NCBI RefSeq assembly: GCF_001699815.1
Contig: NZ_MCGB01000061.1
Coordinates: forward strand, 248,001-312,000
Direction of reading: 5' to 3'
DNA: 64,000 bases
Origin: Ralstonia pickettii
GTDB taxonomy: Bacteria; Pseudomonadota; Gammaproteobacteria; Burkholderiales; Burkholderiaceae
The translations under genes and the position numbers were made by a program. Shown one piece after another: positions 1-64,000 of this stretch. The notes under the pieces were generated by a model. That model searched no databases. It was not told the DNA's origin and saw only the letters and a program-made list of their open reading frames with translations. Each line of letters begins with the position of its first letter. The first letter of the stretch is position 1.

Positions 1-896
1 GTTTCCAAGCCTGCGCGGGTGAACTTGAACGTGGCGACCACATCCTGGATGTCGACGCGCTTGCGCATCTCGGCCGGGAAGGCGCCAAACGGTGAAGACG
101 AACGCACGATGGCCACGGCCTGGCGATCCAGCGCGGGGTTGCCCGAGCTCTTTGCGATCTCGATGCCTTCGATCTTGTAGCCGTCCTGGTTATAGCCGAG
201 CTGGCCTTCGCGGTTGATGCTGATCACGACGATCAGCTCGCCATACAGCGGGCGGCCGTTCTGGCTGGGAAAGTTTGCGGTGCCGCGGGCTTCGATCTTG
301 CGCCGCACGGCATCGTAGTAGCGGGCGTAATCCACCTGGCGGGCGCTGGCGGCTGTCAGCACATTGCGGCGCGGGCGCTTGGCGTAGTTCTCGAGATTCC
401 GGTCGATCTCGGCCTGCAGCCGGGCGATTTCGTCTTGCGTGGTGCGGTCGTCGGTGCCGTTGGTGGGCGACGGCTGCGGACGCTCGCCGGGCTTGACCTG
501 ACGATCGTTGACCAGCGGCGCGCGCTCGGTCGATTGCGTCAGCAGGCGGCGCTGCTCTTGCTCGAGATACTCAACGCGGCGCTGTGTGAGCTTGATGGCG
601 TCGCCGGTCTGCTCATTGGTGTCAGCGGGCAGCGGCGTGGTGGCGCGCTGCTGGTCATATTCGCCACCGCCGTTCAGGTTGACCTGGGCCACGGCCGTCG
701 CCTTGGACGGTGCCGTCGACGACTTGGCGTTGACCAGCACCACATCCAGGCCCGGATCGTCGCGCTTGATATCGAACGCCTCGGGGGCCACCACGCGCAC
801 GAACAGCAGTACAACATGCACGGCCAGCGACACCACCAGCGCCTTGGTGAGCGTGCTGCTGCCGGACCAGTCCGGACGGTTTGCGAGGGCGGCCAT
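1..896 (-). CDS. TonB-family C-terminal protein, partial (runs off window start)
   Basis: The frame is open from an ATG at 896 to the window edge, so the 3' end is missing. The protein starts MAALANRPDW, has one hydrophobic segment at about residues 18-38 (KALVVSLAVHVVLLFVRVV), then a long charged, coiled linker (EYLEQEQRRLL). It ends in a TonB-C-like module (LYGELIVVISINREGQLGY ... AFPAEMRKRVDIQDVVATFKF). This is the layout of an energy-transducing periplasm-spanning TonB/TolA-like protein anchored in the inner membrane. An AGGA lies 8 bases before the ATG. It follows the RNase II gene by 52 bases on the same strand and is probably cotranscribed. Linker composition is not the Pro-Lys repeat of enterobacterial TonB, so partner receptors cannot be named. 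Confidence 0.8.
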   Translation of the reverse strand, partial: MAALANRPDWSGSSTLTKALVVSLAVHVVLLFVRVVAPEAFDIKRDDPGLDVVLVNAKSSTAPSKATAVAQVNLNGGGEYDQQRATTPLPADTNEQTGDAIKLTQRRVEYLEQEQRRLLTQSTERAPLVNDRQVKPGERPQPSPTNGTDDRTTQDEIARLQAEIDRNLENYAKRPRRNVLTAASARQVDYARYYDAVRRKIEARGTANFPSQNGRPLYGELIVVISINREGQLGYNQDGYKIEGIEIAKSSGNPALDRQAVAIVRSSSPFGAFPAEMRKRVDIQDVVATFKFTRAGLE

Positions 897-948
897 GGGG
901 CGATTCCTGGTCGATGCGCGAAGAATGAAGGTCAGGCTGCGATTGTAG

Positions 949-3045
949 TTAGGCAGCGGCAGGCGTTCCACCGCTCTCGCCGTCTTGCGGCGGCGGCGCC
1001 ACAGCCGCGTCGGCTTCTGCGCGAGCCTCTTCCCCATCAGCAGCCGGTTGTGGTTCAGCCGGCACATCAGCCTCAGCCTCTGCCGCGGCCAGTTCTTCTT
1101 CAATGGCTTCGGCTTCAGCTTGTGCGCCCGCTTCGGGCGCGAGGATTTCAACCACGCGGCACGACACTTCCAGGCTGATCTCGTCGGTGTCCAGGACATC
1201 GAGCACGACATGCGTGCCGCGTGGCGTCTGTGCCAGTTCCGGCACCTTCGTCACCAGCGGAATGTCGGCGAAGCGCACGGCGCCTTCCTTGAGCACCACG
1301 GCCTGCATGCGCGTTCGGTTTTCCTGCTTGAGCCAGCGCAGGCACCAGTAGCGCTCCATGGTCGACTGGTGGTCGGCATAGGCAGCGTAGGTGGCTTCAA
1401 AGTCGGCCACGGCGGCCAGCAGGTCGGCATCTTTGGGCTTGAACGGCGCGATCAGCTTGGCCGTCACGCCATGCTGCGCCACCGCAGCGATCTGCCATTG
1501 ATTGACCAGATCGACATAGCGGCGCAGCGGCGAGGTGCTCCACGCATACTGCGCCACGCCCAGACCTTCATGCGGCGCCGGATACGTCTGCATGCGCGTG
1601 CGGTGCATACCCCAGGCCTTCTGCGTGCGATAGATGCCCGGCACCCCAGCGTCGGCCAGCATGCGGCCCCACGTGCTGTTGGCCAGGATCATCAATTCGG
1701 CGACGATCTTGTCCAGCGGCGAGCCGCGTTTGCGCTGTTCGATCCGCACGCGCTCGCCGCCACCATCGGCCTCGGGAATCGCATCGATGTAGAACGAATA
1801 ATCGCCCTTCTGCGCGCCCTCGGGCTTCAGGCCGCTGGCAATGCGTGCCTGCTGGCGGCCGTCGTACAACGCGCACACAAACGGCCACAACACGGCCAGT
1901 TCGGCCTTGAACGGGTAGTCGCCCGAGCCATCGGCCAGCGCGTCGGCGGTGATCACGTCGTCGAGCAGGTTGTGGCGCAGGTTGGCCGCCACGGTCACGG
2001 ATTCGCAGCGCGTCTCGCTCGCGGTGACCGCCCACGTTGCACGGTCGACCGTCACATACAGCGACAGCGCTGGGCACGCGCGCCCTTCTTGCAGCGTGTA
2101 GCGATCCACCACCGACTCCGGCAACATCGTGATCTTGTCGCCGGGGAAATACACGGTCGACAAACGCTGGCGTGCAATCACGTCCAACGGCTCGCCACGC
2201 TGGATGCCGAAGCCCGGCGCGGCAATGTGAATACCGATCCGCACCGTGGCGTCATCAATGGGCGTAACGGAGATGGCATCGTCGATTTCCGTGGTGGTCA
2301 CGTCATCGATCGAAAAGGCGCGCACGTCGGCGGCCGGCAGCTCCATCGCCGGTTCCGGCACGGTCACATCCGGGAAACCGGTGCCCTTCGGGAAGCATTC
2401 CGAAAGGAAACGCGCCTCATGCAGCGCGCGGGCATTGGCAATGCCGCCCACTGCCACCATCAGGCGCATCGGCGACAGGCCCAGCACCGTGCACGCCGCA
2501 TCGAGCGCCTTGTATTCGAGACTGTTCTTGTCCGGCTTGAACAGCAGTTGCAGCGTCTTGCCGCGGAAGGCCTCGGGCAGTCGCATCGCCTTCAGCTCGG
2601 CTTCGTATTCGGCTTGCAGAGCAGCTTGCTGCTTCTTGCGCTCCAAGCCTGCGAGCGCGGCCTTCAGTTGGTCTTCAGGTGCGCGCTGATAGCGGCCTCG
2701 GCCCTTGCGGCGGAAGTAGATCGGCGAGCCATGCAGCGCGATGGCCAGCGCCGCCTGCTGTGTGGCATTGGCGCCGGCGCCAAAATACTCGCCGGCCAAA
2801 TCGGTGAAGCCGAACTCGTCCGCTGAAGCGCATTCCCAGAGGAAATCCAAGTCGATCTCTGCCGACAGCGCCTGGGCCGCCTGCGACAGCTCACCGGCGG
2901 ACGGCTGCGCGAATTGCAGCAACACGTCGCGCGATTTGACCTTGGTGCGCTTGGCGCTCGGCAACTCGACCTGATAGGCCTCGCCCTGTTGGGACAAGAC
3001 AGTGCCCGCGCGGATTTCGCCGCCTTCTTCAAACAGCAACTGCAT
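949..3045 (-). CDS. RNB-domain exoribonuclease (RNase II/VacB family)
   Basis: 698 aa. The N-terminal part resembles the RNase II-type OB-fold region. The central RNB catalytic domain carries the acidic cluster in TTEIDDAISV, corresponding to the Mg-binding aspartates of RNase II, followed by GIHIAAPG and VYFPGDKITMLPE. The C-terminal part contains the conserved YAWSTSPLRRYVDLVNQ and ends in an Ala/Glu-rich acidic tail of about 70 residues. The family degrades single-stranded RNA 3' to 5' in the cytoplasm. It is shorter than RNase R (about 800 aa) and lacks a basic C-terminal tail, so it is better described as an RNase II-like enzyme. It is placed between ubiC and the TonB-like gene on the same strand. 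ATG at 3045 is the first plausible start. Confidence 0.9.
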   Translation of the reverse strand: MQLLFEEGGEIRAGTVLSQQGEAYQVELPSAKRTKVKSRDVLLQFAQPSAGELSQAAQALSAEIDLDFLWECASADEFGFTDLAGEYFGAGANATQQAALAIALHGSPIYFRRKGRGRYQRAPEDQLKAALAGLERKKQQAALQAEYEAELKAMRLPEAFRGKTLQLLFKPDKNSLEYKALDAACTVLGLSPMRLMVAVGGIANARALHEARFLSECFPKGTGFPDVTVPEPAMELPAADVRAFSIDDVTTTEIDDAISVTPIDDATVRIGIHIAAPGFGIQRGEPLDVIARQRLSTVYFPGDKITMLPESVVDRYTLQEGRACPALSLYVTVDRATWAVTASETRCESVTVAANLRHNLLDDVITADALADGSGDYPFKAELAVLWPFVCALYDGRQQARIASGLKPEGAQKGDYSFYIDAIPEADGGGERVRIEQRKRGSPLDKIVAELMILANSTWGRMLADAGVPGIYRTQKAWGMHRTRMQTYPAPHEGLGVAQYAWSTSPLRRYVDLVNQWQIAAVAQHGVTAKLIAPFKPKDADLLAAVADFEATYAAYADHQSTMERYWCLRWLKQENRTRMQAVVLKEGAVRFADIPLVTKVPELAQTPRGTHVVLDVLDTDEISLEVSCRVVEILAPEAGAQAEAEAIEEELAAAEAEADVPAEPQPAADGEEARAEADAAVAPPPQDGESGGTPAAA

Positions 3046-3197
3046 GGATTTGTATGGATCGCGGCACTCGCACGAGCAGGCACCGCTTTGAATGAGTGGA
3101 ATGACCGCGCGCCCTTACGTGACAACGTTACGCGCGGCGATAAAAAGTTGGGGGCGATGATACCGCACTGGCTCGACGCCCGGCCCGCGAAATACGC

Positions 3198-3776
3198 TTA
3201 CCGCGGAGGTTGGAAGCGAGCCAGCGCAGGTAGGAAAACCTCCGTTACCAGCATCGCGCTCGCTCCGCGCCGGAAGACCGACCGGCGGGCTGGCAGCCGG
3301 GCGGTGCCGACAACAGGCGCATCGCCTAGCGCGTCATGCGCGCGGCGCACCAGCGGGTGGCGCGCGTCCAGCAAGGCGAATTCGAAACCACCGCGCTCGA
3401 CACGCGGATCGGCAAACAGCGAGTGGCCCAGCGGCTGCGTCCCCAGCGCTTTCAGGAACGGCCAGTCGAGCGCCACACTGCGCGGATGCACGATCGTGTG
3501 TGCATAGACCACCGGGATCTCGTCGCAGATCAGCAGGACTTCGCGGACCAGCGTCTCAGCAGGGCCCGACATGCCAAGACAACGCCACTCGTCACGCAAC
3601 GGCATCGCGCGCCGCTGGCCGAGCAATTGCACGCGAAAGCGCGACGATGCCGCACGAAGCCTGGCCGTCAGCGAATCGGCGCCTACGGCCCAGCGCGCCC
3701 AGTGCCGGTCATAGACCACTGCCGGAGGCAACGCGCTGCGCCAGAGGCCCCGCGGGTACGACGGGAAATCGGTCAT
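3198..3776 (-). CDS. ubiC: Chorismate--pyruvate lyase UbiC
   Basis: 192 aa, the usual size for UbiC, which cleaves chorismate to 4-hydroxybenzoate and pyruvate, the first committed step of ubiquinone synthesis in the cytosol. Family features visible are the N-terminal W-x-R-A-L-P-type segment after LTARLRA, the central VREVLLICDEIPVVYAHTI, and the C-terminal VGTARLPARRSVFRR followed by LLVTEVFLPAL-type residues. The start ATG overlaps the end of the upstream esterase gene by four bases, which indicates translational coupling in an mpl-yqiA-ubiC operon. Confidence 0.9.
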   Translation of the reverse strand: MTDFPSYPRGLWRSALPPAVVYDRHWARWAVGADSLTARLRAASSRFRVQLLGQRRAMPLRDEWRCLGMSGPAETLVREVLLICDEIPVVYAHTIVHPRSVALDWPFLKALGTQPLGHSLFADPRVERGGFEFALLDARHPLVRRAHDALGDAPVVGTARLPARRSVFRRGASAMLVTEVFLPALARFQPPR

Positions 3777-4396
3777 GCGGCACAGAAAGGGTGGGCCGCC
3801 AACAGATCGGCTGGAACGCCGCAGAACACGAGCACTTCGTCCATATACTGCGCGAAGTCGCTGATGCCGTGGTCGCTGCCGTCAATGAGGCGAGTGGCCG
3901 CGCCAGGAAAGTGATCGAGCATTTCGCGGTAGTCGAGCACCTCGTCGCCGGTGGCGGCGAGCAGGTAGTAGCGCTCGGGCTGCGTGATGGCGGGCACGGC
4001 CAGCGCGCGCAGCTCATCCAGATGATGCGGCTCGACGCGGATCGTGCCACCGCCATGCCACAACGGCTGTTCGCCGACGTATTTGGCGAGATCCCGCTCA
4101 GGACGCGTAGCCGGATTGAGCATTGCCGCGCGAAGCCCATGGCGCTCTGCCAGCCAAGTGGCGTAAAAGCCGCCCAGAGACGAGCCGATGAGTGCCGGCT
4201 TGGTGCCGTCACGCGCACTCAGCTCCGCGATCAGCGCATCTGTCTCGGCCATCGCCTCGCGCGGCGAGACGGGCAGCATCGGGCATACGTACTGATTCGC
4301 CAGCCCTACGGACGCCATCCGCCTGCCTAGCAGCTGCGCTTTGAACGAGCGCGGCGACGAACGAAATCCGTGCAGATAGACGATGGATGCCAGCAT
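3773..4396 (-). CDS. YqiA/YcfP-family alpha/beta-hydrolase (esterase)
   Basis: 207 aa. It starts MLASIVYLHGFRSSPRSFKA, the oxyanion-side HGF motif of the YqiA family. The nucleophile elbow GSSLGG is at about 71-76 (Ser73), an acidic residue lies in the later SERYYLLAATGDEVLDY region, and the catalytic His is probably in LIDGSDHGISD. YqiA enzymes hydrolyse short acyl and thioester-like substrates in vitro; the physiological substrate is unknown. It sits 7 bases after mpl and overlaps ubiC by 4 bases. Confidence 0.85.
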   Translation of the reverse strand: MLASIVYLHGFRSSPRSFKAQLLGRRMASVGLANQYVCPMLPVSPREAMAETDALIAELSARDGTKPALIGSSLGGFYATWLAERHGLRAAMLNPATRPERDLAKYVGEQPLWHGGGTIRVEPHHLDELRALAVPAITQPERYYLLAATGDEVLDYREMLDHFPGAATRLIDGSDHGISDFAQYMDEVLVFCGVPADLLAAHPFCAA

Positions 4397-4403
4397 ATGA
4401 GAT

Positions 4404-5789
4404 TCAATTCGCTGTCTCGGCGCGTTCGGCCAAGGCGTCCAGCAGCTTCTGATGTACGCCTCCGAAGCCGCCGTTGCTCATGACAAGCACATGGTCGCCC
4501 GGGCGGGCGGCAGCTGTGACGGCTTCGATTAATGCGCTCAGATCAGAAAACGTCTTCGCGCGCTCCCCCAGCGGGGCCAGCGCCCCAGCCAAATCCCAGC
4601 CGAGGGCGTCGCGGCCATTGGCTGCGCCATAAGCGAAGATCTGTTCAGCGCCGGACAGGCTGTCGGGAAGGGCCAGTTTCATCACGCCCAACTTCATGGT
4701 GTTTGACCGTGGCTCCAGCACTGCCAGGATGCGCCCCTTGCCGACACGACGGCGCAGGCCCTCGATGGTGGTGCGAATCGCCGTCGGGTGATGGGCAAAA
4801 TCATCGTACACAGTCACGTCATTCACGGTGCCACGCACTTCCATGCGCCGTTTCACATTTTCGAAACGGGCCAGGCTTTCAATGGCTTGGGCAGGCGGCA
4901 CGCCCACGTGGCGGGCGGCGGCAATGGCGGCCAGCGCGTTCATGCGGTTGTGGTCGCCCTGAAGTGCCCACCGGACCCTGCCCTGCGTTTGGCCCTGGAA
5001 AACGACATCGAAGCTATCGTCATCGGCGAGGTTTTCGACTTCCCAGCCGAGGTTGCCCTCCGCCCCGAACTGCTCGACTTCCGACCAACATCCGCGCTCA
5101 AGTACACGCTTCAGGCTATCTTCCCGACCATTGACCAGGAGGCGGCCCTGACCGGGCACGGTGCGCACCAGATGATGAAATTGGGTTTCGATCGCGGCAA
5201 GATCGGGAAAGATGTCGGCGTGATCGAATTCGAGGTTGTTCAATATGGCTGTACGGGGGCGGTAATGAACGAACTTGCTGCGCTTGTCGAAGAAGGCCGT
5301 GTCGTACTCGTCCGCTTCAATCACGAAGAAGTCGGATTCCGTCAGGCGCGCCGACAGCCCGAAGTTGCGTGGCACGCCGCCCACCAGGAAGCCCGGGTTG
5401 TAGCCGGCATCCTGCAGGATCCACGCGAGCATCGATGTCGTGGTCGTCTTGCCGTGTGTGCCTGCCACGGCAAGCACCCACTTCTGGCGTAGTACGTTGT
5501 CGCCGAGCCATTGAGGACCGGAGATGTAGGGCAAATTGCGATCCAGGATGGCTTCCATGAGAGCGTTGCCACGGGAGATCACGTTGCCGATCACGTAAAG
5601 ATCGGCGCCGATGGAGAGCTGTTCGGGGTCAAAGCCTTCGATCAGCTCGATGCCTTGCGCTTCGAGCTGGGTGCTCATCGGAGGGTAGACGTTGGCGTCG
5701 CAGCCGGTGACGCGGTGGCCGGCCTGACGGGCGATCAGGGCAATGCCGCCCATGAAGGTGCCGCAGATTCCAAGGATGTGGATATGCAT
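4404..5789 (-). CDS. mpl: UDP-N-acetylmuramate:L-Ala-gamma-D-Glu-meso-DAP ligase Mpl
   Basis: 461 aa from ATG 5789 (MHIHILGICGTFMGG), the canonical Mpl start. The frame is open much further upstream, but that extension has no Mur-family similarity and overlaps the divergent gene. An ATG three codons upstream (5798) is an alternative start. Motifs seen are the N-terminal Rossmann GICGTFMGG, the P-loop GTHGKTTT at about 110-117, EADEYDTAFFDKRSKF, and the C-terminal VYDDFAHHPTAI. The enzyme reattaches recycled murein tripeptide to UDP-MurNAc in the cytoplasm. It is the first gene of the leftward operon with yqiA and ubiC. Confidence 0.95.
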   Translation of the reverse strand: MHIHILGICGTFMGGIALIARQAGHRVTGCDANVYPPMSTQLEAQGIELIEGFDPEQLSIGADLYVIGNVISRGNALMEAILDRNLPYISGPQWLGDNVLRQKWVLAVAGTHGKTTTTSMLAWILQDAGYNPGFLVGGVPRNFGLSARLTESDFFVIEADEYDTAFFDKRSKFVHYRPRTAILNNLEFDHADIFPDLAAIETQFHHLVRTVPGQGRLLVNGREDSLKRVLERGCWSEVEQFGAEGNLGWEVENLADDDSFDVVFQGQTQGRVRWALQGDHNRMNALAAIAAARHVGVPPAQAIESLARFENVKRRMEVRGTVNDVTVYDDFAHHPTAIRTTIEGLRRRVGKGRILAVLEPRSNTMKLGVMKLALPDSLSGAEQIFAYGAANGRDALGWDLAGALAPLGERAKTFSDLSALIEAVTAAARPGDHVLVMSNGGFGGVHQKLLDALAERAETAN

Positions 5790-5867
5790 GGGAGCCATCT
5801 CAACTTCGTTGCGCCGCATTGTACCTGCGGCTTCAGGGCGGCCCGCGCGCTTCAGTAAAATAGAGCC

Positions 5868-6542
5868 ATGTCCAAACGACCCACCCTCGACCCCGCCCGC
5901 GTGCGGGAGGAAATCGCCGTCAGCGCCGCCCGCATGATCGCGGAAGACGGCGTTGACTACGCCACCGCTAAACGCAAGGCCGCGCGCCAGGTGCTCGGTA
6001 CGGAATCCCGCGCGCCCGGCGAATGGCTGCCGGACAACGAACAGGTCGAAACGGAAGTCCGCGAATACCAGGCGCTGTTCCAGGCTGAATCCCAGCCGCG
6101 CGTGCTGGCGTTGCTGCGTCGCATTGCACTGGTGCTGATGGAAGGGCTGGCAATCCATAACCCGTACCTCGCGGGCGCGGTCTTCAACGGCACCGCCAGC
6201 GAGCACTCCGACATCCACCTGCAGGTCTTCTGCGACAGCCCGAAGGACGTGGCGATCTTCCTGCTCAACGCCGGCGTGGATTTCGACACGACAGAAAGTG
6301 CTCACTTCGCCGGCCGCGACGAAGTAGAAACGCTCAGCTTCCTGTGGCGTGGCCAGTGGCCCGCCGGGCCCGAATCTCGTGAGCTTGCGCGGGAGTTGCG
6401 CGCTGAAACGGGCACACCCGTCGGCGTTCATATCGCCCTATACGACATGAACGACGTGCGCGGCGCGCGGCGCGCAGACGCTACCGGCAAGACCCAACGC
6501 GGCGACGCGGCGGCGGTACGCGCCCTGCTGTCGCAGGGGTGA
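5868..6542 (+). CDS. Conserved protein with nucleotidyltransferase-like segment, function unknown
   Basis: 224 aa, divergent from mpl with 78 bases between the starts. The N-terminus (SKRPTLDPARVREEIAVSAARMIAEDGVDYATAKRKAARQVLG) is helical, and the middle reads GAVFNGTASEHSDIHLQVFCD. That segment resembles the G-[ST]-x(n)-SD-[IV]-x-[LV] core of nucleotidyltransferase-fold proteins, but the second acidic residue is replaced by His/Leu, so activity is doubtful. I recognise it only as a widespread hypothetical protein of beta-proteobacteria. Coding character matches its core neighbours. No signal peptide or membrane segment is seen. Confidence 0.7.
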   Translation: MSKRPTLDPARVREEIAVSAARMIAEDGVDYATAKRKAARQVLGTESRAPGEWLPDNEQVETEVREYQALFQAESQPRVLALLRRIALVLMEGLAIHNPYLAGAVFNGTASEHSDIHLQVFCDSPKDVAIFLLNAGVDFDTTESAHFAGRDEVETLSFLWRGQWPAGPESRELARELRAETGTPVGVHIALYDMNDVRGARRADATGKTQRGDAAAVRALLSQG

Positions 6543-6608
6543 TCGCCCGACAGGAGTACAATCCCGCACGCTCCGCCTCTGTCTATATATAGAGACCTCT
6601 GCAAAACC

Positions 6609-7133
6609 ATGTCCCGCCGCACCACTCTGACTGCCCTGCTGATGGCCGGCCTGATTGCCGCGACGACGGGCGTCTATTTCGGGCATCGTGCCACCGAACC
6701 CAAAACGCCGGCTGACACTGCTGTCGCCGCGTTTTACAGCAGCAAGCTCCCGGACGCCAATGGCGCCCCGTTGGATCTGGCCGCTTTTCGTGGTCAGCCG
6801 GTGGTGATCAATTTCTGGGCACCGTGGTGCGGTCCTTGCGTGGAAGAAATGCCAGAACTGTCTGCGCTGGCGCAGGAGCAGAAGGCCCAGGTAAAGTTCG
6901 TTGGCATTGGCATTGACTCGGCGTCCAATATCCAGACCTTCCTGGGTAAGGTACACGTCACATACCCGATTGCGGTGGCGGGCTTTGGTGGGACGGAACT
7001 GGGCCGCCAGTTCGGCAACGAAGTCGGCGGCCTACCGTTTACTGTGATTCTCAATGCACAAGGTGAGATCACTTTCCGGAAGATGGGTCGTGTGCATGCG
7101 GACGAACTGCGCGAGGCCCTGCAGCGCACGTGA
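6609..7133 (+). CDS. TlpA-like periplasmic thiol-disulfide oxidoreductase
   Basis: 174 aa. An N-terminal signal anchor (TTLTALLMAGLIAATTGVYFG, residues 5-25) is followed by a thioredoxin fold with the active site WAPWCGPC (CxxC cysteines 74 and 77) and the cis-Pro segment GGLPFTVI. TlpA/ResA-type proteins reduce periplasmic disulfides, often in cytochrome c maturation; no cytochrome genes are nearby, so the client is unknown. It precedes aroQ by 183 bases that include a short AT-rich stretch, and aroQ may have its own promoter there. Confidence 0.88.
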   Translation: MSRRTTLTALLMAGLIAATTGVYFGHRATEPKTPADTAVAAFYSSKLPDANGAPLDLAAFRGQPVVINFWAPWCGPCVEEMPELSALAQEQKAQVKFVGIGIDSASNIQTFLGKVHVTYPIAVAGFGGTELGRQFGNEVGGLPFTVILNAQGEITFRKMGRVHADELREALQRT

Positions 7134-7316
7134 ATGTACAAAAACGTCATATGACGCTCATGTGCACGCAACTCCCCTTCTTCTCCGGCAAAAGCATAGG
7201 CGGGACGCCCAAGATCGGTGAAAACACCGATTTGTTGAGAGTTTTTCAGCAAAAACTAGACAAAGCATTCTAAGTTGCTGTAAATTGCGCCCAACTTCGC
7301 TCAACCGGTCAAAACC

Positions 7317-7784
7317 GTGGCTGACAAACCCATCGCCAAAGCGCTTCGCAACGTGCTCGTACTGCACGGCCCGAACCTCAATTTGCTTGGGACGCGCGAA
7401 CCGGAAGTCTATGGTGCAACCACCCTCGCCGACATCAATACCGCCTTGGTCGAACGCGCTACGGCGCGCGGCGTGACGCTGGCGCACTTCCAGTCGAACC
7501 ACGAAGGCGCACTGGTCGACCGCATCCATGCCGCCAAGAGCGAAGGCATCGAATTCATCATCATCAATCCGGCCGCCTACACGCACACGAGTGTGGCCCT
7601 GCGCGATGCGCTGGCCGGCGTGGTGATTCCGTACATCGAAGTGCATCTGTCCAACGTGCATCGTCGTGAGCCGTTCCGCCACCATTCGTATCTGGCGGAC
7701 CAGGCGGTGGGCGTGATTTGCGGGCTGGGCTGGCGCGGCTATCTGGCGGCGCTGGACTTCGCAATCGACCAACACGGCGGCTGA
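7317..7784 (+). CDS. aroQ: Type II 3-dehydroquinate dehydratase AroQ
   Basis: 155 aa, starting at GTG 7317. It catalyses the third step of the shikimate pathway (3-dehydroquinate to 3-dehydroshikimate). Signature segments are [19 protein letters not shown], with the catalytic Tyr in [38 protein letters not shown] and [19 protein letters not shown] with the catalytic His. Type II enzymes are dodecameric and about 150 aa, matching this length. It is followed by accB and accC, a linkage common in proteobacteria. Confidence 0.95.
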
Positions 7785-7926
7785 TCAGCCGTCTTCTTCC
7801 TTTTATTTCAATCACTTAACCAACGCAACGACGCCAGCGCCTGGAGCGCCTTTCACCGATGCGCGACTGAAGAGCCATTCGCGCGCATGCACCGCCCCAG
7901 ATCGCCGACGCTGCAGGAGAACGTTC

Positions 7927-8394
7927 ATGGATTTGCGCAAGCTGAAAACGCTGATCGACCTGGTGGCCGAATCGGGCATTTCGGAGCTCGAAGTGACCGA
8001 AGGCGAAGGCAAGGTCCGCATCGTCAAGTCGGCGCCGCAAGTGATGGCCCCGATGCAATATGCGCCGATGCCGATGCAGGCTGCACCGGCTATGGGCGCA
8101 CCCGCCGCAGCAGCTCAGGCTGCCGTCGGCGCTGAGGCTGCTGCCCCGGCCCTGCCCGCCGGCCACATCGTGACGTCACCGATGGTCGGCACGTTCTACC
8201 GCTCGCCGTCGCCGGGCGCAGCCGAGTTCGTCAAGGTGGGCGACACCGTCAAGGAAGGGCAGACCATCTGCATCATCGAAGCGATGAAGCTGCTCAACGA
8301 GATCGAAGCCGACAAGGCCGGCGTCATCAAGGAGATCCTGATCGAGAACGGCCAGGCGGTGGAATACGGCCAACCGCTGTTCGTGATCGGCTGA
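7927..8394 (+). CDS. accB: Biotin carboxyl carrier protein of acetyl-CoA carboxylase
   Basis: 155 aa. It has an N-terminal helical region, a flexible Ala/Pro/Met-rich linker (about 40-80), then the biotinyl domain beginning [15 protein letters not shown]. The biotinylation site is EAMKLLNE, with the target lysine at about residue 121. It carries the carboxyl group between AccC and AccAD in the first step of fatty-acid synthesis. A strong AGGAGA lies upstream of ATG 7927. The 142-base gap after aroQ and the 132-base gap before accC contain no other gene. Confidence 0.97.
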
Positions 8395-8526
8395 TCTTCC
8401 GGCATCTGACCCTCTTCGTGCGGCGCGCAGCGCGCCGCATCCGAGCGCGAGCCGGCGTACAAGGGCTGCCACTGAGCGCGGCCCGGCCACAGCGCCCTCG
8501 CCTCTCCTTTTTGTAGCGAGAACACG

Positions 8527-9894
8527 ATGTTCGACAAGATCCTGATCGCGAATCGCGGCGAGATCGCTCTTCGCATCCAGCGCGCCTGCCGCGAACTCGG
8601 CATCAAGACCGTGGTGGTCTATTCCGAGGCGGACAAGGAAGCCAAATACGTCAAGCTGGCCGACGAAGCCGTGTGTATCGGCCCGGCACCGTCGCCCCTG
8701 TCGTACCTGAATATGCCGGCCATCATCTCGGCCGCCGAGGTGACCGACGCCCAGGCCATCCACCCCGGTTACGGCTTCCTGTCGGAAAACGCCGACTTTG
8801 CCGAGCGTGTAGAGCAATCCGGCTTCACCTTCATCGGCCCGACGCCCGAATCGATTCGCCTGATGGGCGACAAGGTTTCAGCCAAGCAGGCGATGATCAA
8901 GTCAGGCGTGCCGTGCGTGCCGGGCTCGGAAGGCGCCCTGCCGGAAGACCCGAAGGAAATTCTGGCAACGGCCAAGAAGGTCGGCTATCCGGTGATCATC
9001 AAGGCAGCTGGCGGCGGCGGTGGCCGTGGCATGCGCGTGGTGCACACCGAGGCTGCGCTGATCAACGCCGTCAACATGACGCGCGAAGAAGCCGGCCGCG
9101 CCTTCGGCAATCCGGAAGTCTATATGGAGAAGTTCCTGGAGCATCCGCGTCACGTGGAGATCCAGATCCTGGCCGACCAGCACCGCAATGCCGTCTGGCT
9201 GGGCGAGCGCGATTGCTCCATGCAGCGCCGCCACCAGAAGGTGATTGAGGAAGCGCCGGCACCGCACATTCCGCGCCGCCTGATCGAACGCATTGGTGAC
9301 CGCTGCGCCGAGGCCTGCAAGAAGATCGGCTACCGTGGCGCCGGCACGTTCGAGTTCCTGTACGAGAACGGCGAGTTCTACTTCATCGAAATGAACACGC
9401 GCGTACAGGTCGAACATCCGGTCACGGAAATGATCACGGGCGTCGACATCGTGCAGGAGCAGATCCGCGTGGCGGCCGGCGAAAAGCTGCGCTTCCGCCA
9501 GAAGGACATCGTGCTCAAGGGCCACGCGATCGAGTGCCGCATCAACGCGGAAGATCCGTTCAAGTTCACGCCCTCGCCTGGCCGCATCACGTCGTGGCAC
9601 GTGCCGGGTGGTCCGGGCGTCCGCGTGGACTCGCACGCCTACAACGGCTACTTCGTGCCGCCCAACTACGACTCGATGATCGGCAAGGTCATTACGTACG
9701 GCGCCACGCGCGAGCAGGCCATCGCCCGCATGCGCATCGCCCTGTCGGAAATGGTGGTGGAAGGGATCCAGACCAACGTGCCGCTGCACCGCGACCTGAT
9801 GCTCGACGCCAACTTCGTTGAAGGCGGCACCGACATCCACTACCTGGAGCACCGTCTGGCGCAACAGGAAGTGGCCAAGGGTGGCGGCAAGTGA
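8527..9894 (+). CDS. accC: Biotin carboxylase subunit of acetyl-CoA carboxylase
   Basis: 455 aa, standard AccC length. It starts [20 protein letters not shown]-grasp features are the glycine-rich loop [24 protein letters not shown]-type residues ([20 protein letters not shown]), and the acidic metal site in [27 protein letters not shown]. It carboxylates biotin on AccB using ATP and bicarbonate. The stop codon overlaps the GTG start of prmA by four bases (GTGA), so prmA is translationally coupled to it. Confidence 0.97.
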
Positions 9895-10787
9895 CGTACC
9901 GCGAATGCGTGCTCGAAGTGGCGCGTGACGACGCCGAAGCGTTGTCCGAAGCTCTGTTTGATCTTGGCGCGCTGTCGGTCTCGGTGGAAGATGCCGATGC
10001 CGACACGCCCGAAGAGCAACCGCTCTTTGGCGAGCCCGGCCACGAACCAACACGCCTGGCGTGGAACCGCTCGCGCGTGGTTGCCCTGCTCGCCGAGGAT
10101 GCCGATCCGGCATTGTTGGTGGCAGCCGCAGCCAACGAGATCAACCTGTCGCCGCTGCCTGCGTACACCGTGCGCGAAGTCGAAGAGCAGGACTGGGTGC
10201 GCGTCACGCAATCGCAGTTCGAGCCCATCCATATTGGTGAGCACATCTGGGTCGTGCCGTCCTGGCACGACGCGCCAGAACCCGACGCCGTGGTGCTGGA
10301 ACTGGACCCGGGCCTGGCGTTCGGCACCGGCAGCCACCCGACCACGCGCCTGTGCATGGAATGGCTGGAGCAGCACGTGCACCCCGGTGAACGCACGCTG
10401 GACTACGGCTGCGGCTCGGGCATCCTGGCCATCGTCGCCAAGAAGCTGGGCGCCGGTGAAACCGTCGGTGTCGACATCGATCCCAACGCGGTGGAGGCTT
10501 CGCGCTACAACGCCGAACGCAACCACGTCGAAGCCACCTTCGCCCTGCCCGACGATGCGCCGGAAGGCACGTTCGATCTGGTCGTCGCCAACATCCTGTC
10601 GAACCCGCTCAAGCTGATGGCAGCCATGCTCTGCGCGCGCGTGCGCCCGGGCGGCCGGCTGATTCTGTCGGGCGTGCTTGAGCGCCAGGCCGAAGAAGTC
10701 GCCGCTGCGTACGCCTCCACCATTCCGCTTACCGTGTGGCGTGCACGTGACGGCTGGGTCTGCCTGCATGGTGTGAAGCCGACATAA
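9891..10787 (+). CDS. prmA: Ribosomal protein L11 methyltransferase PrmA
   Basis: 298 aa, starting at GTG 9891 inside the accC stop. The N-terminal substrate-recognition domain ([21 protein letters not shown]) is followed by the SAM-dependent methyltransferase domain with [15 protein letters not shown], motif [13 protein letters not shown], and post-motif [19 protein letters not shown] represents motif IV. The enzyme trimethylates several amino groups of ribosomal protein L11. Confidence 0.95.
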
Positions 10788-10883
10788 TTTCATCGCATTG
10801 CGCGCCAGTGCCCCCTGCAAAGGTCGACGCTGGCGCCTCTGTCTGCAATACTCGCGCGGTCGGCTTTTTTCTCCTCGTCCCGC

Positions 10884-12344
10884 ATGGCAACTGCGCCACA
10901 AGCTGCGCCACGTTTGGCCGCCCGCTGCCCCAACTGTCAAACCGCATTCCGCGTTGTTGCCGATCAGCTTCGGCTGCGCGGCGGGCTGGTCCGTTGCGGC
11001 CGCTGCAATCACGTCTTCGATGGCCGCGATCACCTGATCGAGCTTGGCGCCCCGCCCGCGCCTGCAGCGCGGACCGCCGAAGCACCGCAGCCACAGCAAT
11101 CACCGGAACACGCTACTCGCATTGCGCCGCTCGCAACGCCCGCCGCCCCTGAACCGGAAACGCCCGCGGCACCGCCTGCCGCAGACGACGACCACGGCTT
11201 CGGCATGACGCTGATCTGGGAAGAAGACGTTCCCGAAGAAGGCGTCGCAGAAGTGCATCTGGGGGAAGTTGAAGGCGCAACACCCGCGCCCGACGTGCAA
11301 TCGACCGCACCCGACACGCGTCCGCTGCCGGACGAAGCGCCAATCGAGCGCGCTGCCGAGCCTGCCGCCGAACCCGCGCAGCAGGCACCTCAACCGGAAC
11401 CGCCCGCGGCGGCCGCCACGCCCGCCGATCCGTTCCACGGCCTGCCTCCCATCCGCGACCTTGACGACGAGGAAGACGCGTTCGCGGCCGCCATACCCAA
11501 GCAGCCGTCGGCCGACTTGCCGGTTGAGCTTGCCGTCTCGCCCACAGCGGTTCCGGTAGCGACAGCGTCCGCGTCCGCGTCCGCGTCGGGAGCCATCGCA
11601 TCACCAAAGCCCGAGGCGGAAAAGCACGATTCGGTCTGGATGCGCCACGAAACCGATCCGCACACGCTTTTTGCGCCGGTGCCGCGCCGCCATGGTCACG
11701 CACGTCGCACGCAAGCCGAGGCCGCCAGCCCGACGCCACAGCGCACGCTGACCGGCGCCCCGCGTCCGCGCAAGGTGCGGGGGCCGAACCACGGTGTCTC
11801 TGCCGCGACGCTGGATTTCTTGCGCGCCGCGCAAGCCCGCGACCAAACACGCAAAACGACGGGACGCCGCGCACTGGCGCGCGTTGCGATCGGCGTGCTG
11901 GCGGTGACGGCCGTGCTGCAACTGCTCTTCCTGGCCCGCGCCGAGATCGCGCGCCGCGTGCCCTCCACACGGCCGATGTTGGAGGCGATGTGCCAGCCGT
12001 TGCATTGCACGATTGCGCCACCGCGTGATCTCGATGCATTGCAGATCGAATCGTCACAACTGCAGCGGCAAGAAGGCGAAGCGTCCGACCAGTACGTGCT
12101 GACGGCGACATTGCGCAACCGCGCCGGCGGCCCCATCGCCCTGCCGGCCATCGAGTTGGTCACGACCGACTTGCAAGACCAGCTGCTGTCGCGCCGCGCA
12201 CTGTTGCCTACCGACTACCTGAACCCGACCGACAGTGCATACGGCAAGTCAGGGCTGCCCGCCCGCGCCGAACTACCGATTCGGGTACGATTCCAGTCAC
12301 AGCGCCCGACGGCCAATTACCGGGTCCTGATTTTTTACCCCTGA
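10884..12344 (+). CDS. Zinc-ribbon (MJ0042-type) and DUF3426-domain membrane protein
   Basis: 486 aa. The N-terminus has a CPNCQTAFRV ... VRCGRCNHVFDG zinc ribbon (two CxxC pairs, about residues 20-48) of the MJ0042 finger type. A long acidic Pro/Ala/Glu linker follows, then one transmembrane helix at about 330-350 (RVAIGVLAVTAVLQLLFL) and a C-terminal DUF3426 beta-rich periplasmic domain (QYVLTATLRNRAGGPIALPAIEL). The family sits after accBC-prmA in many beta-proteobacteria; its role is unknown. A short in-frame hexamer tandem repeat at about 11566-11590 encodes alternating Ala-Ser. Confidence 0.85.
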   Translation: MATAPQAAPRLAARCPNCQTAFRVVADQLRLRGGLVRCGRCNHVFDGRDHLIELGAPPAPAARTAEAPQPQQSPEHATRIAPLATPAAPEPETPAAPPAADDDHGFGMTLIWEEDVPEEGVAEVHLGEVEGATPAPDVQSTAPDTRPLPDEAPIERAAEPAAEPAQQAPQPEPPAAAATPADPFHGLPPIRDLDDEEDAFAAAIPKQPSADLPVELAVSPTAVPVATASASASASGAIASPKPEAEKHDSVWMRHETDPHTLFAPVPRRHGHARRTQAEAASPTPQRTLTGAPRPRKVRGPNHGVSAATLDFLRAAQARDQTRKTTGRRALARVAIGVLAVTAVLQLLFLARAEIARRVPSTRPMLEAMCQPLHCTIAPPRDLDALQIESSQLQRQEGEASDQYVLTATLRNRAGGPIALPAIELVTTDLQDQLLSRRALLPTDYLNPTDSAYGKSGLPARAELPIRVRFQSQRPTANYRVLIFYP

Positions 12345-12361
12345 ATTTTCACCCCTGGCGT

Positions 12362-12460
12362 AGAGCCGCTAACAAGACCCTCCTGGCCGGGCATGCCGAC
12401 GCAGACAGTGCAAGCGGTACGGCAAGGAGGCGACGCCAGGCGGGTTCTGTTAGCGGCTCT
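12362..12460. repeat. Long imperfect inverted repeat upstream of tpx
   Basis: Arms at 12362-12387 and 12435-12460 are near reverse complements over 26 bases, both ending in AGAGCCGCTAACA-type sequence. They enclose a 47-base GC-rich loop. The structure lies between the stop of the DUF3426 gene and the tpx ribosome-binding site. It could be a dispersed REP-like palindrome or a structured leader. It lacks a T run, so it is a poor intrinsic terminator. Confidence 0.55.
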
Positions 12461-12494
12461 TCCCCCAACACGTATCAAAGGAAGGAGTAACACC

Positions 12495-12995
12495 ATGGCA
12501 AACGTGACCCTTGGCGGCAACCCGATCGAAGTCGGCGGCCAATTCCCGACCGCAGGCTCGAAGGCCCCGGCATTCACGCTGGTCGGCGCAGACCTGAAAG
12601 ACGTGTCGCTCGCTGACTTTGCCGGCAAGCGCAAGGTCCTGAACATCGTGCCGAGCCTGGACACCCCGGTGTGCGCCACCTCCACGCGCAAGTTCAACGA
12701 AGCCGCTGCCAAGCTGGACAACACGGTCGTGCTGTCCATCTCTGCCGACCTGCCGTTCGCAGCCGGCCGCTTCTGCACCACCGAGGGCATCGCGAATGTG
12801 AAGCCGCTGTCGACCTTCCGCGACAAGGGTTTCAAGCAAGCCTACGGCGTCGACATCACGTCGGGCCCGCTGGCTGGCGTGACCGCCCGCGCCGTGGTCG
12901 TGCTCGACGCCGACGACACCGTCATGTACTCGCAACTCGTGCCCGAGATCAAGGACGAGCCGAACTACGACGCGGCCCTGTCTGCGCTGAAGTAA
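12495..12995 (+). CDS. tpx: Thiol peroxidase (Tpx, atypical 2-Cys peroxiredoxin)
   Basis: 166 aa from ATG 12495, chosen because GGAAGGAG lies just upstream and [16 protein letters not shown] is the family start. The peroxidatic Cys60 lies in [15 protein letters not shown] and the resolving Cys94 in GRFCTTEGI. Tpx reduces hydroperoxides with electrons from thioredoxin. It is a single gene preceded by the long inverted repeat. Confidence 0.95.
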
Positions 12996-13040
12996 GCTGA
13001 ACTGATTGCATCGAGACCAGCTTCCGGTCTCTCGTTCATC

Positions 13041-13067
13041 ACACGGCCGTCCACTGGGCGGCCGTGT
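13041..13067 (+). other. Hairpins between tpx and the PfkB kinase gene
   Basis: A perfect 9-bp stem (ACACGGCCG/CGGCCGTGT, 9-base loop) ends 5 bases before the kinase ribosome-binding site. A smaller hairpin GAGACC/GGTCTC lies at 13013-13031. Neither has a good T run. They may terminate tpx weakly or occlude the kinase start. Confidence 0.4.
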
Positions 13068-13087
13068 CATATCTGGAGTGCTTCAAT

Positions 13088-14023
13088 ATGGCCAGCGTGA
13101 TCTGCGGCTCGATTGCCTACGACACCATCATGACGTTCGACGGACACTTCCGCGAACACATCCTGCCCGACAAGATCCACATCCTGAACGTTTCCTTCCT
13201 GGTGCCGACCATGCGCCGGGAGTTCGGTGGCTGCGCAGGCAACATCGCCTTCACGCTGAAGATGCTCGGCGGCGAGCCCATCATCATGGGCACGGTCGGC
13301 CAGGATGCCGGCCCGTATCTGGACTACCTGAAGAAGCTCGGTATCTCGACAGCGCATGTCACGGAGGTTCCGGACACGTTCACCGCGCAGGCGATGATCA
13401 CGACTGACCGCGACAACAACCAGATCACCGCGTTCCACCCCGGCGCGATGAGCCATTCCAGCATCAATTCGGTCAAGAATGCACTGCCGGCAAGGCTCGG
13501 CCTGGTGGGCCCCGACAGCCGCGAAGGCATGCTGCACCACGCCACCCAATTTGCTGAATCCGGCGTGCCTTTTATCTTCGATTTGGGCCAGGCAATGCCG
13601 CTGTTTGACGGCGCCGACCTCCGCCACTTCGTTGAACTCGCCAGCTACGTGGTGGTCAATGACTACGAAGCGCAGGTCATGCTGTCACGCACGGGCTACA
13701 GTGCGGCAGAACTTGCGCAGCGCGTCGAGGCGTACATCGTCACGCGCGGGGAAGAAGGGGCGGAGATTTACGCCGACGGCAAGCAGTACACTATTCCGGC
13801 CGTGCCGGCCGAACGTGTGGTCGACCCGACCGGTTGCGGCGACGCGTTCCGCGGCGGCCTGCTCTACGGCATCGAGAACGGCCTGGACTGGGACACCACC
13901 GGTCGACTCGCCAGCCTGATGGGCTCGCTCAAGATCGCTTGCCAGGGCCCGCAGAATCATGGCCTGCCCGTCGACGAGATTGCCCGGCGCTTCGAATCCG
14001 CTTTCGGGTACCGGTATCAATAA
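13088..14023 (+). CDS. PfkB-family carbohydrate/nucleoside kinase (adenosine-kinase-like)
   Basis: 311 aa from ATG 13088, with CTGGAG 8 bases upstream. An in-frame GTG at 13064 is less likely. The N-terminal substrate side reads EFGGCAGNIAFTLKMLGG, the PfkB signature 1 region. The C-terminal signature 2 is DPTGCGDAFRGG (about 246-257), with catalytic Asp252 in GCGDAF. The family phosphorylates sugars or nucleosides; beta-proteobacterial members like this are usually called adenosine-kinase-like, but the substrate cannot be fixed from sequence. Confidence 0.88.
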   Translation: MASVICGSIAYDTIMTFDGHFREHILPDKIHILNVSFLVPTMRREFGGCAGNIAFTLKMLGGEPIIMGTVGQDAGPYLDYLKKLGISTAHVTEVPDTFTAQAMITTDRDNNQITAFHPGAMSHSSINSVKNALPARLGLVGPDSREGMLHHATQFAESGVPFIFDLGQAMPLFDGADLRHFVELASYVVVNDYEAQVMLSRTGYSAAELAQRVEAYIVTRGEEGAEIYADGKQYTIPAVPAERVVDPTGCGDAFRGGLLYGIENGLDWDTTGRLASLMGSLKIACQGPQNHGLPVDEIARRFESAFGYRYQ

Positions 14024-14032
14024 GGAATAGAC

Positions 14033-14500
14033 ATGAAACCCATCTATCGCATCGGCGCCGCGACTCTGCTGGTCGCCGTCCTTGGCCTGCAAGGCTGCGC
14101 CATGGGCACCAATTCCAACAGCGCCTACTCCTCTGGTCAGGCGCAGCGCGAGCAGACCGTGCGCTTCGGTACGGTAGATTCCGTGCGCAATGTCGTGATC
14201 GACCGTGAGCAGACCGGCGTTGGCACGATTGCCGGCGGCGCGATTGGCGGCATCGGTTCGGCTGCGGCCATCGGGCGCGGCAACGGCTCGGTTGCGGCGG
14301 GTGTGCTCGGTGCGATTCTCGGCGGCGTCGCAGGCAGCGCGCTCGAAGGTCAGATGAACAAGCGGCCGGGCCTGGAAATCACCGTCAAGCTCGACAACGG
14401 TGAGTACCGCGCCATCACGCAAGACGCGGACGAGGCGTTCCGCCCTGGCGAGCGCGTGCGCCTGCTGTCATCGGGCGGCGTGACGCGCGTCACGCATTGA
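14033..14500 (+). CDS. Glycine-zipper outer-membrane lipoprotein (SlyB/PcpY-like)
   Basis: 155 aa. The signal peptide ends in lipobox VLGLQGC (Cys about 23). The mature part has a 2TM glycine-zipper (GTIAGGAIGGIGSAAAIG ... AAGVLGAILGGVAGSALEG), followed by a C-terminal beta region EITVKLDNGEYRAI with DEAFRPGERVRLLS. This is the SlyB/17-kDa-antigen architecture. It lies nine bases after the kinase gene, so the two are probably cotranscribed, and it is followed by a strong terminator. Confidence 0.88.
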   Translation: MKPIYRIGAATLLVAVLGLQGCAMGTNSNSAYSSGQAQREQTVRFGTVDSVRNVVIDREQTGVGTIAGGAIGGIGSAAAIGRGNGSVAAGVLGAILGGVAGSALEGQMNKRPGLEITVKLDNGEYRAITQDADEAFRPGERVRLLSSGGVTRVTH

Positions 14501-14542
14501 TCGAGAACGCTCGGCCGATAGACCGAGGGGTTCATCGGAAAC

Positions 14543-14575
14543 ACCGCATCGGCTTCGTGCCGGTGCGGTTTTTTT
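14543..14575 (+). terminator. Rho-independent terminator after the lipoprotein gene
   Basis: An 11-bp stem ACCGCATCGGC/GCCGGTGCGGT with one wobble pair and a TTCGT-containing loop is followed immediately by a run of T residues, 43 bases after the lipoprotein stop. Confidence 0.85.
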
Positions 14576-14613
14576 ATGCCCGAGAGAAACGTATGTGCGA
14601 CGCTTGCGCCAAG

Positions 14614-14647
14614 AAAAAGCCCGCCGGGCGTGAGCCGATCGGCGGGC
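14614..14647 (-). terminator. Rho-independent terminator of the histone H1-like gene
   Basis: Read on the minus strand, an 8-bp stem GCCCGCCG/CGGCGGGC is followed by TTTTT. It lies about 105 bases beyond the histone-like stop codon and faces the lipoprotein terminator. Confidence 0.7.
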
Positions 14648-14752
14648 GGTGCAAGACACCAAGGTCTTGCGGACCGGATACGCAGTATCCGATCAGGTGG
14701 GCGCGACGTGCGCGCCGCTGTGGCCCCGGAGGATCACCGTCGTAAGAATGAC

Positions 14753-14989
14753 TTACGGACGGTTGCCGGTCGGGAACGGCCATGCCGCAGCCGGGTTCAG
14801 CGCGGTCTTGGCAGCGGGTGCAGCAGGTGCAGCGGCCGGAGCAGCAGCGGGCTTGGCGACAGCCTTCTTGGCCGGAGCCTTCTTCGCAGCCTTCTTTGCA
14901 GCAGCCTTCTTGGCGGCCGGAGCCTTCTTTGCAGCGGCCTTCTTGGCCGGGGCCTTGGCGGCCGGTTTCTTCTTAGCAGCAGTTGCCAT
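14753..14989 (-). CDS. Histone H1-like Ala/Lys/Pro-rich DNA-binding protein
   Basis: 78 aa from ATG 14989 (AAGGAG just upstream). After MATAAKKK the sequence is almost entirely Ala-Lys-Pro repeats (KKAAAKKAPA type), then an Ala/Pro stretch and a short C-terminus TALNPAAAWPFPTGNRP. It matches the small H1-like nucleoid proteins of Ralstonia, Bordetella and related bacteria, which bind DNA non-specifically through lysine-rich tails. Repeat number in such genes often varies between strains. Confidence 0.88.
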   Translation of the reverse strand: MATAAKKKPAAKAPAKKAAAKKAPAAKKAAAKKAAKKAPAKKAVAKPAAAPAAAPAAPAAKTALNPAAAWPFPTGNRP

Positions 14990-16732
14990 GGGAAACTCCT
15001 TCAAGATTGGGTATCGAACTATCGAGATTGAGCAACCCGACCGGCCCGATCCCACGATGCATTGGCACCGCCAGACCAACCGAGCGAGCGATTCATCGGC
15101 GCGCCACCAGACAGCAGTCGCACGCTAATGAATTCGGTAGGAAGATCTGCGACTTGCGCGGCGGACACACGCAGCAAGTTGCACGCCCCGGTCGCGCGCA
15201 CGAGCGCAACCGTAGTCGGCCAGACAGGACACATCCGGCGAGTCTTCATCAATTGAGAGGACCGGGGCATCGTGGCCACACCGGTCGAAATTTGATCTTG
15301 CGCGAATCGCTGCGTGGACCACAAAGCCGCTTGCAGCGTGACTTTGCGGACAGCGAAAAACTGGAGAGCGCGCGTTTTCTTTTGGGGGTAGTACGCCCAT
15401 CCCGACGGGGGGATCGCAGAGACGGCACCGAGTTCAAACAGCCCTGTCGGCGTGGCGTGCATCAAAGTGGTTACGCTCCTCGACTACCTTTCACTTGCCG
15501 CTTGGAACTTCATCGTCGTTGATCGCGCGAAGGTTCCTTGCATCGAAGTCAACGTCTTGTCAAGGCGAATCATAATTCGTTTGTGCGGTGATGTTAAGAG
15601 ATTTATGCAAAAAGCGCGGTGAGTTTTGGTGAAGGATTGCGCTGCGTCTGTGCGTCGCTGCGATTCGCATCGCGCATGCGTGCAGATCGCTCTCGCGAAC
15701 GCGCATTTTCTTGCGTCGTGACACCACGTTACGGCGTTGCTCCACGTTGACACATGCATCCCGCAAACCCAGTGATCATGCCGGTTTACAGCAACACGCG
15801 ATGTCGTGTGGATGTACATCGTGAACACGTGCATGCACCTCGCGCGCGTTCGGTATCGTCGCGTGCGTCGACGTGCGCGCTGCGCGATGCGTGTCGAAAA
15901 AACCGATGCGTAGATGCGACAACGCACGCGAATTTTTCGCGCTCGACACGTCGATACGCATGCAATCGAAGCGATCGACGCGCGCTTATCGACGTGTTGA
16001 GCGTGTCGACAACGCCGCTGACACGCATCTCGACCACCGTCGATGCGCGCTGCGCGAAGTCGATGCGATTGCGATGGTCACCAGCGTGCATGCAGGTGCC
16101 GCAAATCGCGTGCCGCGCATCCGATGGGCGAGGTGGCGACGATATGGCCAACGCATCGATGCATGCGTGAGCGCGAATCGCATCGACGCGTCCGATACAG
16201 ATATCGATGCGTGCGACACCGGCGCCCAGGCGTGATGATGGCGAACTGCGGGCGAGCACGACCGCGCAACCGCGACATGCGCTGTGTGAAAACCGATCGC
16301 CGATCGCGGGAAAACCCTGCTCAGCAACCGCTGAAAAGTTCACGCAACAGCGTTTGAAACGACGCTGTTTTACGACGATAGAAGGATTGTTCTACGGCAA
16401 TCCGCAGGCCATTTTTGCTGCGATCTTATCGCCCGAAGAATGGCTTGCAGTCAAGTTTCATTCTGAATTGAGTTCCTAAATTGCTGCAACTGCATATTTG
16501 GGTGTCAGGTTGCCGCTGATTGTCACGCCATTCGGTTTCACTTCACGATCCGCTCACCACATCAGCACGGCATCGATCGCGCGATATGGCACGGGCCTGC
16601 GCGTGGCACGTGAGAAGACAGGGAGGTCGTCGCCAACCCCACACGCCTGGCGACGACAAACCCGATGAGCAAAGAGCGCAAGACAGAAGGGGTCCAACAC
16701 AAGCGTTCTGTTTTGAGTCGTGGAGGCACAAG
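14990..16732. other. Gene-poor interval with unusual word composition
   Basis: No frame here has convincing similarity. The first 500 bases are ordinary GC-rich sequence with weak open frames. From about 15640 to 16260 the DNA is built largely of short words such as GCATGC, TCGA, CGATCG and GATGCG, so it has many small palindromes and long spurious open frames on both strands. From about 16330 to 16500 it becomes AT-richer, and the last part holds the leader of the next lipoprotein gene. Confidence 0.5.
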
Positions 16733-17542
16733 ATGCGCGATCGAGCGTTCTTGTCAAAATCGAATCCGCCGAAGCGCGGAGTGGTCCTGCAGTGCGTGCT
16801 GGCGACGGCATCGCTCGCCATGTTGGCCGGTTGCGCGAATTCGGGCAGCGGCGACATGGGTACGTCGCTTGGCGGCGGCAGCGATTCGCAGTCCAAGCCG
16901 GCGATCGCGGCATCGACGTCGCCGACGTGGTCGAACGGCAACAGCAGCAATGCAACGGGTAGCACCGGATCGACCGGCAGCACGCCCATCGCGACGCTGA
17001 CCGGCCCGGTCGAGCAGGTGACGACCACCACCATCACCGCCATCGTGCCGCTCACGAGCACGCTGACTTCCACCACGCAAACGCTGGGTGCGGCCACCGG
17101 CCTTGGTGCGCCGGTGAGCAACGTGTTGTCGACGTTGGGCAGTGCGCTCGGCAGCGAGGGCAGCACGATCAAGACGGCCGGCAAGGGCGATGCGCTGGTG
17201 TCGACGCTGGGCAATACGGTCAGCGCGCTTGGCTCGCTCACCAGCGGGTTGTCGACGATGGTCGCACCGGCGGCGCCGTCTGCATCGGGCGGTGCATCGG
17301 GCGGTGCGTTGGGTGGTGCGTTGCCCGGTGCGCTCGGCGGTGCGCTGGCGCCCGTTACGACGGCAGTCGGTTCGCTGACAGCGGGGTTGCCAGGCATCAG
17401 TGCGCTTGGCTCGGTTGGCACAGCCGGCGGTGGCGGCACGGCCGCGACGGGTCCGCTGGGCGGATTGGGCAGCGTCGGCACAACGGTGGGCGGATTGGTT
17501 GGCGGTGTGCTGTCGGGTGTGACATCCGGCGCGCATCACTGA
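16733..17542 (+). CDS. Gly/Ala/Ser/Thr-rich surface lipoprotein, copy 1
   Basis: 269 aa from ATG 16733, with GTGGAGG upstream. The signal peptide ends in lipobox LAGC (VLATASLAMLAGCANS). The mature protein is low complexity: a Ser/Gly/Asn linker, a Thr/Val region VEQVTTTTITAIVPLT, then repeated VSTLG/SALGSLTSGL and Gly-rich stretches (GGALGGALPGALGGAL). It resembles the Ralstonia proteins annotated as collagen-like triple-helix repeat proteins, although no strict Gly-X-Y repeat is visible. It is paralogous to the next gene and is probably lipid-anchored in the outer membrane. Function unknown. Confidence 0.75.
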   Translation: MRDRAFLSKSNPPKRGVVLQCVLATASLAMLAGCANSGSGDMGTSLGGGSDSQSKPAIAASTSPTWSNGNSSNATGSTGSTGSTPIATLTGPVEQVTTTTITAIVPLTSTLTSTTQTLGAATGLGAPVSNVLSTLGSALGSEGSTIKTAGKGDALVSTLGNTVSALGSLTSGLSTMVAPAAPSASGGASGGALGGALPGALGGALAPVTTAVGSLTAGLPGISALGSVGTAGGGGTAATGPLGGLGSVGTTVGGLVGGVLSGVTSGAHH

Positions 17543-17674
17543 TCACTGCTCTGTAAAACTTTCTTTGCATTCGACGGCAAACGCAGGCGGATGCTACCCG
17601 CTGGACGCCAGATGCGCGTTCTTCTGACCCGGCGGTGACACGCGGTACGGGCCGCGCTTACAAGGAGACTCACC

Positions 17675-18787
17675 ATGAAAATTCAGAACCCGCTCCACAC
17701 TTCTTCTTCCACTTCGTTGTCCGCCGCTTCGGCGTCGCGCACGCTGCTGGCAGCGGCTGCAGTGGCCGTGCTGACGCTGGCCGGTTGTGCTTCGGGCGGC
17801 AACCCGAACGGCGATACGACGCCGTCATCGTCGGCCAACAACAATCCGGGCGCGGTGCCGGTCGGCAACGTTGCCAGCGGCGGCGGCAACGTCGTCACGC
17901 AGACGGGCAAGACCGTCAGCGACCTTGGCACGACGATCGGCACGGCGTCGGTACCCGTTATCGGCGGCACGGCGGCGCAGAAGGATCTGGGAGCGACGGT
18001 CACCTCCGCCGGCAACACGGTCCAGACGTTGGGCGCCGGTATCAGCAACGGGCTGGGCAAGATCGGCTCGACGCCCGACCCGGTCGGTACCACGGTGCAG
18101 AGTTCGGGTGATGTGATCCGCTCCGCCGGCGTGACGGTCGGCAACGCGGGGCAGACCGTCTCGGATCTGGGTGCCGCCGGCAGCCCGCTGGCGCCGCTGA
18201 ATCCGGTGACGTCGCCGGTGGGCAGCGGTGTGTCTGCGCTGGGTCAGGTGATGCAGGGTGCCGGCGGGCTCGTCACGATTGGCACGTCGAGCGGCCCGGT
18301 GCAGCAGATCACGCAGCAGACCAGCAACGCGATCGTGCCGTTGTCGTCGCAGGTCGCGCAGGGCACGCAGGCGGTCGGCAGCACGACGATGCTCGGCGGG
18401 CCGCTGGCCGGTGCGCTAAACACGGTTGGCGGTGGCCTTCAGAGCGCTGGCGCGCAAGTCGGCGCGGCCGGCGGCAACCCGCTCACGCGTGACGTGGGCG
18501 GTGTGGTCGGCGCCGCTGGCGGCACGGTGGCCAGCGCCGGCGGATTGATCAACGGCGGCAGCGGCGGCTCGGCGAATCCGTTGGCACCGATCACGGGCGC
18601 GCTCGGTGGCGGCCTCGGCGGCGGCAGCAATCCGCTGGCTCCGGTAACGAGCGCACTGACCGGCGCTGCCGGCAGCGGCAACCCGCTCGCCCCAATCACG
18701 AATGCGCTGGGTGGCGTCACGAACGCCGCCGGCGGCTCCGGCAGCAATCCGCTGTCACCCCTGACCGGTGCGTTGAGCGCGCATTGA
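17675..18787 (+). CDS. Gly/Ala/Ser/Thr-rich surface lipoprotein, copy 2
   Basis: 370 aa from ATG 17675 with AAGGAGA upstream. The signal peptide ends in lipobox LAGC (VLTLAGCASGG). The mature part repeats VSDLG(A/T)... and VQ(T/S)LG-type units. Near the C-terminus it has at least four SNPLAP(I/V)T(G/S/N)AL-type units (NPLAPITGALGG, NPLAPVTSALTG, NPLAPITNALGG, NPLSPLTGALSA). It shares composition and the QQ(I/V)TQQT..AIVPL segment with copy 1, indicating an old tandem duplication. Likely a secreted or surface structural protein of unknown role. Confidence 0.75.
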   Translation: MKIQNPLHTSSSTSLSAASASRTLLAAAAVAVLTLAGCASGGNPNGDTTPSSSANNNPGAVPVGNVASGGGNVVTQTGKTVSDLGTTIGTASVPVIGGTAAQKDLGATVTSAGNTVQTLGAGISNGLGKIGSTPDPVGTTVQSSGDVIRSAGVTVGNAGQTVSDLGAAGSPLAPLNPVTSPVGSGVSALGQVMQGAGGLVTIGTSSGPVQQITQQTSNAIVPLSSQVAQGTQAVGSTTMLGGPLAGALNTVGGGLQSAGAQVGAAGGNPLTRDVGGVVGAAGGTVASAGGLINGGSGGSANPLAPITGALGGGLGGGSNPLAPVTSALTGAAGSGNPLAPITNALGGVTNAAGGSGSNPLSPLTGALSAH

Positions 18788-18853
18788 TCCCTGCGCCGAC
18801 ATCATCGATCAGCCCTCACCGATTTTTTTGACTGACAACAAGGAGACTCCACG

Positions 18854-19309
18854 ATGCAACATACCCCCTACGCTCTCGCGCGCCTGGCTGGCGCACTGGC
18901 CCTCGCTCTGGCAGCCGGCAGCGCCTTCGCGCAAGCCAGCCCCGCCGGCACCTGGAAGACCATCGACGACAACACGGGCAAACAGAAAGGCGAAGTGACG
19001 ATCGTCGATAACGGCGGCACGTTCACGGGCAAGGTCAGCAAGATCCTGGTGCCCGGCGACGAGAACAAGACCTGCACCAAGTGCACGGACGACCGCAAGG
19101 ACCAGCCGATCAAGGGCCTGACGATCCTGACGGGTCTGAAGCCGAACGGCAACAACAACTGGGATGGCGGCCAGATCCTGGACCCGGAAAACGGCAAGGT
19201 CTACAGCGCCAAGATGTCGCTGTCGGAAGACGGTCAGAAACTGAATGTGCGCGGCTTCCTGGGCATCAGCCTGCTGGGCCGTACGCAGACCTGGATTCGC
19301 GAGCAATGA
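18854..19309 (+). CDS. DUF2147-domain secreted protein
   Basis: 151 aa. A cleavable signal peptide (LAGALALALAAGSAFAQ, cleavage near 25) is followed by the DUF2147 beta-barrel-like domain starting SPAGTWKTIDDNTGKQKGEVTI. The domain has a CTKCTDDRKDQPIKGL segment and ends VRGFLGISLLGRTQTWIRE, matching the family. DUF2147 proteins are periplasmic or secreted with no proven function. The gene is preceded by AAGGAGA and followed by a strong terminator. Confidence 0.88.
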   Translation: MQHTPYALARLAGALALALAAGSAFAQASPAGTWKTIDDNTGKQKGEVTIVDNGGTFTGKVSKILVPGDENKTCTKCTDDRKDQPIKGLTILTGLKPNGNNNWDGGQILDPENGKVYSAKMSLSEDGQKLNVRGFLGISLLGRTQTWIREQ

Positions 19310-19380
19310 TCGCCCGCCGATAACGACACCTCCCAACGCGCGGCGGTGCCCCCTCCTTGCGGGTGGGGCGCCGTCTCTTC

Positions 19381-19411
19381 AGGCGCCGGTGCAAGCCGGC
19401 GCCTTCTTTTT
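19381..19411 (+). terminator. Rho-independent terminator after the DUF2147 gene
   Basis: A perfect 9-bp stem AGGCGCCGG/CCGGCGCCT with a 6-base loop is followed by TCTTTTT. Confidence 0.85.
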
Positions 19412-19516
19412 GCGGAAATCCGCACACTGCGCGCACGCCATCTCCACTAAAGAAGGCCACTCCATCGCCGTTACACCGATGCGGAGTCGTCAAACAATAA
19501 GTGGAGAAAACACGAC

Positions 19517-21064
19517 ATGCGACAGTGGACACTCAAAGCAAAGCTGCGCCTCGCGCTGGCCCTGATGTGGCTGGGGCTGATCGGCGTCGGGATCTGGAGC
19601 GCGATGGAGACCCGCGCGACCATGCTCGACGAACGCAAGGCCGGCCTGCAGAACCTCGTAGATGCCGCCGAGGGCATCGCCAAGCTGTATCACGGCCGCG
19701 CGCAATCGGGCGCCATGACCGAAGCTGATGCCAAGAAAGCCGCGCTGTCGACGCTCGCCTCGATGCGCTTCGGCACCACGGGCTATCTGTTCGTGGTCGA
19801 TTCACAGTTCATCCTGCTGATGCACCCGACGCTGGCGGACATGGTCGGCAAGAGCACCGCGGGCTTCAAGGACCCGACCGGCAAACCGGTCTATCCGACC
19901 ATCGTCAACGCCGCCAAAGACAAGGGCTTCGGCTTTGCCGAATACCAGGGTCGCCTGCCCGGCAGCGAGACCGCATTGCCGAAGATCGGCTACGTGAAGC
20001 ACTTTGCGCCATGGGACTGGAATCTCTCCAGCGCGGTCTTTCTGCAGGAAGTGGATGCGGCGTATCGCCATTCACTCGTCGCGAACCTGATCGTCATTCT
20101 GCTGGTGGGCGGCGCGGTGTCGCTGGCCATGTCGCTCATCATCCGCAACGTGCAGCGCGGACTGGGCGGCGAGCCGGGCTACGCCACGGAGGTCGCACGG
20201 CGCATTGCCGGCGGTGATCTGGCCGTGCAGGTCCAAACCCGCTCCGGCGACCGCGACAGCATGCTGGTCGCCATGGCGCAGATGCAGCAGCAACTGACCG
20301 GCACCATCGGCCATATCAAGACATCGGCGGACTCGATCGCGAGTGCCACCAAGCAGATCGCCGCCGGCAACGCCGATCTGTCGCAACGCACGGAAGAGCA
20401 GGCTTCGTCGCTGGAAGAAACCGCGTCGAGCATGGAAGAGCTGACGAGCATCGTGCGTCAGAACGCCGACAACGCGCGCCAGGCCAGCACGCTGGCCGTC
20501 AACGCGTCGGACATCGCAGTCAAGGGCGGCGAGGTGGTCGGCCGCGTGATCGACACCATGGCCGGCATCAACGAAAGCAGCAAGAAGATCGCGGACATCA
20601 TCGGCGTGATTGAAGGCATTGCCTTTCAGACGAACATCCTGGCGCTGAACGCGGCGGTCGAGGCCGCGCGCGCCGGCGAACAGGGCCGCGGCTTTGCCGT
20701 TGTGGCCGGCGAGGTGCGCAACCTGGCGCAGCGCTCGGCCGGGGCGGCCAAGGAGATCAAGGAACTCATCGGCGATTCGGTCGGCCGCGTGGAAAACGGC
20801 ACCACGTTGGTGGCCGAAGCGGGCAACGTGATTGACGAGGTGGTGGTCGCGGTCAAACGCGTGACGGACATCATGGGCGAGATCAGCTCGGCCTCCGAAG
20901 AACAAAGCGCCGGCATCGAGCAGGTCAACCAGGCCGTGAACCAGATGGACGAGGTGACGCAGCAGAACGCCGCACTGGTCGAGCAAGCGGCCGCCGCTGC
21001 GCTGTCGCTGGAAGAACAGGCGCAGGTGCTGCGCGACGCGGTGGCGTCGTTCCGCACCGCCTGA
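19517..21064 (+). CDS. Methyl-accepting chemotaxis protein with single Cache sensor
   Basis: 515 aa. TM1 (about 10-30) is followed by a periplasmic sCache_2-type sensor ([29 protein letters not shown] ... GFGFAEYQG) and TM2 (about 187-207, [20 protein letters not shown]). Then come a HAMP segment and the cytoplasmic signalling domain, with the hairpin tip [21 protein letters not shown] split around the conserved E-A-A-R-A-G. Methylation-type helices read [17 protein letters not shown] and near the C-terminus [13 protein letters not shown]. It signals through CheW/CheA; the ligand is probably a small carboxylate by family analogy, which is inference. Confidence 0.93.
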
Positions 21065-21182
21065 TCGCCGAGATTTCATGCGCTATTCCCCAACGATGGG
21101 AGGGGCGCCGCGCCGTTCTCTGGTGTGTCGCATGGTGCTATGCTGCGCGCCAGAGAGTTGACAAAACAAAGTTGGAATAGCC

Positions 21183-22526
21183 ATGCCCGAGCGCAACCGG
21201 CCGCCATTGAGGGGCCTTTTTGGCGCGATTGCCGGGTCGACCACCAGCGCCTATGCCGCAGCAGGAGACACTGCCGGCGACGCCCATGAGCCGATGTCCG
21301 GCGGCCGCCCCAGTGCGGTGCGCGATGTCGCCGCACAAGATCTGGCCAGCGACACCGCGCTGTGGCGCTTTGCGCTGGCCGCAGAGCACGGTGGCCGAGC
21401 GCCCCACCCCGACGCCACCTTGCGCGACGATCTGTCCGTCCTGCGCATCCTGCGCCACGCTGATGGCCTGCGCCTGCTCAGGCAAGGATTGCGCAGTGCG
21501 TTCCCGGGGTCGGCCCTGCGCCTGACCACCTTCTGGCCCGAAGAACAGCCGCATGCGTACCCGGCTCGCACGGAAGCCCGCCCAGCGGAATTCGGCGATC
21601 TGCTCGTGCTGCTGCGCCTGCGCGGCGCGGTGCCCACGCTCGATTGCCGCGCGCTGTTTCTCACCAGCCGCCGCATCGACCAGCCCGACGATGCGCTCGA
21701 CAAGCACCATGCGCTGCCGCAGATCAACCTGTACGAAGGCTGGCCCGACTTCAACGTCTATGCGCGTTCGCCGATCAAGTCGCGCAACGCAACCTTCCTG
21801 GGCAAGTTCGACCTGTCGGCTGAGCTGGACCCGCTGCGCCGCGTTGGCCGCGACCAGCGACAGTGGCGCTACCTGACACCCTGCACGGGCCTGCAGCAGT
21901 ACGCGCAATGGCCCGGCGCCCGACCGGCCTCGCCGCTGCAATGGCGCTGGCCTTCCGGCCCGCACGCCAGCGGCGCACAGGCCAGCTCCGGATCGTTCAC
22001 CGGCCTGCTGCGCCAGCTCGCCCGCCCGGAAGGTCCCGGCGAGGACTGCTCCGCCGGCACCGACGTGCCGACGTGGGGCCGCCTCATCAACAAACTGCTC
22101 GACCACAGCTGGGAAGTCGCCCCGAGCCACGCGCTCAAGAGCGGCAATATCAGCTCGCTGGCGTTCTGGACGCGGCTGCGCGGCTTCCTGACAGCGGAAT
22201 ACCTGCTCGGCTCGCACTCGTTGCAGAAGGGCTTTGGCGCGTCGTTGCAGTTCGAGATGGCCAACGGCCTGCAGGACATCGCCCGCGACGACTGGACGGC
22301 CACCACCGGCTTCGACCCCGAAGACCTCGACGTGCCTGGCGTGCGCGGCACGCTGCAGCGCATCGCGGCGTCCAGACTGGCCGTCTTCGGCATGAGCGCC
22401 GAAGACCCGGCACCGCTCGCCGCCCCGCGCCCGCAGCGCGGCGTGACCCCGCGCCCCGATGGCGAACGCGAAGGCCTGCGCGTGTTGCTGATCGACGTGA
22501 TCCGCCCCAGCGCAGCCGCCCTGTAA
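21183..22526 (+). CDS. Conserved hypothetical protein (447 aa)
   Basis: The 447-aa frame has core-like GC-rich codon use and no signal peptide or membrane helix. I do not recognise the family. It is Arg/Leu/Pro-rich with repeated basic-hydrophobic segments (SVLRILRHADGLRLLRQGLR, LLRLRGAVPTLDCRALFLTSRRIDQ). It also has a central aromatic stretch QINLYEGWPDFNVYARSPIKSRNATFLGKFDLS and a long C-terminal region WGRLINKLLDHSWEVAPSHALK. It stands alone between the chemoreceptor and an exporter gene. Confidence 0.65.
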   Translation: MPERNRPPLRGLFGAIAGSTTSAYAAAGDTAGDAHEPMSGGRPSAVRDVAAQDLASDTALWRFALAAEHGGRAPHPDATLRDDLSVLRILRHADGLRLLRQGLRSAFPGSALRLTTFWPEEQPHAYPARTEARPAEFGDLLVLLRLRGAVPTLDCRALFLTSRRIDQPDDALDKHHALPQINLYEGWPDFNVYARSPIKSRNATFLGKFDLSAELDPLRRVGRDQRQWRYLTPCTGLQQYAQWPGARPASPLQWRWPSGPHASGAQASSGSFTGLLRQLARPEGPGEDCSAGTDVPTWGRLINKLLDHSWEVAPSHALKSGNISSLAFWTRLRGFLTAEYLLGSHSLQKGFGASLQFEMANGLQDIARDDWTATTGFDPEDLDVPGVRGTLQRIAASRLAVFGMSAEDPAPLAAPRPQRGVTPRPDGEREGLRVLLIDVIRPSAAAL

Positions 22527-22647
22527 GCCCGCCAATTCGATAAAAAGCGACGCCCGCGCCGCCGAGAACGCAACGATTTCTCGATGGCGCGCGGCTATGC
22601 TGTGGCGTTCCCCTGCCGCGCCTCCTGCCGCGCCTGCGCTGTTGCCC

Positions 22648-23559
22648 ATGTCTTCCGCTGCTCCCGCCTCCGCCGCTTCCACCACGATCACCTCACCCTG
22701 GATGCCCATCCTTGCGCTGATGGGCTCGATGGCCTCCGTGTGCCTCGGTAACTCGTTTGCCAAGACGCTGTTTCCGGTGCTGGGTGCCGCGGGCACGGTC
22801 ACGTATCGCGTGACCATTGGCGCGGTGATCCTGCTGGCGTTCTGGCGGCCGTGGCGCCTGCACCTGAGCCGCGCGGATGCCGGCCGCATCGCGCTGTACG
22901 GCGTCACGCTGGCGAGCATGAACCTGCTGTTCTACCTGTCGCTGCAGCGGTTGCCGATCGGCATCGCGATCGCCATCGAGTTCACGGGGCCGTTGGTGCT
23001 GGCCGTGCTGCTGTCGCGCCGCGCGCTGGATTTCGTGTGGATCGGGCTGGCGGTGGTTGGCTTGCTCATGCTGACGGTGGCCGACAGGTCGGTCGGTCAG
23101 GTCGACCACCTGGGCGCGGCGTATGCGCTGGCCGCCGGTGTGTGCTGGGCGCTCTACATCCTGACCGGCAAGAACCTCGGCGGTCTGCATGCGGGCCAGG
23201 CCACGTCGATCGGCATGCTGGTCGGTGCGCTGTTTGCGATCCCGTTTGGGGTGGCGCAGGCAGGGTCGGCGCTGCTCGCTCCATCGCTCATTCTGGCGGG
23301 ACTGGGCATCGGGCTGCTGTCGAGCGCGATCCCGTATTCGTTGGAGATGGTGGCGCTCAAGCATCTGCCGGGCAAGACGTTTTCCGTGCTGCTGAGCCTG
23401 GAGCCCGCCATTGGCGCGCTGGCGGGGGCAATCGTGCTGCACGAGCAACTGACCGGGCGCCAGTGGGTGGCGATCCTGGCCATCATCGCTGCGTCGGCAG
23501 GATGTGCACTGACGGTGCGGGCGCCCAAGCCTTCTCCGGATCCTGCCGGCGTCGCCTGA
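22648..23559 (+). CDS. EamA-family inner-membrane exporter (RhtA-like)
   Basis: 303 aa from ATG 22648; an in-frame ATG at 22597 would add 17 Ala/Pro residues. About ten hydrophobic helices form two EamA repeats. Segments like SLQRLPIGIAIAIEFTGPLVLA and AAYALAAGVCWALYILTGK are typical of the RhtA branch (threonine/homoserine exporters), as is the C-terminal SAIPYSLEMVALKHLPGKTFSVLLSLEPAIGALAG. The substrate is inferred to be an amino acid or related metabolite. Convergent with the DUF2817 gene, three bases apart. Confidence 0.88.
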   Translation: MSSAAPASAASTTITSPWMPILALMGSMASVCLGNSFAKTLFPVLGAAGTVTYRVTIGAVILLAFWRPWRLHLSRADAGRIALYGVTLASMNLLFYLSLQRLPIGIAIAIEFTGPLVLAVLLSRRALDFVWIGLAVVGLLMLTVADRSVGQVDHLGAAYALAAGVCWALYILTGKNLGGLHAGQATSIGMLVGALFAIPFGVAQAGSALLAPSLILAGLGIGLLSSAIPYSLEMVALKHLPGKTFSVLLSLEPAIGALAGAIVLHEQLTGRQWVAILAIIAASAGCALTVRAPKPSPDPAGVA

Positions 23560-23562
23560 CGC

Positions 23563-24645
23563 CTAGCCGGAAAACCGCGCCAGCGCTTGCAGAACCGCCA
23601 TGCGTGTCTGCGCGTAGACCATTCCCTTCCATTCGGGCACATCGCAATAAAACGCATCACGCAACGCCTGGCGGATGCCGGCCCGCTGCGCGGCGCCCTG
23701 CTCCGGGTGGCGATACAGCCAATGGTCGGCACGCAGCGCCTGCAGCACCGCCAGCGGCGCGAGCGTGCCGAACTCCAGCGTGACGCAGGTCTTCTCGACG
23801 CCGGGCAGCAGTTCGTAGGCGATGCCCACCAGATCGCCCTTGACGACTGACGAGACCGAACCCGCTGCCGCAATCGGCCGAACATCGGCGCCCCAGGTGC
23901 GCATGGCGCGCTCCAGTTCGGCAGGATCTGGACTGTTGAAGATCTTCTCGCCGTGACCGTAGTGGCCGAGTCCGGTATGCAGGTCGATCCATACCAAGTG
24001 CGACATGCCGGCCGCATGTCGGGACACGATTCCGCGCATCTGCAGCGTGCTCCAGCATGGCGCGCTGCCGCCGTAGAACATGCCGTCCGGCACGCGGTAT
24101 TGGCCGCTCGTCGCGGCGTCTTGCAGGGCTTTCTCGCCGCGGGTGACCATGTAGTGCTGCAGCGCTGCCTGGTCAGCCTGACTGGGCGGCCATGTGTGCG
24201 GCAGCAGGAGCCGATCGACTTCAAGATAGGCCGGATTCGCCGAAGCGGTCTCCGTAAAGTCGACGCTGTTGCGGTTCAGGTCAACGTTGTCTTCATTCAC
24301 GCGCCGCAGGTGCGCAAACCCGTACGGATTGACCGCGTGCACCAGCAGCAGCGCGACCTTTGCAGCCGCCAGCCGTGCGAAGAGTTCGTCGTCTTGCAGC
24401 AAGCCCGTCTGGCAACCGGAGCCGCAGAACCCCTCCACGCCATGGACGCCGGAGGTGACGATCAGCAGCGCTTGGGCCTGCGCCGGCGCAAGCAGCGCGG
24501 TGTCGATGGAAAGCTGCTCGCCGGACGGCCCGACCACATCCGGATGCAGATGGCGCTCGATGCGGAGCCTGCGGGTCTGAGCGGCGGCGAGGAACTTGCC
24601 GCGCGCTTCATCGTAGGTCTGCGAGAAGAAAGCTTCGACCGTCAT
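23563..24645 (-). CDS. DUF2817 (M14-like zinc carboxypeptidase-fold) protein
   Basis: 360 aa from ATG 24645 (MTVEAFFSQTYDEARGKFLAA). The frame continues upstream to 24846, but that part has no family similarity. Metal-site features are SGVHGVEGF (His68, Glu71), the VNPYGFAHLRRVNEDNVDLNRN segment shared with M14 peptidases, and the later His in WIDLHTGLGHYGHGEK. Catalytic Glu is probably in CVTLEFGTL. DUF2817 enzymes are predicted to cleave amide or peptide bonds; the substrate is unknown. This looks like the last conserved gene before the accessory region. Confidence 0.85.
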   Translation of the reverse strand: MTVEAFFSQTYDEARGKFLAAAQTRRLRIERHLHPDVVGPSGEQLSIDTALLAPAQAQALLIVTSGVHGVEGFCGSGCQTGLLQDDELFARLAAAKVALLLVHAVNPYGFAHLRRVNEDNVDLNRNSVDFTETASANPAYLEVDRLLLPHTWPPSQADQAALQHYMVTRGEKALQDAATSGQYRVPDGMFYGGSAPCWSTLQMRGIVSRHAAGMSHLVWIDLHTGLGHYGHGEKIFNSPDPAELERAMRTWGADVRPIAAAGSVSSVVKGDLVGIAYELLPGVEKTCVTLEFGTLAPLAVLQALRADHWLYRHPEQGAAQRAGIRQALRDAFYCDVPEWKGMVYAQTRMAVLQALARFSG

Positions 24646-24740
24646 GGCGGGGATCCGGGGGCAGTGGTAGCCGCAGCGTGCCATGCCCGACAGGCGCGGC
24701 GCAACCGCACAAACGTGAATCGACCACCCCAAAATGCAAA

Positions 24741-24765
24741 CAGGCGACGCATGGTGCGTCGCCTG
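24741..24765. other. Perfect 11-bp stem hairpin near the element boundary
   Basis: CAGGCGACGCA and TGCGTCGCCTG are exact reverse complements around TGG. On the minus strand it is followed by TTTGCATTTT, so it could terminate leftward transcription. It is not adjacent to the stop of any gene seen here. Confidence 0.5.
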
Positions 24766-24865
24766 TCTACATTGATGCCGGGGGTCGAGCCGAGTGTCGA
24801 GCCGGTGGCCGTTCACGGACACATAGATTGAGATTCCGATCTCCATAAAAACAAGGGGCTAGAAA

Positions 24866-24944
24866 AATCTCAGACAAATCGTGGGGATTGATCGTGACAG
24901 TTGACCTGAGATTCCGCGACTCCCAGGACACATATGCTGAGATT
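24866..24944. repeat. Three copies of CTGAGATT near the putative left end of the element
   Basis: Copies are at 24866-24873 (inverted), 24906-24913 and 24937-24944. Short repeats close to an end are typical of TnsB-binding arrays in Tn7-like elements, but I found no matching array near 37.2-37.7 kb. Assignment as a transposon end is therefore tentative. Confidence 0.3.
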
Positions 24945-25106
24945 TGGCATGGAAGGCGCGATTACAGGAAGTCTCACCTCTTCTGTCACAGCCGTCACCT
25001 CGACAAGGCTCGCGCTACAGACGTATACATATAGAGCAGTACGTTTTGTTGAAACGGCTGGTGCGGGTTCTACAATCGTATCGAGTCGCCCGCAACGGGA
25101 GAGACC

Positions 25107-25484
25107 ATGCGCAAAATCCTGACCAAGAAAGTCAACGCGTCTGCCTTTGGTCGGTCGCGCAGGAAGACTTTCGAGGCAGCCGTCAGGGTCGTGGCAGCCT
25201 GCGTCGACGCAAGGCGTATCAACGTGACCCCCATCTCCATCTTCAGCAGGCACCACGTTGCTTTGTTCAAGAGGATCCGAGCTGGCTCAGTGGAAGTAGT
25301 CATTCATCGTGGGGAACCGTTCGTTATTCTGGGGATGAATCAGGTTCTCGCCTTAGTTGCAGACCAGAGCGTGGGACGTGCCGGCGCAGCGGAAATGCTC
25401 GCTGGACTGCCCCCCGTCCGCCCGTCGACGTCGGTCCCGAGACACGCTCGGAGCCGTCATAGGGTGCCACGATTGCGCACTTGA
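25107..25484 (+). CDS. Hypothetical protein with Phd/YefM-like core
   Basis: 125 aa, ATG 25107 with GGGAGAGA upstream. The middle part (FSRHHVALFKRIRAGSVEVVIHRGEPFVILGMNQVLALV) resembles the Phd/YefM antitoxin fold, in which a short strand pair Vxxxx(R/N)G-x-(P)-xxxL follows an amphipathic helix. The C-terminus is basic (RPSTSVPRHARSRHRVPRLR). It overlaps the next gene by four bases (TTGA), so the two are translationally coupled. Whether this is a toxin-antitoxin pair is not shown by sequence, since the partner is not a known toxin family. Confidence 0.5.
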   Translation: MRKILTKKVNASAFGRSRRKTFEAAVRVVAACVDARRINVTPISIFSRHHVALFKRIRAGSVEVVIHRGEPFVILGMNQVLALVADQSVGRAGAAEMLAGLPPVRPSTSVPRHARSRHRVPRLRT

Positions 25485-26020
25485 ACAACAGACCAATGTC
25501 ACTCTCAATCGGCCCCTTGCATGGTGCGGCCGCCTCGATACAACGGCAGTATGGTCAGAGAGGGCTAGCCGTTATCCCTACGCCCAACCCGGATTTAGAG
25601 GACTTCATGCGTGAATATCGAACCCGCACTATCAGCGAAGTGGTTGCAAGTACCTGCAATCGGTGTCAGCGTCACCTGAGCGCAGACGAGCCTGGTGAGT
25701 GGCAGGAACGGCTGTCGTTCGACCATTCCTGCGGTTTCGATTCCGTGTTTGGCGACGGCAATACGATCAGCCTCGATCTATGTCAGCACTGTGTGCAGGA
25801 GGTGCTAGGCGAGTGGTTGCGAATCACAAAGTCAGCTGACATCGGTGGCCCGAACACGCTCGCACAAGCGCTGATGGACATGCCAGATGCCGGAGAAGAT
25901 GCCGACTTTGCACGCAACCCGTGCGATACGCCGCGCGAATCTGCGAAGAAATACGAAGCCCCCGCCAAATCGATGCATGCACCGGGGGAATCCAGCGAGA
26001 AAGAACAGAAGCGCAATTGA
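25481..26020 (+). CDS. Hypothetical cysteine-rich (probable zinc-binding) protein
   Basis: 179 aa from TTG 25481, or 174 aa from ATG 25496. A central zinc-binding-like module reads CNRC (59-62), a Cys84 in FDHSCGF, and CQHC (101-104), with the pattern SFDH(S/T)xGFxS and DLCxxC found in small stand-alone zinc proteins of many bacteria. The C-terminal 45 residues are charged and low complexity (SAKKYEAPAKSMHAPGESSEKEQ). Coupled to the Phd-like gene upstream. Function unknown. Confidence 0.55.
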   Translation: MNNRPMSLSIGPLHGAAASIQRQYGQRGLAVIPTPNPDLEDFMREYRTRTISEVVASTCNRCQRHLSADEPGEWQERLSFDHSCGFDSVFGDGNTISLDLCQHCVQEVLGEWLRITKSADIGGPNTLAQALMDMPDAGEDADFARNPCDTPRESAKKYEAPAKSMHAPGESSEKEQKRN

Positions 26021-26351
26021 GCGCTTGGAAATCTGGCCAAAGCCGCACTTCAGCGGGCCATCGAATGAGCCGGCGGCTTGCCCAGGACGGCGACATAATG
26101 CCCAGGGGTCAAACTGGGGGACGACCACCAGGCCCGCCAATTGCCCGAACACGAGGGTGTTCTTGGATCCTCGCGACTCTGTACTCAACGCGTCGGCTGC
26201 TGCCGCCAAGAAGGCGAGCAGTGTGGTTCGCTAACGTATAGCGATCAAGCCGCAGCCGGATCAGTTCGTTGTGCCCGAGACAGTTGAGTGCATTCAGCCC
26301 CCTGCAGGACAGGGAACTTCTCCATGAAGTCCTTCAAGGAGTTTTAGCGGT
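26021..26351. other. Interval between convergent cargo operons
   Basis: 331 bases with no supported gene. The two cargo operons converge here. No clear stem with a T run was found. Confidence 0.4.
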
Positions 26352-27047
26352 CTATGGAATGATCGTCGACCACCACGCCGGCACGTTTTCGTGTTGGGCC
26401 AGTACCGAACCGGTCTTTATGATGGCTACGGGCCGATGGGTATGCTGCCCGTCGTCACGATCCCGTGAGTTATCAAAGAACATCGCCAAGTGTACGATTT
26501 GTAGAGCTTTCTGCGCGTTGGCGAAGACGCGCGTGAACCGCATTTGCTGAACGTCGGAAGGTACGTCATGCCCTCCCGTCGCAACTCGACGGTGAACGCG
26601 CTCTTGGGCAAGATCGACGTCATTTACACCAACAAACAGCATCACAACGTAGTAGCCTGCGTCCACTCCACGTTGCAATTCGGCGAGCTTGTAACCGTAC
26701 GCGTCCGAAAACACAGTTTCGTAAACGAAATGGCATTGCGCACCAGGGTGAGCAGATAATTTCAGTCCGCGACGACGCGTTGCTTCGGATTGCGCCAGAC
26801 GGGCAGTCTCCGGCGTCTGCGGAGCATTCGGATCGTCCTGCGCCGCCTCGTTCAGCTCACGCTCAATCTCGTCGGCGTTGATGTACTCAGCCTCCAACGC
26901 GCCCTCGAGCATCGGCTCGAGCAATTGACGCCACAGCGTGGTCTTGCCCGCCCCATTGGGACCGGCGATCATGACCATCACTGGTTTAGTTCCCGCGCCT
27001 GCGCTGAGCTCGTCAAGGAACGCGTTGAAAAGCTGCTCACCCGTCAA
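26352..27047 (-). CDS. Zeta-toxin-like P-loop kinase
   Basis: 231 aa. The Walker A motif is AGPNGAGKTT (28-37), followed by EAEYINADEIERELN, the zeta/PezT region in which an Asp binds the sugar-nucleotide. Later features are HFVYETVFSD (substrate-side E-T-V-F-S) and the LVGVNDVDLAQERVHRRVATGGHDVP-type region with basic catalytic residues. Zeta toxins phosphorylate UDP-N-acetylglucosamine or related sugars; other members act as kinases without toxicity. Its ATG overlaps the stop of the HTH gene by four bases (ATGA), so expression is coupled to that putative antitoxin. Confidence 0.85.
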   Translation of the reverse strand: MTGEQLFNAFLDELSAGAGTKPVMVMIAGPNGAGKTTLWRQLLEPMLEGALEAEYINADEIERELNEAAQDDPNAPQTPETARLAQSEATRRRGLKLSAHPGAQCHFVYETVFSDAYGYKLAELQRGVDAGYYVVMLFVGVNDVDLAQERVHRRVATGGHDVPSDVQQMRFTRVFANAQKALQIVHLAMFFDNSRDRDDGQHTHRPVAIIKTGSVLAQHENVPAWWSTIIP

Positions 27048-27727
27048 TCCAGATCCATCCCGAACTTGCCCGCGTTCTTCCGCAGGTTTTCGATACTCTT
27101 CTTCAATGCGACGTGTTGCTCAGCGCGATGCTGCTGGATACGCGTGGCTGGGTTGGTCGCTCGCGCCAGCAGTTCATACACCTGCGCGAATTCGCCAGAA
27201 TCCAGCTGAGATGCACTGAGCATCTGTAACAGCGTCGTGTTTCGCCCTGGAATTGGTTCGACCAAGTATTTTCCTGCCAGCGGTGCATAGTTGCCCCATT
27301 GCTTGGCGAGCTGGTACAAGCGCCACAAGCGGGTGCGATTGGACAGATTGAGTTTTTCCATCCGTTCGGTGCGCAGCCATGCGTAGACTGTGATGCGCTC
27401 GATATGCAGGACTTGTGCGAGTTGTGTGACGTTGAGCCCGAAAGCCCGGCGCAATTCCTCCACCATCTCAGCCGGCGTTGTCAGCGTCGGTTCGGACTGA
27501 CGCTGCAAGGAACCGAGTTTGAAAGGTAGTGGCACAGCAGCGTTGATGCTTGTCCCAAGGTATTGCCGGATGTCGTTAAGATCGATGACGACGGTCGGCA
27601 CTGCCGTGCCACAGTCGACCAATATGGCTGTCACCTGCCGAACACTGGTGGCCCCGGATTGATGCCACATCGCGTTGGATCCGATCGTCCTACCCAACTT
27701 CGCGTCACGCTCGGAAGCGTAAATCAT
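27044..27727 (-). CDS. Helix-turn-helix protein, probable antitoxin/regulator of the zeta-like kinase
   Basis: 227 aa from ATG 27727, chosen because it overlaps the upstream stop as ATGA; the frame remains open further upstream. The N-terminal half (MIYASERDAKLGRTIG ... VPTVVIDLNDIRQYLG) has no clear family. The HTH lies at about 96-118: FGLNVTQLAQVLHIERITVYAWL. A charged C-terminus follows (HVALKKSIENLRKNAGKFG). Position between a TIGR04255 protein and a zeta kinase suggests a DNA-binding antitoxin that autoregulates the operon; this is inference. Confidence 0.75.
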   Translation of the reverse strand: MIYASERDAKLGRTIGSNAMWHQSGATSVRQVTAILVDCGTAVPTVVIDLNDIRQYLGTSINAAVPLPFKLGSLQRQSEPTLTTPAEMVEELRRAFGLNVTQLAQVLHIERITVYAWLRTERMEKLNLSNRTRLWRLYQLAKQWGNYAPLAGKYLVEPIPGRNTTLLQMLSASQLDSGEFAQVYELLARATNPATRIQQHRAEQHVALKKSIENLRKNAGKFGMDLD

Positions 27728-28560
27728 GCATTGTCTCCTCTCGCTGCTTCGGGACCCCATTCGCACCGCGCCAGCGGCGTAATCATGGCGCGAAACGCCG
27801 ACGATACGTCGGTGTGCATTTGGGTAAACAGCTGGCTCAGTGTCGCCCGATCGGCCCGGTGCTCGCCGTCAACCCATCGGTCGCTATCAATCACGCCGCA
27901 CTCTCCAGGCGCTGGCGCCGACTGCTGACGCGGACTCAGCATTCCCTGCAAGTCCATCGGCAACGACGGCACGCCAAATCCACGCATGAACTGCAGGCGC
28001 ATTCTGCCGGCGGGATAGGCGACGTCCACCATGGAAACGTGTAGATCTGGCCCGCGCATAGCGCCAGGCAGCTTTGGCATCTCGTTCAGGTTCCATGGCG
28101 CGTTGACATAGTCTTCTGGCCTCCGGCCATGCTGAGGCACCAGAAAATCGACGTAGCGCAGGCCGAGTCGCGTTACGGTGCTCACCTGTACATCATCGAG
28201 TGCATTGGTGATGTCGAGCCACGCCTCCCGAAAGTGAGACGAGTCAACGTACGACGTAACGGCATACGTGAGCGCACCTTGCTGCACACGAACCATCGCG
28301 TCCACGTCGTTATTGACGAGGTCGTAAGCAACCTCATGGGTAGCCCGCGGCAGGCTGGGCGCCGCATCAAGATTGATCTCGATACTCACGCCAGTGGTCT
28401 GACTAATAGTCGGAAAGTGAGCTCCGATCCGCTTCACGATCGCGTCGCGCAAATGTTCCGGAGCTGCTGCCGCATTCGGTAGAAATCGAACCTGGGCGAG
28501 TACAAAAACCAAGGGCGCGTTCGCCCACTGCCCCTTGCGGGGGGTGGTATCGCTAACCAA
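27724..28560 (-). CDS. TIGR04255-family protein
   Basis: About 278 aa from TTG 28560, which follows AAAGGAGG by only four bases; an ATG at 28590 would add ten residues. Sequence features of the family are the N-terminal APLVFVLAQVRF, a middle SYVDSSHFREAWLDITNAL, TRLGLRYVDFL, and the C-terminal DRATLSQLFTQMHTDVSSAFRAMIT followed by W-G-P. TIGR04255 proteins occur sporadically in mobile DNA, often beside HTH or toxin genes; their biochemical role is not established. It is the first gene of a three-gene operon with ATGA overlaps at both junctions and diverges from the ubiquitin-like cassette. Confidence 0.8.
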   Translation of the reverse strand: MVSDTTPRKGQWANAPLVFVLAQVRFLPNAAAAPEHLRDAIVKRIGAHFPTISQTTGVSIEINLDAAPSLPRATHEVAYDLVNNDVDAMVRVQQGALTYAVTSYVDSSHFREAWLDITNALDDVQVSTVTRLGLRYVDFLVPQHGRRPEDYVNAPWNLNEMPKLPGAMRGPDLHVSMVDVAYPAGRMRLQFMRGFGVPSLPMDLQGMLSPRQQSAPAPGECGVIDSDRWVDGEHRADRATLSQLFTQMHTDVSSAFRAMITPLARCEWGPEAARGDNA

Positions 28561-28688
28561 ACAGCCTCCTTTCTCAATGATCCAAAACAAGATTTTACAC
28601 GGGACTTTACACCTAACAGAACATCTGACACACTGATATCATCTTACACAAGATCTAACAGTCCGATCTGTTTGATGGGAGTCACGCC
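28561..28688. promoter_or_regulatory. Shared divergent promoter with repeated TTACAC and CTAACAG motifs
   Basis: TTACAC occurs at 28595-28600, 28607-28612 and 28644-28649. CTAACAG occurs at 28613-28619 and 28655-28661, so a TTACAC...CTAACAG unit is present twice. The interval is AT-richer than the genes and separates two divergent operons. The repeats are candidate operators, possibly for the HTH protein. Confidence 0.5.
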
Positions 28689-28946
28689 ATGACTAATGCA
28701 GCGCAGCACGCGACGAAAATCATCATCAATCTCGACGAAATCGAGGTGCACCAGGAGAAGCTGACATATGCGCAGCTGGTGCACCTGGCCTACCCGCAGG
28801 ATCCGCCTGCGGATACGTCGGATTTCATCTACACAGTCACGGTCACCTACCCGGACGGGGAAAGCCTCTCGCTGGCGCGGGGAGATAAGCCAGTGCTGGT
28901 CAAGGAAGGGATGGTGTGCCATGTCCGCAAAACCGGTCGTTCTTGA
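28689..28946 (+). CDS. Single-unit multiubiquitin-type beta-grasp protein
   Basis: 85 aa, ATG 28689, with GATGGGAG upstream. The sequence after IIINLDEIEVHQEKLTYAQL, the hydrophobic spacing of YTVTVTYPDG and the ending VLVKEGMVCHVRKTGRS match one repeat of the Multi_ubiq (PF14452-type) beta-grasp family. This family is known from operons with ThiF/E1 enzymes. It has one copy, no obvious tandem, and no C-terminal di-glycine; it ends TGRS. It overlaps the E1-like gene by 26 bases. Confidence 0.75.
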   Translation: MTNAAQHATKIIINLDEIEVHQEKLTYAQLVHLAYPQDPPADTSDFIYTVTVTYPDGESLSLARGDKPVLVKEGMVCHVRKTGRS

Positions 28947-30123
28947 CTCAGTGCTCGCACCGTTCCTTGCGGCGGGGCTGCGAGTAACGGTGCAGGGGGC
29001 GCACCTGCTTCTGCACGACGTGCCCGTGGTCGACAACCAGAGGCAACTGCGGCTGGGCACCCTCGTCGCGACGCTCGTCTATACCGACAGCCAGGTGACA
29101 CCACCGGCGACCCATCAAGCGTGGTTCGATGGCCCGTTCCCTTGCTTCGCGAACGGCTCCACGATGGAGCAGTTGCGACACACGGACGTGGCGGGGGGAA
29201 TCGTGGCTCCTGGCGTTCCGGCCAAGTTCTTCTTCTCGAACAAGGATGACGGCTGGACGAGTTACGCCACCCACTTTGACCAACTGATGCACTACTGGCG
29301 GATCATCACGGACCAAGCGCGAGTAATTGATCCAGACTGCACCCGCCCCTTGGGTCCTGGGTCGTCGCTGGTGGCACCTCGAACGGACCCATTCCGCTAT
29401 CCGGACGCCTGCTCAGCGCGCGGAAACTTCGTGATGGTCTCAGAGCGGCTAGCGAATCTCCGCATTGCAATCGTGGGGCTGGGCGGGACGGGGTCCTATG
29501 TGCTCGACCAAGTAGCCAAGACGCCGGTACGTGAGATCCACCTGTTCGACGGCGATGTCTTCGAGGTCCACAACGCCTTCCGGGCGCCCGCGGCAGCCAG
29601 TGAATCTGATTTCGGCAAGACCAAGGTTGCGTACTTCTCCGCGCTGTATGAACCTATGCGGACAAGCATCATCGAACATCCTGCGTACGTGACGGAAGTC
29701 AATGTTGGACTGCTCGGGCAGTTTGACTTCGTGTTCGTCTGTGTAGACAAGGGGCCCGCGCGGAGATTGATCTGCTCCCATCTCATCGACCAGGGCGTGC
29801 CCTTTATCGACTGTGGTATGGACATGTCGCTGTCTACCGCGCAGCAGATCTTTGGTACGTGTCGAGTCACAATAGCCACGCCAGCAAGGAACAAGCACTT
29901 CTTCGATCGCGCTCCAACGATGGAAGATGCCGGTGATGCGCTGTACGACCAGAACATTCAGATTGCTGACGCCAACGCCCTCAACGCTATCCTCGCCGTC
30001 ATGCGTTGGAAGCAGCACTTCGGCTTCTATGCGATGAATTGGGACTGGCACCACCTCGAATTTGCCACCAGTGCGATGGCTTTGGCGAGGGCCGAGAGAT
30101 CAGAGGGAACGGATGCGAATTGA
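28921..30123 (+). CDS. ThiF/E1-like adenylating enzyme with unknown N-terminal domain
   Basis: 400 aa from ATG 28921 within the beta-grasp gene; the frame is open further upstream, but that part is only the shadow of the upstream gene. Residues 1-175 form a domain of the type found fused to ThiF proteins (DUF6791-like), containing HHxxxDGPFPC-type residues as AWFDGPFPCFANG. The Rossmann E1 domain begins RIAIVGLGGTGSYVLDQV (GxGGTGS at 186-192), with Asp210 in LFDGDVFEVHNAFR contacting ATP by family analogy. Candidate catalytic cysteines are Cys298 (IDCGM) and Cys314. It probably adenylates the neighbouring beta-grasp protein. Confidence 0.82.
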   Translation: MSAKPVVLDSVLAPFLAAGLRVTVQGAHLLLHDVPVVDNQRQLRLGTLVATLVYTDSQVTPPATHQAWFDGPFPCFANGSTMEQLRHTDVAGGIVAPGVPAKFFFSNKDDGWTSYATHFDQLMHYWRIITDQARVIDPDCTRPLGPGSSLVAPRTDPFRYPDACSARGNFVMVSERLANLRIAIVGLGGTGSYVLDQVAKTPVREIHLFDGDVFEVHNAFRAPAAASESDFGKTKVAYFSALYEPMRTSIIEHPAYVTEVNVGLLGQFDFVFVCVDKGPARRLICSHLIDQGVPFIDCGMDMSLSTAQQIFGTCRVTIATPARNKHFFDRAPTMEDAGDALYDQNIQIADANALNAILAVMRWKQHFGFYAMNWDWHHLEFATSAMALARAERSEGTDAN

Positions 30124-30574
30124 CCGAATCACGCCAGAGCTGGTCGAACTTGCGCCCCGGGTGTTGCAACCAGGGCGACTCTACATCAGCGAGAAGTACC
30201 AAGCGGCTGTACACCTCTGCTGCTGCGGATGCGGAGAAAAGGTCGTGACCCCGCTCTCGCCTGCGGAATGGCAGATTAAGTTGACAAATGGGCGCGCTAC
30301 GCTGCATCCCTCGATCGGGAATTGGTCGATGGCCTGTCAGTCGCATTACTTCATCCGCGGCAACCAAGTGGTCTGGAGCGGGCAACTGTCGAAGAGGCAG
30401 ATCAAGGCCGTCTTTGAACGTGACTTGCGGGATCTGCAAGCGATGCATCGTGGCACCGAGGAGCCGCGTGCGAAAGAGCTGGGCGCCCCAAGTCCCGCCA
30501 CGTTTGAGCATGAACGGCCGTGCACCGGTTGGCGCGCGCGACTAAAGGCGTTCTGGCAATGGCTGACTCGCTGA
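30113..30574 (+). CDS. DUF6527-type cysteine-containing protein of the ubiquitin-like cassette
   Basis: 153 aa from ATG 30113, overlapping the E1-like gene by 11 bases, with GAGGGAACGG upstream. The N-terminal LQPGRLYISEKYQAAVHLCCCGCGEKVVTPLSPAEW, read in parts, contains a CxCGCG knuckle. With the later SIGNWSMACQSHYFIRGNQVVW this gives the Cys/His pattern of DUF6527, a family repeatedly found with multiubiquitin and ThiF genes. A metal site C-x-C-x-C plus C-x-x-H is visible. Its role (adaptor, E2/E3-like factor or protease substitute) is unknown. Confidence 0.75.
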   Translation: MRIDRITPELVELAPRVLQPGRLYISEKYQAAVHLCCCGCGEKVVTPLSPAEWQIKLTNGRATLHPSIGNWSMACQSHYFIRGNQVVWSGQLSKRQIKAVFERDLRDLQAMHRGTEEPRAKELGAPSPATFEHERPCTGWRARLKAFWQWLTR

Positions 30575-31173
30575 TCCCCTGGGACGCGCCGGAAATCCGC
30601 TGCGGGACAACTGATACCCTTGCGTCTAGACAACGTCGAGGGCCGTACGCTTCATGATTCGTCCTTCTCCCTAAGTTTCGATGGGCCGCCGCCTTGCTTG
30701 ATAGGACCGGGTTGCTCTTTCGGGCGCTCTAGGCTCTCGTCCCTGCTGTTGTAGCCACCAGCCGCACCGGCCGATTTCCGCAAATGTCGACGCAGGTCGC
30801 CGGATCCAGAGGTTTTCCATCGCCGCTATGGGTTCCACCCAAGTCTGTGCCGCAGCCCCCGCTATCTGTACCACCACCGCTGGACTTGGAATTGTCTGAG
30901 GTAGACGTTCCCGATTTCGTTTCTAGATTCACTGGCTTCACGCCATCGCCCCGCATATGCAGATGCCACGGCGAGCATCACCAGCATCGGAATTATTTTT
31001 TCATCCCTCCCTGTTGTCGCGCAGAGTGCGCAAGGCTTCCAGATCGGCCCACATGACAACACACCCTCTCATACTGACTCGCACTTACCGCACCTTAGTT
31101 GCGGACCGGCAGGCTGCGAGTCAAGAACTCAGACCGAGATCGAGCCGCCCCTCGCAGGGACTCAACAGGACGT
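30575..31173. other. Interval between ubiquitin-like cassette and tniQ; possible decayed small secreted-protein gene
   Basis: No intact gene is supported. On the minus strand near 31000 a GGGAGGG is followed by ATGAAAAAATAATT. One extra A in the run of six would open a frame MKKIIPMLVMLAVASAYAG, a good signal peptide. The downstream Gly/Ser/Cys-rich frame (75 aa, 30956 to 30729) is in another frame. This is consistent with a decayed small secreted protein. Confidence 0.35.
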
Positions 31174-33258
31174 CTAACTCACGGCGGTTGGCCGGACTCC
31201 TACCCCCTCCAGTTTGCGAATGTCCGCGAGCGCGTAGAACTTGACGCTACGCGCTTTCCCGAACGTCACCGACTGGATCTCACCGCGGCTCTCCAGATTG
31301 GGGAGGTGACCCCGGTGGCTTCCGAGCAAGCCGCCAGCCTCCTCCGCAGTGAGGTACTCCGCCCGCATTTCTTGCAGGCGTTCAATGTCCGCACGGTGAA
31401 TACGTCGCGAGACCGTCAGATTCACCACAGGAAGAAGCCCGGACTGGATGTATGTCACTTCCAGCGCCCTTTTTCCCACACCAAGGATTGCCGAGACGGC
31501 TTCTACGGGCACGAGCTCCGGGTCATCCAGCATTGCCTTGAAGCGTTGTACGGATCGCCTTGTCACCAGCACAGACCTGGATAGGCCCTTCACTTCCCGC
31601 AGATGATGGTCCACCACCAGGCGCTTGGCGGTCTGGACGCTGACGCCGATCAGCTCCGCAGCGTCTGCAAGAGGCATCTCTAAGCGTTCTCTCTTGACGC
31701 CTTCGCCAGCCGGCTTACGCCCCGTAGACGTCGGGTACCCCTTCAAGCTACGCAACGTGTCGAGATCAAGGCGATCAACGCGGTCTCGCTCGAACATGTA
31801 GACGAGACTGCCATCAATTTTTGGACCCGCAACGGCTGGCACACCAAGCGCCATCAGCCTTTCCGCCGTGCTGGTTACACCGGTATTGGCGCGCTTGGCG
31901 ACCTCTCCGGCAAAAACATACTTCCGAGCGAAACGCTCGACCACGCCTTGACTGGTTACAAGCCGCTTCCGATTGGCTCCGTCCCTATCCCGATACTCAA
32001 GCCATCCCGCCCTTGCAAGAAAGCGAACAACCTCAGGATAGGTGCCCAGGATTTCGGCGACCTTTTCGACGCCGATCTCATCGGTGCTGTCAGGGGCCGG
32101 ATTCCGTGGCGTCGCATGGACGGAACGAAGACTGCTGAGCCCGGCGCTCAAATCATATCCAGCGCTGTGCTCGCGCCCTTCGGTAATCGCCCTGAGTACC
32201 GATGCCACACCGCGCGTGACAGCCCGCGAAGCGCAGGTCGACTCGGCCAGGTTTGCGGTCAAGGCGCTCAGCATTGCGTTCGCCGCGACGGCGCTGTATC
32301 CGCCCCTGCCGATTTTCAGTTGATATGCTTCCAAGACTCCATCTCTCTCCAGCTTCGTCAACTGACTGGCACTAAGTCCGAGAGCGAGCTGGATCTGCTT
32401 GCTTGATAATCTTCGTTCGCATTGGTCAGCGCCGACCGACCTCTCGCCTGATGTCGAGCGAAGAATCTCCAGTGCCAACGCCCGTACCGTATTGGATGCC
32501 GCCTCCAGGAGGGGAAGCAGCGTGATACGCGGGTGCCAGGGCGAGTTATGCACTAGCGCTTGGACCTCGGTTGACACAACGCCCTCCTCGCCCCATCGGC
32601 GCGCGCTGCTGAGCAACTCCAAGAAACCATCACGGTGCTCCAGCGCAAAGAGAGCAGCGACACACGCCGCAGCCTCGCCAGCTCGCGGCTCCCCAGCGCG
32701 CATCTCGCCCATCCACCAGTCTACGGCCGACTTATCGGCCAGCACCGGTTGGGCATCGGCAAGATTGGCTCCGCACCTGCAAGTGCAAAGCGAACCACGC
32801 AGAGGAGACAGTGCCTTCTTGCATGCGTGGCAGTCTCGTAGCATGTACACCGAATGCACTTGGCATACCAAGTAAGGTTCGAGCGCCCAGTGCTTCCGGA
32901 AATAGCGCTGCTCGGCAAGGCAGATTGGGCAGTATGCGCGGCAGTCCTCGGAGAAGAATCGCTCTCCATACGGGACACCATCAATCAGTCGCGGGGTTTC
33001 CGCGGTGGGCCCCACACGCTCAAAGCTCAATGAGAGGGCATTCGGATCGCCGACTCCACACAACTGGAGAATCTCTGCGTAGCGATCCGCGCGCGTATAG
33101 GCCGCTGTGATCCACCCCTCATCCGCCTTGCCAGCAAAATGACCGTCAATCATCGCGGTCACGCTCGGAAACCCATTTCCTTCGGCGATGCGTATCAAGT
33201 ACCCCGCGGGTGACTCGTCGGGAAACGGAATGGGACGAACTGGAAGTTTGCGCCCCAT
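31174..33258 (-). CDS. tniQ: TniQ/TnsD target-site selection protein with tandem HTH array
   Basis: 694 aa. The N-terminal TniQ domain begins PFPDESPAGYLIRIAEGNGF. It contains the zinc ligands YCPICLAE (110-113), CQVH (132-135), CHAC (143-146) and CTCRC (158-162). From about 284 to 684 I see six successive excisionase/MerR-like helix-turn-helix units at roughly 50-residue spacing. Examples are LGLSASQLTKLERDGVL, LGTYPEVVRFLARAGWL, IGVSVQTAKRLVVDHHL, LGVGKRALEVTYIQSGLL and LLGSHRGHLPNLESRGEI. By analogy with TnsD, this protein reads a chromosomal attachment site and recruits TnsC. It starts one base after the tnsC stop. Confidence 0.88.
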   Translation of the reverse strand: MGRKLPVRPIPFPDESPAGYLIRIAEGNGFPSVTAMIDGHFAGKADEGWITAAYTRADRYAEILQLCGVGDPNALSLSFERVGPTAETPRLIDGVPYGERFFSEDCRAYCPICLAEQRYFRKHWALEPYLVCQVHSVYMLRDCHACKKALSPLRGSLCTCRCGANLADAQPVLADKSAVDWWMGEMRAGEPRAGEAAACVAALFALEHRDGFLELLSSARRWGEEGVVSTEVQALVHNSPWHPRITLLPLLEAASNTVRALALEILRSTSGERSVGADQCERRLSSKQIQLALGLSASQLTKLERDGVLEAYQLKIGRGGYSAVAANAMLSALTANLAESTCASRAVTRGVASVLRAITEGREHSAGYDLSAGLSSLRSVHATPRNPAPDSTDEIGVEKVAEILGTYPEVVRFLARAGWLEYRDRDGANRKRLVTSQGVVERFARKYVFAGEVAKRANTGVTSTAERLMALGVPAVAGPKIDGSLVYMFERDRVDRLDLDTLRSLKGYPTSTGRKPAGEGVKRERLEMPLADAAELIGVSVQTAKRLVVDHHLREVKGLSRSVLVTRRSVQRFKAMLDDPELVPVEAVSAILGVGKRALEVTYIQSGLLPVVNLTVSRRIHRADIERLQEMRAEYLTAEEAGGLLGSHRGHLPNLESRGEIQSVTFGKARSVKFYALADIRKLEGVGVRPTAVS

Positions 33259-33259
33259 G

Positions 33260-34243
33260 TCACCCCCGAAACGCTGCAGCCAAAGTCGGGCCGCTCATCG
33301 TGAACGGGTTCTGCTTGGTCACGGACAGCGCCGCAAATATGCCGGTGTCCCAGACAGATGCCAAATCCGTCTTGGTGATGACATCACGCCCCCCAAGCAA
33401 TGTGTGACGGGCGGCCACCTTCAGAAGTGTGGAAACGTAGTCAATGTTCCCCCTTGTCGCGGCGAACACCCGCAGTGCCAAGCCATACTCGCTGAAGCTC
33501 GGCGTGGATTTGATCGAAGTACGCTCAACGATCTTGCTGGCCAAGACACCAAGAAAACGCTGGAGCTCTCCCGGTTCGTCGGCTGTTCCCGGGTGCAGCG
33601 GCGTCAACATGAACTTGCTTTTGTAGCGCCGGGACATCTGCGTATCTTTGTCGAAGATGGTCTTGCACTCATCGGTCCCGACCAGGCAGATCACGGGCCC
33701 CTCCGCATTGAACAGTTCCTTAAGCCAATTGCAGATGGCTTGCCCGGCCCTGGCGTCCTTTTTTTGGATCACTGAAAGGTTGTGCAATTCGTCGATAAAA
33801 ACGATGGTGGTCCTGCAGCGCTTGAGCAGCGTGTTGATTCGTTTGGATCGAGACACAGGTGAACCAGCGAGCGGGTTGACGTCGTTCAGCTTGGCAAGCA
33901 TCTCTTCGGTCAAGCCATCCAGCCTCCCCTCCGGAGGCAAACTCATATAGAAGGCAGGCATGGTGTCGATCTCACAATCGTTCTCCACGACAGTTTGAGG
34001 TGCCATCCCCGTCATGATCAAGTTGGCGATCGTCGTCTTTCCCATGCCACCGTCGCCCAGCAACATGCAGCACTCTGGCGTGCGCGAGGCAACGGAGGCC
34101 TTGATGCATCCCTTGATGCCCGTGACAGCATTGGATAGGGCCGGGTGGAGAACGACAATGCGGTCCAGCTCTGCTGCCTCTCTATAGGCGTTGCGTTCAG
34201 CCTCGGACTCGAACAGAGTGTTTGCGTGGTCAAATGGAAGCAT
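33260..34243 (-). CDS. tnsC: TnsC/TniB AAA+ transposition regulator
   Basis: 327 aa. Walker A GDGGMGKTT (63-71) and Walker B TIVFIDELHNL (146-156, Asp151/Glu152) mark the AAA+ ATPase. The conserved ICLVGTDEC segment with a following arginine-rich YKSKF region suits sensor and arginine-finger roles. In Tn7-like systems TnsC connects the target selector (TniQ/TnsD) to the transposase and confers target immunity. Located between tnsB and tniQ with 9- and 1-base gaps. Confidence 0.92.
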   Translation of the reverse strand: MLPFDHANTLFESEAERNAYREAAELDRIVVLHPALSNAVTGIKGCIKASVASRTPECCMLLGDGGMGKTTIANLIMTGMAPQTVVENDCEIDTMPAFYMSLPPEGRLDGLTEEMLAKLNDVNPLAGSPVSRSKRINTLLKRCRTTIVFIDELHNLSVIQKKDARAGQAICNWLKELFNAEGPVICLVGTDECKTIFDKDTQMSRRYKSKFMLTPLHPGTADEPGELQRFLGVLASKIVERTSIKSTPSFSEYGLALRVFAATRGNIDYVSTLLKVAARHTLLGGRDVITKTDLASVWDTGIFAALSVTKQNPFTMSGPTLAAAFRG

Positions 34244-34252
34244 GCGTCGTCC

Positions 34253-36265
34253 TTAGTCGAGAATGATTGCGTCCAGCGAAAGGTTGCCGAAGTGATTGAG
34301 TCCGTTGACGGCAGCCTTTGACGGACCCGGCTTGGCCGGCAGAACCTCACCGGTATCAGGATCAATCCGTTCAGTCTGTTCAGAAGGCTCCGGTTTGCCC
34401 GCAACCTCGTCAATTCGAGACGTCAAGACAACCGAGGAGGAGGCTACGACCTTTGCGACATCCTTGGATCGTTGCTCAAGCTCCTTCTTGCCCTCCTTCA
34501 GACGTTTTATCTGCTTCGTCGCGAACGCTGAGTCCTTCTGGATCCGCATCATCAGCTGATATAGCGCGTAGATGGGAGCGTTTTCCCCCAACTCCCTGCG
34601 GTCCCGCTCCGTCATATCGCCCAGGATCCGCTTGGCCTCGCGATGAGCCCACTTGGTGAGGCCCTTCGTGTATTCGGGGTTCGTCGACGTCGCCGTGATG
34701 ACGGCGCCCTTCTCCAAAGGGTGTTCGACGTACACCTTGTCCAGATCCAGTTCGTCGATAAGAACCACAACCTGCCCCTTGTATTGGTGCTCAAGGGAAC
34801 GCAACGCATGGCTGTACCAGATCAGGCCGTCATGACGAATCCGCCCTCCGTTAGGCGTAACGCGGATCACCGTGCGTGCAATGACGTTGACCTCTTCTTC
34901 CGACATGGTGAGCGGCGTGCATTTTCCGGGAGCGGTCTCCTCCTTCCACATCATGATGGGCGCCCTACCAGTGCTCGAGTGTTGTTGCTTGTGGTAAACC
35001 TCCTCGATCCATTCATGCACATAGGAACGGACCTGTTCGAGCGTATGGCAGGCCCGGCCAGCCGAATCATAGGAGCCACGCTCTGCCGGGTTCGAGAAAG
35101 TCGTGCCAGGCAGCGTCTGAATGAGGCTTCTTGTGAAGGTACGAAAGAATGACTCGATGTGGGGCTTGTGATTGGGCTCCCGAATCGCAGCCGGTTCAAT
35201 GATGACGTTGGCCTTGAGCAGCAGGCGCATGACGGCAGAGTTCTTGAACTCGGTGCCATTGTCAGGAACGAGATGCACACAGATGCCCCCAGGCAAGCCG
35301 CGTGACGGCCGCGTGAACATGTCTTTGACGACAGCAAGCGTTGTCACCGTGGATGGTGGATGCATACTGAGATGCCAGCCTACGACGCAACGTGTTCGCA
35401 CATCGATCGCAAGGGCAAGCGTCGGTCGCCCGATCACATCGCGCGTCGACTCGTCGACCACCAGCACATCAAGCACATGAGAATCGATCTGCACGATATA
35501 CATCGGCATATGGGCAAGATGTGACCGACCGCCGGCCCGTACAGCACGCTCGGCAGCAATTGACCCGTCCTTGACGCGCTTGAGAAGGAACGGATCCACC
35601 TTGTTGATCCGGCGCCGGAGGGTTCGTTCGGATGGGGCTTTGATTCCAGACATACAGTGCTCCAGTAAGTATCCATGTACATAGGCCAGGACGTTCTTCG
35701 AAGAACGTCTTTCCGCTCGCATAAAGTCCGCGATTCCCTCCTGAATGCCAGCTTCGACCCCCACATCGAATCGAAGCGTGTAGTTCCCCTTCGGCGGTGG
35801 TCGCGCCAGGAAGTACTCTTCCCCGAAATCGCGCAGAACCTTGACCCACCGCGCAACGGAACTCGCTCCCGGTACATTCGGGTCTCCGATGCGCGCGGCG
35901 TACGATGCAATCCACTCGGAAAGGAAGGCGCGCCCGGTGGGCTTGGCCAGTTCAGCAACCGCCCCCTGCGCGTACCGCAGTTGCCGAAAACGGCGCTGCA
36001 GCTCCGGGGAGGAGAGGTTCAGGTACGGCGACTCCTGAATTGCTTTGGACTCGCTGGTGACAACGATCGCGCCGCTGCGGATCTCCTCCTGAAGGCGAAC
36101 CAAGGGGATCCTTCGGCTCGTGCCACCCGCGACCGCGTTGTAGCGCACGTCTCCGTACGCGACGTGCGCGATTTCAAATTCACTGCCGCGGTAGCAGAAG
36201 CGCACGCCAACCCGAGCAACGAACTCGGGCGTGTACTCCTGCTGATGTTGGACAATCTCGCTCAT
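34253..36265 (-). CDS. tnsB: TnsB/TniA DDE transposase (Mu-type rve integrase fold)
   Basis: 670 aa. The N-terminal two thirds contain HTH-like DNA-binding regions (IKAPSERTLRRRINKVDPFLLKR). The catalytic core has Asp261 (MYIVQIDSHVLDVLV), Asp335 (HLVPDNGTEFKNS) and Glu371 (KPHIESFFRTF), the full DDE triad. A Mu-transposase C-terminal beta-barrel follows, then a variable tail rich in Lys/Glu and Pro (DPDTGEVLPAKPGPSKAA), which would contact TnsC as in Tn7. TnsB binds the transposon ends and carries out 3' cleavage and strand transfer. Confidence 0.93.
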   Translation of the reverse strand: MSEIVQHQQEYTPEFVARVGVRFCYRGSEFEIAHVAYGDVRYNAVAGGTSRRIPLVRLQEEIRSGAIVVTSESKAIQESPYLNLSSPELQRRFRQLRYAQGAVAELAKPTGRAFLSEWIASYAARIGDPNVPGASSVARWVKVLRDFGEEYFLARPPPKGNYTLRFDVGVEAGIQEGIADFMRAERRSSKNVLAYVHGYLLEHCMSGIKAPSERTLRRRINKVDPFLLKRVKDGSIAAERAVRAGGRSHLAHMPMYIVQIDSHVLDVLVVDESTRDVIGRPTLALAIDVRTRCVVGWHLSMHPPSTVTTLAVVKDMFTRPSRGLPGGICVHLVPDNGTEFKNSAVMRLLLKANVIIEPAAIREPNHKPHIESFFRTFTRSLIQTLPGTTFSNPAERGSYDSAGRACHTLEQVRSYVHEWIEEVYHKQQHSSTGRAPIMMWKEETAPGKCTPLTMSEEEVNVIARTVIRVTPNGGRIRHDGLIWYSHALRSLEHQYKGQVVVLIDELDLDKVYVEHPLEKGAVITATSTNPEYTKGLTKWAHREAKRILGDMTERDRRELGENAPIYALYQLMMRIQKDSAFATKQIKRLKEGKKELEQRSKDVAKVVASSSVVLTSRIDEVAGKPEPSEQTERIDPDTGEVLPAKPGPSKAAVNGLNHFGNLSLDAIILD

Positions 36266-36423
36266 GGCATCACTTGGTTAGCGCACCGCAAATGCGGCCA
36301 CGCTCCATCGCGCCGTCCTGCATGGCGTTGACAAATCGTCTCGATGACTGGAGCCCGGACGGTGACGGCTCCACCCACGCGCTTGAATGTCTGCACGGCT
36401 ACCGGCAGCTCTGCCGAAGGTGG

Positions 36424-37194
36424 TCATTTCCATACCGTTGCTCCCATATCGAAAGGTTTCTCCCAATCGATCTTGAGTACGCCGACGAAGAGCAGATGTT
36501 TGGCGACATCACCGAGTGCTTCGACCAGCGTCTGATAGGGGCATGGCAGCAGCGAAGGAATCGCTGCAAGCGCATGCTCGATCTCGAACTTGGAGGGGAT
36601 GCGTGCGTAGCTGTGGTGGATGGACTTGAAGTGCTGTAGCGCGAGATCTGATGGCAACTCGTCGCGATCGACGAGGGCGTAGTCAACGCCGACGCGGGAC
36701 AGGAATGTGTCAACCCACTCGACCTTGCTGCGATAGTCGTCCGTGAGGAAGTTCTTGCTGTGCTTCACCTCCCGGACAAAGATCCGACCTCGATCATCGA
36801 GGATCAGAAAATCTGGCCAATGCGCTCGTCCCCCCGGGATTTCAATTGAGATCGCTTGGGTGCGGTACGCGACGACGCTCGGATGGCGCTCAAGGCAGAG
36901 CGCATAGGCCTGCTCTAGTCGGCTCTCGACCGGCATGTACACCGCCACATGGGAGGCTGCCGCGTTCTTCTTGCTGGGAAAGAGGGACGAACGGGACCCA
37001 CCACGTTTCCCCAAACGAACGATGCGGCCGCCATGCAGCCGTGCGGCAAGATCGGGCCTGCGGGAAAATGCGTGCTGGACGCCTTTCAGGAACTCCTCTC
37101 GAAGCTGCCACTCCAGCGTTCCCCGGATACGGAATGCAGCGTCAAGCCGTGACACGTGACTCGTTGCGGTGAAATCGAGCTCAATGGTTTGCAT
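36424..37194 (-). CDS. tnsA: TnsA endonuclease
   Basis: 256 aa. The restriction-endonuclease-like core shows ESRLEQAYALCLERHPSV (Glu90), the metal-binding HWPDFLIL (Asp128) and REVKHSKN (Glu142, Lys144), the PD-(D/E)xK catalytic set of TnsA. A C-terminal winged-helix region follows and would contact TnsC. TnsA makes the 5' strand cuts that allow cut-and-paste movement, so this element is not restricted to replicative transposition as TnsA-less relatives are. A 158-base gap separates it from tnsB. Confidence 0.9.
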   Translation of the reverse strand: MQTIELDFTATSHVSRLDAAFRIRGTLEWQLREEFLKGVQHAFSRRPDLAARLHGGRIVRLGKRGGSRSSLFPSKKNAAASHVAVYMPVESRLEQAYALCLERHPSVVAYRTQAISIEIPGGRAHWPDFLILDDRGRIFVREVKHSKNFLTDDYRSKVEWVDTFLSRVGVDYALVDRDELPSDLALQHFKSIHHSYARIPSKFEIEHALAAIPSLLPCPYQTLVEALGDVAKHLLFVGVLKIDWEKPFDMGATVWK

Positions 37195-38390
37195 GATCTG
37201 AACTACAATTGACTATCTTTCTGGGCAAGCCGATACGAGGCTTGTCCGCCAGTTCAACGCTCGCTAGCCGGCCCGTCTTTTTGAGGACGAACGAACCCAT
37301 CCAGCGCTTCCATAAACGCTGGTCCAATGCCGAGCCCGGAGAAAATTCACAGGTAAAATCTCGCCCTTCCCGATTAATTTCGGGATTGGTTTGACTTAAA
37401 GCTGCCGCCGCACTCTCCGGCTATTTCTCCGCAGCTGCCGTGGGGCTTCTGACTTAACTCATTACCGCTCCTTCCCGCGCGCTAACTCCACGAGTCGCGT
37501 TCAGCTAATCAACTTGGTTTCAAGAACACCATTGATGCCCCTGAGGGGTGTGGCATCACGTTCGTGACGGGCCAGTGCCTCCGGAAGATCACATTACGCG
37601 ATCTCCCCAACGTTTCTAGCCCCCACGTGAAATGGTAGCCAATTTCATCTCTTCTCCGGTACGGCAATCAACACAACGAAAGCGGGCACTAACTACATGC
37701 TCGCTACGGCAGTTTCTTCAGAAAAAATATTTTTATTAAGCAGAAGCAGCCGATAGTATTTTCGGCGAAGAAATGGCCCAAGCCACGCCAGCCGAGTGCT
37801 CTGTCACGGCGCCGCCGGAGCCCTCCTTGCGCTGGAAGGGGGCGAACTGGAGTGCTCGAGAAACGACCGGTGCGAACGGCTTGTCGCATGCAGTCGATTG
37901 AAGGTGTGAGGTACCGGCAATGACTCCTTCCAACGGATGAAGTACGTGGAGCCGGTATGGATGGCTTCTGAGCTGACGTTTCAGATGGAGCAATTGGTAT
38001 GTATTTTTACACTCCAACAACACTCCTGTTATAGCCCGTCAGACGCTTGTTTCAAGGGAAACTTGTGTAGAAGCGTTCAGCGCAGAAAGTTATAGTATGT
38101 ATAAATACACGCCACGAACGAATGCGGTTTGAGCATGGGTGGCCGATACCTGTGCAAAAGGACCGTGAGCGCAGAGGCCCACTTGGTGGGATGCCTGCAC
38201 CCTGAAAACGCGTACAAGTTTCGGACAACACAACAGCAACGGCGGTACGCGGACCACGCCACAAGGAAGGAAATGCGCCAAGAGGAGCACTTTTGCTCCA
38301 CCAGCTAGTTTTGCTGTACAGCAAAACTAGCGTTATTCGCTAAATGACCCGGGTGCAGTGACGAAAAAGCCGCTCGTCATAGGAGGAGAC
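37195..38390. other. Gene-free interval beyond tnsA, expected to hold one transposon end
   Basis: About 1.2 kb without a convincing gene. The first 500 bases have repeated short CG- and T-rich words and probably include the transposon end and TnsB sites, but I could not define a terminal repeat. Around 37730 the sequence is AT-rich (GAAAAAATATTTTTATT). A perfect 28-bp palindrome lies near the right side. Confidence 0.4.
38304..38331. promoter_or_regulatory. Perfect 28-bp palindrome upstream of a small gene
   Basis: The half site GCTAGTTTTGCTGT is followed immediately by its exact reverse complement, with no spacer. The centre is TGTACA. It lies 60 bases before the start of the next gene, a typical operator position. 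A recombination or resolution site is another possibility. Confidence 0.6.
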
Positions 38391-38735
38391 ATGGCGAATC
38401 GAACGGTACCGACCGACTTCCCGCGCCAACCGCCATTGGGCTCCGTGCCGGGTGCGCAGCCCAAGCTCTTGGTACGGCAGATCAACGGCCGTTATATCAC
38501 CGGGCTCACGGAAGAAGAGTGGCTGGAGCGGTACGAATGCTGTGAAGACCTGGCACAACAGTTCGTCAGCTACTGCGCGCGCAAGATTGCTGAAAATCCG
38601 TCATTGACTCAGGAGGGGTGCCTAACCCGCGCACGTAAGGGATTCGCGCTGAAGGTGCAACAAGGCGAGTGGGACTTCTCACCGGCGGAGCAAGATTGGG
38701 TAATGAAGCGGGCTCGGCAGATTCTTGGCTGGTGA
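38391..38735 (+). CDS. Conserved small hypothetical protein
   Basis: 114 aa from ATG 38391, fixed by AGGAGGAG immediately upstream. The start MANRTVPTDFPRQPPLGSVP followed by PKLLVRQINGRY belongs to a family I recognise as common beside mobile and plasmid-derived DNA in proteobacteria. The rest is helical: EWLERYECCEDLAQQFVSYC, then W-DFSPAEQDWVMKRARQIL. No catalytic motif or localisation signal is seen. A perfect palindrome upstream may be its operator. Confidence 0.7.
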   Translation: MANRTVPTDFPRQPPLGSVPGAQPKLLVRQINGRYITGLTEEEWLERYECCEDLAQQFVSYCARKIAENPSLTQEGCLTRARKGFALKVQQGEWDFSPAEQDWVMKRARQILGW

Positions 38736-38797
38736 TCCGACCGAAACGGCAACGCAGAAGCCGCTGCTTACAGCGGCCTCCACGTGCTCCCCCGCCT

Positions 38798-39235
38798 GAC
38801 AGGCTATTTAATCAGGAAGCGGTCGCGATTCTTGCCAATCCAAGCGGGTACCCACCCGAGACATTCCCCGACTATGACTCGCCGCTCATCCTCATCAACA
38901 AGGACGACACTCAGGACTGCATCGTAGCAAACTTCGGATTTGCACCTGCCGAGTACGCTCCGGCAGGCATGCCCAACCCCATGAATGCGCGTGCGGAAAC
39001 AGTCGGCACCAATCGCATGTTTGGGAAGTATTGGCGGGCCTGCAATCTCTGCATCGTGCCGGTCGACGCCGTCTATGAGCCGTGCTATGAAACGGGCCAC
39101 AACGTACGGCACAAAATCTGGATTAAGGGCGAAAGCGAGTTCGGTATCGCAGGCATTTGGCGCACTTGGGAGTCGCCTACCGGTGGGCCGCCGCGCTACG
39201 CGTTCGCGATGCTGACGTTGAACGCTGGGGGTTGA
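38798..39235 (+). pseudogene. Truncated SRAP (SOS response-associated peptidase, YedK/HMCES-like) remnant
   Basis: The frame encodes segments of the SRAP domain: GFAPAEYAPAGMPNPMNARAETV with the conserved N-A-R-x-E, then IVPVDAVYEPC, and EFGIAGIWRTWESP ... YAFAMLTLNA. The N-terminal MCGR with the catalytic Cys2 is missing, and the frame stops just after the segment that normally leads to the active His (RFH motif). It therefore lacks residues needed for abasic-site crosslinking and is a remnant. Confidence 0.75.
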
Positions 39236-40122
39236 GGCAGCGTGACGGCCAGCGCCGGCAGCAATGCTCGATCGGCCAGCGACATTTCTGCTTGCTGAGC
39301 AGGCAACCACTCTTTGCTGCGGCTCACAGCCACTGCGAATTTTTCATCTCAACATGGGGCTGGCCGTACTCGCCGTAGCGCCCCAAAGAACAGATCAGAC
39401 TGCTCGCGCTGATCTTGATTCGCGCAGCCACTTGGACCGCTAGCGCCGCGTCTACCTTGCACACAACGCTACTCGCGGAAGAACCACCACGGTTACGGCT
39501 ACATCCGGCTCGAACTCGCTCACCGAAGGCTCTTGGCCACCGCCACTGCGCATAAATGCAGTGCACTGGGTCATAAGTAGCGGCATAGCCATCTCTGCCC
39601 CCTTCTCCCCAAGGGGAAGCTGCACTGCAGCATGGTGATTGCGCTCAACGCCTAGTCTCGCCCTGAACTACCCGGGCCTTGCAAGAACAGGGGAGTGCAG
39701 ACAAACCTAGACCGCGCCGGTCACCGAGTCTGCATACAGCAAAAGATATTAATCTTTTTTAATTCTGATATTAGAGATACGACACTCAAGCTGGAGAGCT
39801 GCCGTACGACGACCACAAAAAATTGAGCCTCTCAATGTGCGCCACTCTTGTCCTCCAAATTCGCGGGCACATTAGTGCTTTAGTCTGATAGTGACGCACG
39901 CTACCGCTGCCTATACCAAAGCATTTGCGAAAAATGCTATAGAGACCGAGAGCACGGTACGCACTTGGGAGGAGGCCTCATCGAAAAAGAGCAAATAAAA
40001 GGTCGCCTTGCTTAATTTCAACAAGCACATTCCCGCGCAGTTGCTTCTGCACCGCGCGACCGACTGTCAGTTGATGCGCCTCAACATACATTTCTTCTTA
40101 TCAAAAAATGAGGGCGTGGATT
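39236..40122. other. Gene-free, increasingly AT-rich interval
   Basis: About 890 bases between the SRAP remnant and a secreted protein gene. No frame has recognisable similarity. From about 39740 the base composition drops sharply in GC (for example AATCTTTTTTAATTCTG), matching the following two genes and marking foreign DNA. Confidence 0.4.
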
Positions 40123-40623
40123 ATGATTAAAAACACTTTCCGACGCATATCAAATGCAATAGTAATTCTTATCGTTGCCGCAAGCACTCCGTCAATATCG
40201 CATAGCCAAACCGTTACCCGATCCGGGGATGCTCACATGCAAAATGACTATTCTCACATCGGACACGAATTACGGAAAGAAATTGACGCTGAATATAAAA
40301 AAATAAAAGAAAGAAAAATATCCACCCATAACAATAAATCAGACATATCTGCGTTGATCGAAAAATATATACCAATCGGCTCATCTTTTGATGCCGCAGA
40401 AGAAATACTTAAAAATGCCGGCTTCACAGTTAGCCCGAGACCAGGACCAAATCCAGTAGGAAACCGCCCTGACAGATATTCAGTTGTGGCGGCCATATCA
40501 CCGTTGGAATCTAGCTTCCCAAAAAAAACAGATGTTTATGTATTTTTGACCCCAAAGAATCACGGTGACTACACAAGCGGCATCGCAGAAATATCTGCAA
40601 AAATCACCATCTCTTTCGTCTGA
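40123..40623 (+). CDS. Secreted hypothetical protein, AT-rich
   Basis: About 166 aa from ATG 40123; an ATG at 40108 is also possible. The N-terminal signal peptide (KNTFRRISNAIVILIVAASTPSISHSQ) has a cleavage site near HSQ. The mature part is helical and lysine-rich (RKEIDAEYKKIKERK), then IEKYIPIGSSFDAAEEILKNAGF. That last segment resembles the IG-xS-xxxAxxxL-xxAGF pattern of small secreted immunity or inhibitor-like proteins. It lies nine bases before the RTX-type fragment, so it could be its accessory or immunity partner. Codon use is much more AT-rich than the core genes. Confidence 0.6.
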   Translation: MIKNTFRRISNAIVILIVAASTPSISHSQTVTRSGDAHMQNDYSHIGHELRKEIDAEYKKIKERKISTHNNKSDISALIEKYIPIGSSFDAAEEILKNAGFTVSPRPGPNPVGNRPDRYSVVAAISPLESSFPKKTDVYVFLTPKNHGDYTSGIAEISAKITISFV

Positions 40624-40632
40624 GAGGGAAAA

Positions 40633-41646
40633 ATGGCCAACGAGACGATATCGATTGTATATGAGCCGCTCGGCGTTTTTCACGGCGTCACTTACTATCA
40701 CGAGACATTACTTTACACGAACTCCGACGGCGATCAGTTCATGGCGACAGCGGCCCCTTCATCGCAACCCGCGCCAGGAACTGGAGATTTAGATAACATC
40801 TCGAATGCGTCCGGGGCCGCAATGACGAATGGACAATCGCCATACGGAACACTAATCACAAACACAGGAGCATTATCGAGTTTTGATCCAGCGGATGTTT
40901 CAAGACTTCTGGGCAGCACCGCCAACCCCAACCCATCCCAAGTCGTTGCATCCGGTGCTGACTTAAGTACCAAATGGAATCAAATAGTTTCAGCGGAAAA
41001 TGAGCTCGCAACAGAGAATCTTCCTTATTCTCCACTTACGCAAAATTCAAATTCCATTGCAAACACTGCCCTTACAGCAGCAGGTATAGACACACCTCTA
41101 AACGATGGAGTCCTCGGCAAATATTGGACACCTGCATCGAGCAACATACTGAGAGGCGCATTTATCCCTAGCCCTCGCAATCCGTTCCCATTCGTCGGGA
41201 GCAGATGTGATGCTGCATATGCAGCGGCGGTCGCGGCAGCCTTCAACCGCAGCCTTGTGGATCCATTGGTTATAGATCTATCAGGAAACGGGGTGCAGTT
41301 GATTCCATTGGCTCAATCAAACGCACACTTCGATTTATACAACACTGGCTTCGCGGTTCACACCGGTTGGGTGGGCTCACAAACCGGGATTCTGGTCGAT
41401 AATCCGGGGGCCAGCGGTACAATTGACAACATCACTGCGCTATTTGGAAACGCGAGCACAGATGGTTTTTCTGCCTTAGCGGCGTTGGATACAAATCACG
41501 ATGGAATAATTGATGCGTCGGACGCCGGCTTCTCCAACTTAGAAATTTGGACCGACACAAACGGGATACGTTTGTCTACAAGACTGGCTATGGCTACCTT
41601 GAAATCTACGAGTACGACCCGAACCCAACAAACAACAACGTCCTAG
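40633..41646 (+). pseudogene. RTX-type calcium-binding protein gene, internally deleted and frameshifted
   Basis: 337 codons. The N-terminal part is novel (SIVYEPLGVFHGVTYYHETLLYT). Residues about 215-310 match the large RTX adhesin/toxin module DPLVIDLSGNGVQ, with GTIDNITALFG, DGFSALAALDTNHDGIIDASD and LEIWTDTNG. At about 41566 the expected D-G of TNGD is fused, one frame off, to GDTFVYKTGYGYLEIYEYD, which is part of a C-terminal RTX repeat. The result is an internal deletion that also destroys the frame. The shifted frame continues into an IS remnant. The original protein was probably much larger and exported by type I secretion. Confidence 0.65.
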
Positions 41647-41667
41647 AACTTGGCGCGGGCAGACGCC

Positions 41668-41711
41668 GGAAATCTCCACTTCTGGACGGTACTAATTCCG
41701 GTGTAGGGTCA
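41668..41711 (+). mobile_element. IS3-type right-end remnant (copy A)
   Basis: 44 bases match the end of the transposase remnant at 51665-51707, including GGTACTAATTCCGGTGT and the terminal GGGTCA. The orientation is the same as the downstream copy. It ends the decayed RTX gene. Confidence 0.65.
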
Positions 41712-41749
41712 GTGTCGGTAAAACAATCAAAAGGAAGGGAGGGGCCTGT

Positions 41750-41905
41750 GTGAAGAGCTCACACAAGAACCACTACCGCCGTGCAATACGGCCAAGCAGC
41801 GGATGGGCGCAAAGCGAAGCAATGCGCCGAGACGGTCTAGCCGTTCAAAGTGCGATCGAAAATCGCCTAGAACAACTGTCCATGGAGATCATTCCGCAGC
41901 TGTGA
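41750..41905 (+). CDS. Small open frame after IS remnant, uncertain
   Basis: A 51-codon frame from GTG 41750, preceded by AAGGAAGGGAGG, encodes VKSSHKNHYRRAIRPSS ... AIENRLEQLSMEIIPQL. The ribosome-binding site is good but there is no recognisable family. It could be a remnant. Confidence 0.3.
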   Translation: MKSSHKNHYRRAIRPSSGWAQSEAMRRDGLAVQSAIENRLEQLSMEIIPQL

Positions 41906-42136
41906 CGGGGCGGAGCGGCAACTACAAGCCACATTCTTTTGATCAGCGATGGCCGCAATCTTGGGCCTGATAACGGTAGTTGACGACAGGCGAAAGGCCG
42001 TGCTTCGGCCTTCCGGCACGACCGCGTCATAACCTTCGTCACACCACCTTTCATGCTCAAGGCTAAGACGCAGGCGCCACCCATTCAAGCCGCAGCGCCT
42101 TGCACTCGTCCGCTCTACCTACAGATGATAGGTTTC

Positions 42137-43536
42137 TTAGAGCGCAAGAATCTCCGACGCTGCTCGCATCCCAGATAAGTACGCACCGTGTACCGTCTGA
42201 AAGTATGAGCTGTCGGTGGCTTCCCCGGCGAAAAAAAGACGGTTGCCAACATTGCTTGCCAGGTCGGTGCGCATCCGCGGAGTGGAGCCAAGTGGGTTGT
42301 AAGAATAGGATCCTCTTGCATACGGATCGACATTCCAGCGCGTGATCATTGAATCAATTGGATCGGGAATATTGCGCCCATACATTCTGCGAAGCGTCAG
42401 CATAGCGTCCGCGACAATCGCGCTATCGCTCCAACTTTCAATTTCTCGACCGAAAGCTGCCGCGTTGAACCCCAGCAAGATGGGCTGCCCAGTTGGGCGC
42501 GTGAAGCTGACCCACTCAGTCCAACGACCGTACCTTGTACGATCGGGAACGTAGTTGATCCAATCGAGCCCTCCGTCCCAGAATGAATACGGGAAGCGCA
42601 GATAACACTTGTTCAGTAGCCCCATGCCCAACTTGGCGATTGCGGTTTGCTTTGCCGCAGGCAGTTCGGGCGAGAAACTGACGGCGCCGGACTGCAATAC
42701 ACCGAGCGGTAATGTAACGACAACGCGCCTGCCTGCGAATACGCCCTTGGACGTCGATACCGTGACATCTGTGTCGGCGTTGTACGAAATGGAGTTGACT
42801 ACGTGACCTAGGCGGATGTCCAGCCCCGATGCTAGGTTGTCCACTAGCACTCCATATCCGTCTAGGAATAGTCCCTCGTTGCCGGGGAATTGTTTGCCGC
42901 TGTCGTACCAGAAGGTGGAAAGACTCGTTGTTTCCCCCCCATACTCATGCTCAATCGACGAGTTCAACAAGAAATCAATGCGTTGCTGATCTGTGACGGA
43001 GCGATTTGCGTAGTTCGTACCTCTATAGGCGGAATCGCGTACGGAAGCATCATTGTCGGCAGCCTGTGCCTGGGAAATTGCTCCACGAACTGCGGCCCTC
43101 AACGAGGCAATCTGTGCTGTCGCACTTGCATCGAGCTTTGTACCGTCGCTGTCAAATATCACAGCGTCTCTGGCGCCGGTTGTCGTTAAGCGGGCCCCGA
43201 TCTGGCGCGCGAGCTGCGCGATTGGATTGCGCTGGTCGTCGCCATGAATCCAAGATGCACCCAGATCGACGGGTGCATCACTCCATTTCCGGTTTGTGAA
43301 AAGTCTGCCACCGGTGCGGTCACGGGCTTCAAGAACAACGACTTCGTTTCCTGCCTCTTTCAGCATTTTCGCGGCAGCGAGGCCGGCTACACCAGCCCCA
43401 ATGACGAGAATGCGGCCCGTGCGCCCATCGGCGGACGTTGGGTGGGTCCTATGCTGGCGGGGCTATCACCTTCCCCGCCGCCGCAACCGGATAGAAGCAA
43501 CGTCCCAGTAGCGATCAGAAAATCACGACGATCCAT
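42137..43536 (-). pseudogene. Flavin amine oxidase (FAD-dependent), frameshifted near the N-terminus
   Basis: From ATG 43536 the frame encodes MDRRDFLIATGTLLLSGCGGG, a Tat-like/lipoprotein signal (lipobox LLSGC), then runs out of frame. The FAD domain RILVIGAGVAGLAAAKMLKEAG, with GGRLF and LGASWIHGD, is in another frame that has a stop upstream and no start before the dinucleotide-binding motif. A single-base change near the G run at 43459-43462 would join them. The C-terminus FFAGEATDSSYFQTVHGAYLSG is complete. The enzyme would be a polyamine- or monoamine-oxidase-like secreted flavoprotein, paralogous to the gene at 49917. It may be a true mutation or a sequence error. Confidence 0.75.
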
Positions 43537-44523
43537 ATTGAAAATTTCTAAAAATGTTAATTAATCTATTTAAAACAAATACGATTGCTGGCGCGTCTCA
43601 CTTCGGCATCCCGCCCATTTATTTGATTGTTCAGATAGTGCACTATATATAATTTTGAAATTTCTTAGAACTAAGTACTTTTCCATTGCCACGGCAAACA
43701 TAGATTTCGCACACTTTGCCTTGGCAATTTGTTTGGCCGAAACACGAGACGAGGATGCTTTTTCCTCATAGCGGGCGCTAGGAAAGCACAGGCCCCTTTT
43801 GAAGTCCTTTCATCGGTGAACTTGCAAGGGCTCTCTATTCAAATCGTCTATTGGATGGCGTCCAATTAATTGAATTTGTGGTTCATCGTGCACAGTGATG
43901 ATCATCCTCACGCGTGAACACGCCCAGGAGCGAGCTATGAGCGCCTCGTCGCAAGTTGCATCACTGGCATTCGAGCTTCCGAATGCAGAGGGGACCATCG
44001 CGCACCATCGATGAGCCAGCCAAGGAAGTCGGTTTGTAGGTCGGCCTTACTTGGCCATCGCGCTACGGGCACCCCAGAGCGTCGGCGCCCGCCGTGTAGA
44101 CACTAGCGTGTCCTAGAAAGCCCCTGACTACCGCACGTAGATGCCATATGGGCAAGGCTTGGCGATTTCAATGCTCGTATCGCTAGAGAGCCACAGTAAG
44201 AAGATTGACTACCAATCTATGGCGATTTCGAGGAGGCGGGTTCATGCCACATAGAGGCGAGCTGGTATGCATGTCACTCTTGTTCTTTCGAGAATATTTT
44301 CATTTACATAGGAATTACGAACAAATTTGGTGCATTTGTCAATTTGATTCTCATTGTTTTGAAAAAACATGTTGGATATCAGGAGAATGAAAGAAATCTT
44401 CTCAAGGCTACTCGGGCACCACCGTTAGCGTGCATGGCACATCTAAGATAAGTGATGCGATGTTGCTGCGAAGTGGGTCTTCGCTTGGTCACTTTGAATT
44501 TTAATGTAGAAGGTGGATCTACT
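43537..44523. other. AT-rich interval upstream of the flagellin gene
   Basis: About 990 bases between divergent amine oxidase and flagellin genes. No gene is supported. It is AT-rich and must carry the flagellin promoter, but I saw no clear sigma-28 (TAAA/GCCGATAA) or sigma-54 (TGGCAC/TTGCA) match. The last bases contain GAAGGTGG, the flagellin ribosome-binding site. Confidence 0.4.
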
Positions 44524-45345
44524 ATGCCTATTAGCCTCAACACCAACGTTTCATCTCTGCAGACGCAACAAGCACTGTCTCAATCCAGATCAGCTTTGGA
44601 AACCTCTCTGCAGCGTTTGTCGACGGGCCTGCGTGTGAATAGCGCCAAGGATGACGCGGCCGCTTACGCGGTGGCCAGCAGCCTGACCACCACGCTGAAC
44701 TCGCAAACGCAGGGTATTCAGAACGCGAACAATGCGTTGTCGTACTTGCAGACGGCAGATTCGTACATGGGACAGGTTGAAAACAACCTGCAGCGCATGC
44801 GCCAGCTAGCCGTTGAAGCCAACAACGGTGGCCTGTCGACGACTGATCAGGCCAACCTTGACAAGGAATTTCAAGTGCTGGCTTCGGCCAACAAGAACAT
44901 CCAGTCGAACGCGAACTACAACGGCGCAAAGCTGTTTGACGGGACGGTGACGTCCACCACGTTCCAGTATGGGCAAAACGCCACAACGGATGTCGCGACC
45001 ATTTCCAACGCCAACTTGTCGAGCTTTGGGACGCTAAGCGGGACAAGTGTTACTTCGGCGTCGAATGCTACGGCTGCGCAGTCGAAGATCGACTCGGACC
45101 TTGTTAGCTTGAAGGCCGCACGCGCCAACCTTGGCGCTCAGCAAAGCGGACTGAACTCGACGATCAGCACGTTGACATCGTCAAACACCGCGCTTGCGGC
45201 TGCAAAGTCGACCATGATCGATACCGATTACGCGGCTGAAACATCGAACATGACCCGACAAAACATCCTACAGCAAGCCGGCACGGCAATGCTCGCACAA
45301 GCCAATGCCGCCCCAAATAGCATTCTGAATCTTCTCAAAGGCTGA
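44524..45345 (+). CDS. fliC: Flagellin
   Basis: 273 aa from ATG 44524 (MPISLNTNVSSLQTQQALS), with AAGGTGG upstream; the longer open frame upstream is not used. The N-terminal D0/D1 domain (SLQRLSTGLRVNSAKDDAAAYAVASSL) and C-terminal D1/D0 (MTRQNILQQAGTAMLAQANAAPNSILNLLKG, in two halves) are complete. The surface-exposed D2/D3 region is almost absent, only about 60 Ser/Thr-rich residues. Flagellin is exported by the flagellar type III apparatus and forms the filament. This copy is isolated from any core flagellar operon in the window. Confidence 0.9.
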   Translation: MPISLNTNVSSLQTQQALSQSRSALETSLQRLSTGLRVNSAKDDAAAYAVASSLTTTLNSQTQGIQNANNALSYLQTADSYMGQVENNLQRMRQLAVEANNGGLSTTDQANLDKEFQVLASANKNIQSNANYNGAKLFDGTVTSTTFQYGQNATTDVATISNANLSSFGTLSGTSVTSASNATAAQSKIDSDLVSLKAARANLGAQQSGLNSTISTLTSSNTALAAAKSTMIDTDYAAETSNMTRQNILQQAGTAMLAQANAAPNSILNLLKG

Positions 45346-45702
45346 CCGTACGACGTGATGAAGTGCTGGTGGTCCCTGCGGGATCATCAGCGCGGTTGGT
45401 GTGCATTAGGGTGCCGGATTGAAAGGGAGGCTATAGCAGCCTTAGCATGCCAAGGCATTCGATCGCTGGCGATGTGCGGCCCGTCCGAGCGTGCATTCCT
45501 TCGCCTTCCCTTCAAGAACGCTGCCCATTGTGGCCACTTGATAGGCAAGCCACAAGCAATACCGGCCACCGCGGAGCGACCCCTGGGGTGTTCAACTCGA
45601 TGTCTTAAAAAGCAGCATCGAAACTTAAGAATGCGGAAGATGTTAGTGGGTAGTTGGTGCCGAGTTGGGAAGAACAATCATCCAAACTAAAGTGAGAGAG
45701 TC
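45346..45702. other. Interval between flagellin and hook genes
   Basis: 357 bases. A weak hairpin (GCTGGTGGTCCC/GGGATCATCAGC) lies about 20 bases after the flagellin stop and could attenuate transcription. Open frames here show no similarity to known families. Confidence 0.35.
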
Positions 45703-46908
45703 ATGGGATTTCAGCAAGGATTGAGCGGCCTCGATGCAGCATCAAAGAACCTCAGTTCCATTGGTAGCAACGTTGCAAACGTAAATACAGTCGGTTACAA
45801 AAAATCGACCGTTCAATTCGGTGATGTATACGCTCGCTCTTTGGTGGGGGCTACGGACAATCAGATTGGTCAGGGTGTAAGTGTGACCAGAGTTTCTCAA
45901 TCGTTTACTCAGGGCAACGTTACCGTTACCGGCAACCCACTCGACATCGCAATCAATGGCATGGGTTTCTACCGCATGGTTGATTCGTCAAGTGGTCAAG
46001 TTTCGTATACGCGCAACGGCCAATTTCAGACGGATAAGAACGGTTTCGTTATCTCCGCCACTGGTCAAAATTTGACTGGCTACGGTGTAGATGCGAGCGG
46101 CAAGGTGAACACCGCAGCTTTGACAAACCTCAGAATTCCCGTAAACGATCTGGTACCGCAAGCGACAAGAAACACAGCATTTGGTGTCAATCTGAATGCG
46201 GCAGCGGCGGTTCCGGGAGCTACGCCGTTCTCGCCAACCAACTCGGCGACGTTCAACCATTCCGTATCGGAACAGGTGTACGACGGCACTGGCGCACCTC
46301 ACATGATGACCAACTACTACGTCCGCACGGGTGCCGGTTGGAAGGTGTATTCGCAGGTGGACGGCACCAGTCCTGTCAGCGGCAATCCGGTTACAACTCT
46401 AACGTTCAATAGCAACGGGCAATTGACCTCAGGCTCCACCAAGATTGCGGTGTCTTTCCCCGGCATGTCTATCAATAGCATCGATTTTGCCGGGACAACG
46501 CAGTATGGGGGAGGTTACAACGACGTGATGGTTAAGCAAGACGGTTATGCGACGGGGCGCTTGGCTAGCTATTCGGTCGGAATCGACGGTACTGTTACTG
46601 GTCAGTACTCAAACGGGCGAAGCGCCGTGTTTGGACAAATCGCGATGGCAAACTTTAAAGCCCCTGAGGGATTGCAGAATATTGGCGGCAATCAATGGGT
46701 GGAGACAGCAAATTCGGGGTCGCCTAACTTAGGAACGCCGGGTATGGGGTCATTTGGTCTTTTGAGGTCTTCCGCAGTAGAGCAATCGAATGTGGATCTA
46801 AGTGTCGAGCTGGTCAACATGATTGTGGCCCAGCGCTCGTATCAAGCGAACGCACAAACAATAAAAACGGAGGATTCTCTTTTGCAGACGCTGGTTAGTA
46901 TTCGCTAA
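45703..46908 (+). CDS. flgE: Flagellar hook protein FlgE
   Basis: 401 aa. The N-terminal flagellar rod/hook motif is SGLDAASKNLSSIGSNVANVNTVGYKKS, with the hook-specific QGNVTVTGNPLDIAINGMGFYRM. A middle FlgE domain follows, then the C-terminal LVNMIVAQRSYQANAQTIKTEDSLLQTLVSI, the conserved export/assembly helix. It forms the flexible hook between rod and filament. Codon use is somewhat less GC-biased than the core genes. Start ATG 45703 follows GTGAGAGAG. Confidence 0.9.
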   Translation: MGFQQGLSGLDAASKNLSSIGSNVANVNTVGYKKSTVQFGDVYARSLVGATDNQIGQGVSVTRVSQSFTQGNVTVTGNPLDIAINGMGFYRMVDSSSGQVSYTRNGQFQTDKNGFVISATGQNLTGYGVDASGKVNTAALTNLRIPVNDLVPQATRNTAFGVNLNAAAAVPGATPFSPTNSATFNHSVSEQVYDGTGAPHMMTNYYVRTGAGWKVYSQVDGTSPVSGNPVTTLTFNSNGQLTSGSTKIAVSFPGMSINSIDFAGTTQYGGGYNDVMVKQDGYATGRLASYSVGIDGTVTGQYSNGRSAVFGQIAMANFKAPEGLQNIGGNQWVETANSGSPNLGTPGMGSFGLLRSSAVEQSNVDLSVELVNMIVAQRSYQANAQTIKTEDSLLQTLVSIR

Positions 46909-46954
46909 CCAATATTTCTTAGAGTAGTAGTGTGTAGGTTATAAAGGACCAAGC

Positions 46955-47740
46955 ATGATTCGTTCTTTGTGGATCTCAAAAACTGGAATGGAGGCCCAAC
47001 AAACGCAACTAGACGTTGTCTCCAACAATCTGGCAAACGTTAATACCACGGGCTTCAAGCGCTCGCGTGCCGTGTTCGAGGACCTGCTGTATCAGAACGC
47101 GCGCGAGCCGGGGGCCCAGTCGTCACAACAAACGGCGTTGCCTTCGGGCATGCAGATCGGTACCGGCACGCGGATTGTGGCCACCTCGCGTTTGCATTCG
47201 CAAGGCAATCTTTCAAAAACTGGCAATGCGACGGACGTAGCCATCAACGGCAATGGCTTCTTCCAAGTGCAAAGACCTGACGGCACGCTGGCCTACACAC
47301 GAGACGGCAACTTCCAGATCAGCGCGCAGGGGCAACTCGTGACCTCAAGCGGCTATTTGGTGCAGCCTGCCATGATGGTGCCGCGCAATGCCACGAGCTT
47401 GATGATTGGCAAAGACGGTGTTGTTACGGTTACGACGCCAGGTATGGTCAATCGAACGCAAGTGGGGGCGTTTCAACTCGCCAATTTCGTCAATCCGGCC
47501 GGCTTGCGTAGTCTGGGAGAGAACCTGTATGCCGAGACTGAAGCTTCGGGCGGTGCAAACCTAGCTGTCCCAGGAGGCAATGGTTTAGGCATGCTCCACC
47601 AGAACTATGTTGAAACGTCCAATGTGAACGTGGTGGAGGAAATGATTCAGCTGATCCAAACGCAACGCGCGTATGAGATCAACAGCAAAGCTGTGCAGAC
47701 AGCCGACCGCATGCTTGAGAAGATAGCACAACTCAAATAA
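46955..47740 (+). CDS. flgG: Flagellar distal rod protein FlgG
   Basis: 261 aa, the standard FlgG length. It starts [41 protein letters not shown], diagnostic of FlgG, and continues with [31 protein letters not shown]. It ends [38 protein letters not shown]. It forms the distal rod that crosses the outer membrane. It follows flgE by 46 bases with no flgF between them, unlike complete flagellar operons where flgF and flgG are adjacent. Confidence 0.92.
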
Positions 47741-47782
47741 GGAAACGTGATTCCGACGATGCGCATTCATTTCTAGGCAAAC

Positions 47783-49708
47783 ATGAGTTCTTCTCTTCTG
47801 AACATCGGGGCTTCTGGCTTGCGCACGGCTGGCATCCATCTGCAGGTGATAGGCAGTAACATCGCCAACGTCAATACGCCGGGCTATTCACGTCAAGAAG
47901 TTGTCCAAACGGAGAATCCCCCACACTACGGTGGCGTTGGCGATCTCGGGCAAGGTGCGAACGTCGCCACAGTGAAGCGCATCTACGATCAGTTCCTGGC
48001 CGCGCAGGTGCAGAGTAGTCAGGCGGCCGCTAGCTCAGCAAACCAACTCAACAGCCTGCTGAGCAATCTAAGTCAGTTCATGTCGGACCGCAACAGTGGG
48101 CTTAGTTCGGCACTGACAAGCTTCTTCGATGCTGCGGACGGATTGGTCTCCAAGCCATCGGATGCAACAGCACGTCATGTATTCCTAGGTGCGATATCAG
48201 GTTTGCAGAGTCGCTTTAACTTGATTGCCGAACAAGCGAGCGCGCTGGCAGATCAGGTCAACAGCCAAGTACAAACTCAGATTGGCGCTGTTAACGGTGC
48301 CGTGCGCCAGATCGCCTCGCTGAATGACCAGATTGTCAAGGCAGAGAGCTCTGCAGGCGCCCCCGCAAATGATCTGCGCGACCAGCGTGACCAGCTAGTG
48401 CAGACGCTCAATCAATCGATCAAAGCGAGTTCAGTGGAGACCAGCGACGGCCAGTACAACATCTACGTCGGAAACGGGCAGGCACTTGTGCAAGGCAATC
48501 GGAGTTTCGAGTTGACGACGGTGCCATCGCCGTACGACCCATCTCAGCTTTCGGTTGGCTACAAGAGCCCCGCCGGTACGGTCATCGTTGACGATGCGCA
48601 GTTGGGTGGAGGGGCCCTGGGCGGCCTGATGGAGTTCCGCAGCAAAACACTTATTCAGGCGCAGAACGGCGTGGGTCGGTTGGCCGCAGCTATATCTGCC
48701 GAGGTGAACGCCCAAAGCAGGCTGGGCATGGACGCCAACGGAAAAATGGGCGGCGACATCTTTTCGGTCGCTGGCCCCAGTGTTATGCCCCGCAGCGACA
48801 ACCGCGGCAGCGCCACACTTACCGCCAGCATCACCAATGCCACCGCTACACCAGCCCATGACTACCAACTCCGGTATCAAGGCGGTGTCTATACTGTTTC
48901 ACGCTATCCAGATGGCTCAAAGGCCACCGTGGTGACGACTTGGCCGGCCACCGTCGACGGCATCAGGTTGAACCTGTCGGGCACGATGCACAGCGGCGAT
49001 TCGTTCTTGGTCCGCCCAACAGCCAATGCGGCGGCCACCATGAAAGTGCTGACCACTGACTACAGGACCATCGCGGCTTCATCTGCCGTGGTGGCAGATG
49101 TCGGCGGCAACAATAGGGGTAGTGGAGCTGTGACGTCTGTTGGTATTAATGTGGTGGCCTTCCCCGCGGCGGCCGTGAAGCTGACCTACAACGCATCTGC
49201 TGGAGGCTCGCTCACAGGTTTCCCAGGAAGTGTGACTGTCACATTTAACGGCAAGTCGACCACGTACGCCGGCTCGGCACCCTATGTGCAAGGAGCGACG
49301 TACGCGTTCAATGGCATCCACATGATGATGACGGGAGCGCCAGCCAACGGCGACACGTTCAAGCTGTCGCCAAATGTCGCCAACAGCACCGACAGTGGGA
49401 ACGCCAGCACGTTGGCCAAGCTACGCAACGCCTCCCTGCTTGACGGCGGTACCGTATCTGTTGGTGCGGCTTGGCACAACCTCGTAACGCAGGTGGGCAT
49501 TCAAGCTCACCAAGCCGCTGGCAACTTAACCTCCCAGACGGTGCTGCACAGAAGCGCGGTGTCGCAGCAACAGGCGGTTTCTGGTGTGAATCTCGATGAA
49601 GAGGCGATGAAATTGATGCAATATCAGAAAGCTTATCAAGCATCGGCAAAAGTCATGCAGACTGCGAACTCGCTTTTTGATACCTTGTTATCAATGCACG
49701 GCCGATAA
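47783..49708 (+). CDS. flgK: Flagellar hook-associated protein 1 FlgK
   Basis: 641 aa. The N-terminus SSLLNIGASGLRTAGIHLQVIGSNIANVNTPGYSRQEVV is typical. The conserved GVGDLGQGANVATVKRIYDQFL follows, with long central domains. The C-terminus reads SGVNLDEEAMKLMQYQKAYQASAKVMQTANSLFDTLLSM. HAP1 joins hook and filament. In complete systems flgL follows; here an amine oxidase gene follows instead, so no hook-filament junction partner HAP3 is encoded in this cluster. Confidence 0.92.
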   Translation: MSSSLLNIGASGLRTAGIHLQVIGSNIANVNTPGYSRQEVVQTENPPHYGGVGDLGQGANVATVKRIYDQFLAAQVQSSQAAASSANQLNSLLSNLSQFMSDRNSGLSSALTSFFDAADGLVSKPSDATARHVFLGAISGLQSRFNLIAEQASALADQVNSQVQTQIGAVNGAVRQIASLNDQIVKAESSAGAPANDLRDQRDQLVQTLNQSIKASSVETSDGQYNIYVGNGQALVQGNRSFELTTVPSPYDPSQLSVGYKSPAGTVIVDDAQLGGGALGGLMEFRSKTLIQAQNGVGRLAAAISAEVNAQSRLGMDANGKMGGDIFSVAGPSVMPRSDNRGSATLTASITNATATPAHDYQLRYQGGVYTVSRYPDGSKATVVTTWPATVDGIRLNLSGTMHSGDSFLVRPTANAAATMKVLTTDYRTIAASSAVVADVGGNNRGSGAVTSVGINVVAFPAAAVKLTYNASAGGSLTGFPGSVTVTFNGKSTTYAGSAPYVQGATYAFNGIHMMMTGAPANGDTFKLSPNVANSTDSGNASTLAKLRNASLLDGGTVSVGAAWHNLVTQVGIQAHQAAGNLTSQTVLHRSAVSQQQAVSGVNLDEEAMKLMQYQKAYQASAKVMQTANSLFDTLLSMHGR

Positions 49709-49916
49709 GGATTTCCCTTGCCCGGCCTTGGAATTAATTGCCTTGGCATTATTTGCATTGGTCGGATCGCGATTCTTCGCTGTGGATTGAGCGAATTAAA
49801 TTTTCGCGCTCATTGACAACATTAATTAATGTGTCTGCCTGTTGTTGTAGCGAATGAAATCCATTTGCCATTCTTTTGGTTTGATGGCGAAAAATATTTG
49901 GCGAGTTGAGGGGGAT

Positions 49917-51362
49917 ATGCAGAAAAGGAAATTTATCAAAGAATTTTTGCGCTCCGTTTCGCTGGGCGCAATTGCTCCTTCCGAGTTGTCCTCCATTCTG
50001 TTCGCGATCAATGGCGCCTCAAGTGACGCGGTTGCTGCACCTGATGAAAAGAAACCGGTGGGTAAGCCAAGACCCGTTGACGGCAGGTCAACATCGAGTC
50101 GACGCGGGGAGTCTGTGATTGTGATTGGCGCAGGCATCGCGGGCCTTGCTGCGGCAAACTCACTAGTACGCGAGGGATACTCGGTAACGGTCTTGGAGTC
50201 GCAGAGCAGCGTCGGTGGCCGTTTGCAAACCGACAGGAGTCTCGGCGTACCTTTTGATCGAGGGGCGAGTTGGATTCACGGACCAAACGGCAATCCGCTC
50301 ACAACTCTAGCAAGTAGAGCAGGTGCGAAGACATTTGAGACGGATGACGACAATGTTGTCGTCTACGATCTTGATGGGCGAGCCTATTCTGATGACCGGA
50401 TCTCCAGCGCGGAGGATTTATATAACGACGTGTTGGATCGGATTTCCGATCTGGGTGATATCGATGATAGTTTTTTGGATGTATTTAGGAAAAATTATCC
50501 TGGATATCTTAATGATAGGCTTTGGAAGTACATGCTTTCTGCATTTCTTGAATTTAATTCTGGCGGCGATATATCAAAACTATCATCGTTGTATTTTGAT
50601 GACGATGAGAATTTTTCGGGTGATGACGTAATAATAACAAATGGCTATGACACAATTGCAAAATTCTTGGCAAAAGGAATTTTGATTGTAAATAATTCGC
50701 GTGTTGTTGAGGTGAATTATTCCGACTCCGAAGCCTTAGTCACTGTCGCGGGTGGGGCGGCGTACCGTGCTAGCTACGTAGTCGTTACTGTGCCGCTTGG
50801 GGTCCTGAAGAATAATATCATTCGTTTTACTCCAGGCCTGCCTTTAAGTAAGGTGAAGGCGGTATCTCGCATGGGAATGGGGAATGTTAACAAATTTCTC
50901 TTGATGTGGGATGAAGTTTTTTGGGACGATGAGTTGCAATATATTGGAGTAACTCCTGATAGTCGCGGGAAATTTAATTATTTTCTCAATGTCAACAAAT
51001 TCTCGCAATCTTCCAAATCACTGATGACATTCGCCTTTGGAGATTACGCGGACGTTACCGAAAGAATGTCGGATAGATTGGTTTTGGATGCAATAATGGG
51101 GAACTTGAGAGCTATATATGGTAACGAGATCCATAATCCACGAGCGATGCTAAGAACTTCTTGGCGTAGTGACATAAACTCGTTTGGCGCCTACTCGTTT
51201 GCAGCAAACGGAACATCATCGTCTGATTTTGATGTTATGGCGGAATCTGTGGGCAATCGACTCTTCTTCGCTGGAGAGCACACGAGTAGGAAGTATCGAG
51301 GAACAGTTCATGGCGCGTACCTGAGCGGAGTTCGTGAGGCGAACAAGATATCCAATCTATGA
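49917..51362 (+). CDS. Flavin-containing amine oxidase, intact copy
   Basis: 481 aa from ATG 49917, with GAGGGGG upstream; the earlier in-frame ATG at 49854 has no RBS. The N-terminus MQKRKFIKEFLRSVSLGA resembles a weak Tat-type signal. FAD features are VIVIGAGIAGLAAANSL (GxGxxG at 71-76), LESQSSVGGRL, DRGASWIHGP, and the C-terminal RLFFAGEHTSRKYRGTVHGAYLSG. This is the polyamine/monoamine oxidase fold, oxidising amines with release of hydrogen peroxide. The 3' two thirds are notably AT-rich. Paralog of the frameshifted gene at 42137-43536, with which it brackets the flagellar genes. Confidence 0.85.
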   Translation: MQKRKFIKEFLRSVSLGAIAPSELSSILFAINGASSDAVAAPDEKKPVGKPRPVDGRSTSSRRGESVIVIGAGIAGLAAANSLVREGYSVTVLESQSSVGGRLQTDRSLGVPFDRGASWIHGPNGNPLTTLASRAGAKTFETDDDNVVVYDLDGRAYSDDRISSAEDLYNDVLDRISDLGDIDDSFLDVFRKNYPGYLNDRLWKYMLSAFLEFNSGGDISKLSSLYFDDDENFSGDDVIITNGYDTIAKFLAKGILIVNNSRVVEVNYSDSEALVTVAGGAAYRASYVVVTVPLGVLKNNIIRFTPGLPLSKVKAVSRMGMGNVNKFLLMWDEVFWDDELQYIGVTPDSRGKFNYFLNVNKFSQSSKSLMTFAFGDYADVTERMSDRLVLDAIMGNLRAIYGNEIHNPRAMLRTSWRSDINSFGAYSFAANGTSSSDFDVMAESVGNRLFFAGEHTSRKYRGTVHGAYLSGVREANKISNL

Positions 51363-51384
51363 TCGTGTGCATCTGCCGTTCTGG

Positions 51385-51707
51385 TAACGGCCCGGTGGGC
51401 ATACGAGCACGGCGTCGAGCTCGACTTCAGCCTGCCGGGCACGCCGACCGACAATGCCAGGGTGGAGAGCTTCAACGGGCGGTCCCAGCAGGAATGCCTG
51501 AACGAACACCGGTTCTTGTCCTTGGACGATGCTCGGTGCAAAATCGCCGACTGGCGACAGTACTATAACGAGAGCCGTCCCCACTCCGCACTGCAGTGGG
51601 TGACACGCGCCGAATTCGCCCTTCAGGCAAGGGAAAGCGCCTCGACGGACGACTCAACGGCGCTGGAAATCTCTACTCGGGGCGGTACTAATTCCGGTGT
51701 GGGGTCA
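51385..51707 (+). pseudogene. IS3-family transposase OrfB remnant with right end (copy B)
   Basis: The C-terminal part of an OrfB-type rve transposase is preserved: WAYEHGVELDFSLPGTPTDNARVESFNGRS (second Asp region missing, final Glu present), ECLNEHRFLSLDDARCKIADWRQYYNESRPHSAL. The element terminates in GGTACTAATTCCGGTGT and GGGGTCA at 51707. The 5' part of the transposase and left end are lost; it starts about 20 bases after the amine oxidase stop. Confidence 0.8.
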
Positions 51708-52159
51708 GGTCATACGGAGTCTTGTTCTGCCTGCGAGAAACCTGAGCAGCAGATTTCCAATTTACTATGCCTTCTTGCCGCATACATGCATCGATGAGTG
51801 CGTTCTGCATGAGCGCGAGATCATGCCGGTGCGGTACGAAAGACTGGATTCTGCCGACTGCAGCGCAATCATCGACAGCACACTGTTATCGCTTATCGCG
51901 GACACTGGAATGTGCTCGGAACGAGCGGACATGCTAATCACGACCTTTCACATTTTGCGAAAGGATTTGCTCATTACGAGAGGCCAGCATAGCGCTTGAG
52001 TTTAGACTTTGCTCGAAGCGACATCGCAGAACTCTTGCGGCTTGATTTCTACAGCAACCCAATCCTTCTTGATGGCCAGCGTGCTGGACGAGCGGTACGC
52101 TTGGAGGACCAGGACCGCCGCCGCCTCATGCGTTCACATACCGTCTCTAAGGCGAACTA
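51708..52159. other. Interval after IS remnant, one small uncertain frame
   Basis: No recognisable gene. A 58-codon frame at 51823-51999 (MPVRYERLDSADCSAI ... ADMLITTFHILRK) has no family match and no clear ribosome-binding site. The rest holds the leader of the next gene. Confidence 0.3.
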
Positions 52160-53290
52160 ATGGCAAGTCTTAGCGCATTCTCCCAAGCCGGCGCTCGCAC
52201 ATCAAAATGGGCGATTGAACTGCTTGACGCTAACGGCGCGTTCCAAGGCGCTGCCACTGAAATCTGGGCGCACTACAAGGCGCCCATCGCGCTACTTGCG
52301 GCGGGGCACCGCGCCCAGGCTGATCAGGTGCTGGGCCATCTGTGCAGGCATTTTCTGCGCAACGGCGATTTTCATTATGGTGCGGGCGATCCCACGCCGG
52401 CGCCGGGTTCCAACTACCGCAACGGCTGGATCGCCTGGGGAGCGCACCAGCTCGGCGCCTACGATGTTTCCGGCCCCGTTCTTGATTTTCTTGAATCACA
52501 GATCCACCCCGAAAGAGGTGGTGTGCTGGACTTCGACACCGCCAGCACCATGCACCGGATGCTGGACATTGGTACCACCGCCAGCGTCGTCAATGCTCTA
52601 CTGATTGCCGGTCGCATCGAAGCGGCGACCAAAGCGGCGCGGATGTTCCACCGCGTGTTTGGTCCTGCTGCGGGTGCGGACGGCCGAGTCCTGCTGCGCG
52701 AAAGCTGGGACGGACAAATGCTGGAGCCCGAGCGCCTCTCCACAGTGCTCAAGTTCATGACCATGCGCGACGGCTGCCGTGTTCCGCAGGAATGGGCAGC
52801 GCTAGCGCGGGGGCGTTCCGTGCTGTCGCGCATTCGACAGGCATCAAAGGGCCAGGGTGGGCAGCTCAATGGTTTGCTTGCGATCGAGTTGAACCGGGGC
52901 GGACAGATCTACTGGTTCCTTGGCTTTTCGATGCGCGTCCTGGCGCAGCTGTTTCGAGCCACAGGCGATCAGGCATGGCTGACGCTGGGGCATCGTGTCG
53001 GAGGTCTCGTGGGACGTTGCCAACCAGACATCTACAACAGTGCCACCAGTGCGAAAGTCGCATGGGGGGCGGCCGAGATGTATGCCGTGAGCGGGGACCG
53101 CCGGTACTTCGATCTATCGATGCGGATCGCCGACTGGCTCATCTCAACGCAAGAGCCTGGGGGCATATGGCTGCGGCGCCCACAGTACGAGAGGATCGAG
53201 GCCCAGCCACTGTCCGTCTCGCTGGATACCTCGCTGGAGCGGGTTGTTTACATGTACGAGATCCCGCGCGCGCTCGGTTTGTCTGAATAG
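52160..53290 (+). CDS. Unknown protein, probable alpha/alpha-toroid fold
   Basis: 376 aa from ATG 52160 with AAGGCG upstream. Helix-turn repeats with conserved aromatic/acidic motifs (ATEIWAHYKAPIALLAAGHRAQAD, GSNYRNGWIAWGAHQLGAYDVSGPVLDFL, SAKVAWGAAEMYAVSGDRRYFDLSMRIADWLI) resemble the six-hairpin glycosidase/terpene-cyclase-like alpha/alpha toroids. No signal peptide. I do not recognise the family. It is convergent with the LysR gene 17 bases away and borders a catabolic cluster, so a role in modifying the same substrate is possible. Confidence 0.6.
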   Translation: MASLSAFSQAGARTSKWAIELLDANGAFQGAATEIWAHYKAPIALLAAGHRAQADQVLGHLCRHFLRNGDFHYGAGDPTPAPGSNYRNGWIAWGAHQLGAYDVSGPVLDFLESQIHPERGGVLDFDTASTMHRMLDIGTTASVVNALLIAGRIEAATKAARMFHRVFGPAAGADGRVLLRESWDGQMLEPERLSTVLKFMTMRDGCRVPQEWAALARGRSVLSRIRQASKGQGGQLNGLLAIELNRGGQIYWFLGFSMRVLAQLFRATGDQAWLTLGHRVGGLVGRCQPDIYNSATSAKVAWGAAEMYAVSGDRRYFDLSMRIADWLISTQEPGGIWLRRPQYERIEAQPLSVSLDTSLERVVYMYEIPRALGLSE

Positions 53291-53307
53291 GAACACCGGT
53301 CTGGATA

Positions 53308-54219
53308 TCAGCGCAGCGCCTCTCCGAAGTCCAGCACGCGCCCTGCTTCCCCGAATTCCTTAAGTTTTTCCCAAACAGCTTCGTGGTCCGGGCTCAGAGG
53401 AAACGGTTGGCGTGCCGCGTGGATCGTGAAGGGAATCGACGGAAAATCCCGCCGGACCCGCACGAGTCGGTGCGCTTCCAGGTCTTCAGCCACCAGCGAG
53501 GCAGGAAGCCACGCCATGCCACCGCCTTCGATGACGATCTGGCGTATCGCCAAGATCTGCGTTCCCGAGAGTGCCACTTCATACTCGATGCGGTGGCGCA
53601 ACATTGCGGCTTTGGTGATGCGCCCGAGGTACGAAGCATCGTCCAGGACCACAACGCGAACGCTCTTGGCTTGGCTACCCTTCAGTGCTGAGTTGCTTCG
53701 TGCCACGGGAATCAGCACATCACGGGCGATCATCACCGACTCGCCGCGTCCCATCGGCAGCCGCGGTACGAACTCGTCGCATACGTAATAGAGAGCAAAC
53801 TCGGCTTCCCCCGCACCAAAGCGCCGGATCACCTCCCGGAAGTTGTCAGGAATCAGGTTGATCAGCAGCGCACCCAATGCGCCCTGCAGCGCTGCCAGCA
53901 GACGTGGAAAGACCGCTACGGAGACCGCGCTGGGCGCGAGAAACCTCACCGGCAAGCGCTGCGCAGCGGGATTCAGTCGCGTCCGCACGCGCTCAAGTTC
54001 GCTCAGTACAGCCTGCGCTACGGGAAGCAGTACCTCACCTGCGGCCGTCAGCCGAATTGGGTGCGAGGTTCGATCCACGAGAGGGTGGTTGGCCCATTCC
54101 TCTAGCAATTGGATGCGCCTCGAGAGCGACGAGACCGAAACATTCCGTGCTTGAGCGGCGCGGCTGAAGTTGCCTTTCGATTCGACTTCAACCAAGTCCT
54201 TGAGCCAATTAACGTCCAT
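53308..54219 (-). CDS. LysR-family transcriptional regulator
   Basis: 303 aa from ATG 54219 (GAGGCGGAAG upstream). The N-terminal winged HTH (WLKDLVEVESKGNFSRAAQARNVSVSSLSRRIQLLEEW) is followed by the substrate-binding domain (PVRFLAPSAVSVAVFPRLLAALQG). It probably controls the leftward-reading MFS-GMC-aldehyde dehydrogenase-DUF3604 genes in response to a pathway compound, as is usual for LysR regulators beside catabolic operons. The inducer cannot be predicted. Confidence 0.88.
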   Translation of the reverse strand: MDVNWLKDLVEVESKGNFSRAAQARNVSVSSLSRRIQLLEEWANHPLVDRTSHPIRLTAAGEVLLPVAQAVLSELERVRTRLNPAAQRLPVRFLAPSAVSVAVFPRLLAALQGALGALLINLIPDNFREVIRRFGAGEAEFALYYVCDEFVPRLPMGRGESVMIARDVLIPVARSNSALKGSQAKSVRVVVLDDASYLGRITKAAMLRHRIEYEVALSGTQILAIRQIVIEGGGMAWLPASLVAEDLEAHRLVRVRRDFPSIPFTIHAARQPFPLSPDHEAVWEKLKEFGEAGRVLDFGEALR

Positions 54220-54766
54220 CTTCCGCCTCTGCACCAACGAAATGCCTTAGATTACCTCGTCCCGCTTCCAGTGCGATTCGGATGCTGCAAACCAGCATGA
54301 TCTCGCTTCTATGTGCGCCGTGTGCGCGTTCAACATGGCCCGGCGACGGGATGGACGGTAATCACACCATGGCCTCAGCGTGCCAACATGCAGCGCAGCG
54401 AGCGCGCGGGATTCTGTCCCAGCGCACATACTCCCGCACCGGCCAGCATGACGACTCTGCAGATCGTAAAGCCCCGCTCAAAACCACGGACGCCAGCATA
54501 GACCTGCACCAGTTACCCCACATTGCGATTGACGCGATCGCGTCGGGACTGGCGGCCACTGCGATGGTCATCGAGATGATGGCGCTGCGCGTCCAGGGCG
54601 ATCTCGCCGGGCACGGCCAAGCCCAAGGGCAAACGAAAGAGTAGGCAGCGGCATCTGTCTGCATCCCTTCGATCCGGCTATGCAGAAAGGAAACCGTTGC
54701 ATTCCACGTGAAACGACGTGAAGCAGCCGTTCTCCGATGTTCAACTGCGAGAACCGGACCTGTTGT
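54220..54766. other. Interval between LysR gene and MFS stop
   Basis: About 550 bases. Overlapping open frames exist on both strands, but none has recognisable similarity or coding bias. It contains the upstream region of the LysR gene. Confidence 0.4.
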
Positions 54767-56071
54767 TCAAGGACTCAGTATGGCGGCCTTGGCACCGAAC
54801 TCCCGGGCATACAGCGGGACAGCCCCGAAAAAGGCGGCGGCGGCAAGAATGGGCGCGAAGGACACCAGCAGCATCGCGGTGGGTAGATCAAACCTGTCCG
54901 ATAGTGCGCCCAGCACCAGTGGGCCCAACGCCATGCCGAAAAGGTTGTTGCAGGTGACCATCGCACCGGTGGATGTTGTGCGCATCGCCGGCGGCACGAG
55001 CTCCTGAATCACAGTGATCACCGGACTGATGAGGGCCACTATTACGAAGTCGCCAAGGACAAGCAACCCTTGTTGCACCACGCCGGGAGGCTGTAGAAAG
55101 GCCGCAACAAACAACGTGGCGGTCAACACCGAGAAGACACCCGGTAGCCACAGGCGGCGACATGGATTGCCGGCGATTACTCGGTCGGCAAACCAGCCGC
55201 CAACCATTACACCAAATGCGGAACACAGCGCCAAGAGAGCTGATCGCACACCAGCCTGGTCTGCTGGCAGTCCGTAGACACGGTTGAAAAAGCTAGGCAT
55301 CCAGTTGCCGATGGTGGCGATCACAAAGAATTGAATCGCACTGCCCAAGTACACGAGCCAAAGAACTGGCTTGCGAAACATCTCCTTCAAGTAGCCACTC
55401 CACTGAGAGAACCGGTTCGAGTTCATCTGCTCTGTGGCAAGTGGCGGGTTCTCGTAATCGCGCACGAAGAACATCAGCACGGCGAAGAGTAGGCCAGGTA
55501 CGGCCACCAATCCGAAGGCATAGCGCCACCCAAGCGCGACGCCGATGATTCCGCCTAGCGCCACGCCAAGCACCGACCCAAACAACGCCACCGACTGGAA
55601 CACGCCGATCATCGTTCCCCGTAAGCGCTTTGGGAAAGCGGCTGCGATCAAGCTGTTGCCGGCTGCGGTGTAGCCCGCTTCGCCGGTGCCGATGAGGAAG
55701 CGTGCCGCGAGCAACTGTGCAAAGTTGGTCGCAACGCCACACGCAGCAGTGGCCATGGACCACACCGCAGCCATGATCCCCGCGCTCTTGGTTCGACTCC
55801 ACCGATCAGCCCATATGGCGGTGGGCAAGGCCAGCAGTGCGATGGCCACGTTGACGGCCGCCACCAATGCGCCCAGCTGGGCGTCGTTCAACCGCCACTC
55901 TTGCTTAACGAGAGGCAGTAGCGATGACAAGGCCTGACGGTCCACATAGTCGAACAGCATCAGCACTGAGAGCACAAACAGCGTCCAGTGAGCATGCGCT
56001 TTCGAGTACAGGTAACGGTCCGCGTCTAGTTTGTCTGGCGGAAGCTGGGTAACTAGCGCGTTCTGAGTCAT
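54767..56071 (-). CDS. MFS transporter
   Basis: 434 aa from ATG 56071, set by AAAGGAG seven bases upstream; a GTG-type longer start at 56110 is less likely. About twelve hydrophobic helices are visible. The first is LFVLSVLMLFDYVDRQALSSLLPLV, followed by the MFS motif A-like segment DRWSRTKS and the second-half GGWFADRVIAG. The DYVDRQ start resembles the spinster-like and organic-anion branches. As part of the catabolic cluster it probably imports the growth substrate or an intermediate. Confidence 0.87.
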   Translation of the reverse strand: MTQNALVTQLPPDKLDADRYLYSKAHAHWTLFVLSVLMLFDYVDRQALSSLLPLVKQEWRLNDAQLGALVAAVNVAIALLALPTAIWADRWSRTKSAGIMAAVWSMATAACGVATNFAQLLAARFLIGTGEAGYTAAGNSLIAAAFPKRLRGTMIGVFQSVALFGSVLGVALGGIIGVALGWRYAFGLVAVPGLLFAVLMFFVRDYENPPLATEQMNSNRFSQWSGYLKEMFRKPVLWLVYLGSAIQFFVIATIGNWMPSFFNRVYGLPADQAGVRSALLALCSAFGVMVGGWFADRVIAGNPCRRLWLPGVFSVLTATLFVAAFLQPPGVVQQGLLVLGDFVIVALISPVITVIQELVPPAMRTTSTGAMVTCNNLFGMALGPLVLGALSDRFDLPTAMLLVSFAPILAAAAFFGAVPLYAREFGAKAAILSP

Positions 56072-56361
56072 CGTCGTCTCCTTTTGCACGATCCGAAAGT
56101 TGTCTGTCAAACGTACCGCGCACTACAGCGCCTCTTGCAATATGAACTGGACCGTGCGCTCGCCGATAGCGACAGCGGTGGCATGCTTGTTGGTCGACAC
56201 GTCGTATCGGCCTGCAAGGCCTGTGCTGTCAGAACTCCCACCATCTTCGCGGTCTCCTCGACAGGTCTCTTGAGGGCTCTCTAGTGGCTCGATCTCACGC
56301 TGTGCTCATCTGGCGCCAGCTACTCATGTACTGGACTGCTTATCCGGATGGGTGCCGAAAT

Positions 56362-57978
56362 TCAGGCGTCGGCCAATGCGAATTCGGCCACGCGCTCGCC
56401 GATAACGATGGCAAGCGCATTCGTGTTGGTGGACGCGATGGAGGGCATGATGCTGCAATCCGCGACACGCAGCCCGCTGACCCCGTGTACGCGCAGCCAC
56501 GGATCAACCACTGATTGTGAGGTGTCAGCCCCCATCCTGCAGGTACCGACTGGGTGGTAGGCCGTAGCGCTGGTCGCCCGCATGTACTCGATCAGTGCCT
56601 CATCCGACATTGCGCGACGACCGGGGCGCAGCTCTTCGAGCAGCCAACGGGCCAGTGGGGCAGCAGAGGCAACTTGGCGCAGCTTGCGCAGCGCCACCAG
56701 GCTGGTTTCGATATCCCGCGGATCGGTGAAATGGTTAGATATCAGCTTTGGCGCGGCGGCCGGGTCGGCATTGGCAATGTGGCACGACCCGCGCGAATAG
56801 GGGCTGATTTGGAATGACGCAAGTGTCACGCCATCGAATGAGTCCAGGCGTGTCATCGACTTGCCGCGATTGCCTGGCGCACTGGCTTGCTGGAGCTGCA
56901 GTTTGATCTGTGCATTGTTGTCGGCGGGGTTGTGCGGCACGAATCCATGCGCAGTCATGGTCGCCGAGGTCAATCGGCCGTCACGGCGGAGCAGCCAGCG
57001 CGCCCCATCCAGCAGTTTCCCGATCGGGCTGTTCAACCTCCGGTTCCAACTGATGCCCGGCTTGCACCGGAACGTGATCGGACTGTAGACGTGTTCGGAG
57101 AGGTTTTCGCCAACCATAGGTAGCTCGTGCAACAGCGGAATCCCTGCCGCATCCAGCACTTCACGCCGGCCGATGCCCGACAGCTCCAGTAGCTGCGCAG
57201 AATTGAAGGTACCGCCGCACAGGATCACCTCCTTGCGCGCATGCAGCGTCAGCTCACGCCCCTCGGCCCGCGCCACGATGCCGCAGGCATGTTTGCCCTG
57301 CGTCAGCACACGCGTGGCCAACACGCCCGTCATGATCGTCAGATTGGGCAGGCCCTTGTTGGGATCGAGATAAGCCTCGCGCATGCTAGAGCGCAATCCC
57401 CGGCGTGTATTGAATTGAACGTAGCTGCCGCCGATCCCGCCGGCGTTGTAGTCCCTGACCCGCTTGCCCACGCCGGATGCCTGCAAGGCGTCGAGGAATG
57501 CGTCGGGGCCTTCGTCCACCGGCTGGAACTCCGTGACGCCAACGGGTCCGTTCAGTCCACGATACATCGGATCACCCTTGGCATAGTTCTCGATCTTGCG
57601 GAACCAATGTGCCAGGTCGGCCCAGCCCCAGCCGGGGCAGCCATCCTGGGCCCACAGGTCATATTCGCGCGGCGTGCCGTGCACCCACATCATGCCGTTG
57701 ACGGTGGAACAGCCTCCCACCACCCAACCGCGCGGCCAGTAGATTCGGCGGCTGTTGAGTTGCGGGTCTGGCTCGGTAAAGAAGTCGCGAATATAGATGC
57801 CCTTGGCAAGCAAGGTGCCGACGCCGATCGGGATGCGCGACCAGAAGCTAGTGTCGGGCGGTCCTGCCTCCAGCAGCAGGACCCGGTGCTTTGCTGCTTG
57901 TGCCAGGCGCACCGCAGCCGCCGCGCCGGCGGAACCCGCGCCGACGACGATGAAGTCGAACGTATCTGTCTCATTCAT
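56362..57978 (-). CDS. GMC-family FAD alcohol/choline-type oxidoreductase
   Basis: 538 aa from ATG 57978, with GGAG eight bases upstream. FAD binding: DFIVVGAGSAGAAAAVRLAQ near the N-terminus. GMC signatures are GWVVGGCSTVNGMMWVHG and CGGTFNSAQLLELSGIG. The catalytic region is AYHPVGTCRMG with the active His, followed by LRVADCSIMPSI. It oxidises a primary alcohol to an aldehyde, which the neighbouring aldehyde dehydrogenase can take to the acid. The substrate is unknown; related enzymes act on choline, long-chain alcohols and polyethylene glycols. Confidence 0.9.
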   Translation of the reverse strand: MNETDTFDFIVVGAGSAGAAAAVRLAQAAKHRVLLLEAGPPDTSFWSRIPIGVGTLLAKGIYIRDFFTEPDPQLNSRRIYWPRGWVVGGCSTVNGMMWVHGTPREYDLWAQDGCPGWGWADLAHWFRKIENYAKGDPMYRGLNGPVGVTEFQPVDEGPDAFLDALQASGVGKRVRDYNAGGIGGSYVQFNTRRGLRSSMREAYLDPNKGLPNLTIMTGVLATRVLTQGKHACGIVARAEGRELTLHARKEVILCGGTFNSAQLLELSGIGRREVLDAAGIPLLHELPMVGENLSEHVYSPITFRCKPGISWNRRLNSPIGKLLDGARWLLRRDGRLTSATMTAHGFVPHNPADNNAQIKLQLQQASAPGNRGKSMTRLDSFDGVTLASFQISPYSRGSCHIANADPAAAPKLISNHFTDPRDIETSLVALRKLRQVASAAPLARWLLEELRPGRRAMSDEALIEYMRATSATAYHPVGTCRMGADTSQSVVDPWLRVHGVSGLRVADCSIMPSIASTNTNALAIVIGERVAEFALADA

Positions 57979-58235
57979 TCTTGTACTCCAGCCTCCACGC
58001 GCAGGGGCATTGGGGACCAGGCTTCCGTCTCGCCATCGCACCTGCCGGACGCGGCTCCGGCACGGTATCCGTTCGCGCGATGCTCGATGGAAGCCTAATT
58101 GCAATTCTGGCGGTGATATTCCGCGATTCGCAAGACGCTTTGCGAGATTCGGGATCGCGCCGGTCAGATGTCATGGGCTTAGCGCATTTCCTGTGCCAAT
58201 CAAGTCTTTGAGGTCACACTCGTACGCTGCTGGGT

Positions 58236-59663
58236 CTAGCGCTGCGAGATGAATTTGGTGACTAGGTAGCCATCGAAGGTCTCCGTACCGCCTTCGCTGC
58301 CAATGCCACTGTCCTTCACGCCGCCGAAGGGTGTCTCGGGTAACGAACTGCCGAAATGGTTGACATTGACCATGCCCGCCTCCAGCCCGTTGGAGACGCG
58401 GGTGGCTGTCTCCAGCGAGCGCGTGAAGACGTAGGATGCGAGCCCGAAGGGCAGGCTGTTGGCTCGCACTAGCACTTCCTCCAGAGTACGGAACGGCACA
58501 ACAGGCGCGATTGGCCCGAACGGCTCCTCCTGCATCAGCCGGGCCGTATCCGGCAGATTGGTGATGACCGTCGGCGGAAAGAAGTTGCCGGCGCCGGGCA
58601 GCCGCTGGCCTCCGTTGACCACCGTAGCGCCGCGCCCGACGGCATCGGCCACCAGGCCCTCCATCGCTGCCACGCGGCCAGGGTGCGCCAGCGGCCCCAT
58701 CTCGGTGTTGGCTTCCAGGCCATTGCCCACACGAACACGCTTGAGCTCGGCAACAAAGAAGTCGAGAAATGCAGCGTACACGTGCCGCTGGACATAAAAG
58801 CGCGTAGGTGCAATGCAAACCTGGCCTGCATTGCGGACCTTGAAGCGCGCGAGCATCATCGCGGCGCGGGGAATATCGGCATCGTCGAATACGATCACCG
58901 GCGAATGTCCGCCCAGTTCCATGGTCACCCGCTTCATATGGGCGCCCGCAAGCGCTGCCAGTTGACGCCCCACGGCCACGGAGCCGGTAAAGGAAATCTT
59001 GCGCACGATGGGCGAGCGGATTAGATAGTCCGATATCTCTGCCGGCTTGCCCCACACTAGGCTCAGGCAGCCTGGCGGCAGGCCGGCGTCGTGGAACATT
59101 TCGGCAATCGCCATGACCGCGCTGGGCGAATCCTCCGGTCCCTTGAGGATGATGGTGCAGCCCGCACCGAGCGCTGCAGCCACCTTGCGAATGGCTTGGT
59201 TGTACGGGAAGTTCCACGGTGTGAACGCGGCGCAGACGCCGACGGGCTCGCGCAGTACCATCTGGCGGACGTCCGGCTCGCGTGGCGGGATGATCCGGCC
59301 ATAGATGCGGCGGCATTCCTCCGCATGCCAGTCGGCATGATCGGCGCAAGCGATCACCTCGGTCATCGCTTCCGCAAGCGGCTTGCCCTGGTCGAGCGTC
59401 ATATTGCGCGCGATCTCCGGCGCACGTTCGCGTGACAGCTGAGCTACCCGCCTGAGCACCGCGCTGCGCTCCAGGGGCGAAGTACGGCGCCAGTCTTGGA
59501 AGGCCCGCTCGGCCGAGGCAAGTGCCGCATCGAGGTCCTCGCGCGTGGCATGCGGCAAATGTCCTATGACTTGGCCCGTGGCTGGGTCAAGCACCTCCTG
59601 CCGATGCCGACCTTCAGAAACGAACTCTCCGTCGATGTAGAGCGACAGCTTGCGGTACCCCAT
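58236..59663 (-). CDS. NAD(P)-dependent aldehyde dehydrogenase
   Basis: 475 aa from ATG 59663. Catalytic residues are present: Asn151 in FTPWNFPYN, Glu249 in MELGGHSP and Cys283 in GQVCIAPTR. Cofactor loops read FTGSVAVGR and ILKGPEDSP. The PF-G-P-(I/V)-APV segment in the C-terminal half is as in succinate-semialdehyde-type ALDHs. It probably oxidises the aldehyde produced by the GMC enzyme. The longer upstream open frame overlaps the DUF3604 gene and is not used. Confidence 0.9.
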
Positions 59664-59764
59664 CAAGTTCTTCTCCGTGCTTGTTCTCTTAGGCGGCGAT
59701 GCGCAATCGTGGTAGCAGGCACGGGGCACGCCTGGTATGAGCGGCCATACACCGTGTGCAAGCG

Positions 59765-62020
59765 TCAATCGATCAGGTACACGGGCGAAGACCAAGTGAG
59801 ATGGCCATCCTCGGTCACGGCGCGCACATACAAGGCGTTGTCACCCGTCTCGTTCAACGGCACTACGGCTTCGCCGACGTAGGACAGCATCCGGTTCTCT
59901 TCGGGCAGGCGGTAGACACGTGCCCTGCGCCCCAGGCCGCCTGCCTCGAACACCGTGTCTTCACCGCTCACCTCGTCGATCGGCAGGACCATCTGCACGG
60001 GTCCTGTGTTCAGACGCAACTCGCCGCCACTGGCCTGATCCAGCCACAGCTCGATCCCGCCAAAGCCGCCGGTCGTCAGGTATTCCCAGCGCACGTTGTG
60101 CTTATCCTCAAGCAGCAGGCGCTTGTCCAGGTTCCACCAGTTGATGCCGTCGATGCGTTCGATCGCGTTGCCGGATACCTCCAGGCTTCCGTCCCAGATG
60201 GTTTGGCGGCCGCGGCCGCGATATTCCGAGCCCTCCCAGATCAGCCGGATGCGGCGACTGCGCGATGCATCGAACGTTGGACGGACAGTCTGGACGACGC
60301 GCGTCCGGTTACGAATCTCGAGTCGGTCGATCGGCGAGCCGCTATGGAGTTCCACCTTGAAAGTCGCCTCCTTACCGGCATAGCTTGCGATATCACCCAT
60401 GGAGAGCGAGGAGGTTTGCGCCACCACCCGGCCGCCCATCTGCGGGTCGTCGCTATAGAGCGCTGCGCTTTCATCAACCTGTACGCCGACGTCAAGGAAC
60501 AGGCGGCTTCCGGTCGTCGCGTAATGGCGCCGCTTGCGCAGGGCCTCTAGGATGGCCGGCCGTGTCAGCCCGGTCGCCTGCAGACAACTCAGGCCACCGT
60601 ATGCGCCAAACAACGAGGCGCCCGGATGGCTGGCGCCGTGCCGGCCTTTGTGGCCATCGGAATTCGCGAGAATGCCCACGCGATAGCCTTGATCGAAAGC
60701 ATCCTCCAACAACCACTCGAACGTGCCCCAGTCGGAATGAATCTCGATGGATTTCTCAATGCGGATATCGTGCGCCATCTTAATGTCTGCATAGCGCCCG
60801 CCGATATGGGCGAAGACGACACAGTCCTCGTGCGCCAGCTTCTCGAACAGTTCGTTCGCGCTATGGGCGTCGGTGTCCGCATCGGCCAAATCTTCGACCA
60901 GGGCATGGTGAGACCGGTGAAGGGTGCAGCCTTCCTTCGCATACAGTACATTTCGGTCGCCCCCCAGGCCGGTGTTGCCCGACCATTCGTAGCCGGGGAA
61001 GATGATGAACCTGCCGTCCTTGTTGAACTCGGCGGTGAGCCGGTTGAGCTCATGCCAGAAAGGCAGCGTGATCTGGAAGTCGTTGCCCTGGTGGCTCATG
61101 ACATCGAGGAACGCGCGGTCGCGCGCGAATTCGATCAGTTCCCGGGCGGAATTGGTCCCGATCGTTTCCTCGGACTGGCCATGCAGATCTGCCCAGTAGG
61201 TAAGCCGCTCGGCATTGGCAACAATCTTGACCGGATTGGAGCGCGCGACGACTTCTCCTGCCCGATTGGCGATCTCGAAGGTCAACAGCCCGGGCGTGTT
61301 GCAGGACAATCCGTCGATGGTACAAGCATGTGTACCTCGCTTGACGTCGATTGCATCCGGTATGCCGTCCACCGGCATGGAGGCCCGCAGGTGAAAGCGC
61401 CCCGCGATCCTGTCGCTCGGGTTACCCCATTTATCCTCGCCCTTGAAGCCCAGCCGGAAGGACTCTCCGGCGCGGCATAGAGTGGGCGCCAGCAGCTTGC
61501 GGCTTACAGCGGGTCCTGCCACGACGGCGATGACCGGCTGCACGGGCAACTCGATATATGTGTAAGTAGCCCACGGGTCGACTAGCACTTTGAACTCGAA
61601 GGTGGATTCGCAGAAGGTCTGCACGCGCAACCCGGGGGAGCCGCCGCGACGATCGCCGAAGCGTACGGTGATCTGGTCGCCTTCGCGCAGAAAGCCCTTC
61701 ACCACCCGGATCATCAGCGTCTTGTCCCACGGTCGAACGTTGCGCTTACCGTCGTACTCCAGTGCCAGGATTGCGCCGTTGCTGGCCTTCGCAGTGACGT
61801 AGTTCGGCGCGGTCGGATCGGTGAACTGCGGTTTGCCCATATCGCTCGCAAACCGGTGGACGATCTTCAGGCTACCCGTATCGTCGATACCGAAGTAGCC
61901 GGCCGTGTACGTCAGCACAAACTCTTGAAAACTGCCCGCTTCGAAGGCGCCGGACGGCGTAACGGTGGCAGTGCCGGCCCTGTGGGCCATGTACGTGCTG
62001 GGGTATGCGGAGTGTGTCAT
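59765..62020 (-). CDS. DUF3604 (PHP-like metal-dependent hydrolase) protein
   Basis: 751 aa from ATG 62020; a GTG at 62062 is the alternative. The N-terminal third consists of beta-sandwich-like segments. The metallo-domain begins [22 protein letters not shown] and continues with [35 protein letters not shown] and [15 protein letters not shown]. The His/Asp clusters are as in PHP-fold phosphoesterases and amidohydrolases. DUF3604 proteins are common in catabolic clusters of proteobacteria, with no settled reaction. No signal peptide is seen. Transcribed with the GMC/ALDH genes. Confidence 0.85.
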
Positions 62021-62162
62021 CGTGGGCTTCACAGTAGTCAACAAGAGTCTAGGCAGACCCACACCCCGCCTTTTGCAAATCTTCGAAAGTGCGTGCCGAA
62101 TTTCGCAAATCGTCTGATAAGTCCCCCTCTACCATGGCGGCCTGAAGGATTGAGGATTCGCC

Positions 62163-63578
62163 ATGCCGCACGCCCCGTTGCCATCTGCCGATAGAAGCGG
62201 CTCGCTCGCGCTGCTGCAGCGGTTGGCTATGTGGCTGCCACTCCAGCGCGCGCACCTGCTTCTTGTGCTGGCCGGCGCGCTGGGCTGCATCGGAGCGCTG
62301 GCGACGATTCTCTTCCGCGAATGCCTGCGGGTGTTGCAGTGGTGGCTTTCCCGCACCGACCAGGATTTGGTGGCCGTGGCACGAGCGCTGCCGTGGTGGG
62401 CTCGGGTGCTGGTGCCCACTGTGGGAGGTCTGTTGGCCGGACTGCTTCTGCAGATCGGCTCGAAATGGATCTCGCGCAACGGCTCGGAAGACTATATGGA
62501 AGCAATCGCCATCGGCGACGGTGTGCTCAGTGCGCGACAGAGCCTGCTGCGCAGCGCTTCCTCCCTGTGCTCAGTGGCCAGCGGAGCGTCGATTGGGCGC
62601 GAAGGGCCAATGGTGCAACTGGCCGCATTGTGCGGCTCGCTCGCCGGCCGGGTGCTGCGCCGCGTGACGATGATTTCGACCGACCAGTTGCGCCTGCTCG
62701 TGGCATGCGGCGCGGCCGCAGGTTTGACCTCGGCCTACAACGCGCCGATCGCCGGCGCGGTGTTCGTGTGCGAGATCGTCTACGGTTCGATTACCACCGC
62801 CAAGCTCGGCCCGATGCTGATTGCCACGGTGATGTCAGACATCGTTGTGCGTCAGTTCTTTGGCTACGGCGCGGCATATGCGATGCCGCATTTCAATTTC
62901 GTTTCCGGCTGGGAGGTGTTCACGTATCTCGGCCTAGGGCTTGCGGCTGGTATGGCGGGGCCGTTGCTGCTGGTGCTGATTGACCGTGCGCGTGATGGCT
63001 TCCTGCATATTCCATTGCCGTTTGCAGTGCGGATGGCGCTAGGCGGGCTGGTGGTGGGCGTGTTCTCGGTGAAGGTGCCCGAGGTGTGGGGCAACGGCTA
63101 CAGCGTGGTCAACAGCTTTCTGCACGAGCCGTGGCAGTGGCAGGGGGTGACGCTGGTGCTGCTGTGCAAGGTTCTTGCGACTGCCGCCAGTGCTGGCTCA
63201 GGTGCGGTGGGCGGCATCTTCACACCCACGCTTTTCTGCGGCGCAGCGCTGGGCCTTCTGTATGGCTCGGCCATGCATGCGCTGCTGCCCGCTGCCGCGG
63301 CCGTTCCAGCAAGCTATGCGATCGTCGGCATGGGAGCACTGCTGGCGGCTACGACGCACGCGCCACTCATGTCGATCCTGATGATCTTCGAGATGACGCT
63401 GAGCTATCAGGTCGTGTTGCCGCTGATGCTGGCATGCATGACCGGCTATGTGACCGCGAACGCGGCAGGCGCACCTTCCGTGTATGCGCGTTCGCTTGCG
63501 CGCGACCAAGGCGTGGGCGAGAAGCAAGCAAAAGATGCAAGTGTCGCCTGGGCTTCTGACCTGAAGCGACCTCAATAA
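62163..63578 (+). CDS. ClC-family chloride channel / H+/Cl- exchanger
   Basis: 471 aa with about ten or more hydrophobic segments. The gating motif GREGP (145-149, gating Glu147) is present. The internal-proton glutamate position is filled by Glu204 in FVCEIVYG, and the anion-site region GGIFTPTLFCG is complete. The usual GSGIP element is replaced by NGSEDYMEA. The conserved Glu pair suggests an exchanger rather than a passive channel, but this is inference. It lies divergent from DUF3604 and probably belongs to conserved chromosome. Confidence 0.88.
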   Translation: MPHAPLPSADRSGSLALLQRLAMWLPLQRAHLLLVLAGALGCIGALATILFRECLRVLQWWLSRTDQDLVAVARALPWWARVLVPTVGGLLAGLLLQIGSKWISRNGSEDYMEAIAIGDGVLSARQSLLRSASSLCSVASGASIGREGPMVQLAALCGSLAGRVLRRVTMISTDQLRLLVACGAAAGLTSAYNAPIAGAVFVCEIVYGSITTAKLGPMLIATVMSDIVVRQFFGYGAAYAMPHFNFVSGWEVFTYLGLGLAAGMAGPLLLVLIDRARDGFLHIPLPFAVRMALGGLVVGVFSVKVPEVWGNGYSVVNSFLHEPWQWQGVTLVLLCKVLATAASAGSGAVGGIFTPTLFCGAALGLLYGSAMHALLPAAAAVPASYAIVGMGALLAATTHAPLMSILMIFEMTLSYQVVLPLMLACMTGYVTANAAGAPSVYARSLARDQGVGEKQAKDASVAWASDLKRPQ

Positions 63579-63894
63579 GCGAATCCGAGCTAGGCGCGTT
63601 CCTTGGGCCCCGAGGCAACGTCAACGTCCCCTTTTCATAAGAGCCGACATGGTTCATATAGACGGATTAAAGCAGCGACCCGAGACAATGCGCGGCCATC
63701 TTCCGTTGAAACGGTGACCGGGATGGGCATCGGGAATTCCACGTGGGCGGCGAAATTCCTGTTGGTGTGGTGGCTGGTCGCTGCAGGGAAGCGCGAGATG
63801 GTCGTATTTGCACGAACCGGTACTAATGCCGAAGCGCAAGACCGCCAGAACGGTTGGCAACGGGGTGATGGCGTATTTCTTAAGTGAGAGTGAA
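63579..63894. other. Interval after the ClC gene
   Basis: 316 bases with overlapping weak open frames on both strands and no recognisable similarity. Near its end the sequence contains AGTGAGAGTGAA just before a new start codon. Confidence 0.35.
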
Positions 63895-64000
63895 ATGGGA
63901 CAAATGACGGAACAAGAACAGCCAAATGAAAATGAAAACTTCGAAATACACGATTCGCCGATTGGAGTCAATAAAATTGACGCCTTTCGAGGCGAAATAG
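63895..64000 (+). CDS. Start of an unknown gene, partial (runs off window end)
   Basis: ATG 63895 opens a frame reading MGQMTEQEQPNENENFEIHD and further to the window edge. It is acidic, Asn/Glu-rich and AT-richer than neighbouring core genes. Only about 35 codons are visible. Confidence 0.35.
   Translation, partial: MGQMTEQEQPNENENFEIHDSPIGVNKIDAFRGEI

Follow-up and report, generated by a model that had tools for sequence, protein, structure and literature searches.

The window, a 64,000 nucleotide stretch of the Ralstonia pickettii contig NZ_MCGB01000061.1, carries on its forward strand a cassette of three genes: the Ubl gene (28689..28946, 85 amino acids) for a single-unit, multiubiquitin-type ubiquitin-like protein (PF14452 Multi_ubiq, 32.2 bits with a cut-off of 24.5), the gene for an E1-like enzyme (28921..30123, 400 amino acids) and the DUF6527 gene (30113..30574, 153 amino acids; PF20137, 83.9 bits, over its cut-off). 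The E1 is composed of the domain DUF6791 (residues 16-162; PF20590, 100.5 bits) and a ThiF adenylation module (PF00899, 61.4 bits), both over cut-off, and is assigned by NCBIfam to NF004804 (PRK06153.1-3; 662.9 bits with a cut-off of 340), an equivalog named "hypothetical protein". The Ubl and E1 genes overlap by 26 nucleotides, and those of E1 and DUF6527 by 11. A preliminary description of the locus had proposed these three genes and both overlaps, which is confirmed with all Pfam families over their cut-offs; its assignment of the 85 amino acid protein agrees with the PF14452 match, and the E1 motif that it had called intact is present as GLGGTGS together with D210, a residue found in all 80 aligned E1s.

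HMMs for E2 and JAB find neither in the window, so that the cassette consists, as first described, of Ubl, E1 and DUF6527. In the genome to which the window belongs PF14452, PF20590 and PF20137 are each present in a single copy, there are no matches for Prok-E2_E, and of two matches for Prok-JAB one, on another contig, exceeds the cut-off while the other stays below it. Among sixteen genomes of the genus, that of the window included, the DUF6791-type version of the cassette occurs only in the window's own genome; one other genome has a relative at 31% identity, and the remaining matches cover little beyond part of the ThiF module.

Genome contigs searched with an E1 profile yielded at least 559 confirmed relatives, the best 80 of which, by E1 alone, form together with L003-L011 and the window a survey set of 90 loci. 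These best 80 of at least 559 relatives belong to Pseudomonadota, Bacteroidota, Acidobacteria, Actinomycetota, Verrucomicrobia, Planctomycetes, Nitrospirae and other phyla, and include two records labelled archaeal. The order Ubl, DUF6791-ThiF E1, DUF6527, with directly adjoining genes, is found in all 90 surveyed loci (with a truncated DUF6527 in L008). The E1 alignment (A4) comprises 80 sequences, namely the window and 79 of the 80 loci, L078 being omitted as an apparent duplicate of L075; these E1s fall into 74 clusters at 90% identity, with a lowest pairwise identity of 34%. The DUF6527 alignment (A5) has 78 sequences, L014, L040 and L078 being omitted, and set A8 comprises 45.

The E2 and JAB HMMs each match one of the 90 surveyed loci, in both cases L072, and the relatives are thus not always accompanied by E2 and JAB; the DNA scanned is at least 10 kb long in 71 of the 90 loci and shorter than 6 kb in eight. 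The same HMMs match 14/14 and 13/14 canonical multiubiquitin loci, of which 12 and 10 supplied training sequences, leaving only two and three independent control matches. In 46 of the 90 loci the Ubl frame spans, between stop codons, no more than 130 amino acids, which corresponds to a single unit. The missing E2 and JAB, the single Ubl unit and the tail without Gly-Gly, which had been regarded as unusual, are therefore traits of the family. In L072, a contig labelled uncultured archaeon, a separate Ubl, E2 and JAB-E1 operon (frames 2465-4594 of the reverse complement) lies beside the DUF6791-type cassette, on the opposite strand.

The window Ubl ends in VRKTGRS, and the non-glycine tail given in the preliminary description, TGRS, is correct. 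Ser is the last residue of the Ubl in all 90 surveyed loci, preceded by a T-x-[K/R/Q] pattern, with T at position -4 in 87 and V at -7 in 86 of them; the residue just before the Ser is K in 43, R in 37 and Q in 10. Position 1 of the Ser codon falls on a wobble position of the E1 frame and yet carries T in 90/90 loci, while all four bases occur at position 3, all four TCN codons being used; the Ser is thus kept by selection on the Ubl itself. The overlap of Ubl end and E1 start (28921..28946, forward strand, 26 nucleotides) has the same length in 89 of the 90 loci, with ATG (80), GTG (7) or TTG (2) as E1 start codon at this position and L029 as the one exception. RefSeq gene calls concur in all five annotated plasmids, L007-L011, which are within the 90. 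The overlap is also present in seven of seven complete DUF6791-type loci that were retrieved via PF14452 and not via the E1, a group which may share species with the best 80 and does not count L098, where the Ubl is cut off. The junction of E1 and DUF6527 takes 13 values across the same 90 loci, the commonest being 4 nucleotides (51/90). A test for Shine-Dalgarno coupling was null (52/74 against 47.0 expected; in Bacteroidota 3/16 against 5.3). The Ser end and the constant 26-base overlap, two strict regularities of the class, hint at an unusual and so far unstudied chemistry.

Residues invariant in all 80 E1s are G186, G188, G189, G191, D210, R221, K235 and D276, the last of which we would equate with the catalytic Asp of MoeB. 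There is no cysteine conserved in all E1s, the commonest, C75, being found in 71/80; S106, Y342 and Y160 are invariant candidates for an oxygen ester. The ThiF module resembles in structure BubCD, ThiF, UBA5 and MccB, and the alignment does not show Y342 to correspond to the tyrosine of BubCD that is mutated in 9eav.

The fourteen canonical loci used for comparison have the order Ubl, E2 (or a Ubl-E2 fusion), JAB-E1 and then usually DUF6527, which the A3 profile finds in ten, Pfam in addition in L122 and annotation in L139, and which was not found in L123 and L125. Gly is at the Ubl end in 11/14, while L121 has a fusion boundary that is not clear. The end is TTEG or TTAG (terminal, extended or fused to E2) in nine loci, L124 and L135-L142, and PP-x-x-FG plus one or two residues in L122 and L126; in the genome of L126 a second PF14452 frame (L104) ends in PPTAFG plus seven residues. 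The Ubls of L123 and L125 end in Ser (DDNS and HEDS) and belong to loci with a different JAB subtype, so that ending in Ser is not confined to the DUF6791 variant, which tells against a strict rule. This subtype of JAB-E1, encoded at 2070-4256 of L123 and by the homologous genes of L125, has an HVHNH or AVHNH motif and is possibly an intermediate between the Gly-ended and the Ser-ended branches.

The DUF6527 protein of the window has a predicted metal site composed of C36-x3-C40 and C75-x2-H78 plus H34, and all five residues are invariant in the 78 aligned proteins. The spacing C-x3-C-x34-C-x2-H is kept in 73 of them, x38 being found in four and x33 in one, and P-S-x-G is kept at positions 66-69. 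The predicted structure of the protein has a largely beta domain with helices after it, and searching it against the PDB gave no convincing match. The preliminary description had considered DUF6527 as a stand-in for the E2; as canonical loci with E2 and JAB carry DUF6527 too, it is unlikely to replace an E2 and this role is not favoured. In the Methylomonas plasmid L008 the DUF6527 match (6192-6368) ends within the metal site, the latter half of which is missing, and an IS256 transposase gene lies directly behind it.

Operons of this kind are described by Iyer et al. 2006 (PMC1779556), whose Table 1, row 6e, lists operons with one to three Ub-like repeats and an E1 that is usually fused to JAB and in a subset has an uncharacterised N-terminal "domain X". 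The same row lists a metal-binding protein with the signature C-x3-C-x(35-38)-H-x2-C and an inactive E2/RWD-like protein, the latter not stated for every variant; the E2s of the class are described there as being without the cysteine. Judged from its sequence, the window cassette fits the domain-X subset of class 6e predicted in 2006, and from the description in that article we infer that domain X is DUF6791. As that part of the article presents the domain-X variant, the two have in common the Ubl repeats, an E1 N-terminal domain unrelated to JAB, a putative metal-binding partner and a sporadic and mobile distribution. They differ in that the window has no separate E2/RWD gene (the E2 HMM matching 1/90 loci). 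In DUF6527 the last Cys/His pair is in the reverse order to the printed signature. The description of class 6e in PMC1779556 makes no mention of a Ser end or of a fixed overlap. With this arrangement published in 2006, Ser last in every surveyed Ubl and about half of the Ubl frames of one-unit size, the cassette is not the oddity it had been taken for, and counts as a typical representative of a class that is known but uncharacterised. A report of a conjugate, target or activity of the DUF6791 variant was not found in the literature consulted.

Two systems for which PDB entries exist are close to the cassette. The Bub pathway of Citrobacter (BubA, BubB and BubCD; PDB 9ea4, 9ea5, 9ea8, 9eae and 9eav) is said to have been described by Ye et al. 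in 2026. It shares with the window a closely similar ThiF module, related loci with a PF14452 Ubl and DUF6527, and regulators of the HTH plus IrrE or the WYL type, but Bub has BubB, which we take to be its E2, and an E1 to which a JAB is fused (BubCD), whereas the window cassette has neither and carries DUF6791 instead. The Ubl family profile finds PDB 9cd2 (E 1.7e-26), the multi-ubiquitin domain protein ZDHYS365, which presumably comes from the work of Gong et al. in 2025; it belongs to the same Ubl family and ends in TDKS, but is multi-unit. As regards the E1-E2 systems of CBASS and Bil, which have an E2 domain with a catalytic Cys, no Pfam E2 model matches the window E1, the 25 PADLOC E1-E2 models match its ThiF part only, and the commonest cysteine, C75, is present in 71/80 E1s.

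We lean towards reading the locus as a peptidase-free cassette for Ubl activation and probable conjugation, a sister of the canonical class 6e and Bub operons. By its sequence the Ubl is encoded with its final end, the invariant C-terminal Ser, so that no peptidase is needed to expose it, and the 26-nucleotide overlap ties the Ubl end to the E1 start. The ThiF module would then adenylate the Ser carboxylate of the Ubl; MccB adenylates a C-terminal Asn, and E1-like enzymes can thus use an end other than Gly. Because no cysteine is conserved in the E1, the acyl group might be passed on directly or via an oxygen ester, for which S106, Y342 and Y160 could serve, with DUF6791 conceivably acting as a built-in transfer or acceptor-binding domain. 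The preliminary description had likewise considered the E1's own N-terminal domain for the transfer step. DUF6527 would be a metal-binding specificity or release factor common to this variant and the canonical loci.

A more specific role for DUF6791 is that of a diverged E2/RWD-type domain, that is a built-in E2, comparable to the E2-E1 fusions of classes 6a-6c. The AF2 model of the domain, with mostly high pLDDT, has a helix (6-17), four strands (21-25, 28-37, 43-51 and 67-70) and a long second helix (118-136), with smaller strands between the four-strand part and this helix; the UBC/RWD fold has the order helix, four strands, helix, which the model matches. The class 6e E2s, as described in PMC1779556, are likewise without the cysteine. 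Against this, hhalign of DUF6791 with Prok-E2_E shows nothing (probability about 0.1%). The PDB offered no convincing match to DUF6791, and the fold search with the E1 was dominated by the ThiF part, the domain not being alone in the query. We regard a built-in E2 as a possibility to be held tentatively.

It is unlikely that the cassette performs no protein conjugation and that its E1 instead makes a modified polypeptide or a nucleotide adduct, in the manner of MccB and microcin C7, with the product being a signal or a toxin. MccB, an E1-like enzyme to which the window E1 has a structural match, works on a non-glycine C-terminus. Its substrate is a peptide and it has neither Ubl nor DUF6527, whereas the Ubl of the cassette is no short peptide and shares its Pfam family with Ubls from operons that contain E2 and JAB, and DUF6527 is also found in operons that have an E2. 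More improbable still is that E2 and peptidase come in trans from the host genome or from a different element. The one Prok-JAB match over the cut-off in the window's own genome and the E2 and JAB-E1 operon adjoining the cassette of L072 would fit such a supply, but the own genome has no Prok-E2_E match, both E2 and JAB are missing nearby in 89/90 surveyed loci, and the invariant Ubl end needs no trimming. A sulfur-carrier pair of the ThiS/MoaD and ThiF/MoeB type, to which the ThiF core would correspond, is hardly credible, as the Ubl ends in Ser and not in Gly in 90/90 loci, and thiamin or molybdopterin families are absent from the 18 window proteins scanned (the ThiF match of the E1 aside) and from the 25 upstream-ORF families listed out of 47.

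The activation and conjugation cassette would in its widest form be a widespread, cysteine-free pathway, which activates and attaches a Ubl via a genetically fixed C-terminal Ser by means of an unrecognised transfer domain built into the E1 and has no peptidase; this is a speculative extension that we put forward with more doubt than conviction. If true, it would be a modification without a dedicated JAB eraser. To our knowledge all characterised ubiquitin-like modifiers are activated at a C-terminal glycine, and this multi-phylum family makes it testable whether a Ubl can be transferred without glycine and without thioesters. The test is simple, a single small plasmid being enough to carry all three genes.

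The neighbouring genes were analysed in a set (A6) of 150 of 152 upstream ORFs from 79 loci, some of which have none, two L091 ORFs being omitted. HTH_3 was found in 23 of the 150, an IrrE-type peptidase in 21 and WYL in six. According to PMC4963859, 70% of PF14452 proteins adjoin toxin-antitoxin-type loci with a COG2856/DUF955 protein. In the window the position of the HTH and IrrE peptidase genes of other loci is occupied by a trio on the reverse strand: a divergent gene of the TIGR04255 family with an uncertain start codon (27724..28590, 146.8 bits), an HTH protein with weak HTH matches below the cut-off (27044..27724) and a zeta-toxin-like P-loop protein (26352..27047; PF06414, 34.8 bits with a cut-off of 22.3). 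Homologues of the TIGR04255 and zeta-like genes lie beside the cassette in seven of 80 loci (L012-L014, L025, L028, L035 and L050), with identities down to about 32-35%, and those of the HTH gene in six of 80; it is possible that the trio is an alternative regulator or toxin-antitoxin module. Two close relatives have a SIR2-like gene (L012, 8948-9613) and an EcoRII-type restriction-modification pair (L013, 8845-11744) beside the cassette, which is a defence-island setting. Phage defence by the cassette is plausible, and our guess would be a stress- or phage-response module; for Bub operons phage protection has not been demonstrated (PMC13373217).

The Tn7-like context given in the preliminary description is supported by TniQ and TniB matches, by end repeats and by a break in synteny. 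Downstream of the cassette, on the reverse strand, lie genes for a TniQ/TnsD-like protein (31174..33258; PF06527, 64.7 bits with a cut-off of 27), a TniB/TnsC-like ATPase (33260..34243; PF05621, 74.1 bits with a cut-off of 22.4), a TnsB-like transposase (34253..36265; Mu-transpos_C, 20.8 bits with a cut-off of 21.7, rve and IS3/IS481-type matches being below cut-off as well) and, by a weak match, a TnsA-like endonuclease (36424..37194; PF08722, 21.8 bits, under the cut-off of 26.5). The left end has two forward copies of GGACACATANNNTGAGA, at 24817 and 24926 (24817..24942), and the right end, at contig positions 336582-336641, three copies in inverted orientation. The repeat, a pattern picked after being seen, does not occur elsewhere in the window or in L168 with up to two mismatches allowed, L167 being left out of the search; two matches were obtained in 3/100 shuffles of the window and three in 0/200 shuffles of L168. 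Synteny of five same-genus relatives with the window ends at 24790-24809, and the sequence of L151, one of the five, resumes in the window's own genome at contig position 336652, which gives an island of about 63.8 kb from window position 24803 to contig position 336651. The gene whose 3' end adjoins the island is, from its last codons, presumably nrdB. As no homologues of the transposition genes (E <= 1e-10) were found in the flanks covered for the best 80 of at least 559 loci, the cassette is not bound to this element. Within the island, at 44452-49708 of the window, there are flagellin-like and flagellar hook- or rod-like genes, as read by eye.
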